Of a stretch of DNA of 64,000 bases, positions 1-64,000 are shown piece after piece. The position numbers and the translations under genes are program-made. The notes under the pieces were generated by a model. It was not told where the DNA came from, did not search any database, and saw only the letters and a list, made by a program, of their open reading frames with translations. Position 1 is the stretch's first letter, and the number at the start of each line of letters is the position of its first letter. The DNA comes from Arbacia lixula (lineage: Eukaryota; Echinodermata; Echinoidea; Arbacioida; Arbaciidae). The stretch covers positions 20,369,571 to 20,433,570 of the forward strand of contig OZ022579.1 of assembly GCA_963669155.1 (NCBI GenBank). Reading direction: 5' to 3'.

Positions 1-3000
1 TTGGAGGGATGATGACGGAAAAAACATGCTTCCTATTCATATACGGGCATAGTTTCATTTCGGACAACACAAGTGAATTTGTACATGCAGCATTACTGTA
101 TTGTACGTATGCATAATTATTCAGAAAATTAGCTATGGCCCAGCACTGTTAGCATTATAGGGAGTGGACATCTTTGCAATGCGCTCTGCCAAAATGCAAT
201 GAAAAACAAAAGAAACAAAAAATCAAACAAATTGTTTATAAGTGTGCGAGTTGGGATGTCTTATCGTGTAAACAATGTTTTCGCCGTTGTCTCTTGAAAC
301 TTCGAATTGACTACAGTCATGATGCATGTTTTTCCTCAATGTCAACACTAAGAGAAAGAAACATTCATTGCATGAGTATGGAGTTGTCATGGTAATGGAC
401 ATTTGTAGGGACTAGGGAGTTCAAGTTTTTCTCTATAAGAAACAAAAACAAGAAAACAATACGAGCAGAATTCGGCGATTTCTAGTTTTGAAACACATTT
501 AGAGACAGGCGACAGTTGCTACGTTAGTGGTGCAAAGCGTTCTGAAGACTTTCGTGAAGCATCTCTTCGTGTAAAGGCTGTAGTATGTAGATTATCCGTA
601 ATCTTTTAATGTAACTAAGCTGCGATTGTTGCCAGGTTACTATACAGAAATGGGATGTGCGCACTCTTCAAAACTTTGATCCAATCACAGCGCAATACTC
701 TCTCGAAAATAAGCGTGAAATAGTCAGTGTACGCCTTAATGCACTGACGTAATAATATATCTGCTTTATAGGACGCAAAATGTCTATTGTGGAAACGATT
801 CGTTGTTAAGCATTCATTCCCGTTTCTTTTTGCCTACTTGTCAGAAGTGCTTTCGTACCGGCACTGTTCGAATTGCATTACCATTAAGGATTATTACCTT
901 CGAACGGGCTTACAATAGTAATAACAATAATAAAAAGACATCTGGTTGATCAGCACCGACCCTAGACACTCCGATAGTGGTAAGAAAAAAAACATTGTAT
1001 TGCTTTTAAGTATTACTGTCTTTTATCCAATTCAAAATAGTGAGCTGATATCTATGGCCATTTATTGAGCATGCTGTTACTGTAAATTTCATAGATATTT
1101 GTTTTCTCATTATTCTGTTCTACTCATTTCGCAGAAGCGAATGCATTGATGTTACCAACTATACATTGAAACTTTGATTCCTTAGCAACGTATTGCATCT
1201 ACACGGCAAGCTTGCAAACTTCTTCTCTACCTCTCAAATTTCCTGACGTACAACATGCCGACGGACCCATATACTGTGCACATACATATATGTGTATGCT
1301 TCTCCATTCCTTCTGCACTGCTGGTAGAGTAAGATGAATTGACATCCCGTAGATCGTATTGTTTTTGGAGGGATGATGACGGAAAAAACATGCTTCCTAT
1401 TCATACGCGCATAGTTTCATTTCGGACAACACAAGTGAATTTGTACATGCAGCATTACTGTATTGCACGTATGCACAGTTATTGAGAAAATTAGCTATGG
1501 CCCAGCGCTGTTAGCATTATAGGGAGTGGACATGTTTGCAATGCGCTGTGCCAAAATGCAATGAAAAACAAAACAAACAAAAAAAATCAAACAAATTGTT
1601 TATAGGTGTGCGGGTTGGGATGTCTTTTCGTCTAAACAATGTTTTCGCCGTTGTCTCTTGAAACTTCGAATTGACTAAAGTCATGATGCATGTTTTTCCT
1701 CAATGTCAACACTAAGAGAAAGAAACATTCATTGCATGAGTATGGAGTTGTCATGGTAATGGACATTTGTAAGGACTAGGGAGTTCAAGTTTGCTCCATA
1801 AGAAACAAAAACAAAATACAACTCGAGCAGAATTCGGCGATTTCTAGATTTGAAACACATTTGGAGACAGGCGACAGTTGCTACGTTAGTGGTGCAAAGC
1901 GTTCTGAAGATTTTCGTGAAGCATCTCTTCGTGTAAAGGCTGTAGTATGTAGATTCTTCGTAATCTTTTAATGTAACTAAGCTGCGATCGTTGTCAAGTT
2001 ATTATACAGAAATGGGATGTGCGCCCTCTTCAAAACTTTGATCCAATCACAGCGACATAAGCGTGAAATATTCAGTGTACGCCTTAATGCACTGACGTAA
2101 TAATATATCTCTTATATAGGACGCAAAATGTCTTTATATTGTGGAAACGATTCGTTGCTAAGGATTCATTTCCGTTTCTTTTTGCCTTCTTGTCAGAAGT
2201 GCTTTCGTACCGGCACTGTTCGAATTGCATTACCATTAAGGATTATTACCTTCGAACGGGCTTAAAATAGTAATAATAATAATAATAAAAAGACATCTGG
2301 TTGATCGGCACCGGTCCTAGACACTCCGATAGTGCTAAGAAAAAAAACATTGTATTGCTTTCAAGTAATACTGTCTTTTATCCAATTCAAAATAGTGAGC
2401 TGATATTTATGGCCATTTATTGAGCATGCTGTTACTGTAAATTTCATTAATTTTTGTTTTCTCATTATTCTGTTCTACTCATTTCGCAGAAGCGAATGCA
2501 TTCATGTTAACAACTATACATTCAAACTTTGATTCCTTAGCAACGTATTGCATCTACACGGCCAGCTTGCAAACTTCTTCTCTACCTCTCAAACTTCCTG
2601 ACGTACAACATGCCGACGGACCCATATACTGTGCACATACATATATGTGCATGCTGCTCCATTCCTTCTGTACTGCTGGTAGAGTAAGATGAATTGACAT
2701 CCCGTAGATCGTATTGTTTTTTGGAGGGATGATGACGGAAAGAAACATGCTTCCTATTCATACGCGCATATTTTCATTTCGGACAACACAAGTGAATTTG
2801 TACATGCAGCATTACTGTATTGTACGTACATAGTTATTAAGAAAATTAGCTATGGCCCAGCACTGTTAGCATTATAGGGAGTGGACATCGTTGTAATGCG
2901 CTGTGCCAAAATGCAATGAAAAACAAAAGAAACAAAAAAATCAAACAAATTGTTTATAGGTGTGCGGGTTGGGATGTCTTTTCGTCTAAACAATGTTTTC

Positions 3001-4960
3001 GCCGTTGTCTCTTGAAACTTCGAATTGACTAAAGTCATGATGCATGTTTTTCCTCAATGTCAACACTAAGAGAAAGAAACATTCATTGCATGAGTATGGA
3101 GTTGTCATGGTAATGGACATTTGTAGGGACTAGGGAGTTCAAGTTTTTCTCCATAAGAAACAAAAACAAGAAAACAATACGAGCAGAATTCGGCGATTCC
3201 TAGTTTTGAAACACATTTGGAGACAGGCGACAGTTGCTACGTTAGTGGTACAAAGCGTTCTGAAGACTTTCGTGAAGCATCTCTTCGTGTAAAGGCTGTA
3301 GTATGTAGATTCTTCGTAATCTTTTAATGTAACTAAGCTGCGATCGTTGTCAGGTTACTATACAGAAATGGGATGTGCGCACTCTTCAAAACTTTGATCC
3401 AATCACAGCGCAATACTCTCTCGAAATAAGCGTGAAATATTCAGTGTATGCCTTAATGCACTGACGTAATAATATATCTGCTATATAGGACGCAAAATGT
3501 CTATTGTGGAAACGATTCGTTGCTAAGGATTCATTCCCGTTTCTTTTTGCCTACTTGTCAGAAGTGCTTTCGTACCGGCACTGTTCAAATTGTATTACCA
3601 TTAAGGATTATTACCTTCGAACGGGCTTACAATAGTAATAATAATAATAATAAAAAAAGACATCTGGTTGATCGGCACCGGCCCTAGACACTCCGATAGT
3701 GGTAAGAACGAAAACATTGTATTTTTTTTAAGTATTTCTGTCTTTTATCCAATTCAAAATAGTGAGCTGATATCTATGGCCATTTATTTAGCAAGCTGTT
3801 ACTGTAAATTTCATTGATATTTGTTTTCTCATTATTCTGCTCTACTCATTTTACAGAAGCGAATGCATTCATGTTAACAACTATACATTCAAACTTTGAT
3901 TCCTTAGCAACGTATTGCATGTACACGGCCAGCTTGCAAACTTCTTCTCTTCCTGAACAGACATATATGTGTATGTTACTCCATTCCTTCTGCACTTCTG
4001 GTAGAGTAAGATGAATTGACATCCCGTAGATCGTATTGTTTTTGGAGGAACGTTTTGCATCTACACGGCCAGCTTGCAAACTTCTTCTCTACCTCTCAAA
4101 CTTCCTGACGTACAACGTGCCGACCGACCCGTATACTGTGCACATGCATATATATGTATGCTACTCCGTAAGCGATTTGCATTCATGTTAACAACTATAC
4201 ATTCAAACTTTGATTCTATAACAACGTATTGCATCTACACGGGCAGCTTGCAAACTTCTTCTCTACCTCTCAAACTTGCTGACGTACAACATGCCGACGG
4301 ACCCATATACTGTGCACATACATATATGTGTATGCTACTCCATTCCTTCTGCACTGCTGGTAGAGTAAGATGAATTGACATCCCGTAGATCGTATTGTTT
4401 TTGCAGAGATGATGACGGAAAGAAACATAGGGTTTCTTTCCTATTTATACGCGCATATTTTCATTTCGGACAACACAAGTGAATTTGTACATGCAGCATT
4501 ACTGTATTGTACGTATGCATAGTTATTAAGAAAATTAGCTACCGCCCAGCACTGTTAGCATTATAGGGAGTGGACATCTTTTCAATGCGCTGTGCCAAAA
4601 TGTAATGAAAAACCAACCAAACAAAAAAATTCAAACAAATTGTTAATGGGTGTGTGTGTTGGAATATCTTATAGTGTAAACAATGTTTTCGCCGTTGTCT
4701 CTTCAAACCTCGAATTGACTAAATCACTAAGAGATGGAAACATTCATTGCATGAGTATGAAGTTGTCATGATGGGCACTTGTAAGGACTAGGGAGTTCAA
4801 GTTTGCCCCAAAAGAAACACAAAAAGGAATACATTACGACCAAAATTCGGCGATTACTTGATTTGAAAGACCTTTGGAGACAGGCAACAGTTCCTAAATT
4901 ATACCCAACGAGCAAGACAGGCTTACATGACATGGGCTGTTGTAAAATATTGTTCGGTAT
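1..4960. repeat. Tandem array, 1.36-kb unit, about 3.5 copies
   Basis: Unit starts, marked by TTGGAGGGATGATGACGG or a near match, lie at 1, 1365, 2721 and 4401. The three full units are about 1364, 1356 and 1321 bp. A rearranged piece at 4042-4400 duplicates the unit's last 120-200 bp, and the last unit decays by about 4.9 kb. The array starts left of the window. Units look over 90% alike by eye, with TAATAA runs of differing length. Each unit has a pyrimidine tract and TTTCGCAG acceptor-like site, then about 194 bp, then a GTAAGA donor-like site. No transposase, RNA gene or known protein was recognised. Confidence 0.9.
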
Positions 4961-4969
4961 CAATGTGTT

Positions 4970-5442
4970 CGGAAGACCAGTCTGTATATTTTCTATGCGG
5001 ACTACCTTTGCGATATGACGCTGGAAAGAAATGGTAGGCATTTTTCAAAATGGCCGTCGTGGGAATGTAGTATTGACCACTATTTAAGATAACATTTGAA
5101 TGGAACATTTTCCCACGTCATATGGGTTATCATATTAAAGTAGATAAAATTTCCTAGAAGATGGTACCACATTTGTTAAGTTTTGTGGAGATTTTTATAA
5201 CAGTTCGGGAATTTTTAACATTTTCCAAAGATTCTAATTTCAGGGTAATACACATTCCTTCATATTTCCAATAATTTATTCATTAACGAGATGAAACTTG
5301 TCAGAAAACTGTCCAACCATCTGTGCAATACGATGTGCAAAATTAAATTACATTGCTTATCTTAATATGAAGTTATAGTAATCTAAACTTTATACCTTGA
5401 TGTTAGCCAAAGCCGTTTTTTGGTACATTTCTGTTCCTCTGC
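4970..5442 (+). repeat. Dispersed repeat R1, copy A, left part
   Basis: This matches, in reverse, 49440-48990 and, directly, 45757-45925 and 47835-48105. Shared words include CGAGATGAAACTT, ACGATGTGCAAAA, TAGCCAAAGCCG and CTGTTCCTCTG. The Tc1-like element at 5445-13603 interrupts this copy, which continues at 13606. No coding capacity was seen. The class is unknown, probably a non-autonomous transposon. Confidence 0.75.
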
Positions 5443-6042
5443 TACAGTTGTGCTCAGAAGTATTCATACCCCTAGGAAAATATGTGTTTTTTGCACTTTT
5501 TATAAAAATAAAAGCATAACTAGGATAACTTGCATAGTAGTTAAATGATAATAGACATTATCTACAAAAGCATGCTGATTTTATTTCAATTTCATTTGCA
5601 TAATAATAGCGAAGATGACTTTTCTGAATTTTCTGATGTTCAAAAGTATTCATGCCCCTGTCTTTCTCAAGTATAAGACACCATATTTTTCATTATTCAA
5701 ATATTTTACTATCCCCAAATGGTTTCAAGCTGGACACTACAATGCCAGGCATGAATACTAAAGAATTTAAGCCATGTTGCATGGTATCCAGGAAGAGGAA
5801 GTTCCTGAGATCTCAGAAATCTTCCCTCTTCTGAGGTTTGTCCAGATGTTGATAGTTGCCATGTTGATGAAAATTATTAAAAATCAATTCAAGATTGAGG
5901 GAGGGGGCATTTTGCCTTTTTTGAAATGAAATTTTGTTGAGAAAATCAAAGTCTTTGAATTCCAGAAACATCAGTAGTTCTATAAATTGAGAATCAGTGG
6001 CAAGATCTTTGTCAGTTTATCGGAATCGGCTTAAACTTCATC

Positions 6043-6687
6043 ATGGTCAAGCGAAAGGAACTTAGTGACGATCTGAGATCTCGAATAGTAAATGCTCACA
6101 AAGATGATTTGGGCTACAAGGCAATATCCAAGCGTTACTGTCCAGAGCATCATCAGAAAGTTCAAGACTTTCAACAAAGTGGAGAACCTTAAAAGACCCG
6201 GACGGAAGCCCAAAGTCTCTGCAAGGCAAGCGAGATGTTTGGTTCGAGCTGCTGCTGTCAACCCCAGAATCACTTCAAAGGAGATGCTGAAAGATCTCAA
6301 TGGCCAAGAGACCAAGATCTCGAAGCAAACCATCCAGAGGACCTTGAATAAGGCAGTATTGAATGGACAACAGCCACGGAAGACTCCACTCCTAAAACCC
6401 AACGACACAAGATAACGTTTGGACTTTGCCAGAAGACATCTGGGAAAGGATGAAACGGTTTGGAGGTCTGTTCTTTGGTCTGATGAAATAAAGATGGAGC
6501 TTTTTGGACACAGAGATGTCGCCTACGTCAATGGCATCATGAAGAAGGAGCAGTACCTCGAAATTCTCCAAGCATGCCAAGAGAACATGAAAGAGTCTGC
6601 GGAAGCACTTCAACTTGACCTCAATTGGATATTCCAACAGGACAGCGATCCAAAGCACACTGCCAAGAAGGTCAGAACATGGTTTCA
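6043..6687 (+). pseudogene. Tc1-like transposase, N-terminal two thirds, decayed
   Basis: The start MVKRKELSDD is followed by a helix-turn-helix region (SIIRKFKTFNKV, RPGRKPKVSARQ) and a second DNA-binding part (SKQTIQRTLNK). The catalytic core has SVLWSDEIKMELFGH with the first Asp, and WIFQQDSDPKHTAKK with the second Asp. There is a frame change near 6140, a stop after KPNDTR (near 6413), and the segment between DVAYV and NGIMKK is deleted. It is non-functional. Reading stops at WFQ where the nested element begins. Confidence 0.9.
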
Positions 6688-7240
6688 GGGCCGGTATTCA
6701 ATTCAATACTTAAGAAAAGTACAAAAATACTTAGTATTTGGCTCAGCTAAGTATTTGGCTTATTCCATATTCAAGACAGTTCTTAGATCTTTACTTATGT
6801 AGACGACAGCTAAGTAAAATACTAAGCAAAATAGTGACGTCACGCACATCAGCTGATTCATCACAGCTGACTTTTACTATAGACTTCAATTGTGATAATT
6901 ACCATTTCCCAACTTGCTCAGTGAGTCTGATTTTCATCGTTTTATGCAAAAAATTTCCGTACTTGTAGTAAAGAAACTTTGTTTTTATTATTTGAATAAC
7001 TGATTTCTTCGCGCAAATTTGTTGTTTTGCGCAATTTATAAACTCTTAAACGCGTTACAGTGAGCGCACCATAGAGTTATATAAACCTAACCTAACCTAA
7101 TATAAACCTATTTAACTCTATGGAGTGCACCCATTGAGCGCAATCCTTTCATCACCACCAGCATCATCATCAGACAAACGGTGACGTCATAAAGGACAAG
7201 AAGATTCTAACGCGCACCTCATCCAGTCTCATCGGTGATC

Positions 7241-8221
7241 ATGGCTACCAACAGGTTCGCGACTCTAAAAGATCATTGTGTACATACTGATGAGAAAGGT
7301 GACAACTTTCTCACGGAAATTAATGAAGCGGTTTTGTCGTCGTTGGAGAAAGTCGGTGTTGTCCGTTCAAATGACCAAACCAAGAAGAGCGCTACTTCTA
7401 CTTCTACTGTGGTAGAAAAATCCATGGTTGGAGATATCATTGCTGCTGTCCTGGCTGGCATCCAGCCGGCATTAATGGCGACCATCAAGTCAGCAACCGA
7501 GCTCGCCATTAAGGAGCATCTCGGCATGGTGGATTTGGGCGCTTCAACTAAAGTGAGAGCTAAGACGCAGCAGTGGGAGATTGATGCTCTCGAGCAATAC
7601 GGAAGGAGAGACAACATCAAGATCATCGGGATTGCAGAGAGTGAAGGCCAGGAGGACACCAACCAGATCGTGATGGATATCGGGAAAGCGATCGGAGTGG
7701 ATGTCAGCCCAAACGACATCAGTGTGAGCCACCGGGTGAAGAGCCGTGGGAGCGGGCCGCGTCCGATTATCGCGAAGTTCGTCAGGCGAGACACGAAGTC
7801 GAGGATGATGGCGAACAAGAGGAAGCTGAAGCCCTCCAAGAATGACGGAGCCGCCTCCAGTCCCACAGCCTCGTCCGCCCCCGGTCCCGCAGCCTCGCCC
7901 ACCTCTGGTCCCGCAGCTTCGTCCACCTCTGGTCCCGCCAACTCTGGTTCCGCTTCCGGCATCAGCCGCTCTGCCAATCTCACCTCCAGGCCGGTCTTCA
8001 TTTACCAAGACCTCACGGCCCTCCGAAGCCGCTTGCTGAGGGAGGTGAAAAAAGACCCGAACACAATAAAGGCCTACTCCTCAGACGGGAAGATTCAGTG
8101 CATCACCAAGGGAGAGAGGGGAAAGGAGTCCAAGGTGACAATTGAAAATCCTGACGACCTCTTCAAACTGGGATGGTCTGAGGACAAACTGAAGGCAACG
8201 GATCTATTCATTGATATTTAG
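7241..8221 (+). CDS. LINE ORF1 protein (RNA-binding type), intact frame
   Basis: This is 326 residues from the ATG at 7241 (MATNRFATLK); an in-frame GTG lies six bases upstream. The central part, about residues 112-195, has the ORF1 RNA-recognition-like signature: WEIDALEQYGRRDNIKIIGI, then DISVSHRVK and RPIIAKFVRRDTKSRM. ORF1 proteins of L1, CR1 and related LINEs with this region bind element RNA and act as nucleic-acid chaperones. Residues 205-245 are a low-complexity Ala/Ser/Pro/Gly stretch of SGPAAS-like repeats, also visible as a DNA repeat near 7860-7960. A conserved C-terminal domain follows (RPVFIYQDLTALRSRLL, then LFKLGWSEDKL). It precedes ORF2 by about 60 bp. The frame is unbroken, unlike ORF2. 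Confidence 0.85.
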   Translation: MATNRFATLKDHCVHTDEKGDNFLTEINEAVLSSLEKVGVVRSNDQTKKSATSTSTVVEKSMVGDIIAAVLAGIQPALMATIKSATELAIKEHLGMVDLGASTKVRAKTQQWEIDALEQYGRRDNIKIIGIAESEGQEDTNQIVMDIGKAIGVDVSPNDISVSHRVKSRGSGPRPIIAKFVRRDTKSRMMANKRKLKPSKNDGAASSPTASSAPGPAASPTSGPAASSTSGPANSGSASGISRSANLTSRPVFIYQDLTALRSRLLREVKKDPNTIKAYSSDGKIQCITKGERGKESKVTIENPDDLFKLGWSEDKLKATDLFIDI

Positions 8222-8281
8222 GACAGGCAAGACCCCGAACAATCATCAGATAGTGTTACAATTCATAATGATAAACAAGAA

Positions 8282-11200
8282 GTGAGTACCGATAAGAAAA
8301 CTTTGAAAATTGTTGGATTAAATGTACTGTATGTGGGTTACGTGGTAAAATTAATCAGGGAGTGTTACAAACTTATATTGATCAATTTGATTTTATTGCT
8401 CTGTCTGAAACAAAATGGGATGTTCCAAACAATAATGTATTTTCAGGATTCAATCATATATCTATGCCTAAAAAAAATATAAACCACAAATATGGAGGAA
8501 TCCACGGTTTGTGTGTTTTTATTCGTGATAATTTATTTGATTGTGTTAGTATCATTGATAATATGTCATCAAATTCAGTCTTGTGGTTGAAAGTTGACAA
8601 CGCTTTTGGTGTGAGCTTTATTTTGGGAGCAGTTTATATTGCCCATGAAGGTTCTACTCACCATGAAAACGATATATTTGATACCTTATGTGAGGACATA
8701 TCTAGTTTGTCTTGTGATCTAAATTTACCAATATGTCTGATCGGTGACTTTAATTCCAGAACAGGTACTCTGGATGATTATTTATGTTTCGAGAACTGTA
8801 TTACACAAGATATTGGCATTGATATAATGAACACTGATTCATATGTTTCTCGCCAAACACTTGAATCACTTGGTATAGAATCTACCCGTTTTAACCAAGA
8901 CAAATATATTGATAACAACGGTCGACGATTAATTGATATGTGTAAAAGTGTAGACTTAAGAATTGTCAATGGTAGATTTGGATCAGATAAGGGTATAGGG
9001 GCGTATACTTGTGAAAAAACGAATGGCATCAGTACAGTAGATTACGCGATTCTATCACCAAGTCTTTTGTTGGTGGTAAATGATTTCAAAATTCTCGATT
9101 TTGATCCTTGCTTGTTTGACGTTCACTCATTGCTTGAATTGACACTAGAGTGTTTCCCTACAGAAACGAGTTTCCGACAGGAAACGCCAAATGATAGTTC
9201 TATATGTGATAGAAACCGAAATCAACTGTCTGAAAATGAAACTAATGATAAGATATTCTGGGATAGCAATCGATGTATAGAGTATAAAGAAAATTTTATT
9301 GCCAAAGATATTGAAACTTTGACTTCAAAAATGGAGAACGTTGATACCTCGAATGTTAATCAAGCAGATGTTGATGACATTTGTAAAAATCTACGTAATT
9401 TATTCTTAGAACCAGCTAAGTCAATGGATATAGTTATGTTATGCAAACATAAGAAAAATAACAAAGAATCCAACAACGAAAATAACAAGCCTTGGTTCGA
9501 TAGCGAGTGTATATCTAGAAGATCTGAATATTTTAAAATGAAGAATAAGTTTTCGAAACAGAAACCAAAAGACTACAAAAAAAAGCTAAAAGTAGAGGCC
9601 AGAAAATACAAAAGATTTACTAAAAAGATACGCAAAAGGTATTTTCGAAATTTACATGATCGCATTCGGAACTTGAAGTGTAGCAATCCGAAAGAATACT
9701 GGAAAATTATTAATAAAGATGACAGCACTCCCAAAAGAGTTGGTGATATCACAATGGAAGCATTTGTTAACCACTTCCAAAAATTAAACAATAATCAATC
9801 AGTCTCAGGAGATACTTCAAATCATAGCAATACGTTTGATCCAAGAAATATTACGCAGTCTTTAAATGAAGAAATTAACAGAAATTTCTCTTCTGAAGAA
9901 ATAATAACATTAATCAAAAGATTAAAGAATAACAAAGCAAATGGTATTGATAATATCATAAATGAATTCTTAAAGAATTGTCCAGATTGCGTAATATACA
10001 TCATTGTTCAGTTGTTTAATCTTGTATTGAATACAGGAATTGTCCCAACAGATTGGTGTATTGGAATTGTTGTACCGCTTTACAAGAATAAGGGACCTAT
10101 CGATGATCCTGATAATTATCGTGGCATAACTCTTTTAAGTTGTTTAGGGAAGTTATTTACCGCTGCGATAAATGCACGTCTGACATCCTACCTTGAAAAC
10201 ACTGGTACTTTGGGCGATGAACAAACAGGTTTCCGCGCTAACTACTCCACAATGGATCACGTGTTTGTGCTCAATAGCTTGATAGATCTCTATTTAACAC
10301 AAGGTAAACGTTTATATTGTGCATTTGTGGATTATAAAAAAGCGTTCGATTTAGTAGATAGGTCATCGTTATGGAGTAAACTTATTGCAAATAGTATCAA
10401 TGGTAGAATAATTTCAGTTGTATATAATCTATATGACAAAGCAAAGTCTCGTGTAAGATTAAACAATGAGACATCCACTCTGTTTGACTGTAAGTGTGGT
10501 GTTCGTCAAGGCGACAATTTGTCTCCTTTATTATTTGCAATATATCTAAATGATTTTGAATATTATATTAGTCGTTCATATAAAGGTTTAAGTTATGTTG
10601 CTGATCAGATAAGAACTTGTTTAAGTGATGATGAAATTGAGGTATACATACGAAAGTATGTATTATTGTACGCGGATGACACAATCATTATGGCTGAAAA
10701 TCCTACAGATTTACAAAGATCCCTTAATGCTTTAAAGAGTTATTGCCTTCTTTGGAATTTAACTGTTAATACCTCGAAAACCAAAGTCATGATTTTTTCT
10801 CGTGGGAAAATTCGTAAGAAACCATTATTTTCCTTCGGTGATAATGAACTTGAGATAGTTGATGATTACATTTATCTTGGAATAACCATGAACTACAATG
10901 GCCGATTTAAAAAGGCCATATCGAAACAAGTGAGTCAAGCAAGAAGAGCAATGTTCAAAATTCTTGAAATAAGACAACTTCTACTGCCACCAGATATCGC
11001 CTGCGAACTATTTGATAAGGTTGTGCTTCCCATACACTATATGGTAGTGAGATTTGGGGCTTTGAAGATATTACGCAGGTTGAAATTTTCTATCGAAATT
11101 TTTTGAGAATTGTTTTGAAGGTAAATAAATCAACAGCTATAGTTGCATGATTTACGGAGAAACTGGTAGATATGAACTTTCAAATATAGTTGCCACACGA

Positions 11201-11854
11201 ATTATAGGATTTTGGTGCAGATTGCTCAGTGGCAAGTAGAGTAAATTATCCTGCATGATGTTCAAATTAATGAAATTAATGCATGAAGATGTTGAATGTT
11301 CGTTTACTTCAAAATGGGTTGCAAATATTATTGATTTGTTGGATAAGTATGGATTAAGCCATATCTGGTTAGAGCAGAAACAGGTGAATGTAAACTGGGT
11401 GAAATCAGTTTTTGAACAACGAATAAGAGATACAATAAAGCAAACCTGGCACAATGAAGTCCAAAATAATAGCCAATGCATAAATTATAGGATAGTAAAA
11501 GATAATCTAGATTTCGAATCATATCTCAGAAAAATGAACTGTAATGATAGGATAAACTTATGTAAATTTAGATGCGGTAATCATCATCTGCCATGTGTTG
11601 CAGGTAGATATGTAAATATTCGTAGATCTGAAAGGAAATGTAATTTATGTGATTTGAATGCTATAGGAGATGAATTTCATTATCTGTTTGAATGTACTTA
11701 CTTCTCAGATGATAGAGCAAAATACATTTCTCGCTATTATGTGATTCGTCCAAATATCTTGAAAATGTCATCATTATTTAACACGAGAAGTTCAAAGAAA
11801 TTATCACAACTTGCCAAGTTCATTAAACTCACAATGGCGAAATTTAAGACATAA
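8282..11854 (+). pseudogene. LINE ORF2: APE endonuclease, reverse transcriptase, CCHC
   Basis: The frame opens with KKTLKIVGLNV and then shifts near 8325-8335 to continue as LRGKINQGVLQ. The endonuclease part has FIALSETKWD, LIGDFNSRTG and STVDYAILSP. The reverse transcriptase (about 9900-10800) has IVVPLYKNKG, DNYRGITLLS, FVDYKKAFDLVD, GVRQGDNLSPLLF and the catalytic LLYADDTII. A second shift lies near 11035, where LYGSEIWGFE continues in another frame, and stops follow near 11150 and 11240. The last part (11255-11854) is open and holds a zinc-knuckle-like RKCNLCDLN with H and C spaced as CCHC. The layout fits the CR1/L2-like superclade; the exact clade was not determined. Confidence 0.88.
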
Positions 11855-12232
11855 ATTGATCCAAACATTTTTATAGGCCTATGTTATAAACTGTAATACA
11901 TTGCTTCTGTGAATACTTGTAAATATTGCAAATACCGTTACATGTACATGTATTTCGAAACTGTTTTCTTTTCTTTTTCTTAAAGAAAACATATGTGTGT
12001 ATATATATATTTATATATATATAAATTGTATTGTACAAGTTACTATGTATTTCTCATACCTCGAAAGGGGTCGTCAGAAATAATAAATAAACTTCAAACT
12101 TCAAACTTCAAACTTGGCGAACAGTTTTGTGCGAAAATTCTCTATGGCCTTTTTTAGCTTTGCGTGTTAAAAAAACAATCGCACTTATTTTGTGCGGTGA
12201 ATTTCCATAGGTTTTGTGTACATGTGTACCGC

Positions 12233-12345
12233 TACATGGTAGTCTAACCAAAGGCGCAGGCGAAGAGCGCTGCGAAGCGCAGCATGCAGCGCAGCGCTGC
12301 GCTGCTTCGCAATAAGTTATATTGTACGCGCAGCGCTTTAGATGG
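12233..12345. repeat. GC-rich palindromic patch (GCGCAGCGCTGCGC)
   Basis: In otherwise AT-rich DNA, this patch is built of AGCGC/GCGCT words, including GCAGCGCAGCGCTGCGCTGC at 12290-12305, a near-perfect palindrome. TAGTCTAACC at the left and GATGGTCTA at the right form weak inverted flanks. It lies in the right arm of the element at 6688-13127. It may be a small nested foldback; no gene was seen. Confidence 0.5.
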
Positions 12346-13127
12346 TCTAATTTAGTACTAAAATAGCATTAACAGACTCTCAGTCTTTCCGTGGAGCAAG
12401 AATACGTGCTGGACATCAATTAACAGCATTCGAAATGAAGTGACACAAGATTGTACTAAAGGGTGCGTATTTTATTCCGTTCAGAACTCCCAATATAATG
12501 ACCATTGCATGCTTTGGTCCTTCGTTCGTCCACTCTGAGCCGACGAATGGCAGTGTATGCATAGTACAGGTACTGTGCTGTAGCGTAGCGTAGCCGTGCA
12601 GGCAAAATCTGCAATCTGTGTATGCTTTATGGCCTAAGTTCATGATTTGTGTTGCTCTTTGGTGATGTCTTGTGCTACGAGTTCAGTTATGCGATGAATC
12701 CCGTTACGATTTATCGATACCGTTTGATTAATTCAGTATCAATGTATTTTTTAAGAGGATACATGTACACGCTGATGATGATAAGCAAGATGTTGGCGAA
12801 TTTCTTGATGGTGATTGTGAAGATGAATACAGCCATTTCTCAAAACATGTAGCAATGAACTTTCAACTATGAATGGATAGGCCTATCTTAAGTGTCCTAT
12901 CAAGAGTAGGCAAATTACTTAGTCAAAAATACTCATTTGAATAGCAAACATACTTAAGCACAAAAAGTATTTACTTAATTGGAGCAATATTTTTACTTAT
13001 ACTTAGCCAAATACTTAAGTCAAAAATCGTCCTTTGAATACCATTTTTGGCTAAGTATTTTATTTAAGCCAAATACTAAGTATTTGTCTTATTTTTTATA
13101 CTTAAGTATTGAATTGAATACTGCCCC

Positions 13128-13308
13128 AGGAGTATGCAGTTAATGGTCTGGAGTGGCCGAGCCAAAGTCCTGACTTGAACCCAATCAAAAACCTTTAGAA
13201 AGAGCTCAAGGTGAAGGTCAACCCAAGGAAGCCCGGCAACCTGAAGGTCTTGGAGAGGATAGCAAAGGAGGAATGGGCCAAAATTCCTGTAGAGACATGC
13301 AAGAACTG
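13128..13308 (+). pseudogene. Tc1-like transposase, C-terminal remainder
   Basis: Reading resumes as EYAVNGLEWPSQSPDLNPIK, directly continuing the WFQ that ends at 6687. The usual NPIENLW reads NPIKNL followed by a stop, so the third catalytic acidic residue (Glu of the DD34E triad) is Lys. The tail KEEWAKIPVETCKN is typical of the family. This piece confirms that 6688-13127 is a later insertion into a Tc1 element. Confidence 0.9.
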
Positions 13309-13605
13309 AATAACACACTAAAGGAGACGTCTGGAGGCAATCATTGCGAATGAAGGCTATTTAATTGATTATTAACTTGTGGTTCATGACAGGGGTATGA
13401 ATACTTTTGGACATCAGAAAATCCAGGAAAGTTACCTATTCTTTTGATATCCAAATGAGGTGAAAATAAAAATGGCACGCTTTTGTACATGATACCTAAA
13501 TGTACTTGATTGATTTGTAACTGACTCCATTTCTACTCTTATTTGTCTTAAAATGCAAAAAATGTGATTTTCCAAGGGGTATGAATACTTCTGAGCACAA
13601 CTGTA

Positions 13606-14390
13606 TAATATACATGTATAATATAACTGTATAATATGTACATGTATACGGTTTTGCATGTTAAACATATAATGTTTAACATGCAAAACCGTATACATGT
13701 ACATTGTATGGAGTATGTCTGTTCCTTGTGTCAATTATGATCGAACCTCTTGTGTCCACATTTTCTCCCATATTACAATTTGCTTCTTGTCTTCCGAAAA
13801 TTATTCATGAACGATATGATACTTAATAAAAAAATGTCAGAAGTGTCCAAGCATCTGTCCTCTACGATGTGCAAAAATCGATGACAGCATGCTTATCTTG
13901 ATACCTAATTGATATTAGCCAAAGCCACTTCTTGTACATATCTGTTCCTCTGTCATATGTTTAACACGCAAACTCATATGTATTGAGTATGTATGTCCCT
14001 TGTGTCCGTTATATATAGGCCTCTTGTGTCCACATTTTCTCCCATATTAGTAATTTGTCTTCATTATCATGCTAATGTTTGGTAAAGAGATGGGTGGTCC
14101 TTATGTAAATATATGTGTACGCAATCCTGACGAAGGTGAAAATCTGAAGTGAGGAACCCATCTTAAAACTGGTTGTATTTAATGTACGTTTTCATGCCTA
14201 CGAATCAGGTTTTTTTCTTATCACCGAGTCCTGGAATGTGCTATATTGCATTAGTAGAGTGACATGTTGCACTAGTCTCAACATCCAATTTGACCTATAT
14301 CAAAAGATGCCTCATGAAGTCACAAAATTATCATTTTAATGATAACTATTTTTTTTTATCCCTTTGGCAGATTTTTATTCTCTGCTTTTA
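13606..14390 (+). repeat. Dispersed repeat R1, copy A, right part, with internal duplication
   Basis: This continues R1 after the Tc1 element: CTTGTGTCCACATTTTCTCC occurs twice (near 13750 and 14023). The stretch GATGTGCAAAAATCGATGAC to CTGTTCCTCTG (13868-13955) repeats the sequence left of the Tc1 insertion, so copy A carries a tandem duplication of about 0.55 kb. The tail (GAGGAACCCATCTTA, CATGCCTACGAATCA, GAGTCCTGGAATGTGCTATA) matches 46300-46400 and the reverse of 48420-48520. Confidence 0.7.
13637..13703. repeat. Perfect 31-bp inverted repeat, 5-nt loop
   Basis: The arm at 13637-13667 and its exact reverse complement at 13673-13703 flank the loop TATAA. The arm includes TATACGGTTTTGCATG. 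It lies just right of the Tc1 end inside R1, where sister copies have only one arm (a GTTTGCATGTTTAACATATG-like word near 48700). It is therefore a local inversion-duplication rather than part of the family consensus. Confidence 0.9.
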
Positions 14391-14394
14391 TTGT

Positions 14395-14854
14395 GACTAA
14401 CTTATCTTCAGGGTGAACTATCCCTTTAACCTATTTTGGAAAAGTTCATTGACCTCTGACCTTTCAGGGATTTTACCAAATATGTCATCAAAATACCTCC
14501 ATGTAGTGATCTATCTTTGACTTACCATGTTTGGCTGGAATTGAATCATTGCATTTAGATTTATTGTGAAAAATACAAATTTGGGAGCAAATATGTATAT
14601 AGACAAGTTTGCCAATGGACATTGCCCTTTGACCTCTGACCTTTTAGGGATTTTACAAAATATGTCACAAGTCTATTTCCAAGAAGTGATTTATCGTACC
14701 ATGTTTGGTTAGAAATGCATCATTGGATTTGACTTCATTGTGAAAAACATCATTTTTGTTTGCATTTTTTATAAAGTTCATTGAACTGTGACCTTTGACC
14801 TTAATCAGAATTGGCCCCTATTTCCCACAGTTCATTGGTTTCATGCAATGCACG
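14395..14854 (+). repeat. TGACC-rich element, copy 1, main part
   Basis: Recurring GTTCATTGACC, CTGACCTTTCAGGGATTTTA and GTACCATGTTTGG words mark the family described at 28562-30022. This copy is interrupted at its ATGCAATGCACG stretch by the solo LTR (14855-16465) and resumes at 16466. Confidence 0.85.
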
Positions 14855-16465
14855 TGTAACGGATATGAATATATGACCCCATGTAAGATTTATATTTTCC
14901 ATGTGAAAAGTCCCATGTCTTTATATTATAGCACTTTCACATTTTAGAGTAGAACCAAACTAAGCTGCATTACGGCCAGTTCACATTTGACTGGATGTAA
15001 GGTTGTTAAGGAAGAGATTTCTAGGGAAACCTTTAAATGATGACGTACATCTTTTTCAGGTGAACCAGGAGAGTTTAAGGACGAACAAATAATCCAACTC
15101 CAGTAAATCTTGGCCATTTGCAAAGAAAACTAAAAGAGAGAATATTGCCTAGGGGAACGCTCAGTCCCTTACGATGACCGAACCCAAGGACAATGCTTTA
15201 AATCACCAGTGGCTGGACATGTGTTCAAGAGAATTCCACCTCCTCATAGAAGCCTGAACATACACTTGTAAAAGGAATGTTTTGGAGAACTAAAAGGTCT
15301 GTGCGGGAAGTGTATTACTTTTGTTTACAAACACAGCACTTTCTCATTACTATTGTTTATAAACACAGCACTTTCTCTGAAGTGAAAGTAACTGTGACAT
15401 AGACTCTGATTTCTATGAATGAACTGAAGGACAATATTATTTTTCTCTGAACTTGAAGAAGGGGTGACAGGAAGTAGACCTGTTGACCAATAGGAATTAA
15501 TATTTTATACTCCGTCCCCTTTTCTTATACTCTCAACCAATTGTAATCAAGTAAACACTTCTTCACCAGGTGATTGACACACATTGGAACATGTAGTGTA
15601 GGAGTAATATAAAAGAAGGGTGCAAGGAGGAGAGTTTTCAGGCTTTTCAGAGTTTTCCCGGAGTTTCCAGAGTTTTCAGAGTTTCTCCAGAGTTTTCAGA
15701 GTTATTCCAGAGTTATGGAGTTTTAGAGTTATAGAGTTTTCCAGAGATCCAGAATAAGTTAGCCCGGGAGGGGAGAGATGACAACAACTCTACATGGGAG
15801 ATGAGGCTCCAACAGTCTTGTTATAAGTTGGAGATGGAGAGTCCACTTGACTAAGAACAATTTGAAGCACAAACCATACTCGTGTAAAGTTCCAAGCAAT
15901 AACGCCTCCGGATTGAGATGGACAGACTACGAGTATAGTCTTTACAGAACTCTAAGTCTTTGTGAAAATGCAACCAACGTCGTATAATCTGGACATGCAG
16001 ACAACGTCGTAATAACTGGACATGCGGATGACAACAGAGGGATAACTGGACACGCGGAGGACCAGCTTCGGAGACCGGGATGACAGCGTCCGAGATGAGA
16101 CTAGCGATCCAATAATTATTAGAGAGCTCTCGCGCGCGCTTTCCAAATCAGAAGTACCGTACGTACGTGAGTAGATAAAACGTTTTGTACTATTTAATTT
16201 GTGTATCCCCTGTATCATTAAGTAGAATAAATGTTAGCGTTAATGCTTCCCAATGGCATTTAGATGTGTCGGATCATAACCTATGTCGCTAATCGTTATG
16301 TCTTGTCTTCCCAGACCAGAGTGATGCTTCAGTGAGAGTGTGTGGTGGTTTGTGTAAGGACATTAAGGTCAGTCAACCATTTAAATAGTAATGTCTGGAC
16401 CCTAGCATATTACATACAGACCAAACGATAAAGTGGCTCCCCAACCACGAATGCTATGGGTTACA
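14855..16465 (+). mobile_element. Solo LTR, Gypsy-like, 1.6 kb (fossil)
   Basis: The ends are TGTAAC and GTTACA, flanked by a 4-bp direct repeat CACG (14851-14854 and 16466-16469). It splits a TGACC-rich element exactly, so the insertion limits are firm. Parts: U3 with a TATA-like AATATAAAAG near 15607, a leader with tandem GAGTTTTCAGA-type units (about 15632-15740), and a poly(A) signal GAATAAATG near 16226 within R/U5. No internal region or partner LTR is present, so it is a recombination relic. It is younger than the TGACC element it entered. Family assignment rests on LTR form only. Confidence 0.75.
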
Positions 16466-16585
16466 CACGCATGCACCAAATTTGAAGCACATCTAGTGAA
16501 CTGTTCTCAAGATGTTGCGTAAACGGATTTGGGACGGACGGACAACCTGAAAACATGTCTCCAGCCACTTTGTGGCGGATGTATA
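16466..16585 (+). repeat. TGACC-rich element, copy 1, 3' end
   Basis: This continues from 14854 with the family's 3' sequence: CACCAAATTTGAAGC, TTCTCAAGATGTTGCG, GGGACGGACGGACAACC and the terminal hairpin CAGCCACTTTGTGGCGG followed by ATAAAAA. Confidence 0.85.
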
Positions 16586-16762
16586 AAAAGTTCACAGAAG
16601 AGAAAAAAAAGTCAATAATTCAGAAGTTTTAATCTTAACTTGAAATTGTCACTTTAATCATGAGGTATGATGTATCATGGCTATCATGATTTCCATTGAA
16701 CTCTTACAATAGACAAGTTAGGATAAATCAAACTTTAAATTTGCAGTCCCCAACTCCCTTAA

Positions 16763-17282
16763 AGACAGCCAGTCCCTTTTTCAGATCACCACAAAACCAT
16801 CAATACATTGGCAAAACATATAGAGAAGTGTTAGCAAGCTCTATATTCACAATTTGAAACTGATACGTAGTGTAAAATTCAAATAAAGCACGTAAACAAC
16901 GTCTGATTAATAGTCTTTACCTCAGGCTCTTTGCAGTTTGTGTTGAAATTTCTACTTTATTGATTAATCTGTTTATTAAATTATAAAACGCATTATGAAA
17001 AAAAATGTTCTATGGAAGGAATCATCTCCAAAGTTTGGAAGTTACTCATAAAATTAGGATTTCACACACGCATAATAACCACATAGATACTGTAACAAAG
17101 ACTAATACTTTTTTCGTAGTACGAAAAAAATCGGTTTGAAATTTAACGGCTGAAATTTTTTACATAAAAAGAGAGCTTCAACATGCTATATTCTTAGAAA
17201 TGGTCTTGAATCACACTTTCTTCAATTTACGATCGTGATAGACGATTTCAAATTTTAAGCATGCAAAAGGGATGGACAATCT
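16763..17282. mobile_element. 520-bp MITE with TTAA target duplication, copy 1
   Basis: TTAA flanks both ends (16759-16762 and 17283-17286). The ends AGACAGCCAGTCCCTTTT and, reversed, AGATTGTCCATCCCTTTT are inverted repeats. A second copy of exactly the same length lies at 39720-40239 in the same orientation. No coding capacity was seen. TTAA duplication is typical of piggyBac and Kolobok superfamilies; which of these mobilised it is unknown. Confidence 0.88.
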
Positions 17283-17286
17283 TTAA

Positions 17287-17315
17287 CATGTGTGTGTGTG
17301 TGTGGGGGGGGGGGA
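17287..17315. repeat. GT microsatellite with poly-G
   Basis: TGTGTG units run into a run of ten or more G, between the TTAA MITE and the palindrome array. Confidence 0.85.
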
Positions 17316-17600
17316 AATCTTGATATCAAGAAGTCGAATTCTTGATATCAAGAATTCAATTTCTTGACATCAAGAATTGCCATTGCTTAACGACACAAAA
17401 CCATTTCTTGATATCAAGAATTCGAATTGTTGATATCAAGAAATCGAATTCGTGATATCAAGAATTCGAATTGTTGATATCAAGAAATGGTTTTGTGTAG
17501 TCAAGCAATGGCAATTCTTCATATCAAGAAATCAAATTCTTGATATCAAGAAGTGGAATTCTTGATATCAAGAAATCAAATTCGTGATATCAAGAAATAG
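17316..17600. repeat. Array of a self-complementary 16-mer (TTCTTGATATCAAGAA)
   Basis: Eleven copies or near copies of the perfect palindrome TTCTTGATATCAAGAA occur at about 21-24 bp spacing, separated by short GTCGAA/TCGAAT/AATCAA linkers. Between about 17373 and 17518 the array is itself mirrored: GCCATTGCTTAACGACAC and ACCATTTCTTG on the left reappear reversed on the right. It could form cruciforms at several registers. No gene was seen. Confidence 0.9.
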
Positions 17601-18301
17601 GAATAAATGTTAAAACGGCTTGCCATACGGCCGCAACACTGCGGGAGTTCCGGCAGCGCGCCCAATCATTTTCCACTAAAACGCCAAAAGGCAGCTGGAA
17701 AGAAATATATTGCGCAGATTTTGCGTGTCGCGCATTTACCTGGGATGAATCAATGAAAATTGTATCGATCACCGATAGCCCGGATATCGATAGTCCACAG
17801 GGAAAAAAAAAGACTATCGTGCGAATCCAAAAATCGGGGATATCCCGTTGTCGGCTATTAGTACACTGTATTGGACCATTTATGAGCACATTTCAGTTAG
17901 TGCACTGCACTGACCATAGGGTATTTAAACCCCTACTTAATACAATTTTGTATCACACCTGACGAAGTGTTGCAGCGGCGCACGAAACGTCGTGATCTTT
18001 TCGATTCCGTTTACCTTACATTGCGAGACAAACGATTATCAGTAGCTATAAAAATCATGTCTGCCTTTGATCAACCACATCATAAAACCTACACTATAAT
18101 ACTGAGCGTCAGAATGAAAGAAGAAATTTACATGTTATAACTGTTCCATGATACCTCAAATATCTTATGAAGTATCACAAATGTATTTATCACCTATTAA
18201 TATGCCGATGATGCATTTTAAGTAATGCACACAGATTCAATAGTGCATCGGTTTGCAAGGGAATAAGTGTTTACTTTTCTAGCTTCACAGTATGAACACC
18301 T
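17601..18301. other. No gene seen
   Basis: No coding frame, RNA gene or repeat seen elsewhere in the window was recognised. A short open frame on the minus strand (17590-17889) lacks any family match that I recognise. Confidence 0.5.
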
Positions 18302-18305
18302 TTAA

Positions 18306-18980
18306 AGGGCCCATGTAATCAAAATGTATGTTGACGTCTGTTGATGCAACTTAATATGTATACATGTATAACAAAATCACTTACTGTTCAATGGAATTAT
18401 GTGTCCTATATTTTAAAATAATTTTTTCTATATTTTTCTAAGCACCGATAAGCCCCGCCTACAAAAATATCCACCAACTCGAGATTCTTGTTGTGACGTC
18501 ATCAAAGGTAAAGATTAGCAGGATAATAGACAGAATTATGCACAAATTACACATTGCAATGACTACCCCCACCTGCCCACAAGAGCATCACATGTCTTCA
18601 CACACTACAACCTAACAACCTTTCATGTGGGAATGGTCGTTTCCTTGTGTCAGAAATGTGCTAGCTATGCCAAGGGGGAAAATACATTGTATGAACATGT
18701 GATGACATTATAAGCACTTGCACGTAGTCATTGCAATGTTAAGTTTGTGAATAAATTATGTCTATTATCTTGCTAATTTATACCTGTGATGATGTCACAA
18801 CAAGAATCTTTGAGTTGGAGGATATTTTTGGAGGCGGGGCTTATCAGTGCCGAGAAAAATATAGAAAAAATTATTTTAAAATATAGGACACATAATTCCA
18901 TTGAACAGTTAGTGATTCTGTTAAATACATATTAAGTTGAATCAACAGACGTCAACATACATTTTGATTACAGGGGACCT
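18306..18980. mobile_element. Foldback element, about 255-bp arms, TTAA flanks
   Basis: The left arm 18306-18560 (AGGGCCCATG, TGTTGACGTC, AAGCCCCGCC, TTGTTGTGACGTCATC) returns reversed at 18725-18980. TTAA lies directly outside both ends (18302-18305, 18981-18984). The loop, about 165 bp, is unique. No coding capacity was seen. It is a MITE or foldback of a TTAA-targeting superfamily. Confidence 0.88.
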
Positions 18981-19083
18981 TTAATGTTCTGCTATCATCA
19001 TGTATATTGAGGGGGTAGATCACTCTGACAGTATAATTGCACACATCTATAAAGACACCTTTTTGTATTTCCCTTGGAGTGGT

Positions 19084-19484
19084 CTTAATATGATCTCAAT
19101 CACATCACCAGCATAATTAACGGTACTAAGAAAGCACCATAAGGACTAGGGTTTGTGCGAGACAACTCAAAGATATCGCTAACGAGAGAGCTAAAGCTCA
19201 AACTTGCAAACTCCGATACATGCGAGTCGCCCCTGTCTCTTTGATCTCAGGCAGCGGCCACGAGATGGCGGTATACATTTCCTTATTATGGTCTTGTGTA
19301 TACTGCCATCTCGTGGATCTCAGGGATCAAAGAAACAATGGCAGCTCACATGTAACAGAGTTTGCTAGTTTGAGCCTTCGCTTTCTCATTAGCGGTATCT
19401 TTGAGTTGTCTCGGACAAATACTACTCCTGATGCTTTCGTAATACCCGCAATTATGCTGGTGATGTGATTGAGATTGTATTACC
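19084..19484. mobile_element. Foldback MITE, near-complete palindrome of about 390 bp
   Basis: CTCAATCACATCACCAGCAT at the left and its reverse at the right end bound two arms of about 190 bp meeting near 19285, with almost no loop. Shared arm words are AAGAAAGCACC, GAGACAACTCAAAGATA and CCACGAGATGGCGGTATAC. A one-armed relative lies at 34733-34905. Confidence 0.85.
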
Positions 19485-19936
19485 GATGCGTCAAACGTGT
19501 CGGGCTATCAAAGCCATCGATTTTGTTGTTGAATGTTGTCGCACAATGCATAGCATAGTCCAATACATGTGTATTCGTATTGGTTTGAAAGACCCAATTT
19601 CTTTTTTTTTTTAAATTGCGTGCTCAAAGTCAGGGTGCGGCTTTTCTGCAGGTGGGGATAATATGACGGTCAGTACAGTATATACTGGATGCCCTAGAGT
19701 GGTATACCAGATATATTGCATTCAGTGAATATTGCATGATTAGAAGATTTATACAACATTCATGCTCGCTGAATGCAATACATCTAGTATACCTCAAATG
19801 AAATCTAATATTACTATCATTACACAAGCAAACATACAATAGCCAAATCAGTGATTTGGGCTTTGGATTTGAGGTCTAGGGTGGAATTCAGACCATCAAC
19901 ACATTCATTCAAGCTTGTGATGGCAGAAGTGTGAAT

Positions 19937-20330
19937 TCAGTCCTTTTTAAGTTCAGAGATTACAGCAGAGGAATTATCTGTAGATGATTTCCCCTCACTC
20001 TGCTCCCCTTTCCTCTTCTTCTTTGGTTGATTAAGAAAGCCTATGGCAATGAAAGCAAATGTTAGGATGTGTCCAATGAAGTATGTTGATGCCCAGTAGC
20101 GTATCACAGACTCCCACCACAGCAGTAGGAAGCCGCAGGCAAGGAAGTCAAAGGCCCGCATGCGCAGGAACCAGTTGGCCCAGTCGAAGGCAGTCTGGTT
20201 TCGCTCAGAGCGGAAGGCATGGATCATGAGGTCTTCGGCCCAGACAACCATGGGGACAGTAAGGAAGCTGAGGTAGTAGCCTGGGTAGACACCATGCCAG
20301 TAGGCGCTCACCAACATCGTCACAGAGGTG
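19937..20330 (-). CDS. MBOAT7: MBOAT7 coding exon 7 (catalytic His, stop)
   Basis: The acceptor is CCTTCTAG. The exon reads TSVTMLVSAYWHGVYPGYY with the catalytic His, then WFLRMRAFDFLACGF and RYWASTYFIGH, and a basic hydrophilic tail ending ELKKD and TGA at 19937. No canonical AATAAA was found on this strand in the 450 bp downstream, so the 3' end of the transcript is unresolved. Confidence 0.96.
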
Positions 20331-23300
20331 CTAGAAGGATACAGAGCACACAGCCAGTATTCATTGTTATATACATCGTCTTAATAATCCTATTACCTGA
20401 TTGATTGACAGTCATGACACAGATTTCACCAGTCAAAGAGGGCTGTACATGTACATGTGTGAATTATCATTGCACACCCATACATACAGCGCTAATGCTG
20501 TGCGTGTGTTACACACAGGTCAGGGGCAAGAGGTGGACATCGGATTGTGCTGTCACATTGTTTTCTCAGCAGATTTTTTTTCCAAGAATTTTACAATTGT
20601 GAGACCCATTCTGCACTGTTTCTTTTCCTTGTTTTTTGCCTTTGAAAGATCGGTATTTGGCCAAATGCATATCAACCATATCGATATGAAAGTTGTACCA
20701 CTTCTTATTGATATAACGATATACCGCTGGAGTTTAACGGGCCATAATTGTACAAATATTCTGGTATTTTCTCCTTGTTGTGTACAAATGTTGAAATGCC
20801 ATCTATGTTACATAAATATGTTTTGTAGAGCATCCGAAGAGAACAGTGCTCTAAACATTGAAGATGATACCTATCATAAAGGAACAAAGAAACACAAACA
20901 GACATATTATTACTACCAGAAATGCAATTCCATATTCTGTTTATTCAGTGCAAGGGTTCTCATATTTCTGATACTTGACATATTGGCATAACAGCATCCA
21001 CTCATAAATTATGTTCAAAGTCTATGTAAAAAAGATGTGTTTCCTTGACATTTGACTGGGGAATATTAAATTTATAACTATGTGATATGGCTCTGGTTTT
21101 TTTAACATGCCCTAATTATGTCAACCAAGGGGGTAAAATTAAGAAGTATGTTAGCATACTTCTTATAAGTAATTTCATTATCCAAACGAGTTAGATTTAC
21201 AAGAATTTTAGGTTTCAGGGCTTAATTTAAAGTGGAACCTTGAGACACATCCATGAACAAACCAGTATTTCAATATTTTATAGCAAAATGTTACATACCT
21301 CAAACTTATGATATTTCAGTCATGCTTTACCAACTACTACAACAACAAATGGTGATGTTTACAGCACAGTTCAGAGATTATTTGTGCCAATTTATGGGTT
21401 TCAATTACATCAAATGTCATTTTTACAATGTTTTAAAGCAAAAATAGCTCCTAATATTTGATTTTGACCAAGAAAAGGTTTTATTTTTTATAGAAAATTT
21501 GCCTTTCATTGGGTCAAACTTATTGAATGTAAACATTGGATGATACTACAAAGTTACCATGAAAAAGAATTGGGAAAAACACTATGGTTGAAAATTTTCA
21601 TTTTCAACTCCTAGTATGTTTCGGACGTTACACTGTATTAACATTTCAACATGTCTCAGTTTGTAACTTGTACTGTAAGGACAATGCAAATACATAGTCA
21701 CATTGAGTATTTCGATGCATACCCAAATAGTTAAAGCTTTTTTCCCTTCCCAAATGCACTATACACATTGTTTACAGATGGCTGTTGTTGAAATACGTTT
21801 ATGTATGTGAAGTATTTGTTATAAATGATGCATATTTGTCCTAGAAAGAGACAAATACATAAAATATTGATATAGAAATGAGAAAAAGAACACTACAGAA
21901 TGTACTTTTTTATCCATAAGACTATGGATTATGTTTTGTTTCGGACGTTACAATATGTTAACATTGCAGTTAGATCATAGCATTGACATAGCAGAGACAT
22001 ACAGTGTATTGTACTGTGCTTAGTGTTCATAAATATTCTAGAAAATAGCTAATCCATTGCTTTCATGTAAGGATTGAATAAGTTTACCTGGTAATCAATT
22101 GTTAGATAAAACTTCTCATTACTTGTAATTGTGAAAATATGGCAAGTGGTAATGCATACTTTTGAATATGAGAGTTTCCATGAGATTGGAAAATTTTGTA
22201 TTTGTTAATAATCATTATACATACAGTGGGTGAATGAATACTGTTGTACAAAGGGCTCCTCCTTTATATAATATGTACATTTTGACAGCAGAATGGTTAC
22301 ATAAGCACAAGGAAATACCAGTTGACAAACATGCTGGTGAATTGTAAACCAAATACATGTATGTAACTACACTACTTTAACATCTACCAGACTACTGAAA
22401 TGTGCTATACAGGCTGTAATCATGAATGGAAACGTGCACACTGCTTAGAAAATGTGCACTAAACGTGCTTTAAATGTTGACAATTCTATCCAATAGTTCC
22501 CCTACAAATAGAGTTTATAACCATGTTGAGTGGCCTGAATCATGTTCTCTAATTATGAGATCTTAAGCTAGGAAACACTGAGGTGAAAGGTAAAGTCTAG
22601 TGTAGTTAATGGAGCAAGAATATGACACTTGCTGAGTTATGCAAAATGCCTCATTCATACACGTTGGAGCTGTCCGCTGTAGTTGTCAACCACTGTTGTC
22701 AACAACAAAAAAGAAATATTATCTTGAAGTTGACAGCAATTAATGTACAAAACACTGTACACTTGTATGTAGATACCTTCTTCAAACCAAGCTCAATTTA
22801 TACCTCCTTGTTCATGTACAACTGTACATGTACTATGCATGCTTAAGATCCCTGGCAACCCATAACCTTGCATACATACATCTCTTCTATACTTGCAATT
22901 GTCCAATTAAATATATATTGTATAATACCATATAACGATTCTGTTACTTCATGTCATTTCCTTTTCAAATTGTACTGTTGAAATACAAATAGAACTCAAA
23001 TTGAACTAATTTTAAAGACCCAATACCACAGTGAGAGTTATTTTTATGTGTAGCACATCTTACACACATTTGTGGGCTAATGGTGATTTTGACTGTGCAA
23101 ATAAAAAGACTTCCATCCAAAAAGAAACAATCTTGAGCACAGATTTATAATTGATGAATGTTTTAAATAAGTCCATTAATCCATTAATCATAAGAACTGG
23201 GAATTTCCCAGTCTTAAATCAAAATAGTTGCCCAGGGAGCCCACTTACCGGTTAAATAGATTGTTAATTTCTTGTATCCCTTAAAAACACACTTCAATTG

Positions 23301-26300
23301 TTAAGATATTCTGATCAAATAAAAGTGATGCCTGCTTGATCTTGAGTTTTACTTAAATGGCACCTGTACATGTACTGTGCATGTTACATAATGTATCAAT
23401 CTGGTACTGAGAAATGCACTGAAGTTAACACTTTATAGTATTAAATTACCTTTCTTGAAGCAAAACATATCAAATAAAAAGAGAAAAATACTTCCAGGAA
23501 TAAGAGGAGATGCTAAGATGCTGTTAATATTATATTCCCTTCAAAATTATCTTGAATTTCAACAAAAAATATGTATGTTAACACTATGGTGTAACATCCG
23601 AAACATGCTCTAGATACCTCAGGAAGTATCATTTGTATGGCTTGCAAAATCTTAAATGTATTTATGACTTAAAATGTTTTAATTTATTCAAAAGTGTGAC
23701 TATTTTGCAGCAATCCAACAATGCTATGTATTACATGGACTGTTTTTGCATGTCATTGTAACTGTTATTGTGTAGAAGGTGAGGTGACAGAAATCATGAG
23801 AAATGCATGTTTTTCCTTCTTAACTATGATATTTCTACATTTGAAATGGATTAAAAACATTACAATAGTTTTTTATAACATAAATATTGATGTGAAGGCA
23901 GAACAAAATGTTACTTTATTGAAGAAAGTAGGCAAAACTACGATTTTGTGTTAACAAAAAGTTGTGTAACATCCGAAACACTTTTTATTGGATAATTTGC
24001 ACTAAAAGAAATTTCTTGCATATGAATGGCCTAATTTATGTCTAGAACTGTTGTAGAAGAAGGCATCCTTTGTATCATGATGACTAAATCACTTCACATA
24101 CATTGTTCTCCAAGATATATGCTGAGAAATGATATTATTTGTTTCGGACGTTACATTTGTTTCGGATGTTACAACTGTTAACGGAAAGTTTTACATTTTT
24201 TTGTAAGGAACATGTGATTCAATTCTGCATTAATTTATGCTGTTATGGGAAGCTCTCCTGTGTTTCTTTCAAAATAAAATACTAAATTGTTCCTGCAATT
24301 CTCTGATTTTTTTACAATTCAGAATTAACATTGTTTCGGACGTTACAAAATTGTTAACGGAAAATGAGATCACTTCCTAACTTCATGAAGAATTTGTTGA
24401 ATACCATAGCTGTAGCAACGCATTGCTATTTTCTGTTTAGGCAATGATAAGGAGCAACTAGTAGATATATTATAACACTAATATCATGTGATTAAATGGT
24501 ATTCCAGGGTGGTATTTCATAAAGAAGTGGTTTGCAATAATTGGAAATCTCGAAACTATGGCAAAGTCTCTTTGCCATAATTGGAAATTGCCATAATTGG
24601 CAAAATCGATTTCATAACTCCAATGACAACTTGATCACGAATTGCGGATGGATTACGTACGGGCGCATGCGCACAACGCTCATTTTTGGCCGTCTGCTCG
24701 CCGAAATGGTGGAAAGTCTAACTGCAACATTTTGTTGCTTGCGTAATATAACGTGTGTTTTCAATGGGTTTTGGTTTTGCGATGCGGTGCGTGTATTATC
24801 AATGGACGGTTTTTGAAGACGGCAGTACACTGGTCGGTTGCGTAATTACGTGTGTTTTCAATGGGTTTAGGCTTTGCGATGCGGAGCGTGTATTAACACA
24901 GTTGGCCTTGGGTATGCATTGATGCTCACGCGCACGACCTCCCAGATGACTCTACAGCACGTTCACTAGTCCTCGTCATCATCACCATCATCATCGCTGA
25001 TCAATTTACGTGAGTTATGAATGTTGTCCTTCATATTTCGTTTTGAGGATTTCGAGGGTTACGATACCCGCTTATACTGTGCCACCATCATTTAGAAATG
25101 GGTTCTAACTTCTTTTTGGACCCGATTTGAGCAACAAAATCATGACTTCACGGCCTCTATTTCATTCACAATAAACATGCACATCGTTGCAATGACATGG
25201 GCTAGCAACCATGGGATGCACGGGTGTACTATTTTTCTATTTACCGTTTTAGAACTTAAATTTGCTGAAAGATTAAACGCCACGTAGACCCTAACGTTAT
25301 ATGACAAAACTCTATGCACTGGGCCTAGGCTGAGACTGAGTTAGCAACCTAAATAGTTAGACCCCCGGGCCCCGTCCCGGCGCTAGTTCATAAGTGTATC
25401 CACGGCAGCTTGCGCGACTAGTCACGGCTGGCTAGCCGCTTAGCAGTCCCGGGGCTAGGCCGGCTAGGCTAGGGCCTAGCAAGTCGGTAAAGTGCATAAT
25501 GCACTAATGCACTAATGCAGACATAGAAATCACCTTTTTTTAGACGAATTCAACCTAAATAATTTAGCCACGCAAAACCCAAGATTGCCCATTAGATCTC
25601 TAGTCTTTTTGCCCATTTCTGCAGACATGATTCCACAGGACAGACATTGATTCAATGCAAGATTTTGCTTGAATAAATATCCATATGAGCAGCAGGTACT
25701 TGAGGAATTTCATTGTGTTTTATTTTCATGTTGTTAATGTTAGTTCAGACGATGCAGCACTGGAGGCCACATAGGATGAGGGGCATTCAATCCTCGAGAC
25801 GAAAGGACAAGCCGTCTGCTGGACTCGGATGAACTGATACTAATAAATTGGGATCAGCAAGACAGCAATGTGAGAAAGGTAAAGTTTATGAGAAATAAAG
25901 AAAATAATGAACTTCAAAATGATATGGTATCAATGTACATCCAATACATGTGCCTTTTCAGATGTAGATGTGATGTACAAATTAAATTTGAAGTGTAATG
26001 GGTGGTAAAAATATTCTTGATGATTACAAATATAATATGAAGCACTTAGAGAGTTGAATACAACTTTTAAGTGCTATAAAAGAACATAATTTTCATTATT
26101 TTTGTTCTAAATCGTGCCACAATACTTCAACTCTTGCAATGTGTATGATTTGTGCAGGATCTGGTCTGAAAGTTACTTTGCTGGATATAAATCATAATTC
26201 TCGAATGGGAAAACAAACTGTCAGTTTGACTGATGTAAAATTATGTTATAGGTATTATTTATTCTTTATAGCTGTATAGACTTGTGTTGTGTGATTTTGT

Positions 26301-29300
26301 CACATGTGTGCACATACTACACAAACACAGACAAACACGCCCACACACATAAAGTTAACAAAACGTTAATAATTATTTGCTTGTGCAGTTCTTTAAAGAG
26401 TGATGATCAAGTTAATCTCACATTCCATTTACGTACTGGGAAGTATTTCCTTGTTATGTTGACAACTGGCTGCTAGTGCTGATCTACTGCACTGTGAATG
26501 ATTCAACATTCAACACTTTAATTTTCTTCATTCAGGGCCACACTCAAGTTGGATGGTGTACTGTTCCTAGCTGCAGTGCGTGACGAGGACGTTCATTGGA
26601 GCATGCATGGTAACTTTTCTTTTGTAGATACTCAAAAGGAAAAAATAGTGGGGGTGTCCTCCTCCTCAACAGCCATGCTATTTCATATTTAGATTTGGTG
26701 TATCATTGCCTTAAAGACAGGGTGTCCCATCTGCAAAAGTCATGAAACTATACAGGAGCTAGCAGTATACCCTCACAATAACGGGTATGAAATATCAAAG
26801 TCATAGCTTCACAAACAATTGCCTAGAAACTAGGCTGTGAGGTGCATGAACACAACCCAGTCTGTTAACAACTGTCTGGTTACACAGACTATGCCCCAAT
26901 CTCATCCTCGCTCCGCAGAAGGAAAGAAGCCAGAGGAGCCATGACGTAATTACGGCGCACACTATGTTTTACCAGACTTCGTTGCTAACAGACTGTGTTT
27001 TGTCCATGCGACTCGCAGCCTAGTACCTAGACTACACAAATATTTTCAGGGAAAGTGAGTGAAGCATCCAGGCAAGATTATATCTTTATTAGTCAACTGA
27101 AAACTTTGTGAAATTCCATTAAGATACTGTTAGATTTATGCACTGTTACCGGTAGTTTAACACAGGAGGTAAATCAGTGCAAAGTTTATTTTTGCAATTA
27201 CATTTCTTAGCTTAAAAATGTTAGCTTGGTAATTCCATGGAAAAAAGAGCTACTATTTGACTTAAATAAAACCAATTGTTTCATTTTATTAATCAAAGCA
27301 ATATTTCTGTTTTGAATAGGAGCAGCCTGGATCATGGCCTCTCCAACCCAGGGATCTTTGCAGCAGATGGCCGCTGCTCAGGGATCAACGACCGATGCAT
27401 CTGTAAATACACTTGAAAGGTGACCTGTGAGGAGGAATATTTATAAAATAGCATGAATGGTGACACTATCCTGGAATATGTCATCAATAATCTCTCTAGT
27501 CTGTCACCAACATGTACATGTATTTAGAATTGAACTTGCCGTACACTGTAGCCCCATTGTACATGATTGTATTCAATGATTAGTGGAGTTTTTAATATGG
27601 TCAAGGATATTAAATCAATTCAAGCTGATGGTGTCCATTACATGTAAAGTGTTTGTTTTTATTGTGCATGTGCAATGATGATTTGCTCAATTAAAGCTTT
27701 ATAGTAATGTGCACTGTATAAAGCAAGTGTATTGTGTACTTTGTTAATGACTGGCATTTTCTACATACGGTATACATGTATATGTACAGTTTTTATTTTT
27801 TTAGGAGTGGTGCAACCTCTCTTGGGATCCAAGACACCTCCAATGACTCAGGAGACACTACTATCACTCGGAGAAATGCTTTTAATGTTGATGGCTATCA
27901 CCAATTGCAGCAGTAAATCCAGTAATTGTCACTGTTTCAGAGATTTGCCGCAGTTTCAGACGTTCGCCGCACCTCTTGGAGCTGCGGCGAAAATTTGCCG
28001 CAATTGAGCCAATTATGGCAATTTTTTCTGCGGCAAAAGTTTTATGAAATTGAAATTTGCCGCTAAATCAAAAATTGCCGCTGAATTTCAAGTTTGCCGC
28101 TGATTTTCGAGTTTGCCGTTGCCGTTGATGCTTTATGAAATACCACCCTGGTGAGTTAAATAAGTGGTATGATTGTTACCTGAAAATATAACATCCGAAA
28201 CACCATTTTGAATAGGACTATTTCTGTAGAAAAAAATAGATTGTTCAGAGTCCTTTGAATTTTCTGGAAGTTCCATTCATACTTATTTATTATCACAACA
28301 AAAGAATGACATTGTTTTTGGTTTTCTTTATTTTGCAATCTGTACAAAAAAACACCTTCTTTTAGTTGACAAATTTCCGTTAACAATTGGCTGTTCAGTG
28401 ATATTTTACACAAGTGTAGCAAAATCATAGAATTTTTGTTAAGGTATGGGAGGTCAATCTAGGTCCTTGCTTTAAAAAAAATATGACAACCCAAGTCTAC
28501 ATCTGTGTTCTTAAAAAGTTTGAGGCTCTCAAAGTGCCATTAAGCTTTTAGGGGTATGTTAAAACTAGAGCAATTCGACTGCCGCGCAGTCGATAAATAT
28601 GCCTCCGCCTCTTTGCTAGCTCTATATAGATTTATTCTCAGAAAACCTGTTTGGTGGGCAATGAACCATTTAATTCCTATGTGAAATGAAAATATCATAT
28701 TCTGTTTTTCCTTGTTTGGCCAAGTTTGGTAATGTTCATTGACCTTTGACTTCCAATCTAATCAGTCCGTCTAAAGCCATCCTTGTATCAAGTTTGTTTA
28801 AAATTAGCCAATCTGGGGGTAAAGTTCATTGACCTTTGACCTTTCAAAAATTTTACCCACACTTTTTACCTCCATGACGTGATACATCTCTGTTCCATGT
28901 TTGGTTCAAATTGAACCATTAGTTTTGCATTCAATGTGAAAAATGTTAAATTTGGCTCAATTTGTAGCCAATTTTGGCATAGTTCATTGACCTTTGACCT
29001 CTGACCTTTGAGAATTTTCACCAAAAAATATCATCAGTCTACCCCCAAGTAGTGATCCATGTTTGCACCATGTTTGGTTGGTATTTCACAATTGGATCTT
29101 GATTTATTTTGAAAAATATTACTTTGGGGGCATTTTTTTAGCTATTTTTGGCAAAGTTCATCGACCTTTGACCTTTCAGGAATTTTACCCAAACTTCCAT
29201 TATTCTACCTCCATGAAGTAGTGATACATCTCTGTACCATGTTTGGTTAGAATTGCACCATTGGATTTGGGTTTATTGTGAAAAATATGAATTTGGGGCC

Positions 29301-32300
29301 GATTTTTAGCAAATTGTTGCAAAGTTCAGTGATCTTTGACCTCTGGCCTTCCAGGAATTTCACCAGGAAATGTCACCAGTCTATTCCCAAGTAGTGATCC
29401 ATCTTAGTACCACGTTTCATGAGAATTGCATTTTTGGATTTAGTTTTACGGTGAAAAATATGAAGTTTGGGGCAGTTTTCAGCCAATTTTGACAAAGCTC
29501 ATTGACCTTTGACCTGTGAACTTTCAGGAATTTTATCAAAAATGTCACCAGTCTATTCACAATTAGTGATTCATCTTTGTAAGATGTTTCATGAGAATTG
29601 CATCCTTGGATTTGGATTTATTGTGAAAAATATAAAGCTTGGGGCAGTTTTTAGCCAATTTTGGCGAAGTTCATTGACCTTTGACCTCTGAACTTGCAGG
29701 AAATTTATCAAAAATGTCACCAGTCTATTCACAATTAGTGATTCATCTTTGTACCATGTTTCATGAGAATTGGATCCTTGGATTTGGCTTTATTGTGAAA
29801 TAGGTCAATTACGGGCAATTTTTCACAAAGTTCATTGACCTTTGACGTCAATCAGAACTGACCCCTATTTTACACACTTCATTGGTTCCATGCATTACAC
29901 ACATGTACCAAGTTTGAAGCAAATCTGGTTGACAGTTCTCAAGATATTGCCTAAACGGATTCGGGACGGACGGACAACCCGAAAACATAATGCCTCCGGC
30001 CACTTCGTGGCGGAGGCATAAAAACCAGAGCCATATCTTACAAACATATGGTATTAGTTTAACATTTAACATTTCTTACCCTCCTGCCCCCCCCCCCCCC
30101 TCCCCATCCCCCCCCCCCTCTCACCCCTGCAAAAGTGTTCTACCAAGACAAAATTCCCTTTGATGAAGATGTAGATTAGGCAGTTTAACCTGTATACTAT
30201 GTGAAATCTGGTGAGGTAAATTGAACAAGTCAGTCACAGACAGAATTCTGAGTCTCACCTCCATTGTCTAAGTGGACATCGGACGTAGATGTAAGACTTG
30301 AGCCACCACTGGACAGTCTTGTTCCAGTGCCGCATGCCGTCTCGGAATGTGGTTGTCATGTCACACATGTAAACATCAATATTGTTAATAGTTTCATAGT
30401 CGTACTCAGAGTTTTCCAACTCCTCCTCGCTGAAAAGAATGAGAAAGTGACAAACCAGTATAATTATAGGTACTAGATTACAAATATTTGTATTTGATAA
30501 TTTTGTTTTATCAAAAGGGAAAAATATAATTTGGACATTTGGGAATGTTCACTGACCTTTGACCTCTGTATAACTTAACCTCAAATCTCATCTGCTTCCA
30601 TTGGAATATCCCTCATTGAGTCAAAACTGGACCACTGAATTTCTAGTAATTGCTGAAAATATCCCTTTCTTGTCAATTTTTAGCCAATTTTTCTAAAAAT
30701 TTAGGCAAAGTTCATTGACGTTTGAGCAATTTGACCTCTCATCCCATTAGTCTATCTCCATGTTATTATATCCCTTTGTATCAAGGTTGGTTAATTCAAT
30801 TTCTAGATTTTTGGAGAAAGATGACATTTTGGTCAATCATTGGTAATGATTTTACGCAAAATGTTACTTGTTTTCCTCCATGTTGTGATCTATCTTTGTA
30901 CTGTACCATGTTTAGTTGGGATTGTATGATTGCATTTGAGTTATTGTGGAAAAATAAAATTTTTTGACATTTTTTGCCAGTGCATTGACCTTTGAACTCA
31001 TTCTGATTTTAACCCAATTTTACACATTTCATTAATGTACTTAATTACACACAATACACAATTACATACAGTACTTGAACCAAATCCGTTGAATGGTTCT
31101 CCAGACATTGCTTAAACAGTTTTGGGACAGATATTTTTGGCACAATTTTGCATAGTTCACTGACCTTTGAAAGTTAATCTCATCTGATTTCACCCCGTTA
31201 CACAGTTCATTAGTTTGATGAATGATATTCAGATTTTAAGTTTGAAGCAAATCTTCTGATCTGTTCTTCAGATATTGCTTAAGAGGATATTCCAGCCTGA
31301 ATATAAATTGATTTTAAAAGCAGAATATGAATGAAAGGTGTGATGAAAATCCATCAAAAGAAAAGAAAGTTATGATCTTTATAACTTCACTTTTGAGGTG
31401 ATCTCCTATATGTTGTGTGCTGTATGATTCCATAAATTGCTTTTCTCTGTTTTAATATACATTGTTTTTCTCATATTTTTTCATATTTTCATAAAGTTAA
31501 TGCATAACTTATTTGTGTAAAAATGTGTTTCTAATGGTGTATTAAATGCACAGGTAAAATGATGCTTATCCTCTTGAGGAAGCTGACATTTTCAAACAAA
31601 TTAGTACACAACATATGGGAGAGCACCTCGCACGTGATGTCAAAAAATATAAACTTTCTCGTCCTTCCACAGATTTTCATCAAACCTTCACTAATGTTTC
31701 TTTCATGTGTCTGCTTTTATCAAAACCAACGTATTTTCAAGGTGATCTATCCCTTTAAATGGATTTGGGATGGATGGAAAGACGGACGGACAGACGTATA
31801 TACGGACAAACAATCCAAAACACAATGGCTCTGGCCACTTCTTGGCAGAGGCATAAAAATCATAAGTTCAAGCCGTGCAGTATAAGCATGAATTTTTATT
31901 GCACGTTCATGACTCCAAACAACTATAAATACACAAATTTTGCCTCATAATATGCATGTCTAAAGGTGTCAATCAAAACTAGAGCAATTCGACTGCCGCG
32001 CAGTCGATAAATATGCCTCCGCCTCTTTGCTAGCTCTATTTACATTTATTCTCAGAAAACCTGTTTGTTGGGCAATGAACCATTTAATTCCTATGTGAAA
32101 TGAAAATATCATGTTCTGTTTTTCCTTGTTTGGCCAAGTTTGGCAATGTTCATTGACCTTTGACTTCAAATCTAATCAGTCCGTTTAAAGCCATCCTTGT
32201 ATCAAGTTTGTTTAAAATTAGCCAATCTGGGGGTAAAGTTCATTGACCTTTGACCTTTCAGAAATTTTACCCACACTTTCACCAGTCTACCTCCATAAAG

Positions 32301-35300
32301 TGATACATCTCTGTACCATGTTTGGTTCAAATTGAACCATTAGTTTTGCATTCAATGTGAAAAATGTTAAATTTGACACAATTTTTATTTTATTTTATTG
32401 ACCTTTAACCTCTGACCTTTGAGAATTTTCACCAGAAATATAATCAGTCTACCCCCAATTAGTGATCCATCTTTGCACCATGTTTGGTTGGTATTGCACG
32501 ATTGGATCTGGATTTATTTTGAAAAATATTACTTTGGCGGCAATTTTTTAGCTATTTTTGGCAAAGTTCATTGACCTTTGACCTTTCAAGTATTTTACCC
32601 AAACTTCCATCAATCTACTTCCATGAAGTGATACATCTCTGTACCATGTTGAGTTAGAATTGCACCATTGGATTTGGGTTCATTGTGAAAAATATCAGTT
32701 TGGGACCAATTTTTAGCAAATTGTTGCAAAGTTCATTGATCTTTGACCTCTGGCCTTCCAGGAATTTCACCAAAAAATATCACCAGTCTATTCCAAAGCA
32801 GTGATCCATCTTAGTACCACGTTTCATGGGAACTGCATTTTTGGATTTAGTTTTATGGTGAAAAATATGAAGTTTGGGCAGTTTTTAGCCAATTTTGGCA
32901 AAGTTCATTGACCTTTGACCTCTAAACTTTTAGGAATTTTATCACAAATGTCACCAGTCTATTCCCAAGTAGTGATCTATCTTTGTAATATGTTTCATAA
33001 GAATTGCATCCTCGGATTTGGATTTATTGTGAAAAATATAAAGCTTGGGGCAGTTTTTAGCCAATTTTGGCAAAGTTCATTGACCTTTGACCTCTGAACT
33101 TGCAGGAAATTTATCAAAAATGTCACCAGTCTATTCCCAAGTAGTGATCCATCTTTGTACCATGTTTCATGAGAATTTGATCCTTGGATTTGGCTTTATT
33201 GTGAAAAAGGTCAATTTTGGGCAATTTTTCACAAAGTTCAGTGACCTTTGACCTTTGACCTCAATCAGAATTGACCCCTATTTTACACACTGTATTGGTT
33301 TCATGCAATACACACATGTACCAAGTTTGAAGCAAATCTGGTTAACGGTTCTCAAGATATTGCCTATAAAGAGATTCGGGACGGACGGACGGACGGACAA
33401 CCCGAAAACATAATGCCTCCGGCCACTTCGTGGCGGAGGCATAAAAAGAACAACTCTGTAATGCCATCACCTGTGGATATATCTGTATTACACAAAATAT
33501 TGTCTAATGCAGTAATTCACTTCATCACTAAATTGGCCACCAACCATAAATCTTTGTACACTTTCTTCTCAGGAGTGGGCCTCTTGCCACTTCTGGGTTA
33601 CCTTGGCAACCTCTCCCCCCACATATCTCCCATCCAAGATACAGCCCCTTTTCCTTCCCCCTTGCTTTTTTTTTTTTAATGTAAACAAATAATGAAGTAA
33701 TTGAAGAGTGGTTGATTAACTGATACTGCACAATTATTTTAATTACTTCATCAAAATATCTTTATAACTGTTCACGCATTGTATGGATGTTTATGTAGTT
33801 ACACTGTTTATATATGTTGTATTTATCTGTTTGAACCAGTGGAAGGAGAAGTTTGTGTGTCATAAACTTCATATTTGCCTATAGTATCTCACCTGATCTC
33901 TTTGGGATTGACTGACGGTCCCTGTCCACATCTGGGCTTAAGGACCTTTGGGTAGGCCCCCAGTGTGGCACTCATGCACACACACTCAGAGAGCAGCCAG
34001 GCAGAGTACATACGGGTACGGAAGATTACAAAGACGGGCACCATGTAGAGTGTCCTATGACAAGCAATGTCAATAGAAGAAACAGATTGTAACAATTAGT
34101 GCCCCATCCTATAAAGAGTTGAGATTGATCGCATCTCAACTTGCGATATTGATATTGATATTGACATTGATATTTATTGTAATGCTGTACATTAGAGATA
34201 GGATTGGATTTGCAATCGATTCAGATCTATCAGAACTTTTTATAAGACAGAATTCTGATTTCTTTTTCTAGAGTAAGGCATGTGAACTTCATTTATGTAT
34301 TCAAGCATCGGTGATGCTGGATGACTTCAAGGACGAAAGATTGAACTTTATATAATGAAAGACAAAAGATTAGAAAAACAGACTTTGACTGAGAAACTGA
34401 GAAATATGCACAACATTGAATTACGGTATACTATGGACTTAAAGGCTCTCCACTGTACTTATATTGTTGTCATGTCCCACCAAAATGTATCAGACGTTGC
34501 TTACAAAGATATTTGTACACATTCGGTTACCATACTGACCGGCGTATAAGCTGGGTTGTTTTCTTTAAAATCACGGCAAAGTCTGAGTGCGGCTTATACG
34601 AGGCATTAGCAAAAATCAGGTCTTTCAAATCAGTGAATAACCGGCAGACCCATAGGACTATGCATTGGGTGACAACATTTAACAACAAAATAGATGGCTT
34701 TAATAGGCATCCAGTGTGACACAACTGACATACTGGTAATACCATCTCAATCACATCACCAGCATAATTACCGGTACCAAGAAAGCACCAGGAGTAGTAT
34801 TTGTCTGAGACAACTCAAAGATACCGCGAAGGAGAATGCTACGGCTCAAACTAGCACACTCCGTGAGACAGGGGCCGCCATTGCTAGCCAACGAAAGTTG
34901 AGGGCGTAAACACTTACAATCTCATGTTGATGCCCCCAACGTTCGTTGATGCTAGCTATGCGCTAAGCCATGCCAGACGGCGGTGCTGCAATCCCATTCT
35001 AGTATTAGACGTGGATTGCATCTTCTGAATACAAAACCGACAAAGGAAAGTGTGAATGAGAAGTTTGCACTGCATATACCAGAGCTGCACATCGGTTATA
35101 AAAAGAATATGTGTGTCCCAGAGATCTGATAGCCATACGCACAGCGCAAGAAATTGTAGTGTAAAACAGTACGCTTTTGCTGCTTTTCTGTACCAAACAA
35201 CAATTTTTTTCTGAACAAAGGATGCGGCACAGAAAGTTGCATTTCGCAGCACCTTAGTGTACTATCAAATAGTAATACTTCAACACACAAAACAAGTTTA

Positions 35301-38300
35301 TTGCAGAATTAGCAAACAAAATTTGTGTCCATCAGATACCCCAAATAAGACTCTTTAAACAGTCACATCTCAGATGGTCATGGAAAATTATCATTTTTAT
35401 GCATGGAAATGGAATGATTTTGTACTGCTAGTGTTAAGTTATGATGGTTGTTTCTCTCCAATCCTTCCTCCTGTCAATCCATGAATCACACTGCACACAC
35501 TCCTCACCTATACCAGTAGCCATGTTCGTAGAAGACGTCCTGTTTCAGGTCATCCACACTGAAGAAGTGTGAGAAGAGGAGGAAGAGGCAGCCCACTGGT
35601 ATGAAGATCTTGACACGTGCCAGGATAGGCCCAGTGCTGGGTAGCGATGCGGTGTTTGGGTGGTGGAGCATGTCATAGTATGTCTTGTACTTGAAGTATG
35701 GTCCTGTGTTAGATATAGGCATGCATTGCCATAGAACAAATCAGCATCAAATATTGTAGAGAAGCTCATGGGCAACATAACTATGTAGCTTATGATGATA
35801 CCAACAACATCTACAGAGGAGGAAGCTTAATATTTGTTAACGAATGTTATACAGCCCTGTGGTTCCAAGAAGCGAGTATCATAGCAAGTATCATGGAAGT
35901 TGACAAAAGGATGCTCTATACTGCGACAAGAAATAAAACCACTAATAGTACAGGCAAACCCCGTTATAACGAGCACGGGTATAGCGAGAACCCTGTTATT
36001 ACGAGAAAATTTCTTCCATAGACCTCCGTGTATTCTGTTTTCATATAATGAGATCGGCTATAACAAAATTTCTGCTATGGCGAGGCAAATTCCCAGCCCA
36101 AGAATAAAGAAAAAGAAAGGGAACTGACCCCATTATTACGAGCACTCCCTTTAACCCAGCGAGGGGAACACAACAACAGCACACGCTGTTGAAGTTAATT
36201 GAGCCAATGCATGTGGACTAAGAAATATCCTTTGATCAGTATATCATCTAGCAAGTTCCCTGATCCTTAACCCTTTATTTCCTAGTCTAAAGATTCTGTG
36301 TGCACTGATCACACACACCATGCAAGTACGTGTACGACCAGCCGTGTCCGTCCGTCCGTCTGTCCCGAATCCTTTTAGGCAATATCTTGAACTTGGTACA
36401 TATGTGTATTGCATAAAACTAATGAAGTGTGTAAAATTGGGGTCAAATCTGATTGAGGTCAAAGGTCAATGAACTTTGTGAAAAATTGCCCCAAATTGAC
36501 CTTTTTCACATTTAATCCAAATCCAACGATTCAATTCTCATTAAACATGGTATAAAGATGGAGCACTACTTGGGGGTAGACTGGTGACTTTTTTGGTAAA
36601 ATTCCTGAAAGGTCAGAGGTCAGAGGTCAATGAACTTTGCCAAAATTGACTAAAAACTGCCCCAATCTTTGCATTTTTCAAAATAAATCCAAATGCAATT
36701 GCGCAAATTCGACCAAACATAGTGAAAAGATGGATCATTACTTCGGGGAAGACTGTTGACATTTTTGGTGAAATTGCTGGAAGGTCAAAGGTCAAAGGTT
36801 AATGAACTTTGCAAACATTTATATTTTTCATCATGAACCCAAATCTAAATCTAATGGTGCAATTCTAACCAAACATAGTACAGAGATGTATAACTTCAAG
36901 GAGGTACACTGGTGAAAGTTTGGGTAAAATTTCTGAAAGTTCAAAGGTTAATGAATTTTGCCAAAAATTCACTAAAAATTGCCCCAAAAGTGATATTTTT
37001 CAAAATAAATCCAAATCCAATGGTGCAATACCAACCAAACATGGTGCAAAGATGATCACTATTTGGGGGTAGACTGATGACATTTTTGTTGAATTTCTCA
37101 AAGGTCAGAGGTCAAAGGTCAATGAACTTTGCCAAAATTTACCATTTTTCACACTGAATCCAAATCTAATGATTCAATTCAAACTAAACATTGTACAGAG
37201 ATGTATCACTTCATGGAGGTAGACAGGTGAAAGTTTGGGTAAAATTCCTGAAAGGTCAGAGGTCAAAGCTTTAAAAACTCTGGAAAAACTGGCTAAAAAT
37301 TGCCCCAAAATTGATATTTTTCACAATAAATCCAAATCGAATCATGCAATTTGAACCCAACCTGGTACAGAGATGACTCACTTTATGGAGATAGACTGAT
37401 GGTATATTTGATAAAATCCCTGAAAGTTCAGAGCTCAAAGGTCAATGAACTTTGCCAAAATTTGCTAATTTTAAACAAACTTGATACAAGGATGGATTTA
37501 GACAAGCTGGTTAGATTGGAAGTCAAAGGTCAATGAACATTCCCAAACGTGGCTAAACATGGGAAAACAGAATATGATATTTTCATTTCACATAGGAATT
37601 GAATGGTACATTGCCCACCAAATATACAGATTTTCTGAAAGTAAATCTAAATAGAGCTGGCAAAGAGGCGGAGGCATATTTATTGACTGCTTGGCAGTCG
37701 ATGTGCTCTAGTTTCTGTATGTATTGATCATGTACTGGTATAGCGAGCAATCGGCTATAGCGAGGAAAAAGCATGGGTCCTGACCCCCTCGTTATAACGG
37801 GGTTTCCCTGTAATAATAGTACTTGTGCTACTACTGGGCCCTGTTCTATAAAGATTTGCAATTGATCGCAACTTGACTTGCGATTTGATATTAATTGTAA
37901 CTCTGTCTATCAAAGATAGGTGATTACACATTTGTGATTGATCAATTCAGATCAATCGCAACTCTGTGTAAGATGGGCCCCTGAAAATGATTTGTTGGTG
38001 AAAAATAATATTCCAATTTTATTTGATGTAGGTTGCCTGTTGGGTTGCCACATTTAAGAGTTATTAAATGTTTTGAGCCCATAGAAATGTTTTGACAGCC
38101 TTTCTAAAAGTATAACAAGCAAAGAAAGTATTCAACCCTTATCTCATGGGAACAGGGTTGCCATTGTGTTATGTCTAGGAAATGAGTTAATCAAGGAGCC
38201 AATGGCTTACAGTGCATAAGTCCAATGTTGCTCATTATGGACCAATTGCAAACATCTTTGCTGAATAAAAGTACAATATTTTGTTTTTCAAGATACGGTA

Positions 38301-41300
38301 TGTATGTAAAGGTTTTGAAATAGTTTGGGCAAATGATTTTTTTTTACCTGTAAGTAGTCCCACAAAACAGAATCCATAATGGAAAAGTTCTAGGATGGAA
38401 GGTTCATCTATGACAGGAACATAGCGCTTAGGTTTGTCAGTCTTTCCTTCTTGCTTCTGGTCTGTTTTCTGTGAGAGTGCAGCCTGCCTGATGATGTAGG
38501 AGTCATGGATCTCAAAGGCAACTCCAATTAACTGTGAAAAATAGGTATAGAGTAACAAAGTGATTTCCTCATAACCAATTTCATGCAGGTTTCTGGTTAT
38601 AAACAATATCACTCAAGTGAGAGTTTCACTCGTCCGACATTGTCTAGCAGACTAATATCAATGAGAGTCCCACTGTGATCACCCCAATTAACTCTACCCA
38701 CATAGTTTGGAACAAGTATTCTTGCGAACATGTTTACATGGCATCACACTATAGTACTTTATACACTTCAAGACCTTTGTATCAATTAGTCAATGCCGAT
38801 GATGTGTGTTATATCTAAGCAACACATTAGGATCTAATTTGAACACATAAAAAGCATATTAAAGTTAATGTGCATTTTCTCAACAAATATGGCCCTCCAA
38901 CATTTCACAGGCACATCTGAGTACTGTATTGGAAATCTACCAGGTAGAGGTATGGAATGCCTCAGTTAGCTTGAAGCCAAAAATACTTGACAGTTAGTCG
39001 AGGTACATCTAAGTGTACTACCAGGGTATTGTCATACGCAGTGTACAACACTCTACACTGGCAAGTCAAGGGAGGTATTTTGAAAGTCTTCATATGTTTT
39101 CTCCTAAGTCGCCAACTTGGGAAGCAGCGGCGGATACTGGTGGGACGCAAGAGGTGTACGCCTCCCTTTTTTTTTTCTTTTTCTTTTTTTCTTTTTTTTT
39201 TGGGGGGGGGTAACACATAATGTTCCTATTGATTATTGTGCATGTCATTGTGCTCTTCAAAAGGTCTGCCCCCTCCCCATCTCCAAGTCCTTGATCCACC
39301 TCTGGGAAATGCCTACGAGAGACAAAAGTTGATACTCTAGATTTCCTACTTCCTAGGATTTTGCTAATGCTTAGTAGGGAGGGTTTGACCGTGCCCTATC
39401 TGAATTTCATAACCAATGAAGGAGAATGTTTTAAGAGCCAATCGCAATAAAGAAATCTTATTGGGACTTTCCTAGGTTTCTTTGTTACTCTGTGGACATC
39501 AATCATGCATGAGCAGATGATTGCTGCTTGTATGTTTCCATGTAATGAATGACATAGGATAGCGGGGAGCTCTCCAAAATAACTCCACCATGGGCGCATT
39601 CTGGAATAATAAATGTCTTAACATTATTATTTGCATAAATTGCAATATCTTCAATTAAGCTTCTCCCGAAAGTGAGGACAAATCTTTGTGTTGGATTAAG
39701 GAAGAAGGGATAGACTTAAAGACAGACAGTCCCTTTTTCAGATCAGCACAAAACCATCGAAACATTGGCAAAACATATAGAGAAGTGTTAGCAAACTCTA
39801 TATTCACAATTTGAAACTGATACGTAGCGTAAAATTCAAATAATGCACGTAAACAACGTCTGATTAATAGTCTTTACCTCAGGCTCTTAGCAGTTTGTTT
39901 TGAAATATCTGCTTTATTAATTAATCTGTTTCTTAAATTATAAAACGCATTATGAAAAAAATTGTTCTATGGAAGGAATCATCTCCAAAGTTTGGTAGTT
40001 ACTCATAAAATTAGGATTTCACACACGGATAATAACCACATAGATACTGTAACAAAGACTAATACTTTTTTCGTGGTACGAAAAAAGTCGGTTTGAAATT
40101 TAACGGCTGAAATTTTTTACATATACAGAAAGCTTCAACATGCTATATTCTTAGAAATGGTCTTGAATCACACTTTCTTCAATTTATGATCGTGATAAAC
40201 GATTTCAAATTTTAAGCTTGCAAAAGGGACGGACAATCTTTAAAGTATGGATTTAGTGAAACATATGATTGTAAAAACATATAATTAGGACATTTTGACC
40301 GCTAAATGTAGCAGTAATGTTTAAATTCCTCCCCAAGTTAACAGTGTGACCTTATGAGATATGTTGAAGTAAAGTGAGCCAATGCATGTGGACTAAGAAA
40401 TATCCTTTGATCAGTATATCATCTAGCAAGTTCCCTGATCCTTAACCCTTTATTTCCTAGTCTGAAGATTCTGTGTGCACTTAATGTGCCAAAATCTGTC
40501 ATTTTTGTGAGACAGTGTGACTTTCATTTCGGAAAAAACTTGTCTTTATCCTTCTCACACAGCAGGGAATCCAGTATTTGGAGAATGGGTGAAGAAAGGG
40601 GAAATCTATCTAGATTTTAATGAAAATTATTTCTGGGATGATTTCAATTTTGAAAGGGAATTTTAGGCATACACCCAGTAGTATTAAGGATAGCATGCTC
40701 CATCCTGTAAATGAATGAAAAACAAGTCAGACAAAAAATCTTGGAACCAGAAGGGATTTGAACCTGCAATCTACTGCTTACTGGGCAGCGACTTAACCAC
40801 GCGAGTGTTTTCTAGTTCACGGATCAAGACAAGATAACAAGGAAACAAACATCTAAGTGTCTCAGTCAAACTGACTCATTAATATTCATGAGTAGTCGGC
40901 CTTAAGGACATCCGGATAGATTTGAGTGAAAAGGCTTTCTTGGGTAATTTTAAGTTTAAAAAATAATAAATCTATAAGACCAGATGTGTTGCTCCCAAAG
41001 TAGGGTACACATGCCTCTTGTGCCCCTGCCTGGATTCACCACTGTCACATACTAACCTTTAAAGTGAGAATAAGCTGCACAACATTTGAAAAGGCTGTGG
41101 GGCGCTCAAATCCCAAGAAAGGTCCGGCTGCTCTAAAAAATGCCAGATAGGAGAAGGAGAAGACGAAGCTCCACACATGACATTTCCTAGAGATGGAAAG
41201 AAGAATAAGAAAGAATAAGAAATCAACAAGATCTAAACCTAAACTGTGCATCAGTTTCAACTTCCACAAAAAAAAGAAAAAAAAAGAAAATGTTGATATC

Positions 41301-44184
41301 TCTGAAGAAGTCAAAGCAAAAGGAAAAGACACTTAAAAAATCACTGAAAAATGCAATGTTTCACGCTCCTCTGGAAATGGAAAAAAAAGATGTCTGCGAC
41401 TGTGTAGTGAGCGAGGTAACCTCCCTCACAAAGAAACTTTTTCTTCACCAATGACACCATGAACAAAAACAATAAATGATATTCAACAAAGTGGAAGCGT
41501 CCTCGAATGGTTCCAAAAGCCCTTTTCCGCAGACGTGAAGTCAGCAACCGCTTATACACCAAAGTAACCAACAGCATGAAGGTTAATAAAAGTCAGAAGG
41601 TGAGAAGGGCCATCCACTCAATCATTAGTGGAAAAATTGCCAAAAAGTATAGATGTCAACGACTGCTTTAAAAGGAACTCCAGGTAGATTGCCGACATTT
41701 CCGCAAAAGCATGTCCAAGCAACTTCATGTCAGAGGAAGGGCATGGTTAGCAGAGCTGAAAGAAACAATCACTGTAAAGGTTGTTGCATTCTACATGTAT
41801 GAACGTGATGATGTGAGCCTGTGTCTTCCAGGCAAAAAGGATGCAGTAAAATCAAACTAAGAAGGGACACATACGCCAAAAGAAAAACAACAAAGTAGAG
41901 TCATGAATGAATACCTTCGGAATGCCTACAGACAATTGAAAACAAAAGAATTGGGCATCCATATTTCCTTTGCCACATTTTGCCGGCTACGTCCACTCCA
42001 TGTCAAGGTGACCAGCCTCTTGTCTAGGAACAAGTGTTTGTGCACCCATCACCAGAATATGGTACTGAAATTGAAAGCATGTATCTCCGCAGGAGTGAAA
42101 TTTACTTCTAATCTGGAGGATGCAGCCAGAATGGTAACACATGGACAAATGTCAGAGAAACTTGCTTCAATCATTAAATCTGAAATAGAATACAAAGAAT
42201 GGCAGAGAGTAGACACTGATGGTGTAGTAAAATTAGGTATTCATGTTTAGTCCAATTATAGGTTAATGCATTTTGTTATTCCTGTAAAGCAACCAGGGCC
42301 CGGATTGGTTGCTATCCTATCATTTATGAGGGCTAGCATGTCTGCATACCGCTGTACCTGTATCTCATGCACTAGTAACACTGCACTCACTAATAAATGG
42401 AGCTGACAAGGGCCCAACGAGTCAGTTCCCAGGATGGATCTCACCTCTCATGAACATCTCTGGTCGACTCCTCAACTCAGCATGCTTTTATATATAGCAT
42501 GAGCTTCTGCATGACTTTGTGTTTGATGCTGACTTTGTGTTTGATGCTGCCCATGTGCAAGCAGGGACGCCAAGTTCAACAAAATTTTGTGTGCGAGATA
42601 TTTTAGACTCGGCGTGCGCGTGTGCCGTGATGGGCTTACTCATGATATCGACGTATATGATCCATGGCCAGACATACAAAACCATGCAATGCGTCATTAG
42701 GGAAAGGGAAAAGGAAGGAGCCGCAGGTTTAAACCACGGTATATTTTGTCCAGTTCGGCATGAAACACGATACTTTAGCCTAAAAATCATCATGTTTCAT
42801 GCTGAACTGGACAAAATATACCACAGTTTAAAACTACAGCTCCTTCCCTTTCTTCCCTTTCCCTTTCCCTTTCCCTATTCCTTTGAGCTGTATTGTACAT
42901 ACTGCATTGTTCGCTGATTGCACTCTCGATTTGTCTCCTGTGCATGTGCCGGGCCGATAGACAGCTCATGCAAAGGCAGCCAGTGTGAGTCTATGTAGCA
43001 AATGATGCTATTTTTTCGTGTTTTTTCTGTCGGGTCCAGATGCGTGAGAAAAATGGGTCATGTGTGAGATCGTGAGACAGACCCTGAATGCGCGAGTCTC
43101 ACACAGAATGCATGTGTGCGACTTTCTGGTAGTTCTGTAGTTCTGGTGCAAGTGCTACCTGCATACTTGCCTGTAGCTGCCTGCATGCTTCCAGTCTGCT
43201 CTCTGCATGCAGTCTACATGAAACAAATTCCAAGTACTCTTACTCTTAGCAGGGATTCTACGGGCCTACACAATGCCTTTCAATGGTAAGCCCATTCCTA
43301 TCTATCAGTTCATCTCCTAAAGTATTCTGTGCCCACCTTACACCCACCATCACCTTACTTTCTTAGGGCACGGTTTAATTTCATGGAACGAAAAAAATGC
43401 TAATAGTCAAGGTTGTCAAGAAAAAAGATGATTTTGAGAACATGATGACAAAACAGTACCAACTCTTCCTGGAACATGTACAAAGGGTATTGCTGCAGTA
43501 TAAAGCACTCTTCGAATTGAAACAAACACTTCCCAGGGACATGCCATCGTCCAGATAGACTTTGCGGAAAATTTTTCCTATCAATGGATGAAATACAGTC
43601 TGCATATTGGAACGCCACATCTGCCAGATGAAGAATAGTTTTTATGGTATTACATTTTAAAAGATTGTACTCTACAATAATCCATACTGTTAACATGTCT
43701 TGAACTTTTCTGAAATAAATGGAAATTGATGTTCACAACAATGAAATGGTTTACACGCAACGTATCTGTTATTTTGTGAGATGGAATTTTTGTCCTTAAT
43801 AGTTATAATACAAGGCTTTGCCTTTATTCACCTCTTCATAAATACAAATGGTTCATCTTCCAAATTTGAATCAAATAATTCTATTGATGGTTATTTTGTA
43901 CTTTCTTGTCCCTTAAATTTTTATGGGACACTTAAAAAAAATAGACCACGAGGTACGAATTATTAATCTCACCTTGCACTAGCTGCCTTGATGACCAGTG
44001 CGTTCAAAACCGTAGAGAGCAAAGAATGATAACATTGCCATTTGCAAAGAATGACCACCAAACACACACCAACTCCTGTCGAAAACAGCTGTTTATGTTT
44101 CGCTCCATTCATGTGTTTAAGAACATATCCCAGAGCTATGGAGAGCAAGAGCATGAACAGATATATCACCTCATCCTGAGTCAT
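19937..44184 (-). CDS. MBOAT7: MBOAT7, lysophosphatidylinositol acyltransferase (complete, 7 exons)
   Basis: Coding exons, in reading order: 44184-43973, 41186-41057, 38531-38348, 35703-35508, 34054-33893, 30429-30259 and 20330-19937. Every junction has AG/GT sites and the phases join, giving 1449 nt, 482 residues plus TGA; human MBOAT7 has 472. The enzyme transfers arachidonoyl from CoA to lysophosphatidylinositol in endoplasmic-reticulum membranes (Lands cycle). Family signatures: start MTQDEVIYLFMLLLSIALGY, a conserved TGPYFKYKTYYD, RHWNKTVQWWL with the conserved Asn (about 331), and SAYWHGVYPGYYLSF with the catalytic His (about 364). Many hydrophobic segments occur and the tail is Lys-rich (KKKRKGEQ). 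Introns are 1.5-9.9 kb and packed with transposons. Other MBOATs (1/2/5) were considered, but the N-terminus and the YDYETI-NID region fit MBOAT7 best. Confidence 0.96.
20992..24480. other. Intron 6 part, AT-rich, carries a recurrent 15-mer
   Basis: No gene was recognised. GTTTCGGACGTTACA occurs at 21618, 21938, 24141 and 24333. The variant GTTTCGGATGTTACA occurs at 24160 and, reversed, near 23590 and 23966; a further reversed copy (near 28189) lies across the 24504-28151 transposon. GTTAACGG or TTAACAT often follows. Short open frames here have no recognisable family. Confidence 0.6.
26536..27916 (+). CDS. Three-exon 3' gene end inside the 24.5-28.2 kb transposon
   Basis: Exons 26536-26609, 27320-27419 and 27805-27916 have good AG and GT sites (TTCATTCAG, TTTTGAATAG and TTTTTTTAG acceptors; GTAACT and GTGACC donors), and their phases agree. 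They read ATLKLDGVLFLAAVRDEDVH, then AAWIMASPTQGSLQQMAAAQ, then SGATSLGIQDTSNDSGDTTI to YHQLQQ and TAA. The C-terminus is polar and Gln/Ser/Thr-rich. No family was recognised; a transposon-encoded DNA-binding accessory protein is a guess. An upstream exon candidate (ending 25878) does not fit the phase, so the 5' part is unknown or lost. The whole could be a relic. Confidence 0.45.
26714..26830 (+). repeat. Dispersed repeat, also at 51499-51616
   Basis: TTAAAGACAGGGTGTCCC, AAAAGTCATGAAACT and AGTCATAGCTTCACAAACA are shared with 51499-51616 in the same order and orientation, over about 115 bp. The class is unknown. The opening TTAAAGACAG resembles the ends of the 520-bp TTAA MITEs. Confidence 0.7.
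26829..27032. repeat. Imperfect foldback, about 60-bp arms
   Basis: CTAGGCTGTGAGGTGCATG, CCCAGTCTGTTA and AACTGTCTGGT at the left return reversed at the right (ACCAGACTTCGTTG, AACAGACTGTG, CAGCCTAG). The loop is about 90 bp and GC-richer than its flanks. It lies inside the 24.5-28.2 kb transposon. Confidence 0.7.
28562..30022 (+). repeat. TGACC-rich element, copy 2, near full length
   Basis: It begins CTAGAGCAATTCGACTGCCG with a small hairpin (GACTGC-CGC-GCAGTC) and ATATGCCTCCGCC. It ends GGGACGGACGGACAACCCG and a hairpin of GCCTCCG/CGGAGGC then ATAAAAA. ATGCCTCCGCC and GGCGGAGGCAT thus form short inverted ends. Between them lie seven or eight units of about 170 bp with GTTCATTGACCTTTGACC, CACCAGTCTA, AGTGATCCATC, ACCATGTTTGGTTAGAATTG and GGATTTGGATTTATTGTGAA. 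Exact TGACCTTTGACCT sites lie at 28830, 28988, 29503 and 29675. No coding capacity was seen; the mobilising class is unknown. Confidence 0.9.
30083..30122. repeat. Poly-C tract
   Basis: Runs of 8-12 C are separated by single T or A, just upstream (plus strand) of MBOAT7 exon 6. Confidence 0.9.
30259..30429 (-). CDS. MBOAT7: MBOAT7 coding exon 6 (conserved Asn)
   Basis: The acceptor is CATTCTTTTCAG. The exon reads EEELENSEYDYETINNIDVY to RHWNKTVQWWLKSYIYVRCP and ends in AG before the donor GTGAGA. It carries the conserved Asn of the MBOAT active site in HWNKTVQWW. Confidence 0.95.
30485..31858 (+). repeat. TGACC-rich element, copy 3, diverged
   Basis: Units such as GTTCACTGACCTTTGACC, CCATGTTTAGTTGGG and GTTCATTGACG appear at wider, irregular spacing. 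It ends with the family's 3' signature CTGGCCACTTCTTGGCAGAGG and CATAAAAA at 31855. It is more diverged than copies 2 and 4, hence older. A non-family stretch of about 0.4 kb lies near 31290-31720. Confidence 0.75.
31976..33447 (+). repeat. TGACC-rich element, copy 4, near full length
   Basis: It has the same start (CTAGAGCAATTCGACTGCCG) and the same hairpin end as copy 2, in the same orientation and at nearly the same length (1472 vs 1461 bp). It includes TGACCTTTGACC-type sites through the copy. It lies in MBOAT7 intron 5 about 0.45 kb from exon 5. Confidence 0.9.
33893..34054 (-). CDS. MBOAT7: MBOAT7 coding exon 5
   Basis: The acceptor is CTTGTCATAG. The exon reads TLYMVPVFVIFRTRMYSAW, then LLSECVCMSATLGAYP and GPSVNPKEI, ending in AG before the donor GTGAGA. 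It joins exon 6 to complete a Ser codon. Confidence 0.94.
34105..34252. repeat. Diverged MITE, relative of 37836-37980
   Basis: CCCATCCTATAAAGAGTTGA, GATTGATCGCA, CAACTTGCGATATTGATATT and a right end TTTTTATAAGACAG resemble the GGGCCCTGTTCTATAAAGA element at 37836. The ends are eroded. Confidence 0.55.
34733..34905 (+). repeat. One arm of the 19.1-19.5 kb foldback family
   Basis: CTCAATCACATCACCAGCAT, AAGAAAGCACC, GAGACAACTCAAAGATA and CGGCTCAAACTAGC match the left arm at 19084-19287. The second arm is absent here. Confidence 0.8.
35508..35703 (-). CDS. MBOAT7: MBOAT7 coding exon 4
   Basis: The acceptor is CTAACACAG. The exon reads GPYFKYKTYYDMLHH to DVFYEHGYWYR, ending in AG before the donor GTGAGG. 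TGPYFKYKTY is the conserved TGP-F-Y-TY motif of the MBOAT7 branch. Confidence 0.94.
36187..36306 (+). repeat. 120-bp duplicate of 40362-40481
   Basis: GAGCCAATGCATGTGGACTA through CTAGTCTAAAGATTCTGTGT is nearly identical to 40362-40481, same strand, same length. It lies inside the pogo-like element here, whereas the other copy lies outside it. Confidence 0.85.
36320..37712 (-). repeat. TGACC-rich element, copy 5, minus strand
   Basis: AGGTCAAAGGTCAATGAACTTTG recurs in shorter and longer forms at about 170-bp spacing. The family 5' end is present reversed near 37668-37712 (GGCGGAGGCATATTTATTGA, GGCAGTCGA, GCTCTAG). The 3' hairpin is replaced by a GTCCGTCCGTCCGTCTGTCC run near 36345. Confidence 0.85.
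37836..37980. mobile_element. MITE with GGGCCC ends, 145 bp
   Basis: GGGCCCTGTTCTATAAAGAT at the left and, reversed, GGGCCCATCTTACACAGAGT at the right are inverted repeats, with GATTGATCGC-like and GATCAATCGC inner words. No target duplication could be fixed. It could be a hAT- or Harbinger-type MITE. Confidence 0.65.
38348..38531 (-). CDS. MBOAT7: MBOAT7 coding exon 3
   Basis: The acceptor is TTTTTCACAG. The exon reads LIGVAFEIHDSYIIRQ to ELFHYGFCFVGLLTG, with the final Gly codon split after one base (donor GTAAAA). It includes a hydrophilic loop rich in Lys and Gln (QKTDQKQEGKTDKPK). Confidence 0.93.
38610..38775 (+). repeat. Dispersed repeat, also at 55190-55360
   Basis: AGTGAGAGTTTCACT, ACATTGTCTAGC, CTACCCACATA and CATCACACT-like words appear in the same order in both places. 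Moderate divergence; class unknown. Confidence 0.6.
39166..39210. repeat. Polypyrimidine run then poly-G
   Basis: CCCTTTTTTTTTTCTTTTTC-type sequence runs into nine or more G. This low-complexity tract makes spurious short frames on both strands. Confidence 0.9.
39720..40239. mobile_element. 520-bp MITE with TTAA target duplication, copy 2
   Basis: TTAA lies at 39716-39719 and 40240-40243. The ends AGACAGACAGTCCCTTTT and, reversed, AGATTGTCCGTCCCTTTT match copy 1 at 16763-17282, with the same length and high identity by eye. Both copies carry ACTAATACTTTTTTCGTAGT-like and ACGAAAAAA words facing each other, a small inner hairpin. Confidence 0.9.
40362..40481 (+). repeat. 120-bp duplicate of 36187-36306
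   Basis: It is nearly identical to the copy inside the pogo-like element, without TGACC or pogo sequence around it here. Confidence 0.85.
40743..40816 (-). repeat. tRNA-like sequence (tRNA-derived SINE or tRNA relic)
   Basis: On the minus strand, TGGTTAAGTCG resembles an A box and GGTTCAAATCC is a canonical B box, with a CCTTCTGGTTCCA acceptor-like end. The acceptor and T stems pair poorly, so a working tRNA is unlikely. It is probably the head of a tRNA-derived SINE. Confidence 0.55.
41057..41186 (-). CDS. MBOAT7: MBOAT7 coding exon 2
   Basis: The acceptor is TCTCTAG. The exon reads KCHVWSFVFSFSYLAFFRAA to NVVQLILTLK and ends in phase 0 before the donor GTTAGT. It corresponds to the FSYLLFFR and AVQLLLTLK stretch of the vertebrate protein. 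Confidence 0.93.
41430..42250 (+). pseudogene. Decayed transposon-type gene (VVAFYMYERDDVSLCLPGKK)
   Basis: Pieces in order: KWKRPRMVPKALFRRREV to SIISGKIAKKYRCQRLL, then FRKSMSKQLHVRGRAW, AFYMYERDDVSLCLPGKKDA, and after a stop an open frame at 41903-42250 with EYLRNAYRQL, ISFATFCRLRP, SRNKCLCTHHQNMVLKLKA and TSNLEDAARM. This ERDDVS-LPGKKDA plus FRLRP plus CLC-HHQN pattern belongs to a protein family that I recall as multi-copy in many invertebrate genomes; it is probably transposon-encoded, but I cannot name it with certainty. There are several stops and at least one frame change. It lies in MBOAT7 intron 1 on the opposite strand. Confidence 0.6.
42699..42865. repeat. Foldback with about 70-bp arms
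   Basis: GGAAGGAGCCGCAGGTTTAA, GGTATATTTTGTCCAGTTC and GGCATGAAAC at the left return reversed (GTTTCATGCTGAACTGGAC, AAATATACC, TTTAAAACTACAGCTCCTTC). A CCCTTT run follows the right arm. The loop is about 20 nt. No gene was seen. Confidence 0.85.
43973..44184 (-). CDS. MBOAT7: MBOAT7 coding exon 1 (start codon)
   Basis: The ATG at 44184 begins MTQDEVIYLFMLLL, matching the MBOAT7 N-terminus. Two membrane-like segments follow (IYLFMLLLSIALGYVL and VGVCLVVILCKW). The exon ends ASA plus two bases (AG), with donor GTGAG; the split Arg codon is completed by exon 2. Confidence 0.93.
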
Positions 44185-44345
44185 GGTGTAAATTGATTAA
44201 TGATGAAGATTTCTTCTTGAAATAACGCCAATATCCCGTTCTCAAAGACTATCTTATCACAACGAGTTGTCGCTGCGCTGCATCACTCGTGCTCGCAACC
44301 ACGCGCGAGCGGGCACGGGCCGGGCCACGGCCACTCCGAGCTGTG
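44185..44345 (-). promoter_or_regulatory. Likely MBOAT7 promoter and 5' leader
   Basis: Directly upstream of the MBOAT7 ATG the sequence turns CpG-rich (about 44262-44343, with ACGCGCGAGCGGGCACGGGC and CTGCGCTGCATC), unlike the AT-rich surroundings. This is typical of a TATA-less housekeeping promoter. No TATA box was seen and the transcription start is not defined. Confidence 0.5.
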
Positions 44346-44821
44346 TAGCCCATTGAAATATCCAGCTCGGGGGCATACGATTTCTGTGGTGCATACCAAT
44401 TTTGTTGCCTATATTCAAGGCATGCTTATTTTGTTCCCTTCCAAATACATGAAGATATTCTCTGCATTTTGGAAGATTTTTTTTTTCATCTATCCACCAT
44501 ACATGAGTTCATACAACATAAGGACGCTGCTCGAATTTCAAAACATCTAAGCATGTTTTATAGCTGAGAATGAAATGTATATATCACAAAAATGCTTTAA
44601 AAGTATTAAAATCAGGCTAATAAACTTTCCCACAGTACTGTACAAAAAAAAAAAAAAAAATCCCCCTACCCTGGATGTGTGCATGCCTGCACCGAGGATA
44701 AGCATCCTTGCATGCATCTACCAAAATTCACCTATAACTAATAGCTGTGCCACGTACTGTAGTGTTGCTAAACATTTTCTCTAACAATATACTACTAGTA
44801 CATTATTTATCATTGCAATAA

Positions 44822-44962
44822 GAATTGTGTACATAACATACATATTGTTCGGTCTACCCGGCCCCTCATGATCATTCCTATAGCTTTACCGAATTTTGTG
44901 GCCCTCTCTAAACCATAACCCCCCACCCCACCCCCAAAATAAAACACACACACACACACACA

Positions 44963-45022
<60 letters not shown>

Positions 45023-45041
45023 ACCAAAGACAAGAGCTACA
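44822..45041 (-). repeat. Left arm of a 1.5-kb inverted repeat, with CA/CT microsatellite
   Basis: GTGTACATAACATACATATT, GTTCGGTCTACCCGGCCCCT and CACCCCACCCCCAAAATAAA, followed by CA and CT runs and CAACCAAAGACAAGAGCTAC, are the reverse complement of 46093-46302 with almost no differences outside the microsatellite. Confidence 0.92.
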
Positions 45042-45279
45042 TATAGGTCTTTGCACACAACAACAAACACACACAGCAAAAAAACACAGAAACACACACA
45101 ATTCTGCTCCTCCTCTATAAAATCCCTCATAATTTGATTTATCTTATATTAACCCAGGGAGGTAATTTACTTGTTCTAGACATAAATATAATATACTTCA
45201 TTAAAATTATGAGTGCATCCCATAGAGCTACATTAAGTATGGTGCATCCATCACACATTTAATTCTATATTACCCAACA

Positions 45280-45545
45280 ATCCGCCAAAAAATGTCTTGC
45301 CACTGCATATTGCTAATTTCAACTAATTCAAAATGTTCAGTATATTGCTATAACTCTTTAACCTTTGTACAATTAGCGAGGATACGTTTCAGGTTCTTTA
45401 TTACAAAAGGAGCATAAATTGTCCCCCACAATAGATAGTATTGGGTTTATAATTTCACCTGTACAATTTCTAAATGTGTTCAAATCTTGACAGGCTTTCA
45501 GAACTTCTAAATAAAATGGTGGAGTATCAACTTCAACTTCGACAG
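45280..45545 (-). pseudogene. Decayed LINE ORF2 C-terminal fragment
   Basis: On the minus strand: DTPPFYLEVLKACQDLN, then GEIINPILSIVGDNLCSFCN with KEPET, and after a frame change ILANCTKVKEL, the CxxC plus H/C knuckle region of many LINE reverse-transcriptase proteins. FFGGLLGN follows. It lies between the two arms of the 44.8/46.1 kb inverted repeat. It is not the same LINE as at 7.1-12.1 kb. Confidence 0.5.
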
Positions 45546-46092
45546 CTTGTAATCACATGAGAACAAACTCTTCCTCCTAGTCCTACTGATATCAATGAAA
45601 ACTTTATATCCCTTCTATGAATATTCATGAGTATTAATTCATCAATTCATTTAGGTTCTGAATTTCGTAGTGAATTGATGTTTGTGTCGGGGTTCAAAAT
45701 GTAGTTTTACAGCTGTGAAGATAACAATAGATTGGAACACCTTCCAACATCAACGAGATGAAACTTTTTAGAAAACTGTCCTATACGATGTGCAAAAATC
45801 AATGACAGTGCATGCTTATCTTGATATCAAGTTATAGTAATCCTAAGTCCATAACCTTGACACATTACATTAGCCAAAGCCGCTATTTGTACATAATCTT
45901 ATCTGTTCCTCTGCAATATTTAACACGCAAACCTGTATATTGGGTTTGTATGTCCTTTGTGTCCATTATGGGCCTTTTGTGTCCAGATTATTTCCCATAT
46001 TGCAATTTGTTATTGGTCTTCATCATCATGCTAATGTTTGGTATACAGAGATCGGGTGGTCCTAATGTAGATTTATGGGTACGCAAGCCTGA

Positions 46093-46110
46093 TGTAGCTC
46101 TGGTCTTTGG

Positions 46111-46163
<53 letters not shown>

Positions 46164-46302
46164 TGTGTGTGTGTGTGTTTTATTTTGGGGTGGGGTGGGG
46201 GGTTATGGTTTAGAGAGGGCCACAAAATTCGGTAAAGCTAGGAATGATCATGAGGGGCCGGGTAGACCGAACAATATGTATGTTATGTACACAATTCTGT
46301 GA
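46093..46302 (+). repeat. Right arm of the inverted repeat, with GT microsatellite
   Basis: This is the reverse complement of 44822-45041, including TGTAGCTCTGGTCTTTGGTT, a GT run of about 60 bp, GGGTGGGGTGGGGGGTTATG and GTAGACCGAACAATATG. Sister R1 copies lack this block, so it is an insertion of about 210 bp. Confidence 0.9.
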
Positions 46303-46674
46303 GGAACTCGCCTTAAATACAGGTTGTATTTTGAATATATTTTTATGTTTTCGATCATGCCTACGAATCAATTTTTTATCACTCAGTTCTAAAATGCGCT
46401 ATACCGCCTTAAAATAATAATAGAGTGGCATTTTGCACTGGTCTTGACATCCGCTATGACCCAGCTACCAAATGACCGCCATTTTGCAAAATGGCCATCA
46501 CGAGTGACGACTGTGACTATATCTCGGCTAATACAGTGTTGCAATTTATGTGGCGTTAAACTAAGTAAAGGGATTAAATAACCCAGGAAATTATTCAAGG
46601 TGATCCATGAAATAACTTCTCCATTACAGCTGACGTTGAAGCCGACAGCTGGTTTAGTCTTAATTCATCAACTA

Positions 46675-46852
46675 CAGTCAAACCTGTCTTTGTGGCCACC
46701 TGTCTATAGCAGCCAACCTGTCTATAGTAGCCACTAAAATAATTCCCCCGGAGAGAGATCATGTGTTAAAGAACCTGGCTATAGCAGCTACCTGTCTATA
46801 AAGGCCACAATTTTTGTTTCCCTTGGGTGGCCACTATAGACAGGTTTCACTG
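46675..46852. mobile_element. 178-bp pogo-type MITE with TA flanks
   Basis: The ends CAGTCAAACCTGTCT and, reversed, CAGTGAAACCTGTCTATAGT are flanked by TA (46673-46674, 46853-46854). The inside is tandem CCTGTCTATAGCAGCCAAC-like units. Sister R1 copy B shows the empty site. Confidence 0.9.
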
Positions 46853-46964
46853 TACATTGCTACTATTCTGGTTCAGTGTTTTGGTCTTTAGAGAAGCATA
46901 ACTATGTTTCGAGATTAGTACTGTTCTTGATTTTTACCCATCATATAAAACATACATTTCGATA

Positions 46965-47725
46965 TCAACACAACAAAAACAGTAAGTACCCGCTAAGCAA
47001 AATGCAATAACTTTTTATCAAATAGGTTTTGGGCAAAATAATTTGGCAGGATTGTTCCTTAACTTTTTGACTAACCTATGTGTGAAAGTCACATTAATCC
47101 AAGTAGTCATGCATGAGTGGGAAAATTTTAAATGCAAACATTTCACTTTTCAAAAGTCACAAGGGTAATTTGGGATTTTGTCACATGAATTTTTGATGAA
47201 TTCCATTTCTGGTGCATAATTTATGTCCTTTCAATGTTTATCATCCATCTCTCGATGCACTTATACCTATCCTGACACTAAATCCATCGTTCTTGATGAT
47301 TGAGCACCATTACACAAATACTCATCCCTCTTGAGTTTGAAACTTTTAAAAACCTTTTATTTTGTTGAAAAAATAAGACTCTAGATATTTTGACAAAGAT
47401 ATGTAACATGACATGTTATGTAAGCATAAGAAGCCATTTTCGTGTCATGGTTGAGTGAAAACACTTTAAAAATTGCACAAAAAATGCCAAAATGTATTGT
47501 TAAAACGGCATAAACAAATACCCTTGTGACTTTTGAAAAGTTACATTTTTGCCTTTAAAATTTGCCCATTCATGCATGACTAATTGGATTAATGTGATTT
47601 TCACATAGAACTTAGTCAAGAAGTTAGGGAACAATCCTGGCAAATTTTGCCTAAAACCTCTTGGTTCAAAAGTTATGCTATTTTGCTTAGCGAGGGGGGG
47701 GGGGGGGCTTACTTTTTTTGTTGCG
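46965..47725. repeat. Foldback element, about 210-bp arms
   Basis: The left arm (CGCTAAGCAAAATGCAATAA, CAGGATTGTTCC, CACATTAATCCAAGTAGTC, TTTTCAAAAGTCACAAGGGT) returns reversed at 47512-47725 (ACCCTTGTGACTTTTGAAAA, TTTTGCTTAGCG). The loop is about 330 bp. The right arm holds a long poly-G run (47693-47707) absent from the left arm. No coding capacity was seen. Confidence 0.88.
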
Positions 47726-47834
47726 TTTATTTTCCTATTTTTTTTTTCATTAGTGAAGAGTTTGTGAGTTATGAATACATTTATCACATTTTTTTTTGGG
47801 GGGGGGGATTTATAAAAATCAAATTTTTGCCCCA

Positions 47835-48105
47835 AATATGAAATGTTCTCACATAATTTGTGTTATATTAAAGTGGATGACATTTCAAACTAGATGTTAC
47901 CTCATTTGAGGTGATTTTCATAACAATTTTTGGCAAACAATTTGAATTTTAACGTTTAAGAAAAAACAATGTTATGAAATACTACTTTCATCATATTCCC
48001 GAAAATATTTTCAATAACGAAATGAAACTTTTCAGAAAACTGCCAAACACATGTTCCATAGGATGTGCAGAAATCAAGGAGAGTACTTATCTTGGCATAT
48101 TGTTA
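47835..48105 (+). repeat. Dispersed repeat R1, fragment D
   Basis: TATTAAAGTGGATGACATTT, GTGATTTTCATAACA, AACGAAATGAAACTTTTCAG and GATGTGCAGAAATCAAGG match copy A (5135-5380). It meets copy B head-on near 48108. Confidence 0.75.
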
Positions 48106-49445
48106 TGGTTCTCCCTCCAAAGTCGAGAATACTGAACCAGAATAGTTACAAGGTAAACTGATTAAGACAAAACCAGCCGTCGGCCTGAAGGTCAGCTGTT
48201 ACGGAGAATGTCAACTTATTTTAGGATCACCCTTATAATAATTGCCTGGATTGTTTAACCCATGAAATCAGATTAAAGCCCGCATGAATTGAAACCTTTT
48301 GAGATAAAGGTCAAAAGAAGTTACCGATCGCGGCGGCCATTCTGGCAAATCATTTGGTAGCTAGGTCATAGTGGATGTCAAGAATATGCGCAACATGTCA
48401 CTTTTCATTTTTAAGGCGATATAGCGCATTTCAGGACTCAGTTATGAAAAAAAAATGATTCGTAGGCATGAAAACATACATTCAAAATACAACCTGTATC
48501 TAAGGTGGGTTCCTCGCTTGGAAATTTTCACCTGCGTCAGGCTTGCGTACCCATTAATCTACATTAGGACCACTAATCTCTTTACCAAACATTAGTATGA
48601 TGATGAAGACAAATAACATTGTAATTTGGGAGAAAATGCGGACACAAGAGGCCAATAATGGACACAAGGGACATACAAACCAAATATGTGTATACGGGTT
48701 TGCATGTTTAACATATGGCAGAGGAACAGATAATTTATGCACAAAAAGCCAAGGGCGGAAATCATTCCCCGAAGGTCCCCACCTTCGGGGGGGGGGGGGG
48801 GGGGGACATGTTTTTCATCAAGAAGTCGCTGAGCGGGGGGGGGGGGGGGGTGATGATGATATTTTAGGGGTACAGGACCGAAAATAGTGGGGGGGGGGGG
48901 GTTGACATTTGATATTGTGTCCCCCCACCCCCTTCGAAATGGTGGGGGCACGCGTCCCCCCCGTCCCCCCGGGATTTCCGCCCATGCAAAAAGCTCATAT
49001 CAAGATATGGACTTAAGATTTCTACATGTGTAAGATAAGCACTTTCATTGATTTTTGCACATCGTATAGGACAGATGCTTGGACAGTTTTCTGACAAGTT
49101 TCATCTCGTTAATGAATATATTTTTGGAAATATGAAGGAATGTGTATTACCATGAAATTATAATCTTTGGGAAGAATGGTAAAAATTCACATCCTTTGCC
49201 TCGAATTGTTATGAAAATCACCACAAAGCACAGCAAATGTGGTACCATCTTGTAGCAAATGTTATTCATATGATATACTGCATCATATGATGTGGGAAAG
49301 TGTTCATTTAATTGTTATCTTAAATAGCGGTCAATACTACATTTCCACGGTGGCTATTTTCAAAAATGGCTACCATTTCTTTCCAGCAGCCCAGCTCAAC
49401 CTGCACATTTTCTACGTGGACTACCTTTTTAAATGCTTTCACTGT
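48106..49445 (-). repeat. Dispersed repeat R1, copy B, minus strand
   Basis: Read in reverse: GGACTACCTTTTTAAATGC-side sequence, ACGAGATGAAACTTGTCAGA, ACGATGTGCAAAAATCAATG, CTCTTGTGTCCGCATTTTC, CATGCCTACGAATCA, CAGCTGACCTTCAGGC and ACTATTCTGGTTCAGTATTC. It is the longest R1 copy (over 1.3 kb). G-rich runs (48788-48805, 48836-48850, 48889-48901) and a CCCCCC block near 48920-48970 lie within it, possibly a small insertion. Confidence 0.78.
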
Positions 49446-51498
49446 TAGGTGGATACAGCACACATCACATGTTTGTATCTATTTTCTCACTCCTCAAGCT
49501 GTAATGACAAGCTCTACTAACAATTTATGAGACAAAAGTAGGTTCTTATGTCATGCAGCAAGTTTATTTCTGCTAATGCATTTAGTGGTAGACATACTTC
49601 ATGCAATTTTGAAATATCTTAAAACAACAGACACTTTAAATAACATAATTCTTAACTATCAAAATTGTTTATAATTCCATCTTAAACATGTAACATAATT
49701 TTACATCTCTATTATAATATTATTATGACAGAACTATTTAGCCTAGATACTTTAGATTTCACCCCTTTTTTGTAAAGGCAGTACGTCACTCATTCATACC
49801 ACCTTAATAAGAACTCATTTCATCTTTACACCTTATACACGTAATAACATAACTTTGTACTTTGGACTTTCAGACTTTCTTCCTGTTAAGGGTGATCTGT
49901 GCATAAGGACAAATAGCAAAATAAGGAAAAAGCACATGCATATACCAATACAGAATCTGAATCTTACACATTTACATTCTTACAGCACCACATGAAAAGG
50001 TTTCATCATAGATATCTATACATCATTCTTTAAAAGGTTTTCATTTAGATTTGAAAACAATCACAACATTGCACTCATCAATCAAGCCTTTAAAGCGTGA
50101 GTGATAAAAGGAAATAAAATCCACACATTATTGATTACCTGTATACTCAAAATTATTTGACTTTCACAAAGGATGCAAAGTGCTTGACTCGACACTAGTA
50201 CCAGAAATACCCCCTAGGCCCTACTTAAATTCATTAATACCCCAGCTCCCATCGTATATTAAACACCAACACATTTTCACAGATACAGCTGTACCAGTAA
50301 TCATGGTAATGCATCATGTGCATGATATGTAACCCTCTCAGTACCAATCTATGAAAAGCCTATTGACTTATTACACATTTCATGCAGCTGAGTGGTTTAA
50401 ATGAACTGGTAAAGCACTTTGAAAGTGCCGTGTACACAATAAGGCATACTACGGGAAGAGATGTAATCATAATTACTGGTAAGAAAGATAATTTCACACC
50501 CTTCAAACACAACAGCAACAAGCTAATTTACAATACAGCTTGTACCTACCATACTCTTCACTTTCAGCAAGGTTCCCTTTAAGAGATATTCTAAATATCG
50601 GCCATTTGTTTTATTATCATCCCTTTCTTTACACTTAAAAGGTTACTATTTTAATTACAAAATACAGGAACGAAATAATTAAGATTTATTACTCAAGAGA
50701 TGCCAAACACAAACATTGGAGCTATTGAAATTATTCTAAAACTAAAGTAAGTAAAATTTTGTTTATCATCCCTTTTCTTTACACTTTAAAGGTTATGTTT
50801 TGATTTAAAAATACAGGAATAAATGAATTCAGATATTGCCACACAGAGTTATTACTCAAGAGATGCCAAATGAACACATTGGAGCTATATTAATTGAAAT
50901 TATTTTAAAGCTACTGTGAATAAACTTGATATGGTTGATACAGCAAAAATGAAAGTACTAATATGAATATCAATGTTATTCCACAACATGACATTCAAGA
51001 CTACATGTTATTTTAGTGCGTTCTAAAGAATGATGCAGACCACCAATATCTGAACAGATATCATTAAGCCCAACAATTATTATAATAACATTAAACCCAC
51101 TGCACATGTGCAATGGCTGATCACTGCATCACACATACATGTATTGACCAATGAGAAACAAGGATTGAGTGGGTAAACAAGTTTTGTGACAGAATCTCTT
51201 TCATATCAAATTTAAATGAATCAGGGATCACACTTTTCCCTTTGTTCTTCGATTAACTACATATGAGGCATCCAAATATATGAACATACATTTCCATGAT
51301 ATTAGAATGAGCCCTTAATTCGATGTCATTTTCACAGTATAGTTTTATGCAATATGATCACCTAGGTTGAAACAAAAATCATGCATGCAAACATTTTAGC
51401 TCCAATCAACAGATGTGCAGGGATAAAAGCTAGGTGCCCTTAAATAATTTTACAGGAAAAATGTGAATACCGGTATACATATCAAGTTGTGACCATTA

Positions 51499-51616
51499 CA
51501 GGATTTAAAGACAGGGTGTCCCAATTCAAAAGTCATGAAACTCGGGAGGAATCAGCAGAATACCCCAACAATAACATGTATGAAATCTTAGTCATAGCTT
51601 CACAAACATTTGCTCC
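51499..51616 (+). repeat. Dispersed repeat, second copy of 26714-26830
   Basis: TTTAAAGACAGGGTGTCCC, AAAAGTCATGAAACTC and TAGTCATAGCTTCACAAACA are in the same order as at 26714-26830. Confidence 0.7.
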
Positions 51617-52027
51617 CATTGAATGCATATGCTGTTGAGCAGACCGGTGCAGAGCATAACGTACAGCGGTCTCTGGCTCTAGGCTATACGTTTTGGAAGA
51701 CCCACCCAAAACCTTCTCAAAATATACTGATCACTATAATTTCGCTAAAAGTCAGTTTCCAGTTTTATCATTGGAAGTTCTAATGCAGTATTTTCTTACC
51801 TTTTCTGTGGATTTTGCATTTTGTTTATTTGACCTGCAAAAGGGATACTCTGTCTTAAAACTTCATAAAAAATCAAGAAAAATATCAGTATAAATCTGAA
51901 AACACAATATGAGTTGGCGAAAGGAGAGTTGAAAAACAGATGAGAATGCCAAATAATTTCATTGTGAATAAGCAGAACAAGATTTTTCGTATTCCATTAA
52001 TTTATATTAAAAAAAATCTATATACAT

Positions 52028-52060
52028 GTAAATAGATATATATATATATATATATATATC
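52028..52060. repeat. AT microsatellite
   Basis: About twelve TA units follow ACATGTAAATAGATA. Confidence 0.9.
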
Positions 52061-53749
52061 AGGTTCGGACAATTATAGACTAATCCACAAGTAATCTTTA
52101 AAAATGTAAGTACAAATGCGAAGTAAAAGGACAGTTTAAAAAAAAGCACTGGAAATGCAAAATAATGTTATTGTAAATGAGCAAAATAAAAATGTATTTT
52201 GGGCAATTCATAAGTTTGTAATTTGTGTCAAACTTTGTGAGAAATTTAAGTAGTATGACCACAAAAATGTAGCAGCCATTTTAGCAAAGAAAATTAAGGC
52301 AAGAAAATGTGTGTATTCCAACATACGAAAATCATTCGCTATACATTGAACATGTACAATGCATCCATGCGTCCATGAAATGAGAATGGTTCTGTAATAT
52401 TGTGTGTTGAGGTAAACATTTTAAATACAACCGACCTCAAAATAGGAATAATAGATAGTTTTAGAGTGCCATGACTCTAACTGTGATTTCCATTTAACAA
52501 TACTACACATACGCGATTCCATCACGTCTACTTCCATTTTAAAATAGGACATGCAGATTTAAAATCCCAATCATAGTTACAATCGTGGCAATGATAAACT
52601 CAAATAATGAGCTGTGTGCTCACTAGCAGTAGGAAGCATTGTCTGGAATAATACAACGGCATGCTTGGCATCGTGTATTGAAGGCTCTTGAACTTTCCAA
52701 GATATAATGCTGTAGTGCATACAGCACACCACGCCATTCAAACCACAAACAATGAAGCAATTAAGGGAACTCATATTTGTTATAAGAATCAGTTGTTGTT
52801 TGCCATGTGTACACTGCACAAGTTAAGCGGTTAAATTAACACCATGTCATCTGCATCCTTGTTTAAAGACACCAAGAAAATATTAGACACAACAACATTA
52901 GTGATTATAAATTTGATACCAATGGTATTGGATTTAACAACAAGGTTGCAACATTTACACAAGTTAGAAACTGAATTATCTATACAGAGTGTTTTAATAA
53001 CTTATTTTAATCAAATGGCAGTACAATATTGTGATGTGGTTGAAAACCAAATTCTAGAGAGAGTGATCTCACACAAAAATGAGAGAATTTGCTCTGAACT
53101 TTCACCAAGACCAACATAATCACAGAAAGCGTCCTGAGACAGACCTCAACCACATCACTGGTATACCACCACACACATGGACTCTGCTACAAGAGAGGAG
53201 TCATGGACCACGACACACAACACATATTTGAGATGCTAGAATTGAGATATAAAATTTCATAGAAATAAATACATTTTCATTCATAATACTGACTTCATTT
53301 GTAAGGATAGAACACAAATTGGTTGAAAAAATTCATTAGGTAGAAGGTTGTTCTTTATCCTGATTAGCATTCAGGAATGTACAGATATCATAAAGAGCAC
53401 AATTTTTTTTAAAATCCTAGCTTGCGCAATGAAGCATATTCTACCATTTCATATACATTTCTATATGTTGCTTTGTTCATATGTAAACTACAAATTAATA
53501 TGTGCCGACTACTTTTATAATGATCAGTTTACCAATATAATACGATACAATTAATGACACTAAAACATTTGTAAATCGTGACAGGAACATACTCTGACTG
53601 TAAAAGGACACAACATTTAGCGAAATGGAAAATATGAGTGAATGCTAGTACAATTCGTAGACTAACTGTACTCAATATCGACTCTTTGAATGAGTTTAAA
53701 TCTGAGTGTGATCCCTCAGCCATTCTATCACTTCCTTCACCCTTTTAGT

Positions 53750-53855
53750 ACCCTTATATAACCCTCCCAGTACCATGGGCTCATGAAATGTGTAATAAGT
53801 TTATACTTATTACACATTTCATGAGCCCATGGTACTGGGAGGGTTATATAAGGGT
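53750..53855. repeat. Perfect 51-bp inverted repeat, 4-nt loop
   Basis: The arm 53750-53800 (begins ACCCTTATATAACCCTCC, ends TGTGTAATAAGT) and its exact reverse complement 53805-53855 flank TTAT. No mismatch was seen. A single-arm relative lies near 50330-50385 (CCCTCTCAGTACCAATCT and CTTATTACACATTTCATG). Confidence 0.95.
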
Positions 53856-55189
53856 CAGAAGCAGGGCAAGAATCTAAAATCTTCTTAAATTACTTTCTTG
53901 AGGACAGTCAAGAGTGGCTGAAGGATTCCTTTAAAGCAGCCCAACCAAAAATAACATTACACTTCAACATGCTATACTACTAACACAGCCAGTAGGTATC
54001 ATTTTGAGCTGTGGGGTTTAGCACAAATATGGTTGGTTCAAACAATACCCTGAATGTATGTCAGATGCAACATGAAGATCCATACCAAAGTTTCCATACT
54101 TGACATGGTGATAAGTGTAAACCACCATGTCTCAAATCTCTTTGAATTGAAGTACATGCATAACTTGGTACCTAGCATTAGACACATATCGCCATAGATG
54201 CCATGCATGATACATTTCATATTGTATTGTTTATGCACACTTTCAAACAGGTATCAAATATGAAATGTTCATTACGCGTTGCATGTTTGCCATTACTAAC
54301 ATTCATTGATTAGTAATCAAAATTTACTATTTACACATGATTTGATTCTGTTGCTTATTTGCTCTGATCCTGTAATACTTTCATAAAGGCAAGAAGACAA
54401 AGATACAAATGTCTGCATAATCACATATACCATGAAATTGCCATGCTTGCAGATGCTAATTCTGTGTCAGGCAAACTCTGTATGTATGGAATTTGTGTGT
54501 ATGACTGGTGTACACAAATGTGACATTCACAGACAGGGAGGTTTTTCATAAAGGACAACTTCATGAAAACAAACAAATGTGGCCGTCCTATAAGTTATAT
54601 TGTGGATTTCCCATCCAGCAAAACTTTAAAGTGAAATTCATGACCAGACTACTCTGATATTAAGTATTTTAGGGGTGGGGCTCAAACCAATAGGAAAAAT
54701 ACTTGCAAAACTCTTTTTAAAAATCTATGAAAAAAACAATTGGATAATTCTATAAAACATGCAGATTTTGGGGGTCTAATTGGTTTGTTTTTACTTGTGA
54801 ACAGTTTGAAATTTCCTATGGGAGAGAACATATAATATATTCAGGTTATACTTCTAGACTGTACACCTCTTTTCACACATACATGGATAGCTTGGAAACA
54901 TATACCCTGAATTATGTGCTACACATGTTCAAAGGTTAAAATACTGCTGTGAATGACCATATACCATGGTTCATTGTCACCCTTACACCACAAAATTAAT
55001 ACAATACTGCACATACTGTAGGTGCAATATTAAAGGCTTACACAAACTGTGGTTTGGAACGAAGAGGAAAATGACATGCTGTACGATTTTGACAACACTT
55101 TATGAGAACATAATTTACAAATATTGAAATTCTGATCACACTAAATACAGAGTGCCGGTACCGAATAATTGTCATCATATGGTTCTAAA

Positions 55190-55360
55190 CAACATCATTT
55201 AAGTGAGAGTTTCACTGGTACCACATTGTCTAGCGCGCTAGTGCCCCGCACTTACGAAGATCACCGCTGTTTGATCTACCCACATACTTTAGAACCAGTT
55301 GCCTTGACAACATGCTCATATGACATCATACTTCAGTACTCTATAATGACAAAGTTGTAG
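55190..55360 (+). repeat. Dispersed repeat, second copy of 38610-38775
   Basis: AGTGAGAGTTTCACTGGTAC, ACATTGTCTAGCGC, CTACCCACATACTTTAGAAC and GACATCATACTTCAGTACT align in order with 38610-38775. Confidence 0.6.
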
Positions 55361-55489
55361 TGCCTTGTTTCTCTGGGATCATAGGCACAGACAGTTACTG
55401 TATCACTTTGTTTTGACACAGGATGTCTTATACATGTATATCTAAACGGGTGATTCTGAGCCAGGTAGCTTGGTAGGAAGTGCCACTAT

Positions 55490-56566
55490 GAGGACCACTA
55501 TGACTGCCACACAGTCAATTAATATGCCTCTGCATCTTTGCTAGCTTCACTTGGTTGACATTAATCATCTTCTCAAAAAACTTTTAAGGTTTTTTGTCAA
55601 TGTACCTTTGAATTAACATTTTTCTATTTTCTAGTATTTGCAAAAAAAAAAAATAATTTTTTTGCCATGTTTAGCAAAGTTTAGCAATGTTCATTGACCT
55701 TAGACCTCTTACTTCTTTGACTTCCAATAAAATCTAAATGTAGTCATCCATCCTTGTATCAAGTTTTTTTCAACATTAGATTATTCAATTCATTTATTAG
55801 GAAAAACAGATATTGGTAATTTTTAGCTTAGTTTTGGTGAAGTCCATTGACCTTTGACCTTTCAAGAATTTTACCCAAAATCTATCAGTCTTCCTCCATG
55901 TAGTGATCCATGTTTGATTGGAATTGGATGATGGGATTTGGATTTATTGTGAAAATAATAAATTTGGGGGCAATTGAATCAATAGATTTGGATTTCTTAT
56001 GAAAAATATAGATTTGGGCACAATTTTTAGCCAATTTTGGAAAAGTTCATTGAAGTTTGACCGTTCAAGGATGTTACCAAATATGTCATCAGTCTACATC
56101 CATGAAGTGATTTATCTCTGTACCATGTTTGCTTGAAATTTCATTATTGAATATGAGTTACTGCAAAAAATATAAATTTGGGGGCAATGTTTCACTAAAT
56201 TTGGCAAAGTTCATTAACTTTTGACCTTTCAGGGATTTTACCAAAAATGTCATTGGTCTGCTGCCCCCTAGTAGTTTTGCATCTTTGTACCGTGTTTGTT
56301 TAGAAATGCATCATCTGATTTAGATTTATGGTGAAAAAGGTCAATTTTTTGCAATGTTTACAAAATTCATTGACCTATGACCTTTGACCTCCATCAGAAT
56401 TGACCCTATTTTACACAGCTCATTGGTTTCAAGCAATGCACATATGTACTAAGTTTGAAGCAAATCTGCAGAACAGTTCTCAAGATATTGTGTAAATGGA
56501 TTTGAGACAGATAGACAACCCGAAAACATAATGCCTCCAGCCACTTTGTGGCGGAGGTCTAAAAAG
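55490..56566 (+). repeat. TGACC-rich element, copy 6
   Basis: It starts with ATATGCCTCTGCATCTTTGC (diverged 5' end; GACTGCCACACAGTC hairpin) and ends ATGCCTCCAGCCACTTTGTG with GCGGAGG. About five or six units have GTTCATTGACC-type cores. It is shorter and more diverged than copies 2 and 4. It ends about 0.5 kb from the CDR2-like stop codon. Confidence 0.85.
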
Positions 56567-57043
56567 GCTCTGATTACTGTACTGTATAAGACTATATTTT
56601 CATGAATGAAGGGGTTGCAGGCATTTACGCGAGTTGTTTTATTTTGCAAATAACACCAGGCAATTTACTTGTGTGTTGTTAAATTGGCTACCGTACAGTG
56701 ATTCACGAAATTCACAAAAATAAAACCATATAACAGCTTCAGTACTAGCATATTGCTATAGAGAGAATTAGGACACCTCATGGAATTTTTAGCACATGAG
56801 ATTTTTTTTTTTTCTTTCAGTATACCAAAAGCAAACAGCACATTTTGTTACACAATCATTCAGAATCCTTATGGACTATTGCAATCACTATTTACGTATC
56901 TTGGCAAGATCACTGGAAAAAACTATAGCAAATGGCAATAAATATAGTAAAAAGAAAACTTCCAAATATAGACCTGAAGTTCCAAGTAAGTGTATCATAC
57001 ACACAATTTGGTTATTCCCTTTTCAGTTTCATATTGCGCTATC

Positions 57044-58082
57044 TTAGGATTCATCTTTTTTGGCTGAGTGTTTCTTGAGGGGTCTATGCAAGACATCATA
57101 TATCTTTTTAAAGAGAGCCTTGTATTCCGGTGGTCCTGACTCAAAATGCTGATCCACAGGGCAGGATGGACGAATCTCTTGACTCGTCAGATTTTCGTGG
57201 CTCGTCATACTGGAAGCAGCGGGTGGCGACGAACCAAGGGAATTCAGACTGGAAGACGAGGCCTTTGTCGGGGAAGCATTCTTTTCGCAGAGCTCGTGGT
57301 GGTAGGAGGTGTCTGTTTGCTTCTTCCGGCGTAGGCTGTTGGTCCGGGATCGGTTGCCGGACTCGTGGAATGACGCGCTACGGCTGCGGGTTAAAAGGGT
57401 GTTGTACTTGTCCATGAGGGTGTGGTACTGGGCGTCGATCTCACCGAGCAGGGAGACGCCGTCCGATGACCCCGAGTGGATGAGGTCGTGGTCCGGGAGG
57501 GGGCAACGCGTTTCCTCGCACAGCTCCTCAACGATTGGCGTCAGATCCAAACTCCCATACCGCTTCATCTCCCCATCCCGCTCCTCACTCCCCTTCGCCT
57601 TCTCAAAGTTGTCCCCTCCATCTTCGAAGCTGATGACGCTGTCACAGTACTTGCAGACAGCTTCGTTGAGGTTGTCTAGTGACCGGTAATCCCGCTTGAT
57701 CTCCATCATGCGGGACTTGACCTGGAGCTCCCGGTTGTGATTCTCAAGGACCTTGTTCTCCCTCACCAGGACAGCCATCTCTGACTGCAGCTCATTCTCC
57801 CTCTGCTCCTTGAGGGCCAGCTCCTGCTTCAGGGTGCGGCTGGCCAGCTGGAGGGTGCTCAGCTCCTCCTCGTACATGCTCTCGGCCGACGGCTTCCCCA
57901 GGTCAAAGCTGTGGGCCCGACGTAGAGGGAGCCCTCCCCAGCCGTTCAACACCATGGCGTCATGGCTGCGCTGCTGTCTCCGCCCCTCCCTCAGACGCTC
58001 CTTCTCTGCTGCCCTCAGCTGGTCAATCAGAGCCTGCTGGTCATGAACCTGTGCCTCCAGGGTGTCTATGGACTCAGTCATC
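57044..58082 (-). CDS. CDR2-like last coding exon
   Basis: The acceptor is CTGTTTTCCAG at 58083-58084. An in-frame ATG (MTESIDTLEA) follows at once but is internal by homology. The exon runs 345 codons to TAA. It is GC-rich (about 55-60% by eye) compared with its flanks, as expected for conserved coding DNA. A possible poly(A) signal (AATAAA, minus strand) lies at 56643-56638. Confidence 0.92.
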
Positions 58083-60720
58083 CTGGAAAACAGACACCAG
58101 AGATCCATCATGTGTTACAGAGCCTTAAAAAATATTACTTTTGTCTAGTCCTACGTCTGTGTCTCCAGGGTGTCTATGGTTGGATCTGTCGGAGGACCGG
58201 TTTGATTTTTTCTAATCCGGTGTCCGATGAAACAATACAAAACATAGGAAATGTCATGATTAAAAAAAGATCTTGTTTGTTATGTTCTTGAAATGTATTT
58301 TTACCACTCATGTTTATATTGTGTGTGTTTTTGTGGGAATGGAACAGCTTGTGATTTCGTTTGAAATAGCTGCTATCATTTGCATGATGAATGCTGAATA
58401 CATATCGTGGTCCATAGCTAAGCCATGCCAGCGCGCATGCAGTACACCTTTATGTACACAAACTTACAAATGGGCCTGTCTATAGTAATGGGTACATTTC
58501 TGTTACATTTACTGTAATATTTGCATAAATCTCTTTAATTCCAATTATTATATTTTTGTCTCTTAAATAAACCAGCCAATAATAATAAAATATCAAAGAA
58601 ATGTATTGATTTGCACTGTACAAGGTTTTGTATGCTTCAGAAAATTTGCCCTGTACAAATTTGCCATAGCACATTGGTAACGGGACAGATAAATTTGTAA
58701 TACAGTTGTCTGTCCCGTTACCACTGTGATATGGCAAATATGTACAGACTTAGTTCAGAAATATATAATAATGAACATTCAGAGCAGGATTTTAGCTGAA
58801 GTTATTTTGGAGGAAATTAATTCAACACTCTGCCATATTTTGGTGCTGCAAGATGGTCATAATTTCAAATGATTCAGTTGTGCCAAAAAACATCCCTTTA
58901 CTGTAGACAGACCCAAATACATGTATATCAATGGGTGCGGCCGCGGCAGGTTTGTGCTAGAATATCAAAATTGACGTCCGACGATGGATTGCAAAATTCG
59001 CATACATGCCTACGCATATTGCTGCGATGAGCTCAAGATTCTGTAGTGCAAATAACGGAGTGCTGTGAAGAAGGATTATCTGAGAAGAGAGTCACCTTCC
59101 ACAGGTTTGCACGATATAGCGTAGGAAGAAATGAATTGTCTGTGATATTTTGAGTTGGACCCCGCGGTCTGCCTAATGCCACGTTCTTATCCAGTTGGTA
59201 CATAGAAATCTTAACATGGATTGAGATTTCTATGAATCGGTATCCAGACGGCAGTTACACTGACGTATATTTGCAATTATGGGCTTATTATTGTAAAACG
59301 TTATCAGGACTCTGCGCCTGTGTTCTAGCTACTTGCATGGGTAAAATTTACTTTGGGCATATTTTCATTGTACAACATTTTCAAACATAAGCTTGCGGCT
59401 TGCTAGCTATAGCTAATAAGCAGCACACAAACATATTAACATCAAGCAGGAGTTATCAGATGTAATCCGTTTAATTATCTTCTTTTTTGTCATATCAATT
59501 TTGACACGATATTAATAATAATATTCAGTTCTTGAATAGCGCATAACACATAGCTACGAATGTCCCTATGCACTAAAATGAAATTAGAAAGTAAGTAAAG
59601 AGTGTTGGGCACTGAGTTCATTACGTGTTAAACAGATACTTTTTTAAGGAAGTCTTAATCACAAATGTTGAAACGCTTTTCTGTGATAAGGCTGCCAGCA
59701 GAGACATAGCAATTAAATGTAATTTTTTTATTTTGTCTTTGCCGAGCCTCCTCCGCCCAGGGGTAAAGGGCGAATGGCAAGGTAGTGCTTGCTATATATC
59801 TTGTTCTTATGGAAAGTTCCCAATTTCAATGGGGCATCTGGTTTGAAAACAATCCGGTATGACTCGGGCTTTGTCTATGCACTCAGCCATTCTCCCAAAA
59901 CAACATAGATTCCTTAAAGGTGATATTCATAGGAAATAAAATCAAATAAATATAGTTTATTTTATAATTGAATGAGTTATTAAAGCAATATATGCAGCTA
60001 ACATGCCGTGAAAGTGTTCAGTTATGTGTTTAATGAAAGTCAAATTTCACTAAATTGACTCTCTTCCTGACCTACGAAATCGCCTGAGGAAAGTGGCGTT
60101 GTGTGTACGTCACAGCCGGGATATGCTTCACAATGACCATTGTGTATCACACCTGTTAATCCACTAGCAACTGCCATCACAGTTTCATTAACAATGCCTG
60201 ATGCTTCTGGCGGAAAAGAAGCTGCGGATTGGCATGTGTGATGCACAATAACGCCTCCTGTTTCTTACGTCAGACCTAAAGGCCGTTTCGGATGACAGTA
60301 GGTCAAATTTGTCCCAGAGAATACGGTGATTGTTTTCACTCTAATTTCGCTTTTTGGAAAGTGATATATTGTTTGAATGTCATCCGAGCTCATTGTATGG
60401 CTTATAAGCTTTCTGTAGATGAATATCTTCATATTTTTGGATTCTCTTTGAATATCACCTTTAAAGACAATCATTTTGCCTTGGATTTGTGCTGTCTAAT
60501 ACTGTGCAAGGCTCAGTGTGTATAATATGAATGGATTCTTACATGTGAGTTTTGATCTCTAATAAACATACCCCACAACTCTCTGTTGAGCAGTCTTAAG
60601 GTCATGCTTGAGCCGTTGGTTGTCCTGCTCTAGGTCCTGAGAGCTGATGTCTAGCTGTTCATAGATGTGAGCTTTGGACTCGGTGATGTCCCGCAGGATG
60701 TGCAGCTGCTTCTCAAGATA
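57044..60720 (-). CDS. CDR2/CDR2L-like coiled-coil protein, 3' part (partial)
   Basis: Two exons are visible, 60720-60572 and 58082-57044, joining in phase (GG plus G gives Gly) for about 395 residues to TAA at 57044. Visible order: coiled coil (YLEKQLHILRDITESKAHIY, QLDISSQDLEQDNQRL, MTESIDTLEAQVHDQQALID, then Glu/Arg-rich heptads). A loop with YGSLDLTPIVEELCEETRCP follows, then GEIDAQYHTLMDKYNTLLTR, a Ser-rich linker, and GPPEYKALFKKIYDVL near the end. The EVDEQYHALLEKYEELL-like and PEYKALFKEIF motifs are hallmarks of vertebrate CDR2 and CDR2L, cytoplasmic coiled-coil proteins (CDR2 binds MYC through its coil; both are antigens in paraneoplastic cerebellar degeneration). The first exon or exons lie beyond 64000. 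An invertebrate single ancestor of CDR2 and CDR2L is likely, so no symbol is given. Confidence 0.88.
58652..58746. repeat. Imperfect palindrome, 37-bp arms
   Basis: TGTACAAATTTGCCATAGCA with TGGTAACGGGACAG at the left, and CTGTCCCGTTACCA with TATGGCAAATATGTACA at the right, differ at four or five places. The loop is about 20 nt. It lies in the CDR2-like intron. Confidence 0.85.
60572..60720 (-). CDS. CDR2-like internal exon (coiled coil)
   Basis: The acceptor is TGTATATAG and the donor GTATGT. It reads YLEKQLHILRDITESKAHIY, EQLDISSQDLEQDNQRLKHD and LKTAQQRVVG. It corresponds to the YLTKQ, HAKVYEQLDVTARDLE and AAQQKI stretch of CDR2L. Phase 0 at its start implies an upstream exon outside the window. 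Confidence 0.88.
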
Positions 60721-60979
60721 CTATATACAGAACAGAATCAGTCATAAAACTATAGTCAGACATACATGTTTAATAGAAAAAACATGCAAATCTATACAAT
60801 GACAATGTACTGGGGGGAGGGGGCGGAGGGTGGGTTGGAAGGATTTAAATATGTTTGTGAGGGCTATTTCTCAGACCTTGTGTTGTGAAGTGTGTGTTGT
60901 GTTGGTCAATGTGGGCTATCTCTAGTCTACATGTAAGTCCCCCAAAACAGATAGAAGAGGCACCGTTATCGTCTTGACA

Positions 60980-61680
60980 TATTTCTGCTTAGCCACGTGA
61001 TTTGACTGAGGGCTTAGATTTGAAAAATGCATGTCATCTTTAGAACGCTGACATATCACTGGTCATATCAGTAGCAGGTCACATCAGCATGTTTGCCATT
61101 CAGCTAAGTACACTAGTCTGCAAACAAACAAGGCCCATCTGCCTGAGCCCAACTGTACCAGGGTTAATGTGCATACATAATTGTCCTCATACATGTAGCT
61201 ACCATTGTTCATACTGATAATGGATTCTCCTTCTGCATAGCATCAATTAACAAGGCGGTTCTCCTCATCAAAACACAGGTGGTATTATCCAAGTCTCACC
61301 TGTACCAAGTATGAACACAATTGATGCAGAAATTAAACAAAATAAAAGTTACACCAAAACATTTAAAAAAATGACACACATGGCCTCATATCATTTGACT
61401 TTTTGACCCATAGATGACCTTTGATCATCCTCATCAACACACATGTGCTATTGCCCAAGCTCATTTGTACCAAGTATGAACACAATTGAAGCACAAATAA
61501 AGAAATGAGAGCAAGTTAAACCAAAATTTTAACATTTTTGTAACAGTCTCACAGACCAACAAAACTAACAGAATAACAGACCAACAGACTACGGTAACAG
61601 GAAAAGTCATTACTAGGTCTCAGCTGAACTTTGTTCAGGCAAAGACAAAAACTGACCCGACAATCAAACTGTATCCTTTG
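60980..61680. other. CDR2-like intron, no gene seen
   Basis: CACCTGTACCAAGTATGAACA and TTGTACCAAGTATGAACACA (61299 and 61467) mark a short direct duplication. Otherwise nothing was recognised. Confidence 0.5.
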
Positions 61681-61682
61681 TT

Positions 61683-61906
61683 GCACCACAAATTGTCGTC
61701 CCTGCACAAATTGTCGTCGACGACAATTTGTGCAAAATTTGACAAAACCTGACACCACAAATTGTCGTCCCATGCACAAATTGTCGTCGGCGTCAATTTG
61801 TGCTGCAGGTGATGTTCCCATTTTTCGCCCTGACGGACGACAATTTGTGCAGGCAAACTGATAGCTCGTTGCACAAATTGTCACCCCTTGCACAAATTGT
61901 CACCAG
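61683..61906. repeat. Cluster of GCACAAATTGTCGTC motifs with a perfect 32-bp palindrome
   Basis: Nine occurrences of CACAAATTGTC or its reverse lie in 220 bp. The stretch 61703-61734 is a perfect palindrome, TGCACAAATTGTCGTC followed by its reverse complement. A near-palindrome with GGCGTC at its centre follows at 61772-61803. CACCACAAATTGTCGTCCC repeats at 61686 and 61753. Confidence 0.92.
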
Positions 61907-61953
61907 TCCCTGTCTTCAAAATGTTGGCATGTGTGGTTGTGCCTGTGATGTGT

Positions 61954-61960
61954 ATGTAAG

Positions 61961-61991
<31 letters not shown>

Positions 61992-62194
61992 TGTGTGTGT
62001 GCGTGTGTGTGTGTGTAATTGTGTGTGTGTGCGTGTGTGTGTGTATGTGTGTGTGTGTAATTGTGTGTGTGCGTGTGTGTGTGAGTGTGTGTGTGTATGT
62101 GTGTGTGGGTGGGTGGGTGTGTGTATGTGTGTATGTGTGTGTGTATGTGTGTGTGTATGTGTGTGGGTGTGTGTGTGGGTGGGTGCATGTGTGT

Positions 62195-62230
<36 letters not shown>

Positions 62231-62240
62231 ATGTGTAGCG
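61954..62240. repeat. GT microsatellite, interrupted
   Basis: About 290 bp of GT with regular AATTGTGTGTGTG and TATGTGTGTG interruptions and GGGTGG steps. It creates spurious Cys/Val and His/Thr frames. Confidence 0.95.
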
Positions 62241-62899
62241 CACGTGCTGGAGTATGGGCTAGGTTGTTTGCGTGTGCGTGTGTTAGCGATGAGTGTTGAG
62301 CTTTATATGTATGTGTACGTGATGGGGATGTTGAGGTGGGTGTGTGCAATATATGTATGCGTAACCGTGTAAGTACGGAATATTACGTGTGGGTGCATGG
62401 TGATGGTGGTGGTTGTGTGATTGTGTGTGGGGGGGGGGGGGCGAGCGCGCGTGTATGTGTACATTGTGTAGATGTGAAGTCGTGTATTTGTGTTGAGGAA
62501 TTAGCCAATGGGTTTTGCATTGCCCTCTTTTTCATTGTTCTATCAATATAATAAAAATTACACAGTGACGATGGTCATCGGGGTTACTATATTGGTGTGA
62601 TTACAAAAAAGAAATGTCATGATGGTGAATGGAATTATAAACAAATATCAAAATATGATCACCCTTATGATCGTGCCAATAAGGCAAAATGAAAATAATT
62701 GACAATGCTCTAGAGTAAAGACAGCGAGTCAGTTAAAGTCAAATTTCATTATTTCCTTCTAGGAATAATACGAAAGCAGGGGAAACAGTTTATGAATTGT
62801 TTGTTCTGGCATTGCCCCACTTTTATGTGTTAGAACTCAAAACTTGACTGTGTTAACTGTCTTTATTCTCTTAGAGCAGTATTTGTGTTAAGTGCACGT

Positions 62900-62952
62900 A
62901 CACCCCCCCCCCCCCACACACACACACATACACAAAAACACACACGCACACC
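62900..62952. repeat. Poly-C and CA microsatellite
   Basis: A run of about 14 C leads into CA repeats. Confidence 0.9.
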
Positions 62953-63059
62953 ACCATACAGACAGACATCCACACCCATACACTTACCAACCCACACTAG
63001 TGGAGTGGATAAGGTGAATAATTGTGCACTTTTGTGTACAAGCACCAAATTTGGCACAC

Positions 63060-64000
63060 ATGTTCACAATCATATTTCGGACAATATTAGATATAGAGGT
63101 ATCTCAAAATGTTTTCAGGGACACCTGGGTGCAGCCCCCAAATTGCCCCAGGGGCACTTATATGTTATTAACTTCTTTTCGAAAACGCACGGCCGGACTT
63201 GAAAAAAAAAAACCTTGATAGGAATCATCCTTAGGCAATAGGTACCTTACCTTTTTTCAAATGTGTGGTCGTAAATGGCAAGAAGGCCGGGGGATAGCCC
63301 CCAAACTCCCCTGGGGGCGTTTTTCTCTTATTTTAGGACATTTTCTCAAGAATAAATAACTGGATTTTAGCCAAACTAGATAGGAATCATCCTGTGGTAA
63401 TAGGGAACATTAGATGTTAGATTTGGGGTACACAAGTGGCAAGGGGCTGGGGAAGGGGGGGGGGGTATCCCCCAAAACGCCCCAGGGGGAAGTTTTCTTT
63501 TATTTTTCTAATACTTTTTCTCAAGAATAAATAACTGGAACCACCCTTAGGTATTAGGGACCTTAAGTTGTTAGAATGGGGGGACACAAATTGCAAGGAA
63601 CTGGGAGGGGGTAGCCCCCCCCCCCCAAAAAAAAATGCCTCCAGTTCCTCTTATTTTTTCCTTTTTCAGAAGAATACATAATAAATAAATAATGATAGGT
63701 ACCTTAGTTATTAAGATGATGCTATGCAAGTGGCGAGGGGGGGGGGGGAGCCCCCAAATGCCCCCAGGGGGCAAAGTCCACTGGTTTTGTTACCTTTTCG
63801 CAAAGGTACATGACTGTCTTTTAACCAAGTTGAAAGAAGTCACCTCGGAAAAGAGGACCTAATTAGGTTGTAAAAATGGGATACATATCTAAAAATGAAT
63901 GTTAGATTTCATCAAAACTCGACAGATTATTCTAAGGCAATGGGAAAATTTGTTACAAATGGGGATCCCATCTGTCATGAACTAGCCACCCTCCCCCTTC
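63060..64000. repeat. Tandem repeat, about 165-bp unit, to the window edge
   Basis: Recurring AGGAATCATCCT, TTCTCAAGAATAAATAACTG, ACACAAGTGGCAAGGGGCTG and GGGGGTAGCCCCC-to-CCCCAGGGGG blocks mark about five or six units. CCCCAGGGG-type blocks lie at about 63147, 63309, 63482 and 63766. G and C runs within units vary in length. It continues beyond 64000. Confidence 0.85.

What the first reader, a model, noticed from the sequence alone, without database searches (positions are those of the whole stretch)
28562..30022. TGACC-rich repeat family carries arrays of DR1 nuclear-receptor sites at about 170-bp spacing
Seen: six copies in 42 kb, with units of about 170 bp, each holding TGACCTTTGACCT or TGACCTTTGACCTCTGACCT. 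Known: AGGTCA-n-AGGTCA (DR1) is the high-affinity site for RXR heterodimers and HNF4-type receptors. Inference: each copy delivers several phased DR1 sites, near nucleosome spacing, and two near-intact copies plus others sit in introns of a lipid-remodelling enzyme gene. It may spread regulatory sites or simply be repeat chance.
Basis: partly seen in the sequence, partly recalled or inferred. Interest (0 to 1): 0.72.

Follow-up and report, generated by a model that had tools for sequence, protein, structure and literature searches.

The report
Sea-urchin HINE with receptor-site repeats
By their anatomy these TGACC-rich repeats are the inner tandem repeats of a non-coding mobile element of the Helentron (HINE) kind, in DNA closest to that of sea urchins; a 20-base box shaped like a nuclear-receptor docking site is the slowest-changing part of each repeat and would be carried wherever the element lands, though no receptor binding has been tested.

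Summary
In detail: the window has 49 near-matches to TGACCTTTGACCT against 1.8 expected; 47 lie in six copies of one family between 14.4 and 56.6 kb, in units of about 170 bp.

Read on the opposite strand, the given interval is an apparently complete HINE (non-autonomous Helentron): T-rich end, 12-bp subterminal inverted repeat, its inner complement, GTCC microsatellite, ~170-bp central repeats, second subterminal repeat, 17-bp palindrome, CTAGTTT end. Four of six copies lie in introns of an MBOAT7 gene closest to sea urchins.

The slowest-evolving stretch of the unit is AAGTTCATTGACCTTTGACC: AGTTCA-t-TGACCT (IR1 geometry) overlapping TGACCT-t-TGACCT (DR1). This is strong between units, weak between corresponding units of different copies (p 0.03 to 0.21), and changes inside half-sites do not favour receptor-tolerated bases (2 of 26). 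So the box was likely kept in the mobile lineage; receptor binding and host use are unshown. The ~170-bp spacing is the common size for HINE repeats.

A new member of a known kind with one interesting feature. The genome-wide count could not be made: the tool did not answer in 13 tries.

The parts
28562..30024 (-). Copy A: apparently full-length HINE, 1463 bp (the finding's interval)
   Evidence: ends and HINE modules read; 92% identical to copy B over 1488 aligned columns
30009..30020 (-). 5' subTIR TATGCCTCCGCC, 4 nt from the T-rich 5' end (TTTTT)
   Evidence: 12-nt perfect inverted pair with 28598-28609
29990..30001 (-). inner IR GGCCGGAGGCAT, complement of the subTIR; the two form a hairpin
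   Evidence: sequence; folds as one stem
29964..29975 (-). GTCC microsatellite (3 units in A, 5 in B)
   Evidence: sequence
28732..29847 (-). central tandem array of copy A: 8 boxes, units about 170 bp (outer units diverged or shortened)
28598..28609 (-). 3' subTIR GGCGGAGGCATA, 36 bp inside the 3' end
28576..28592 (-). 3' palindrome CGACTGCGCGGCAGTCG, 14 bp inside the 3' end (CTAGTTT)
   Evidence: sequence; hairpin predicted
28822..28841 (+). conserved box AAGTTCATTGACCTTTGACC, exact; further boxes of A start at 28732, 28980, 29154, 29322, 29495, 29667 (exact), 29828
   Evidence: 35 places in the window within 4 mismatches of this 20-mer, all in family copies
31976..33447 (-). Copy B: apparently full-length HINE, 1472 bp, 8 boxes; units match those of A one to one
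36354..37714 (+). Copy C: HINE with intact 3' module, lost 5' module
55502..56565 (-). Copy D: older, shortened copy with both end modules diverged
14425..14854 (-). Copy F, array part
16466..16589 (-). Copy F, 5' module, separated by an LTR-like insert at 14855-16465
30514..31283 (-). Copy G: old diverged array; a 5' module at 31755-31862 probably belongs to it
   Evidence: joining the two pieces is inference
20033..41197 (-). Host gene MBOAT7 (partial): matches at 41042-41197, 35522-35713, 33907-34056, 30174-30428, 20033-20335; copies A, B, C, G lie between them
   Evidence: closest proteins Diadema antillarum 71%, Lytechinus pictus 68%

Best explanation
By its anatomy the feature is a HINE (a non-autonomous Helentron) whose ~170-bp central repeats each carry a conserved 20-bp box of nuclear-receptor-like half-sites, and it likely spread by rolling-circle copying with enzymes of a Helentron partner, taking the whole array of boxes along. 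Shown here: the end modules, the six copies, the one-to-one order of units in A and B, and the box as the slowest-evolving stretch of the unit. Inferred: rolling-circle movement and the unseen partner; that the box was held by purifying selection in the replicating (master) lineage, most likely because a host DNA-binding protein, plausibly a nuclear receptor of the RXR/HNF4/COUP type, reads it in the cells where the element is copied; that inserted copies, including those in MBOAT7 introns, then mostly decay without selection. Host-gene regulation by these copies is possible but not indicated by anything measured here.
For: All structural modules of a HINE occur in the published order and spacing (definitions read). 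A and B: all 8 units of A have the same-numbered unit of B as nearest neighbour, so the array travelled as a block. Box: best 19-column window of the unit, 0 of 20,000 column permutations reach it, next window P 0.18; in the leave-one-window-out test it has 1.88 mean mismatches of 20, 22 of 26 units within 3, best of 35 windows; lowest-divergence windows within A, B, C and all 38 units start at columns 79, 76, 75, 79, that is at the box. The most diverged outer units keep it: 14 outer or old units have 17-20 of at most 20 box positions intact while the rest is at 61-84%. Composition does not explain it: box G+C 40%, rest 33%, no CpG in the unit consensus, and all four bases are better kept in the box. 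Precedents: Helitrons that spread MSL-complex sites in Drosophila miranda (PMC4384637, abstract and passages) and HNF4alpha sites in Alu repeats (PMC3252374, abstract).
Against: Between corresponding units of different copies the slowdown is weak: A-B 6/152 against 63/911 (p 0.21), A-C 10/119 against 94/654 (p 0.08), B-C 8/113 against 99/655 (p 0.03; not independent). An earlier whole-copy comparison gave p 0.00025 for A-C but paired some non-corresponding units. Of 26 single-base changes in the three half-sites only 2 are receptor-tolerated, against 2.9 expected at random (counted), so nothing points to a receptor in particular. The first masked test ranked the box last of 7 windows, because 7-bp gains and losses of one heptamer break the alignment; only the test that allows a shift puts it first. 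The windows overlapping the box but shifted (69, 73, 85, 89) score worse. No autonomous Helentron was found in the window (Pfam on 10 of 256 ORFs), no empty site could be tested.
Confidence: 0.82

Rival explanations
1. The box is maintained for the array itself, not for a transcription factor: a short motif that promotes unit duplication or recombination (as proposed for CENP-B-box-like motifs in satellites), or one needed by the Helentron enzymes.
For: The variable part of the unit next to the box is a heptamer gained or lost in 7-bp steps, and units have been duplicated in the lineages (A6/A7 pair at 10%). Conserved boxes inside otherwise dissimilar HINE monomers are reported in oyster clusters CL1/2/10/13 and CL4 (PMC7492417). 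The CENP-B-like proposal was seen only as a reference title.
Against: The large deletion that leaves the first two boxes 90 bp apart in A and B does not end at the box (sequence). HINE ends, not central repeats, are the parts shared by all HINEs.
Confidence: 0.3
2. Co-opted regulatory sites: the MBOAT7 intron copies act as receptor-responsive enhancers and host selection keeps their boxes.
For: Four of six copies lie in introns of one lipid-remodelling gene; boxes are intact in many copies (35 places within 4 mismatches).
Against: Young copies A and B show no significant slowdown of the box against the rest; dispersed HINEs in introns and near genes are common in oyster; long introns collect transposons anyway. 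No chromatin, expression or cross-species data.
Confidence: 0.06
3. Pure inheritance: the box is just a slow patch by chance, or kept by slippage within the heptamer run, with no function.
For: Between copies the effect is not clearly significant; DR1 is the automatic product of duplicating the heptamer TGACCTN; the DR1 13-mer is 10th of 158 windows.
Against: The best-kept columns extend 8 bp upstream of the heptamer run into AAGTTCAT; the permutation and leave-one-out tests.
Confidence: 0.25

Closest known systems
Cg_HINE elements of the Pacific oyster (Vojvoda Zeljko et al. 2020, PMC7492417; parts 1-3 of 7 and passages read)
   Same: Order of modules: 5' subTIR of 11-12 bp, complementary IR, GTCC-type microsatellite, short array of 160-180 bp satellite-like repeats, 3' subTIR, palindrome; T-rich target, no TSD; intact and truncated copies in and near genes.
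   Different: Different host (echinoderm-like here), no nuclear-receptor-like box is mentioned in the text (no TGACC or GGTCA in the main text; figure sequences not held), so sequence relation is untested.
HINE and DINE-1 elements of mite and Drosophila (Thomas et al. 2014, PMC4067079; 12 of 18 passages seen)
   Same: subTIR 2-4 nt from the 5' end (here 4), 3' palindrome 8-35 bp from the 3' end (here 14), T runs at the ends; DINE-1-like elements said to exist in sea urchin (Tsp, Cohen et al. 1985, seen as a citation only; the paper is not held).
   Different: Here the 3' subTIR begins 36 bp and ends 48 bp from the 3' end (published range about 38-60 for HINE-Mo); long central array dominates the element.
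ISX/ISXR Helitrons of Drosophila miranda (PMC4384637; abstract and passages)
   Same: Works like: a Helitron carrying protein-binding motifs along chromosomes.
   Different: ISX sites bind the MSL complex and are under host selection, shown by ChIP; nothing of the kind is shown here.
HNF4alpha sites in Alu repeats (PMC3252374; abstract and outline)
   Same: Works like: nuclear-receptor sites delivered by a transposon.
   Different: Alu is a SINE; binding there was measured.

Membership tests
HINE (non-autonomous Helentron) | subterminal inverted repeats of 11-15 bp, the 5' one 2-4 nt from the end | tested here: met
   TATGCCTCCGCC / GGCGGAGGCATA, 12 of 12 nt, 4 nt from the 5' end in A
HINE (non-autonomous Helentron) | inner IR complementary to the 5' subTIR, and a microsatellite | tested here: met
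   GGCCGGAGGCAT 7 nt inside the subTIR, GTCC repeats
HINE (non-autonomous Helentron) | palindrome between 3' subTIR and 3' end | tested here: met
   CGACTGCGCGGCAGTCG, 14 bp from the end in A and B; one-mismatch forms in C
HINE (non-autonomous Helentron) | insertion in T-rich sequence without target-site duplication | tested here: inconclusive
   T runs at both ends of A and B, no duplication seen in the flanks; empty sites not testable without the genome
HINE (non-autonomous Helentron) | no coding capacity | tested here: met
   longest stop-to-stop frames inside A are under 80 aa
HINE (non-autonomous Helentron) | shares ends with an autonomous Rep/helicase Helentron | not tested
   The genome search did not complete (13 tries); none among 10 ORFs scanned in the window
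Canonical Helitron | 5' TC, 3' hairpin about 11 bp before CTRR, insertion between A and T | tested here: not met
   3' hairpin followed by CTAG fits, but the 5' end is T-rich without TC and both ends carry subTIRs
Nuclear-receptor response element (DR1/IR1) | two RGKTCA half-sites as direct repeat with 1 bp or inverted repeat with 1 bp | tested here: met
   30 DR1 and 32 IR1 consensus matches
Nuclear-receptor response element (DR1/IR1) | changes confined to receptor-tolerated bases | tested here: not met
   2 of 26 single changes, 2.9 expected at random (counted)
Nuclear-receptor response element (DR1/IR1) | bound by a receptor and responsive | not testable with these tools
   no binding, chromatin or reporter data

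The most novel reading that the evidence does not exclude
The HINE carries its own docking station for host nuclear receptors: a composite IR1-DR1 box repeated about eight times per copy, kept by selection on the mobile lineage so that receptors open the element's chromatin in germ or early embryonic cells, and every insertion seeds a receptor-responsive array in an echinoderm genome.
Probability: 0.15. Interest if true: 0.78.

Novelty: new member of a known kind. Interest (0 to 1): 0.4.

Why it matters
Central repeats of HINEs are usually treated as passive satellite cargo. Here one stretch of the repeat is clearly kept better than the rest and has the geometry of a receptor site. If a host protein reads it, the repeats would be part of how such elements get copied, and each insertion would add several sites at once; that can be tested with a gel shift and existing sea-urchin chromatin data.

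Tried and rejected
Repeat chance for the site count: rejected. MITE or TIR transposon: the 12-bp inverted repeats are subterminal, flanked by a palindrome, with no TSD seen, so HINE fits better. Canonical Helitron: 5' end does not fit. Receptor-specific constraint: looked for in half-site changes and not found. A spread to viral contigs: AAGTTCATTGACCTTTGACCT gave 0 matches in viral contigs. Papers: TGACCTTTGACC (14 papers; the two echinoderm ones looked into are primers), GGTCAAAGGTCAA (3 papers), nuclear receptor with transposable element and DR1, HINE/Helentron with regulatory terms, sea urchin with Helitron or Helentron: in these listings I saw none that reports receptor-like boxes in HINE repeats; most were seen as listings only, and subscription papers are not held. 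Rfam: nothing in the window.

Weak or changed results: one search was a script error, redone. One search's A-C test paired non-corresponding units and is replaced. One search's masked alignment put the box last of 7 windows because of 7-bp indels and is replaced, in which 35 of 39 windows had at least 8 usable units. The unit model was seeded with 10 units chosen at DR1 sites of A and B, which favours the box; one search is the check without that bias.
Full report
Observation. TGACCTTTGACCT with up to two mismatches occurs 49 times, 1.82 expected in shuffles. Seventeen are exact, and 47 of 49 lie in six copies of one repeat family. Tandem Repeats Finder gives units of about 172 bp. Self-comparison shows copy A (the finding) 92% identical to copy B over 1488 columns and 76% to copy C over 1445.

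What it is. On the opposite strand copy A reads: TTTTT, subTIR TATGCCTCCGCC, 7 nt, inner complement GGCCGGAGGCAT, GTCC repeats, about 120 bp, the array, then about 120 bp, 3' subTIR GGCGGAGGCATA, palindrome CGACTGCGCGGCAGTCG, and CTAGTTT. These ends recur: the 5' module at five places, the 3' end at three and the 3' subTIR at four, each with at most 0.22 expected. This is the published plan of HINEs, the non-autonomous Helentrons: in oyster they have a 5' subTIR of 11-12 bp, a complementary IR, a GTCC-type microsatellite, satellite-like repeats mostly 160-180 bp, a 3' subTIR and a palindrome (PMC7492417); in mite and Drosophila the subTIR sits 2-4 nt from the 5' end and the palindrome 8-35 bp from the 3' end (PMC4067079, passages). 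Here the values are 4 and 14. The flanks of A and B show T runs and no visible duplication. The autonomous partner and empty sites could not be sought, because the genome tool did not answer in 13 tries.

History of the array. A unit model found 38 pieces in the window. All 8 units of A have the same-numbered unit of B as nearest neighbour; in C six units correspond to A units in order, shifted by one, and A6/A7 look like a later duplication. So the array moved as a block and changed slowly. Some copies are old: F is split by a 1611-bp LTR-like insert, G adjoins a MITE-like insert.

The box. Columns 76-96 of the unit (AAAGTTCATTGACCTTTGACC) are kept best. The best 19-column window has 92% identity to the majority base, and none of 20,000 column permutations reach it; the next separate window gets P 0.18. 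That model was seeded at DR1 sites, so I masked each of 39 windows in turn and found units without it: of 35 windows with enough units the box was best, with 1.88 mean mismatches of 20 and 22 of 26 units within three; the best window not overlapping it had 2.70. Within A, B and C and over all 38 pieces the lowest-divergence 20-column window overlaps the box (starts 79, 76, 75, 79). Fourteen outer or old units keep 17 to 20 box positions while the rest of the unit is at 61-84%. Base composition does not explain this.

What the box looks like. AGTTCA, t, TGACCT, t, TGACCT: an IR1 overlapping a DR1. Strict consensus counts in the window are 32 and 30, against 0.2 and 0.07. The exact DR1 13-mer is only the tenth of 158 windows. 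Within the three half-sites I counted 26 single-base departures; two are of the kind receptors tolerate (consensus RGKTCA, from general knowledge), 2.9 expected. So the geometry suggests receptors, the pattern of change does not single them out.

After insertion. Corresponding units of different copies: A-B 6/152 in the box and 63/911 outside (p 0.21), A-C 10/119 and 94/654 (p 0.08), B-C 8/113 and 99/655 (p 0.03). Deep comparisons between units show a stronger slowdown (ratio 0.22 in B, 0.33 in A, 0.56 in C). This fits a box kept in the mobile lineage with little or no upkeep in dead copies, but does not prove it.

Setting. Pieces of one gene match human lysophospholipid acyltransferase 7 (8erc) in order along the minus strand from 41197 to 20033. 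A lies in the intron between the matches at 30174 and 20335, B and G between 33907 and 30428, C between 41042 and 35713. The joined peptide is 71% identical to Diadema antillarum and 68% to Lytechinus pictus, then 60-63% to sea stars (top 120 of 141 listed), so the host is most likely a sea urchin. The enzyme remodels phosphatidylinositol (general knowledge); a link to lipid receptors is tempting and unsupported.

Verdict. A HINE with satellite-like repeats: a known kind, new member. The conserved receptor-shaped box is real and worth a binding test. Regulation of MBOAT7 is not indicated.

Noticed in passing
14855-16465: 1611-bp LTR-like insert (TGTAAC...GTTACA) with 4-bp duplication CACG (14851-14854 and 16466-16469) inside HINE copy F; single copy in the window.
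   Followed up: partly
about 31284-31753: MITE-like insert with inverted ends of about 140 bp (70% alike) and TTAA at the borders; its end also matches 14381-14426.
   Followed up: partly
8296-11103: 936-aa frame with a reverse transcriptase domain (RVT_1, 1e-32), likely a non-LTR retrotransposon; the frame 7211-8218 before it has no Pfam match.
   Followed up: no
17314-17598: Thirteen tandem copies of a palindromic 22-mer (GAATTCTTGATATCAAGAAATC).
   Followed up: no
57047-58114: 356-aa open frame on the minus strand with no Pfam or PDB match.
   Followed up: partly
61961-62236: GT-rich microsatellite of 276 bp.
   Followed up: no
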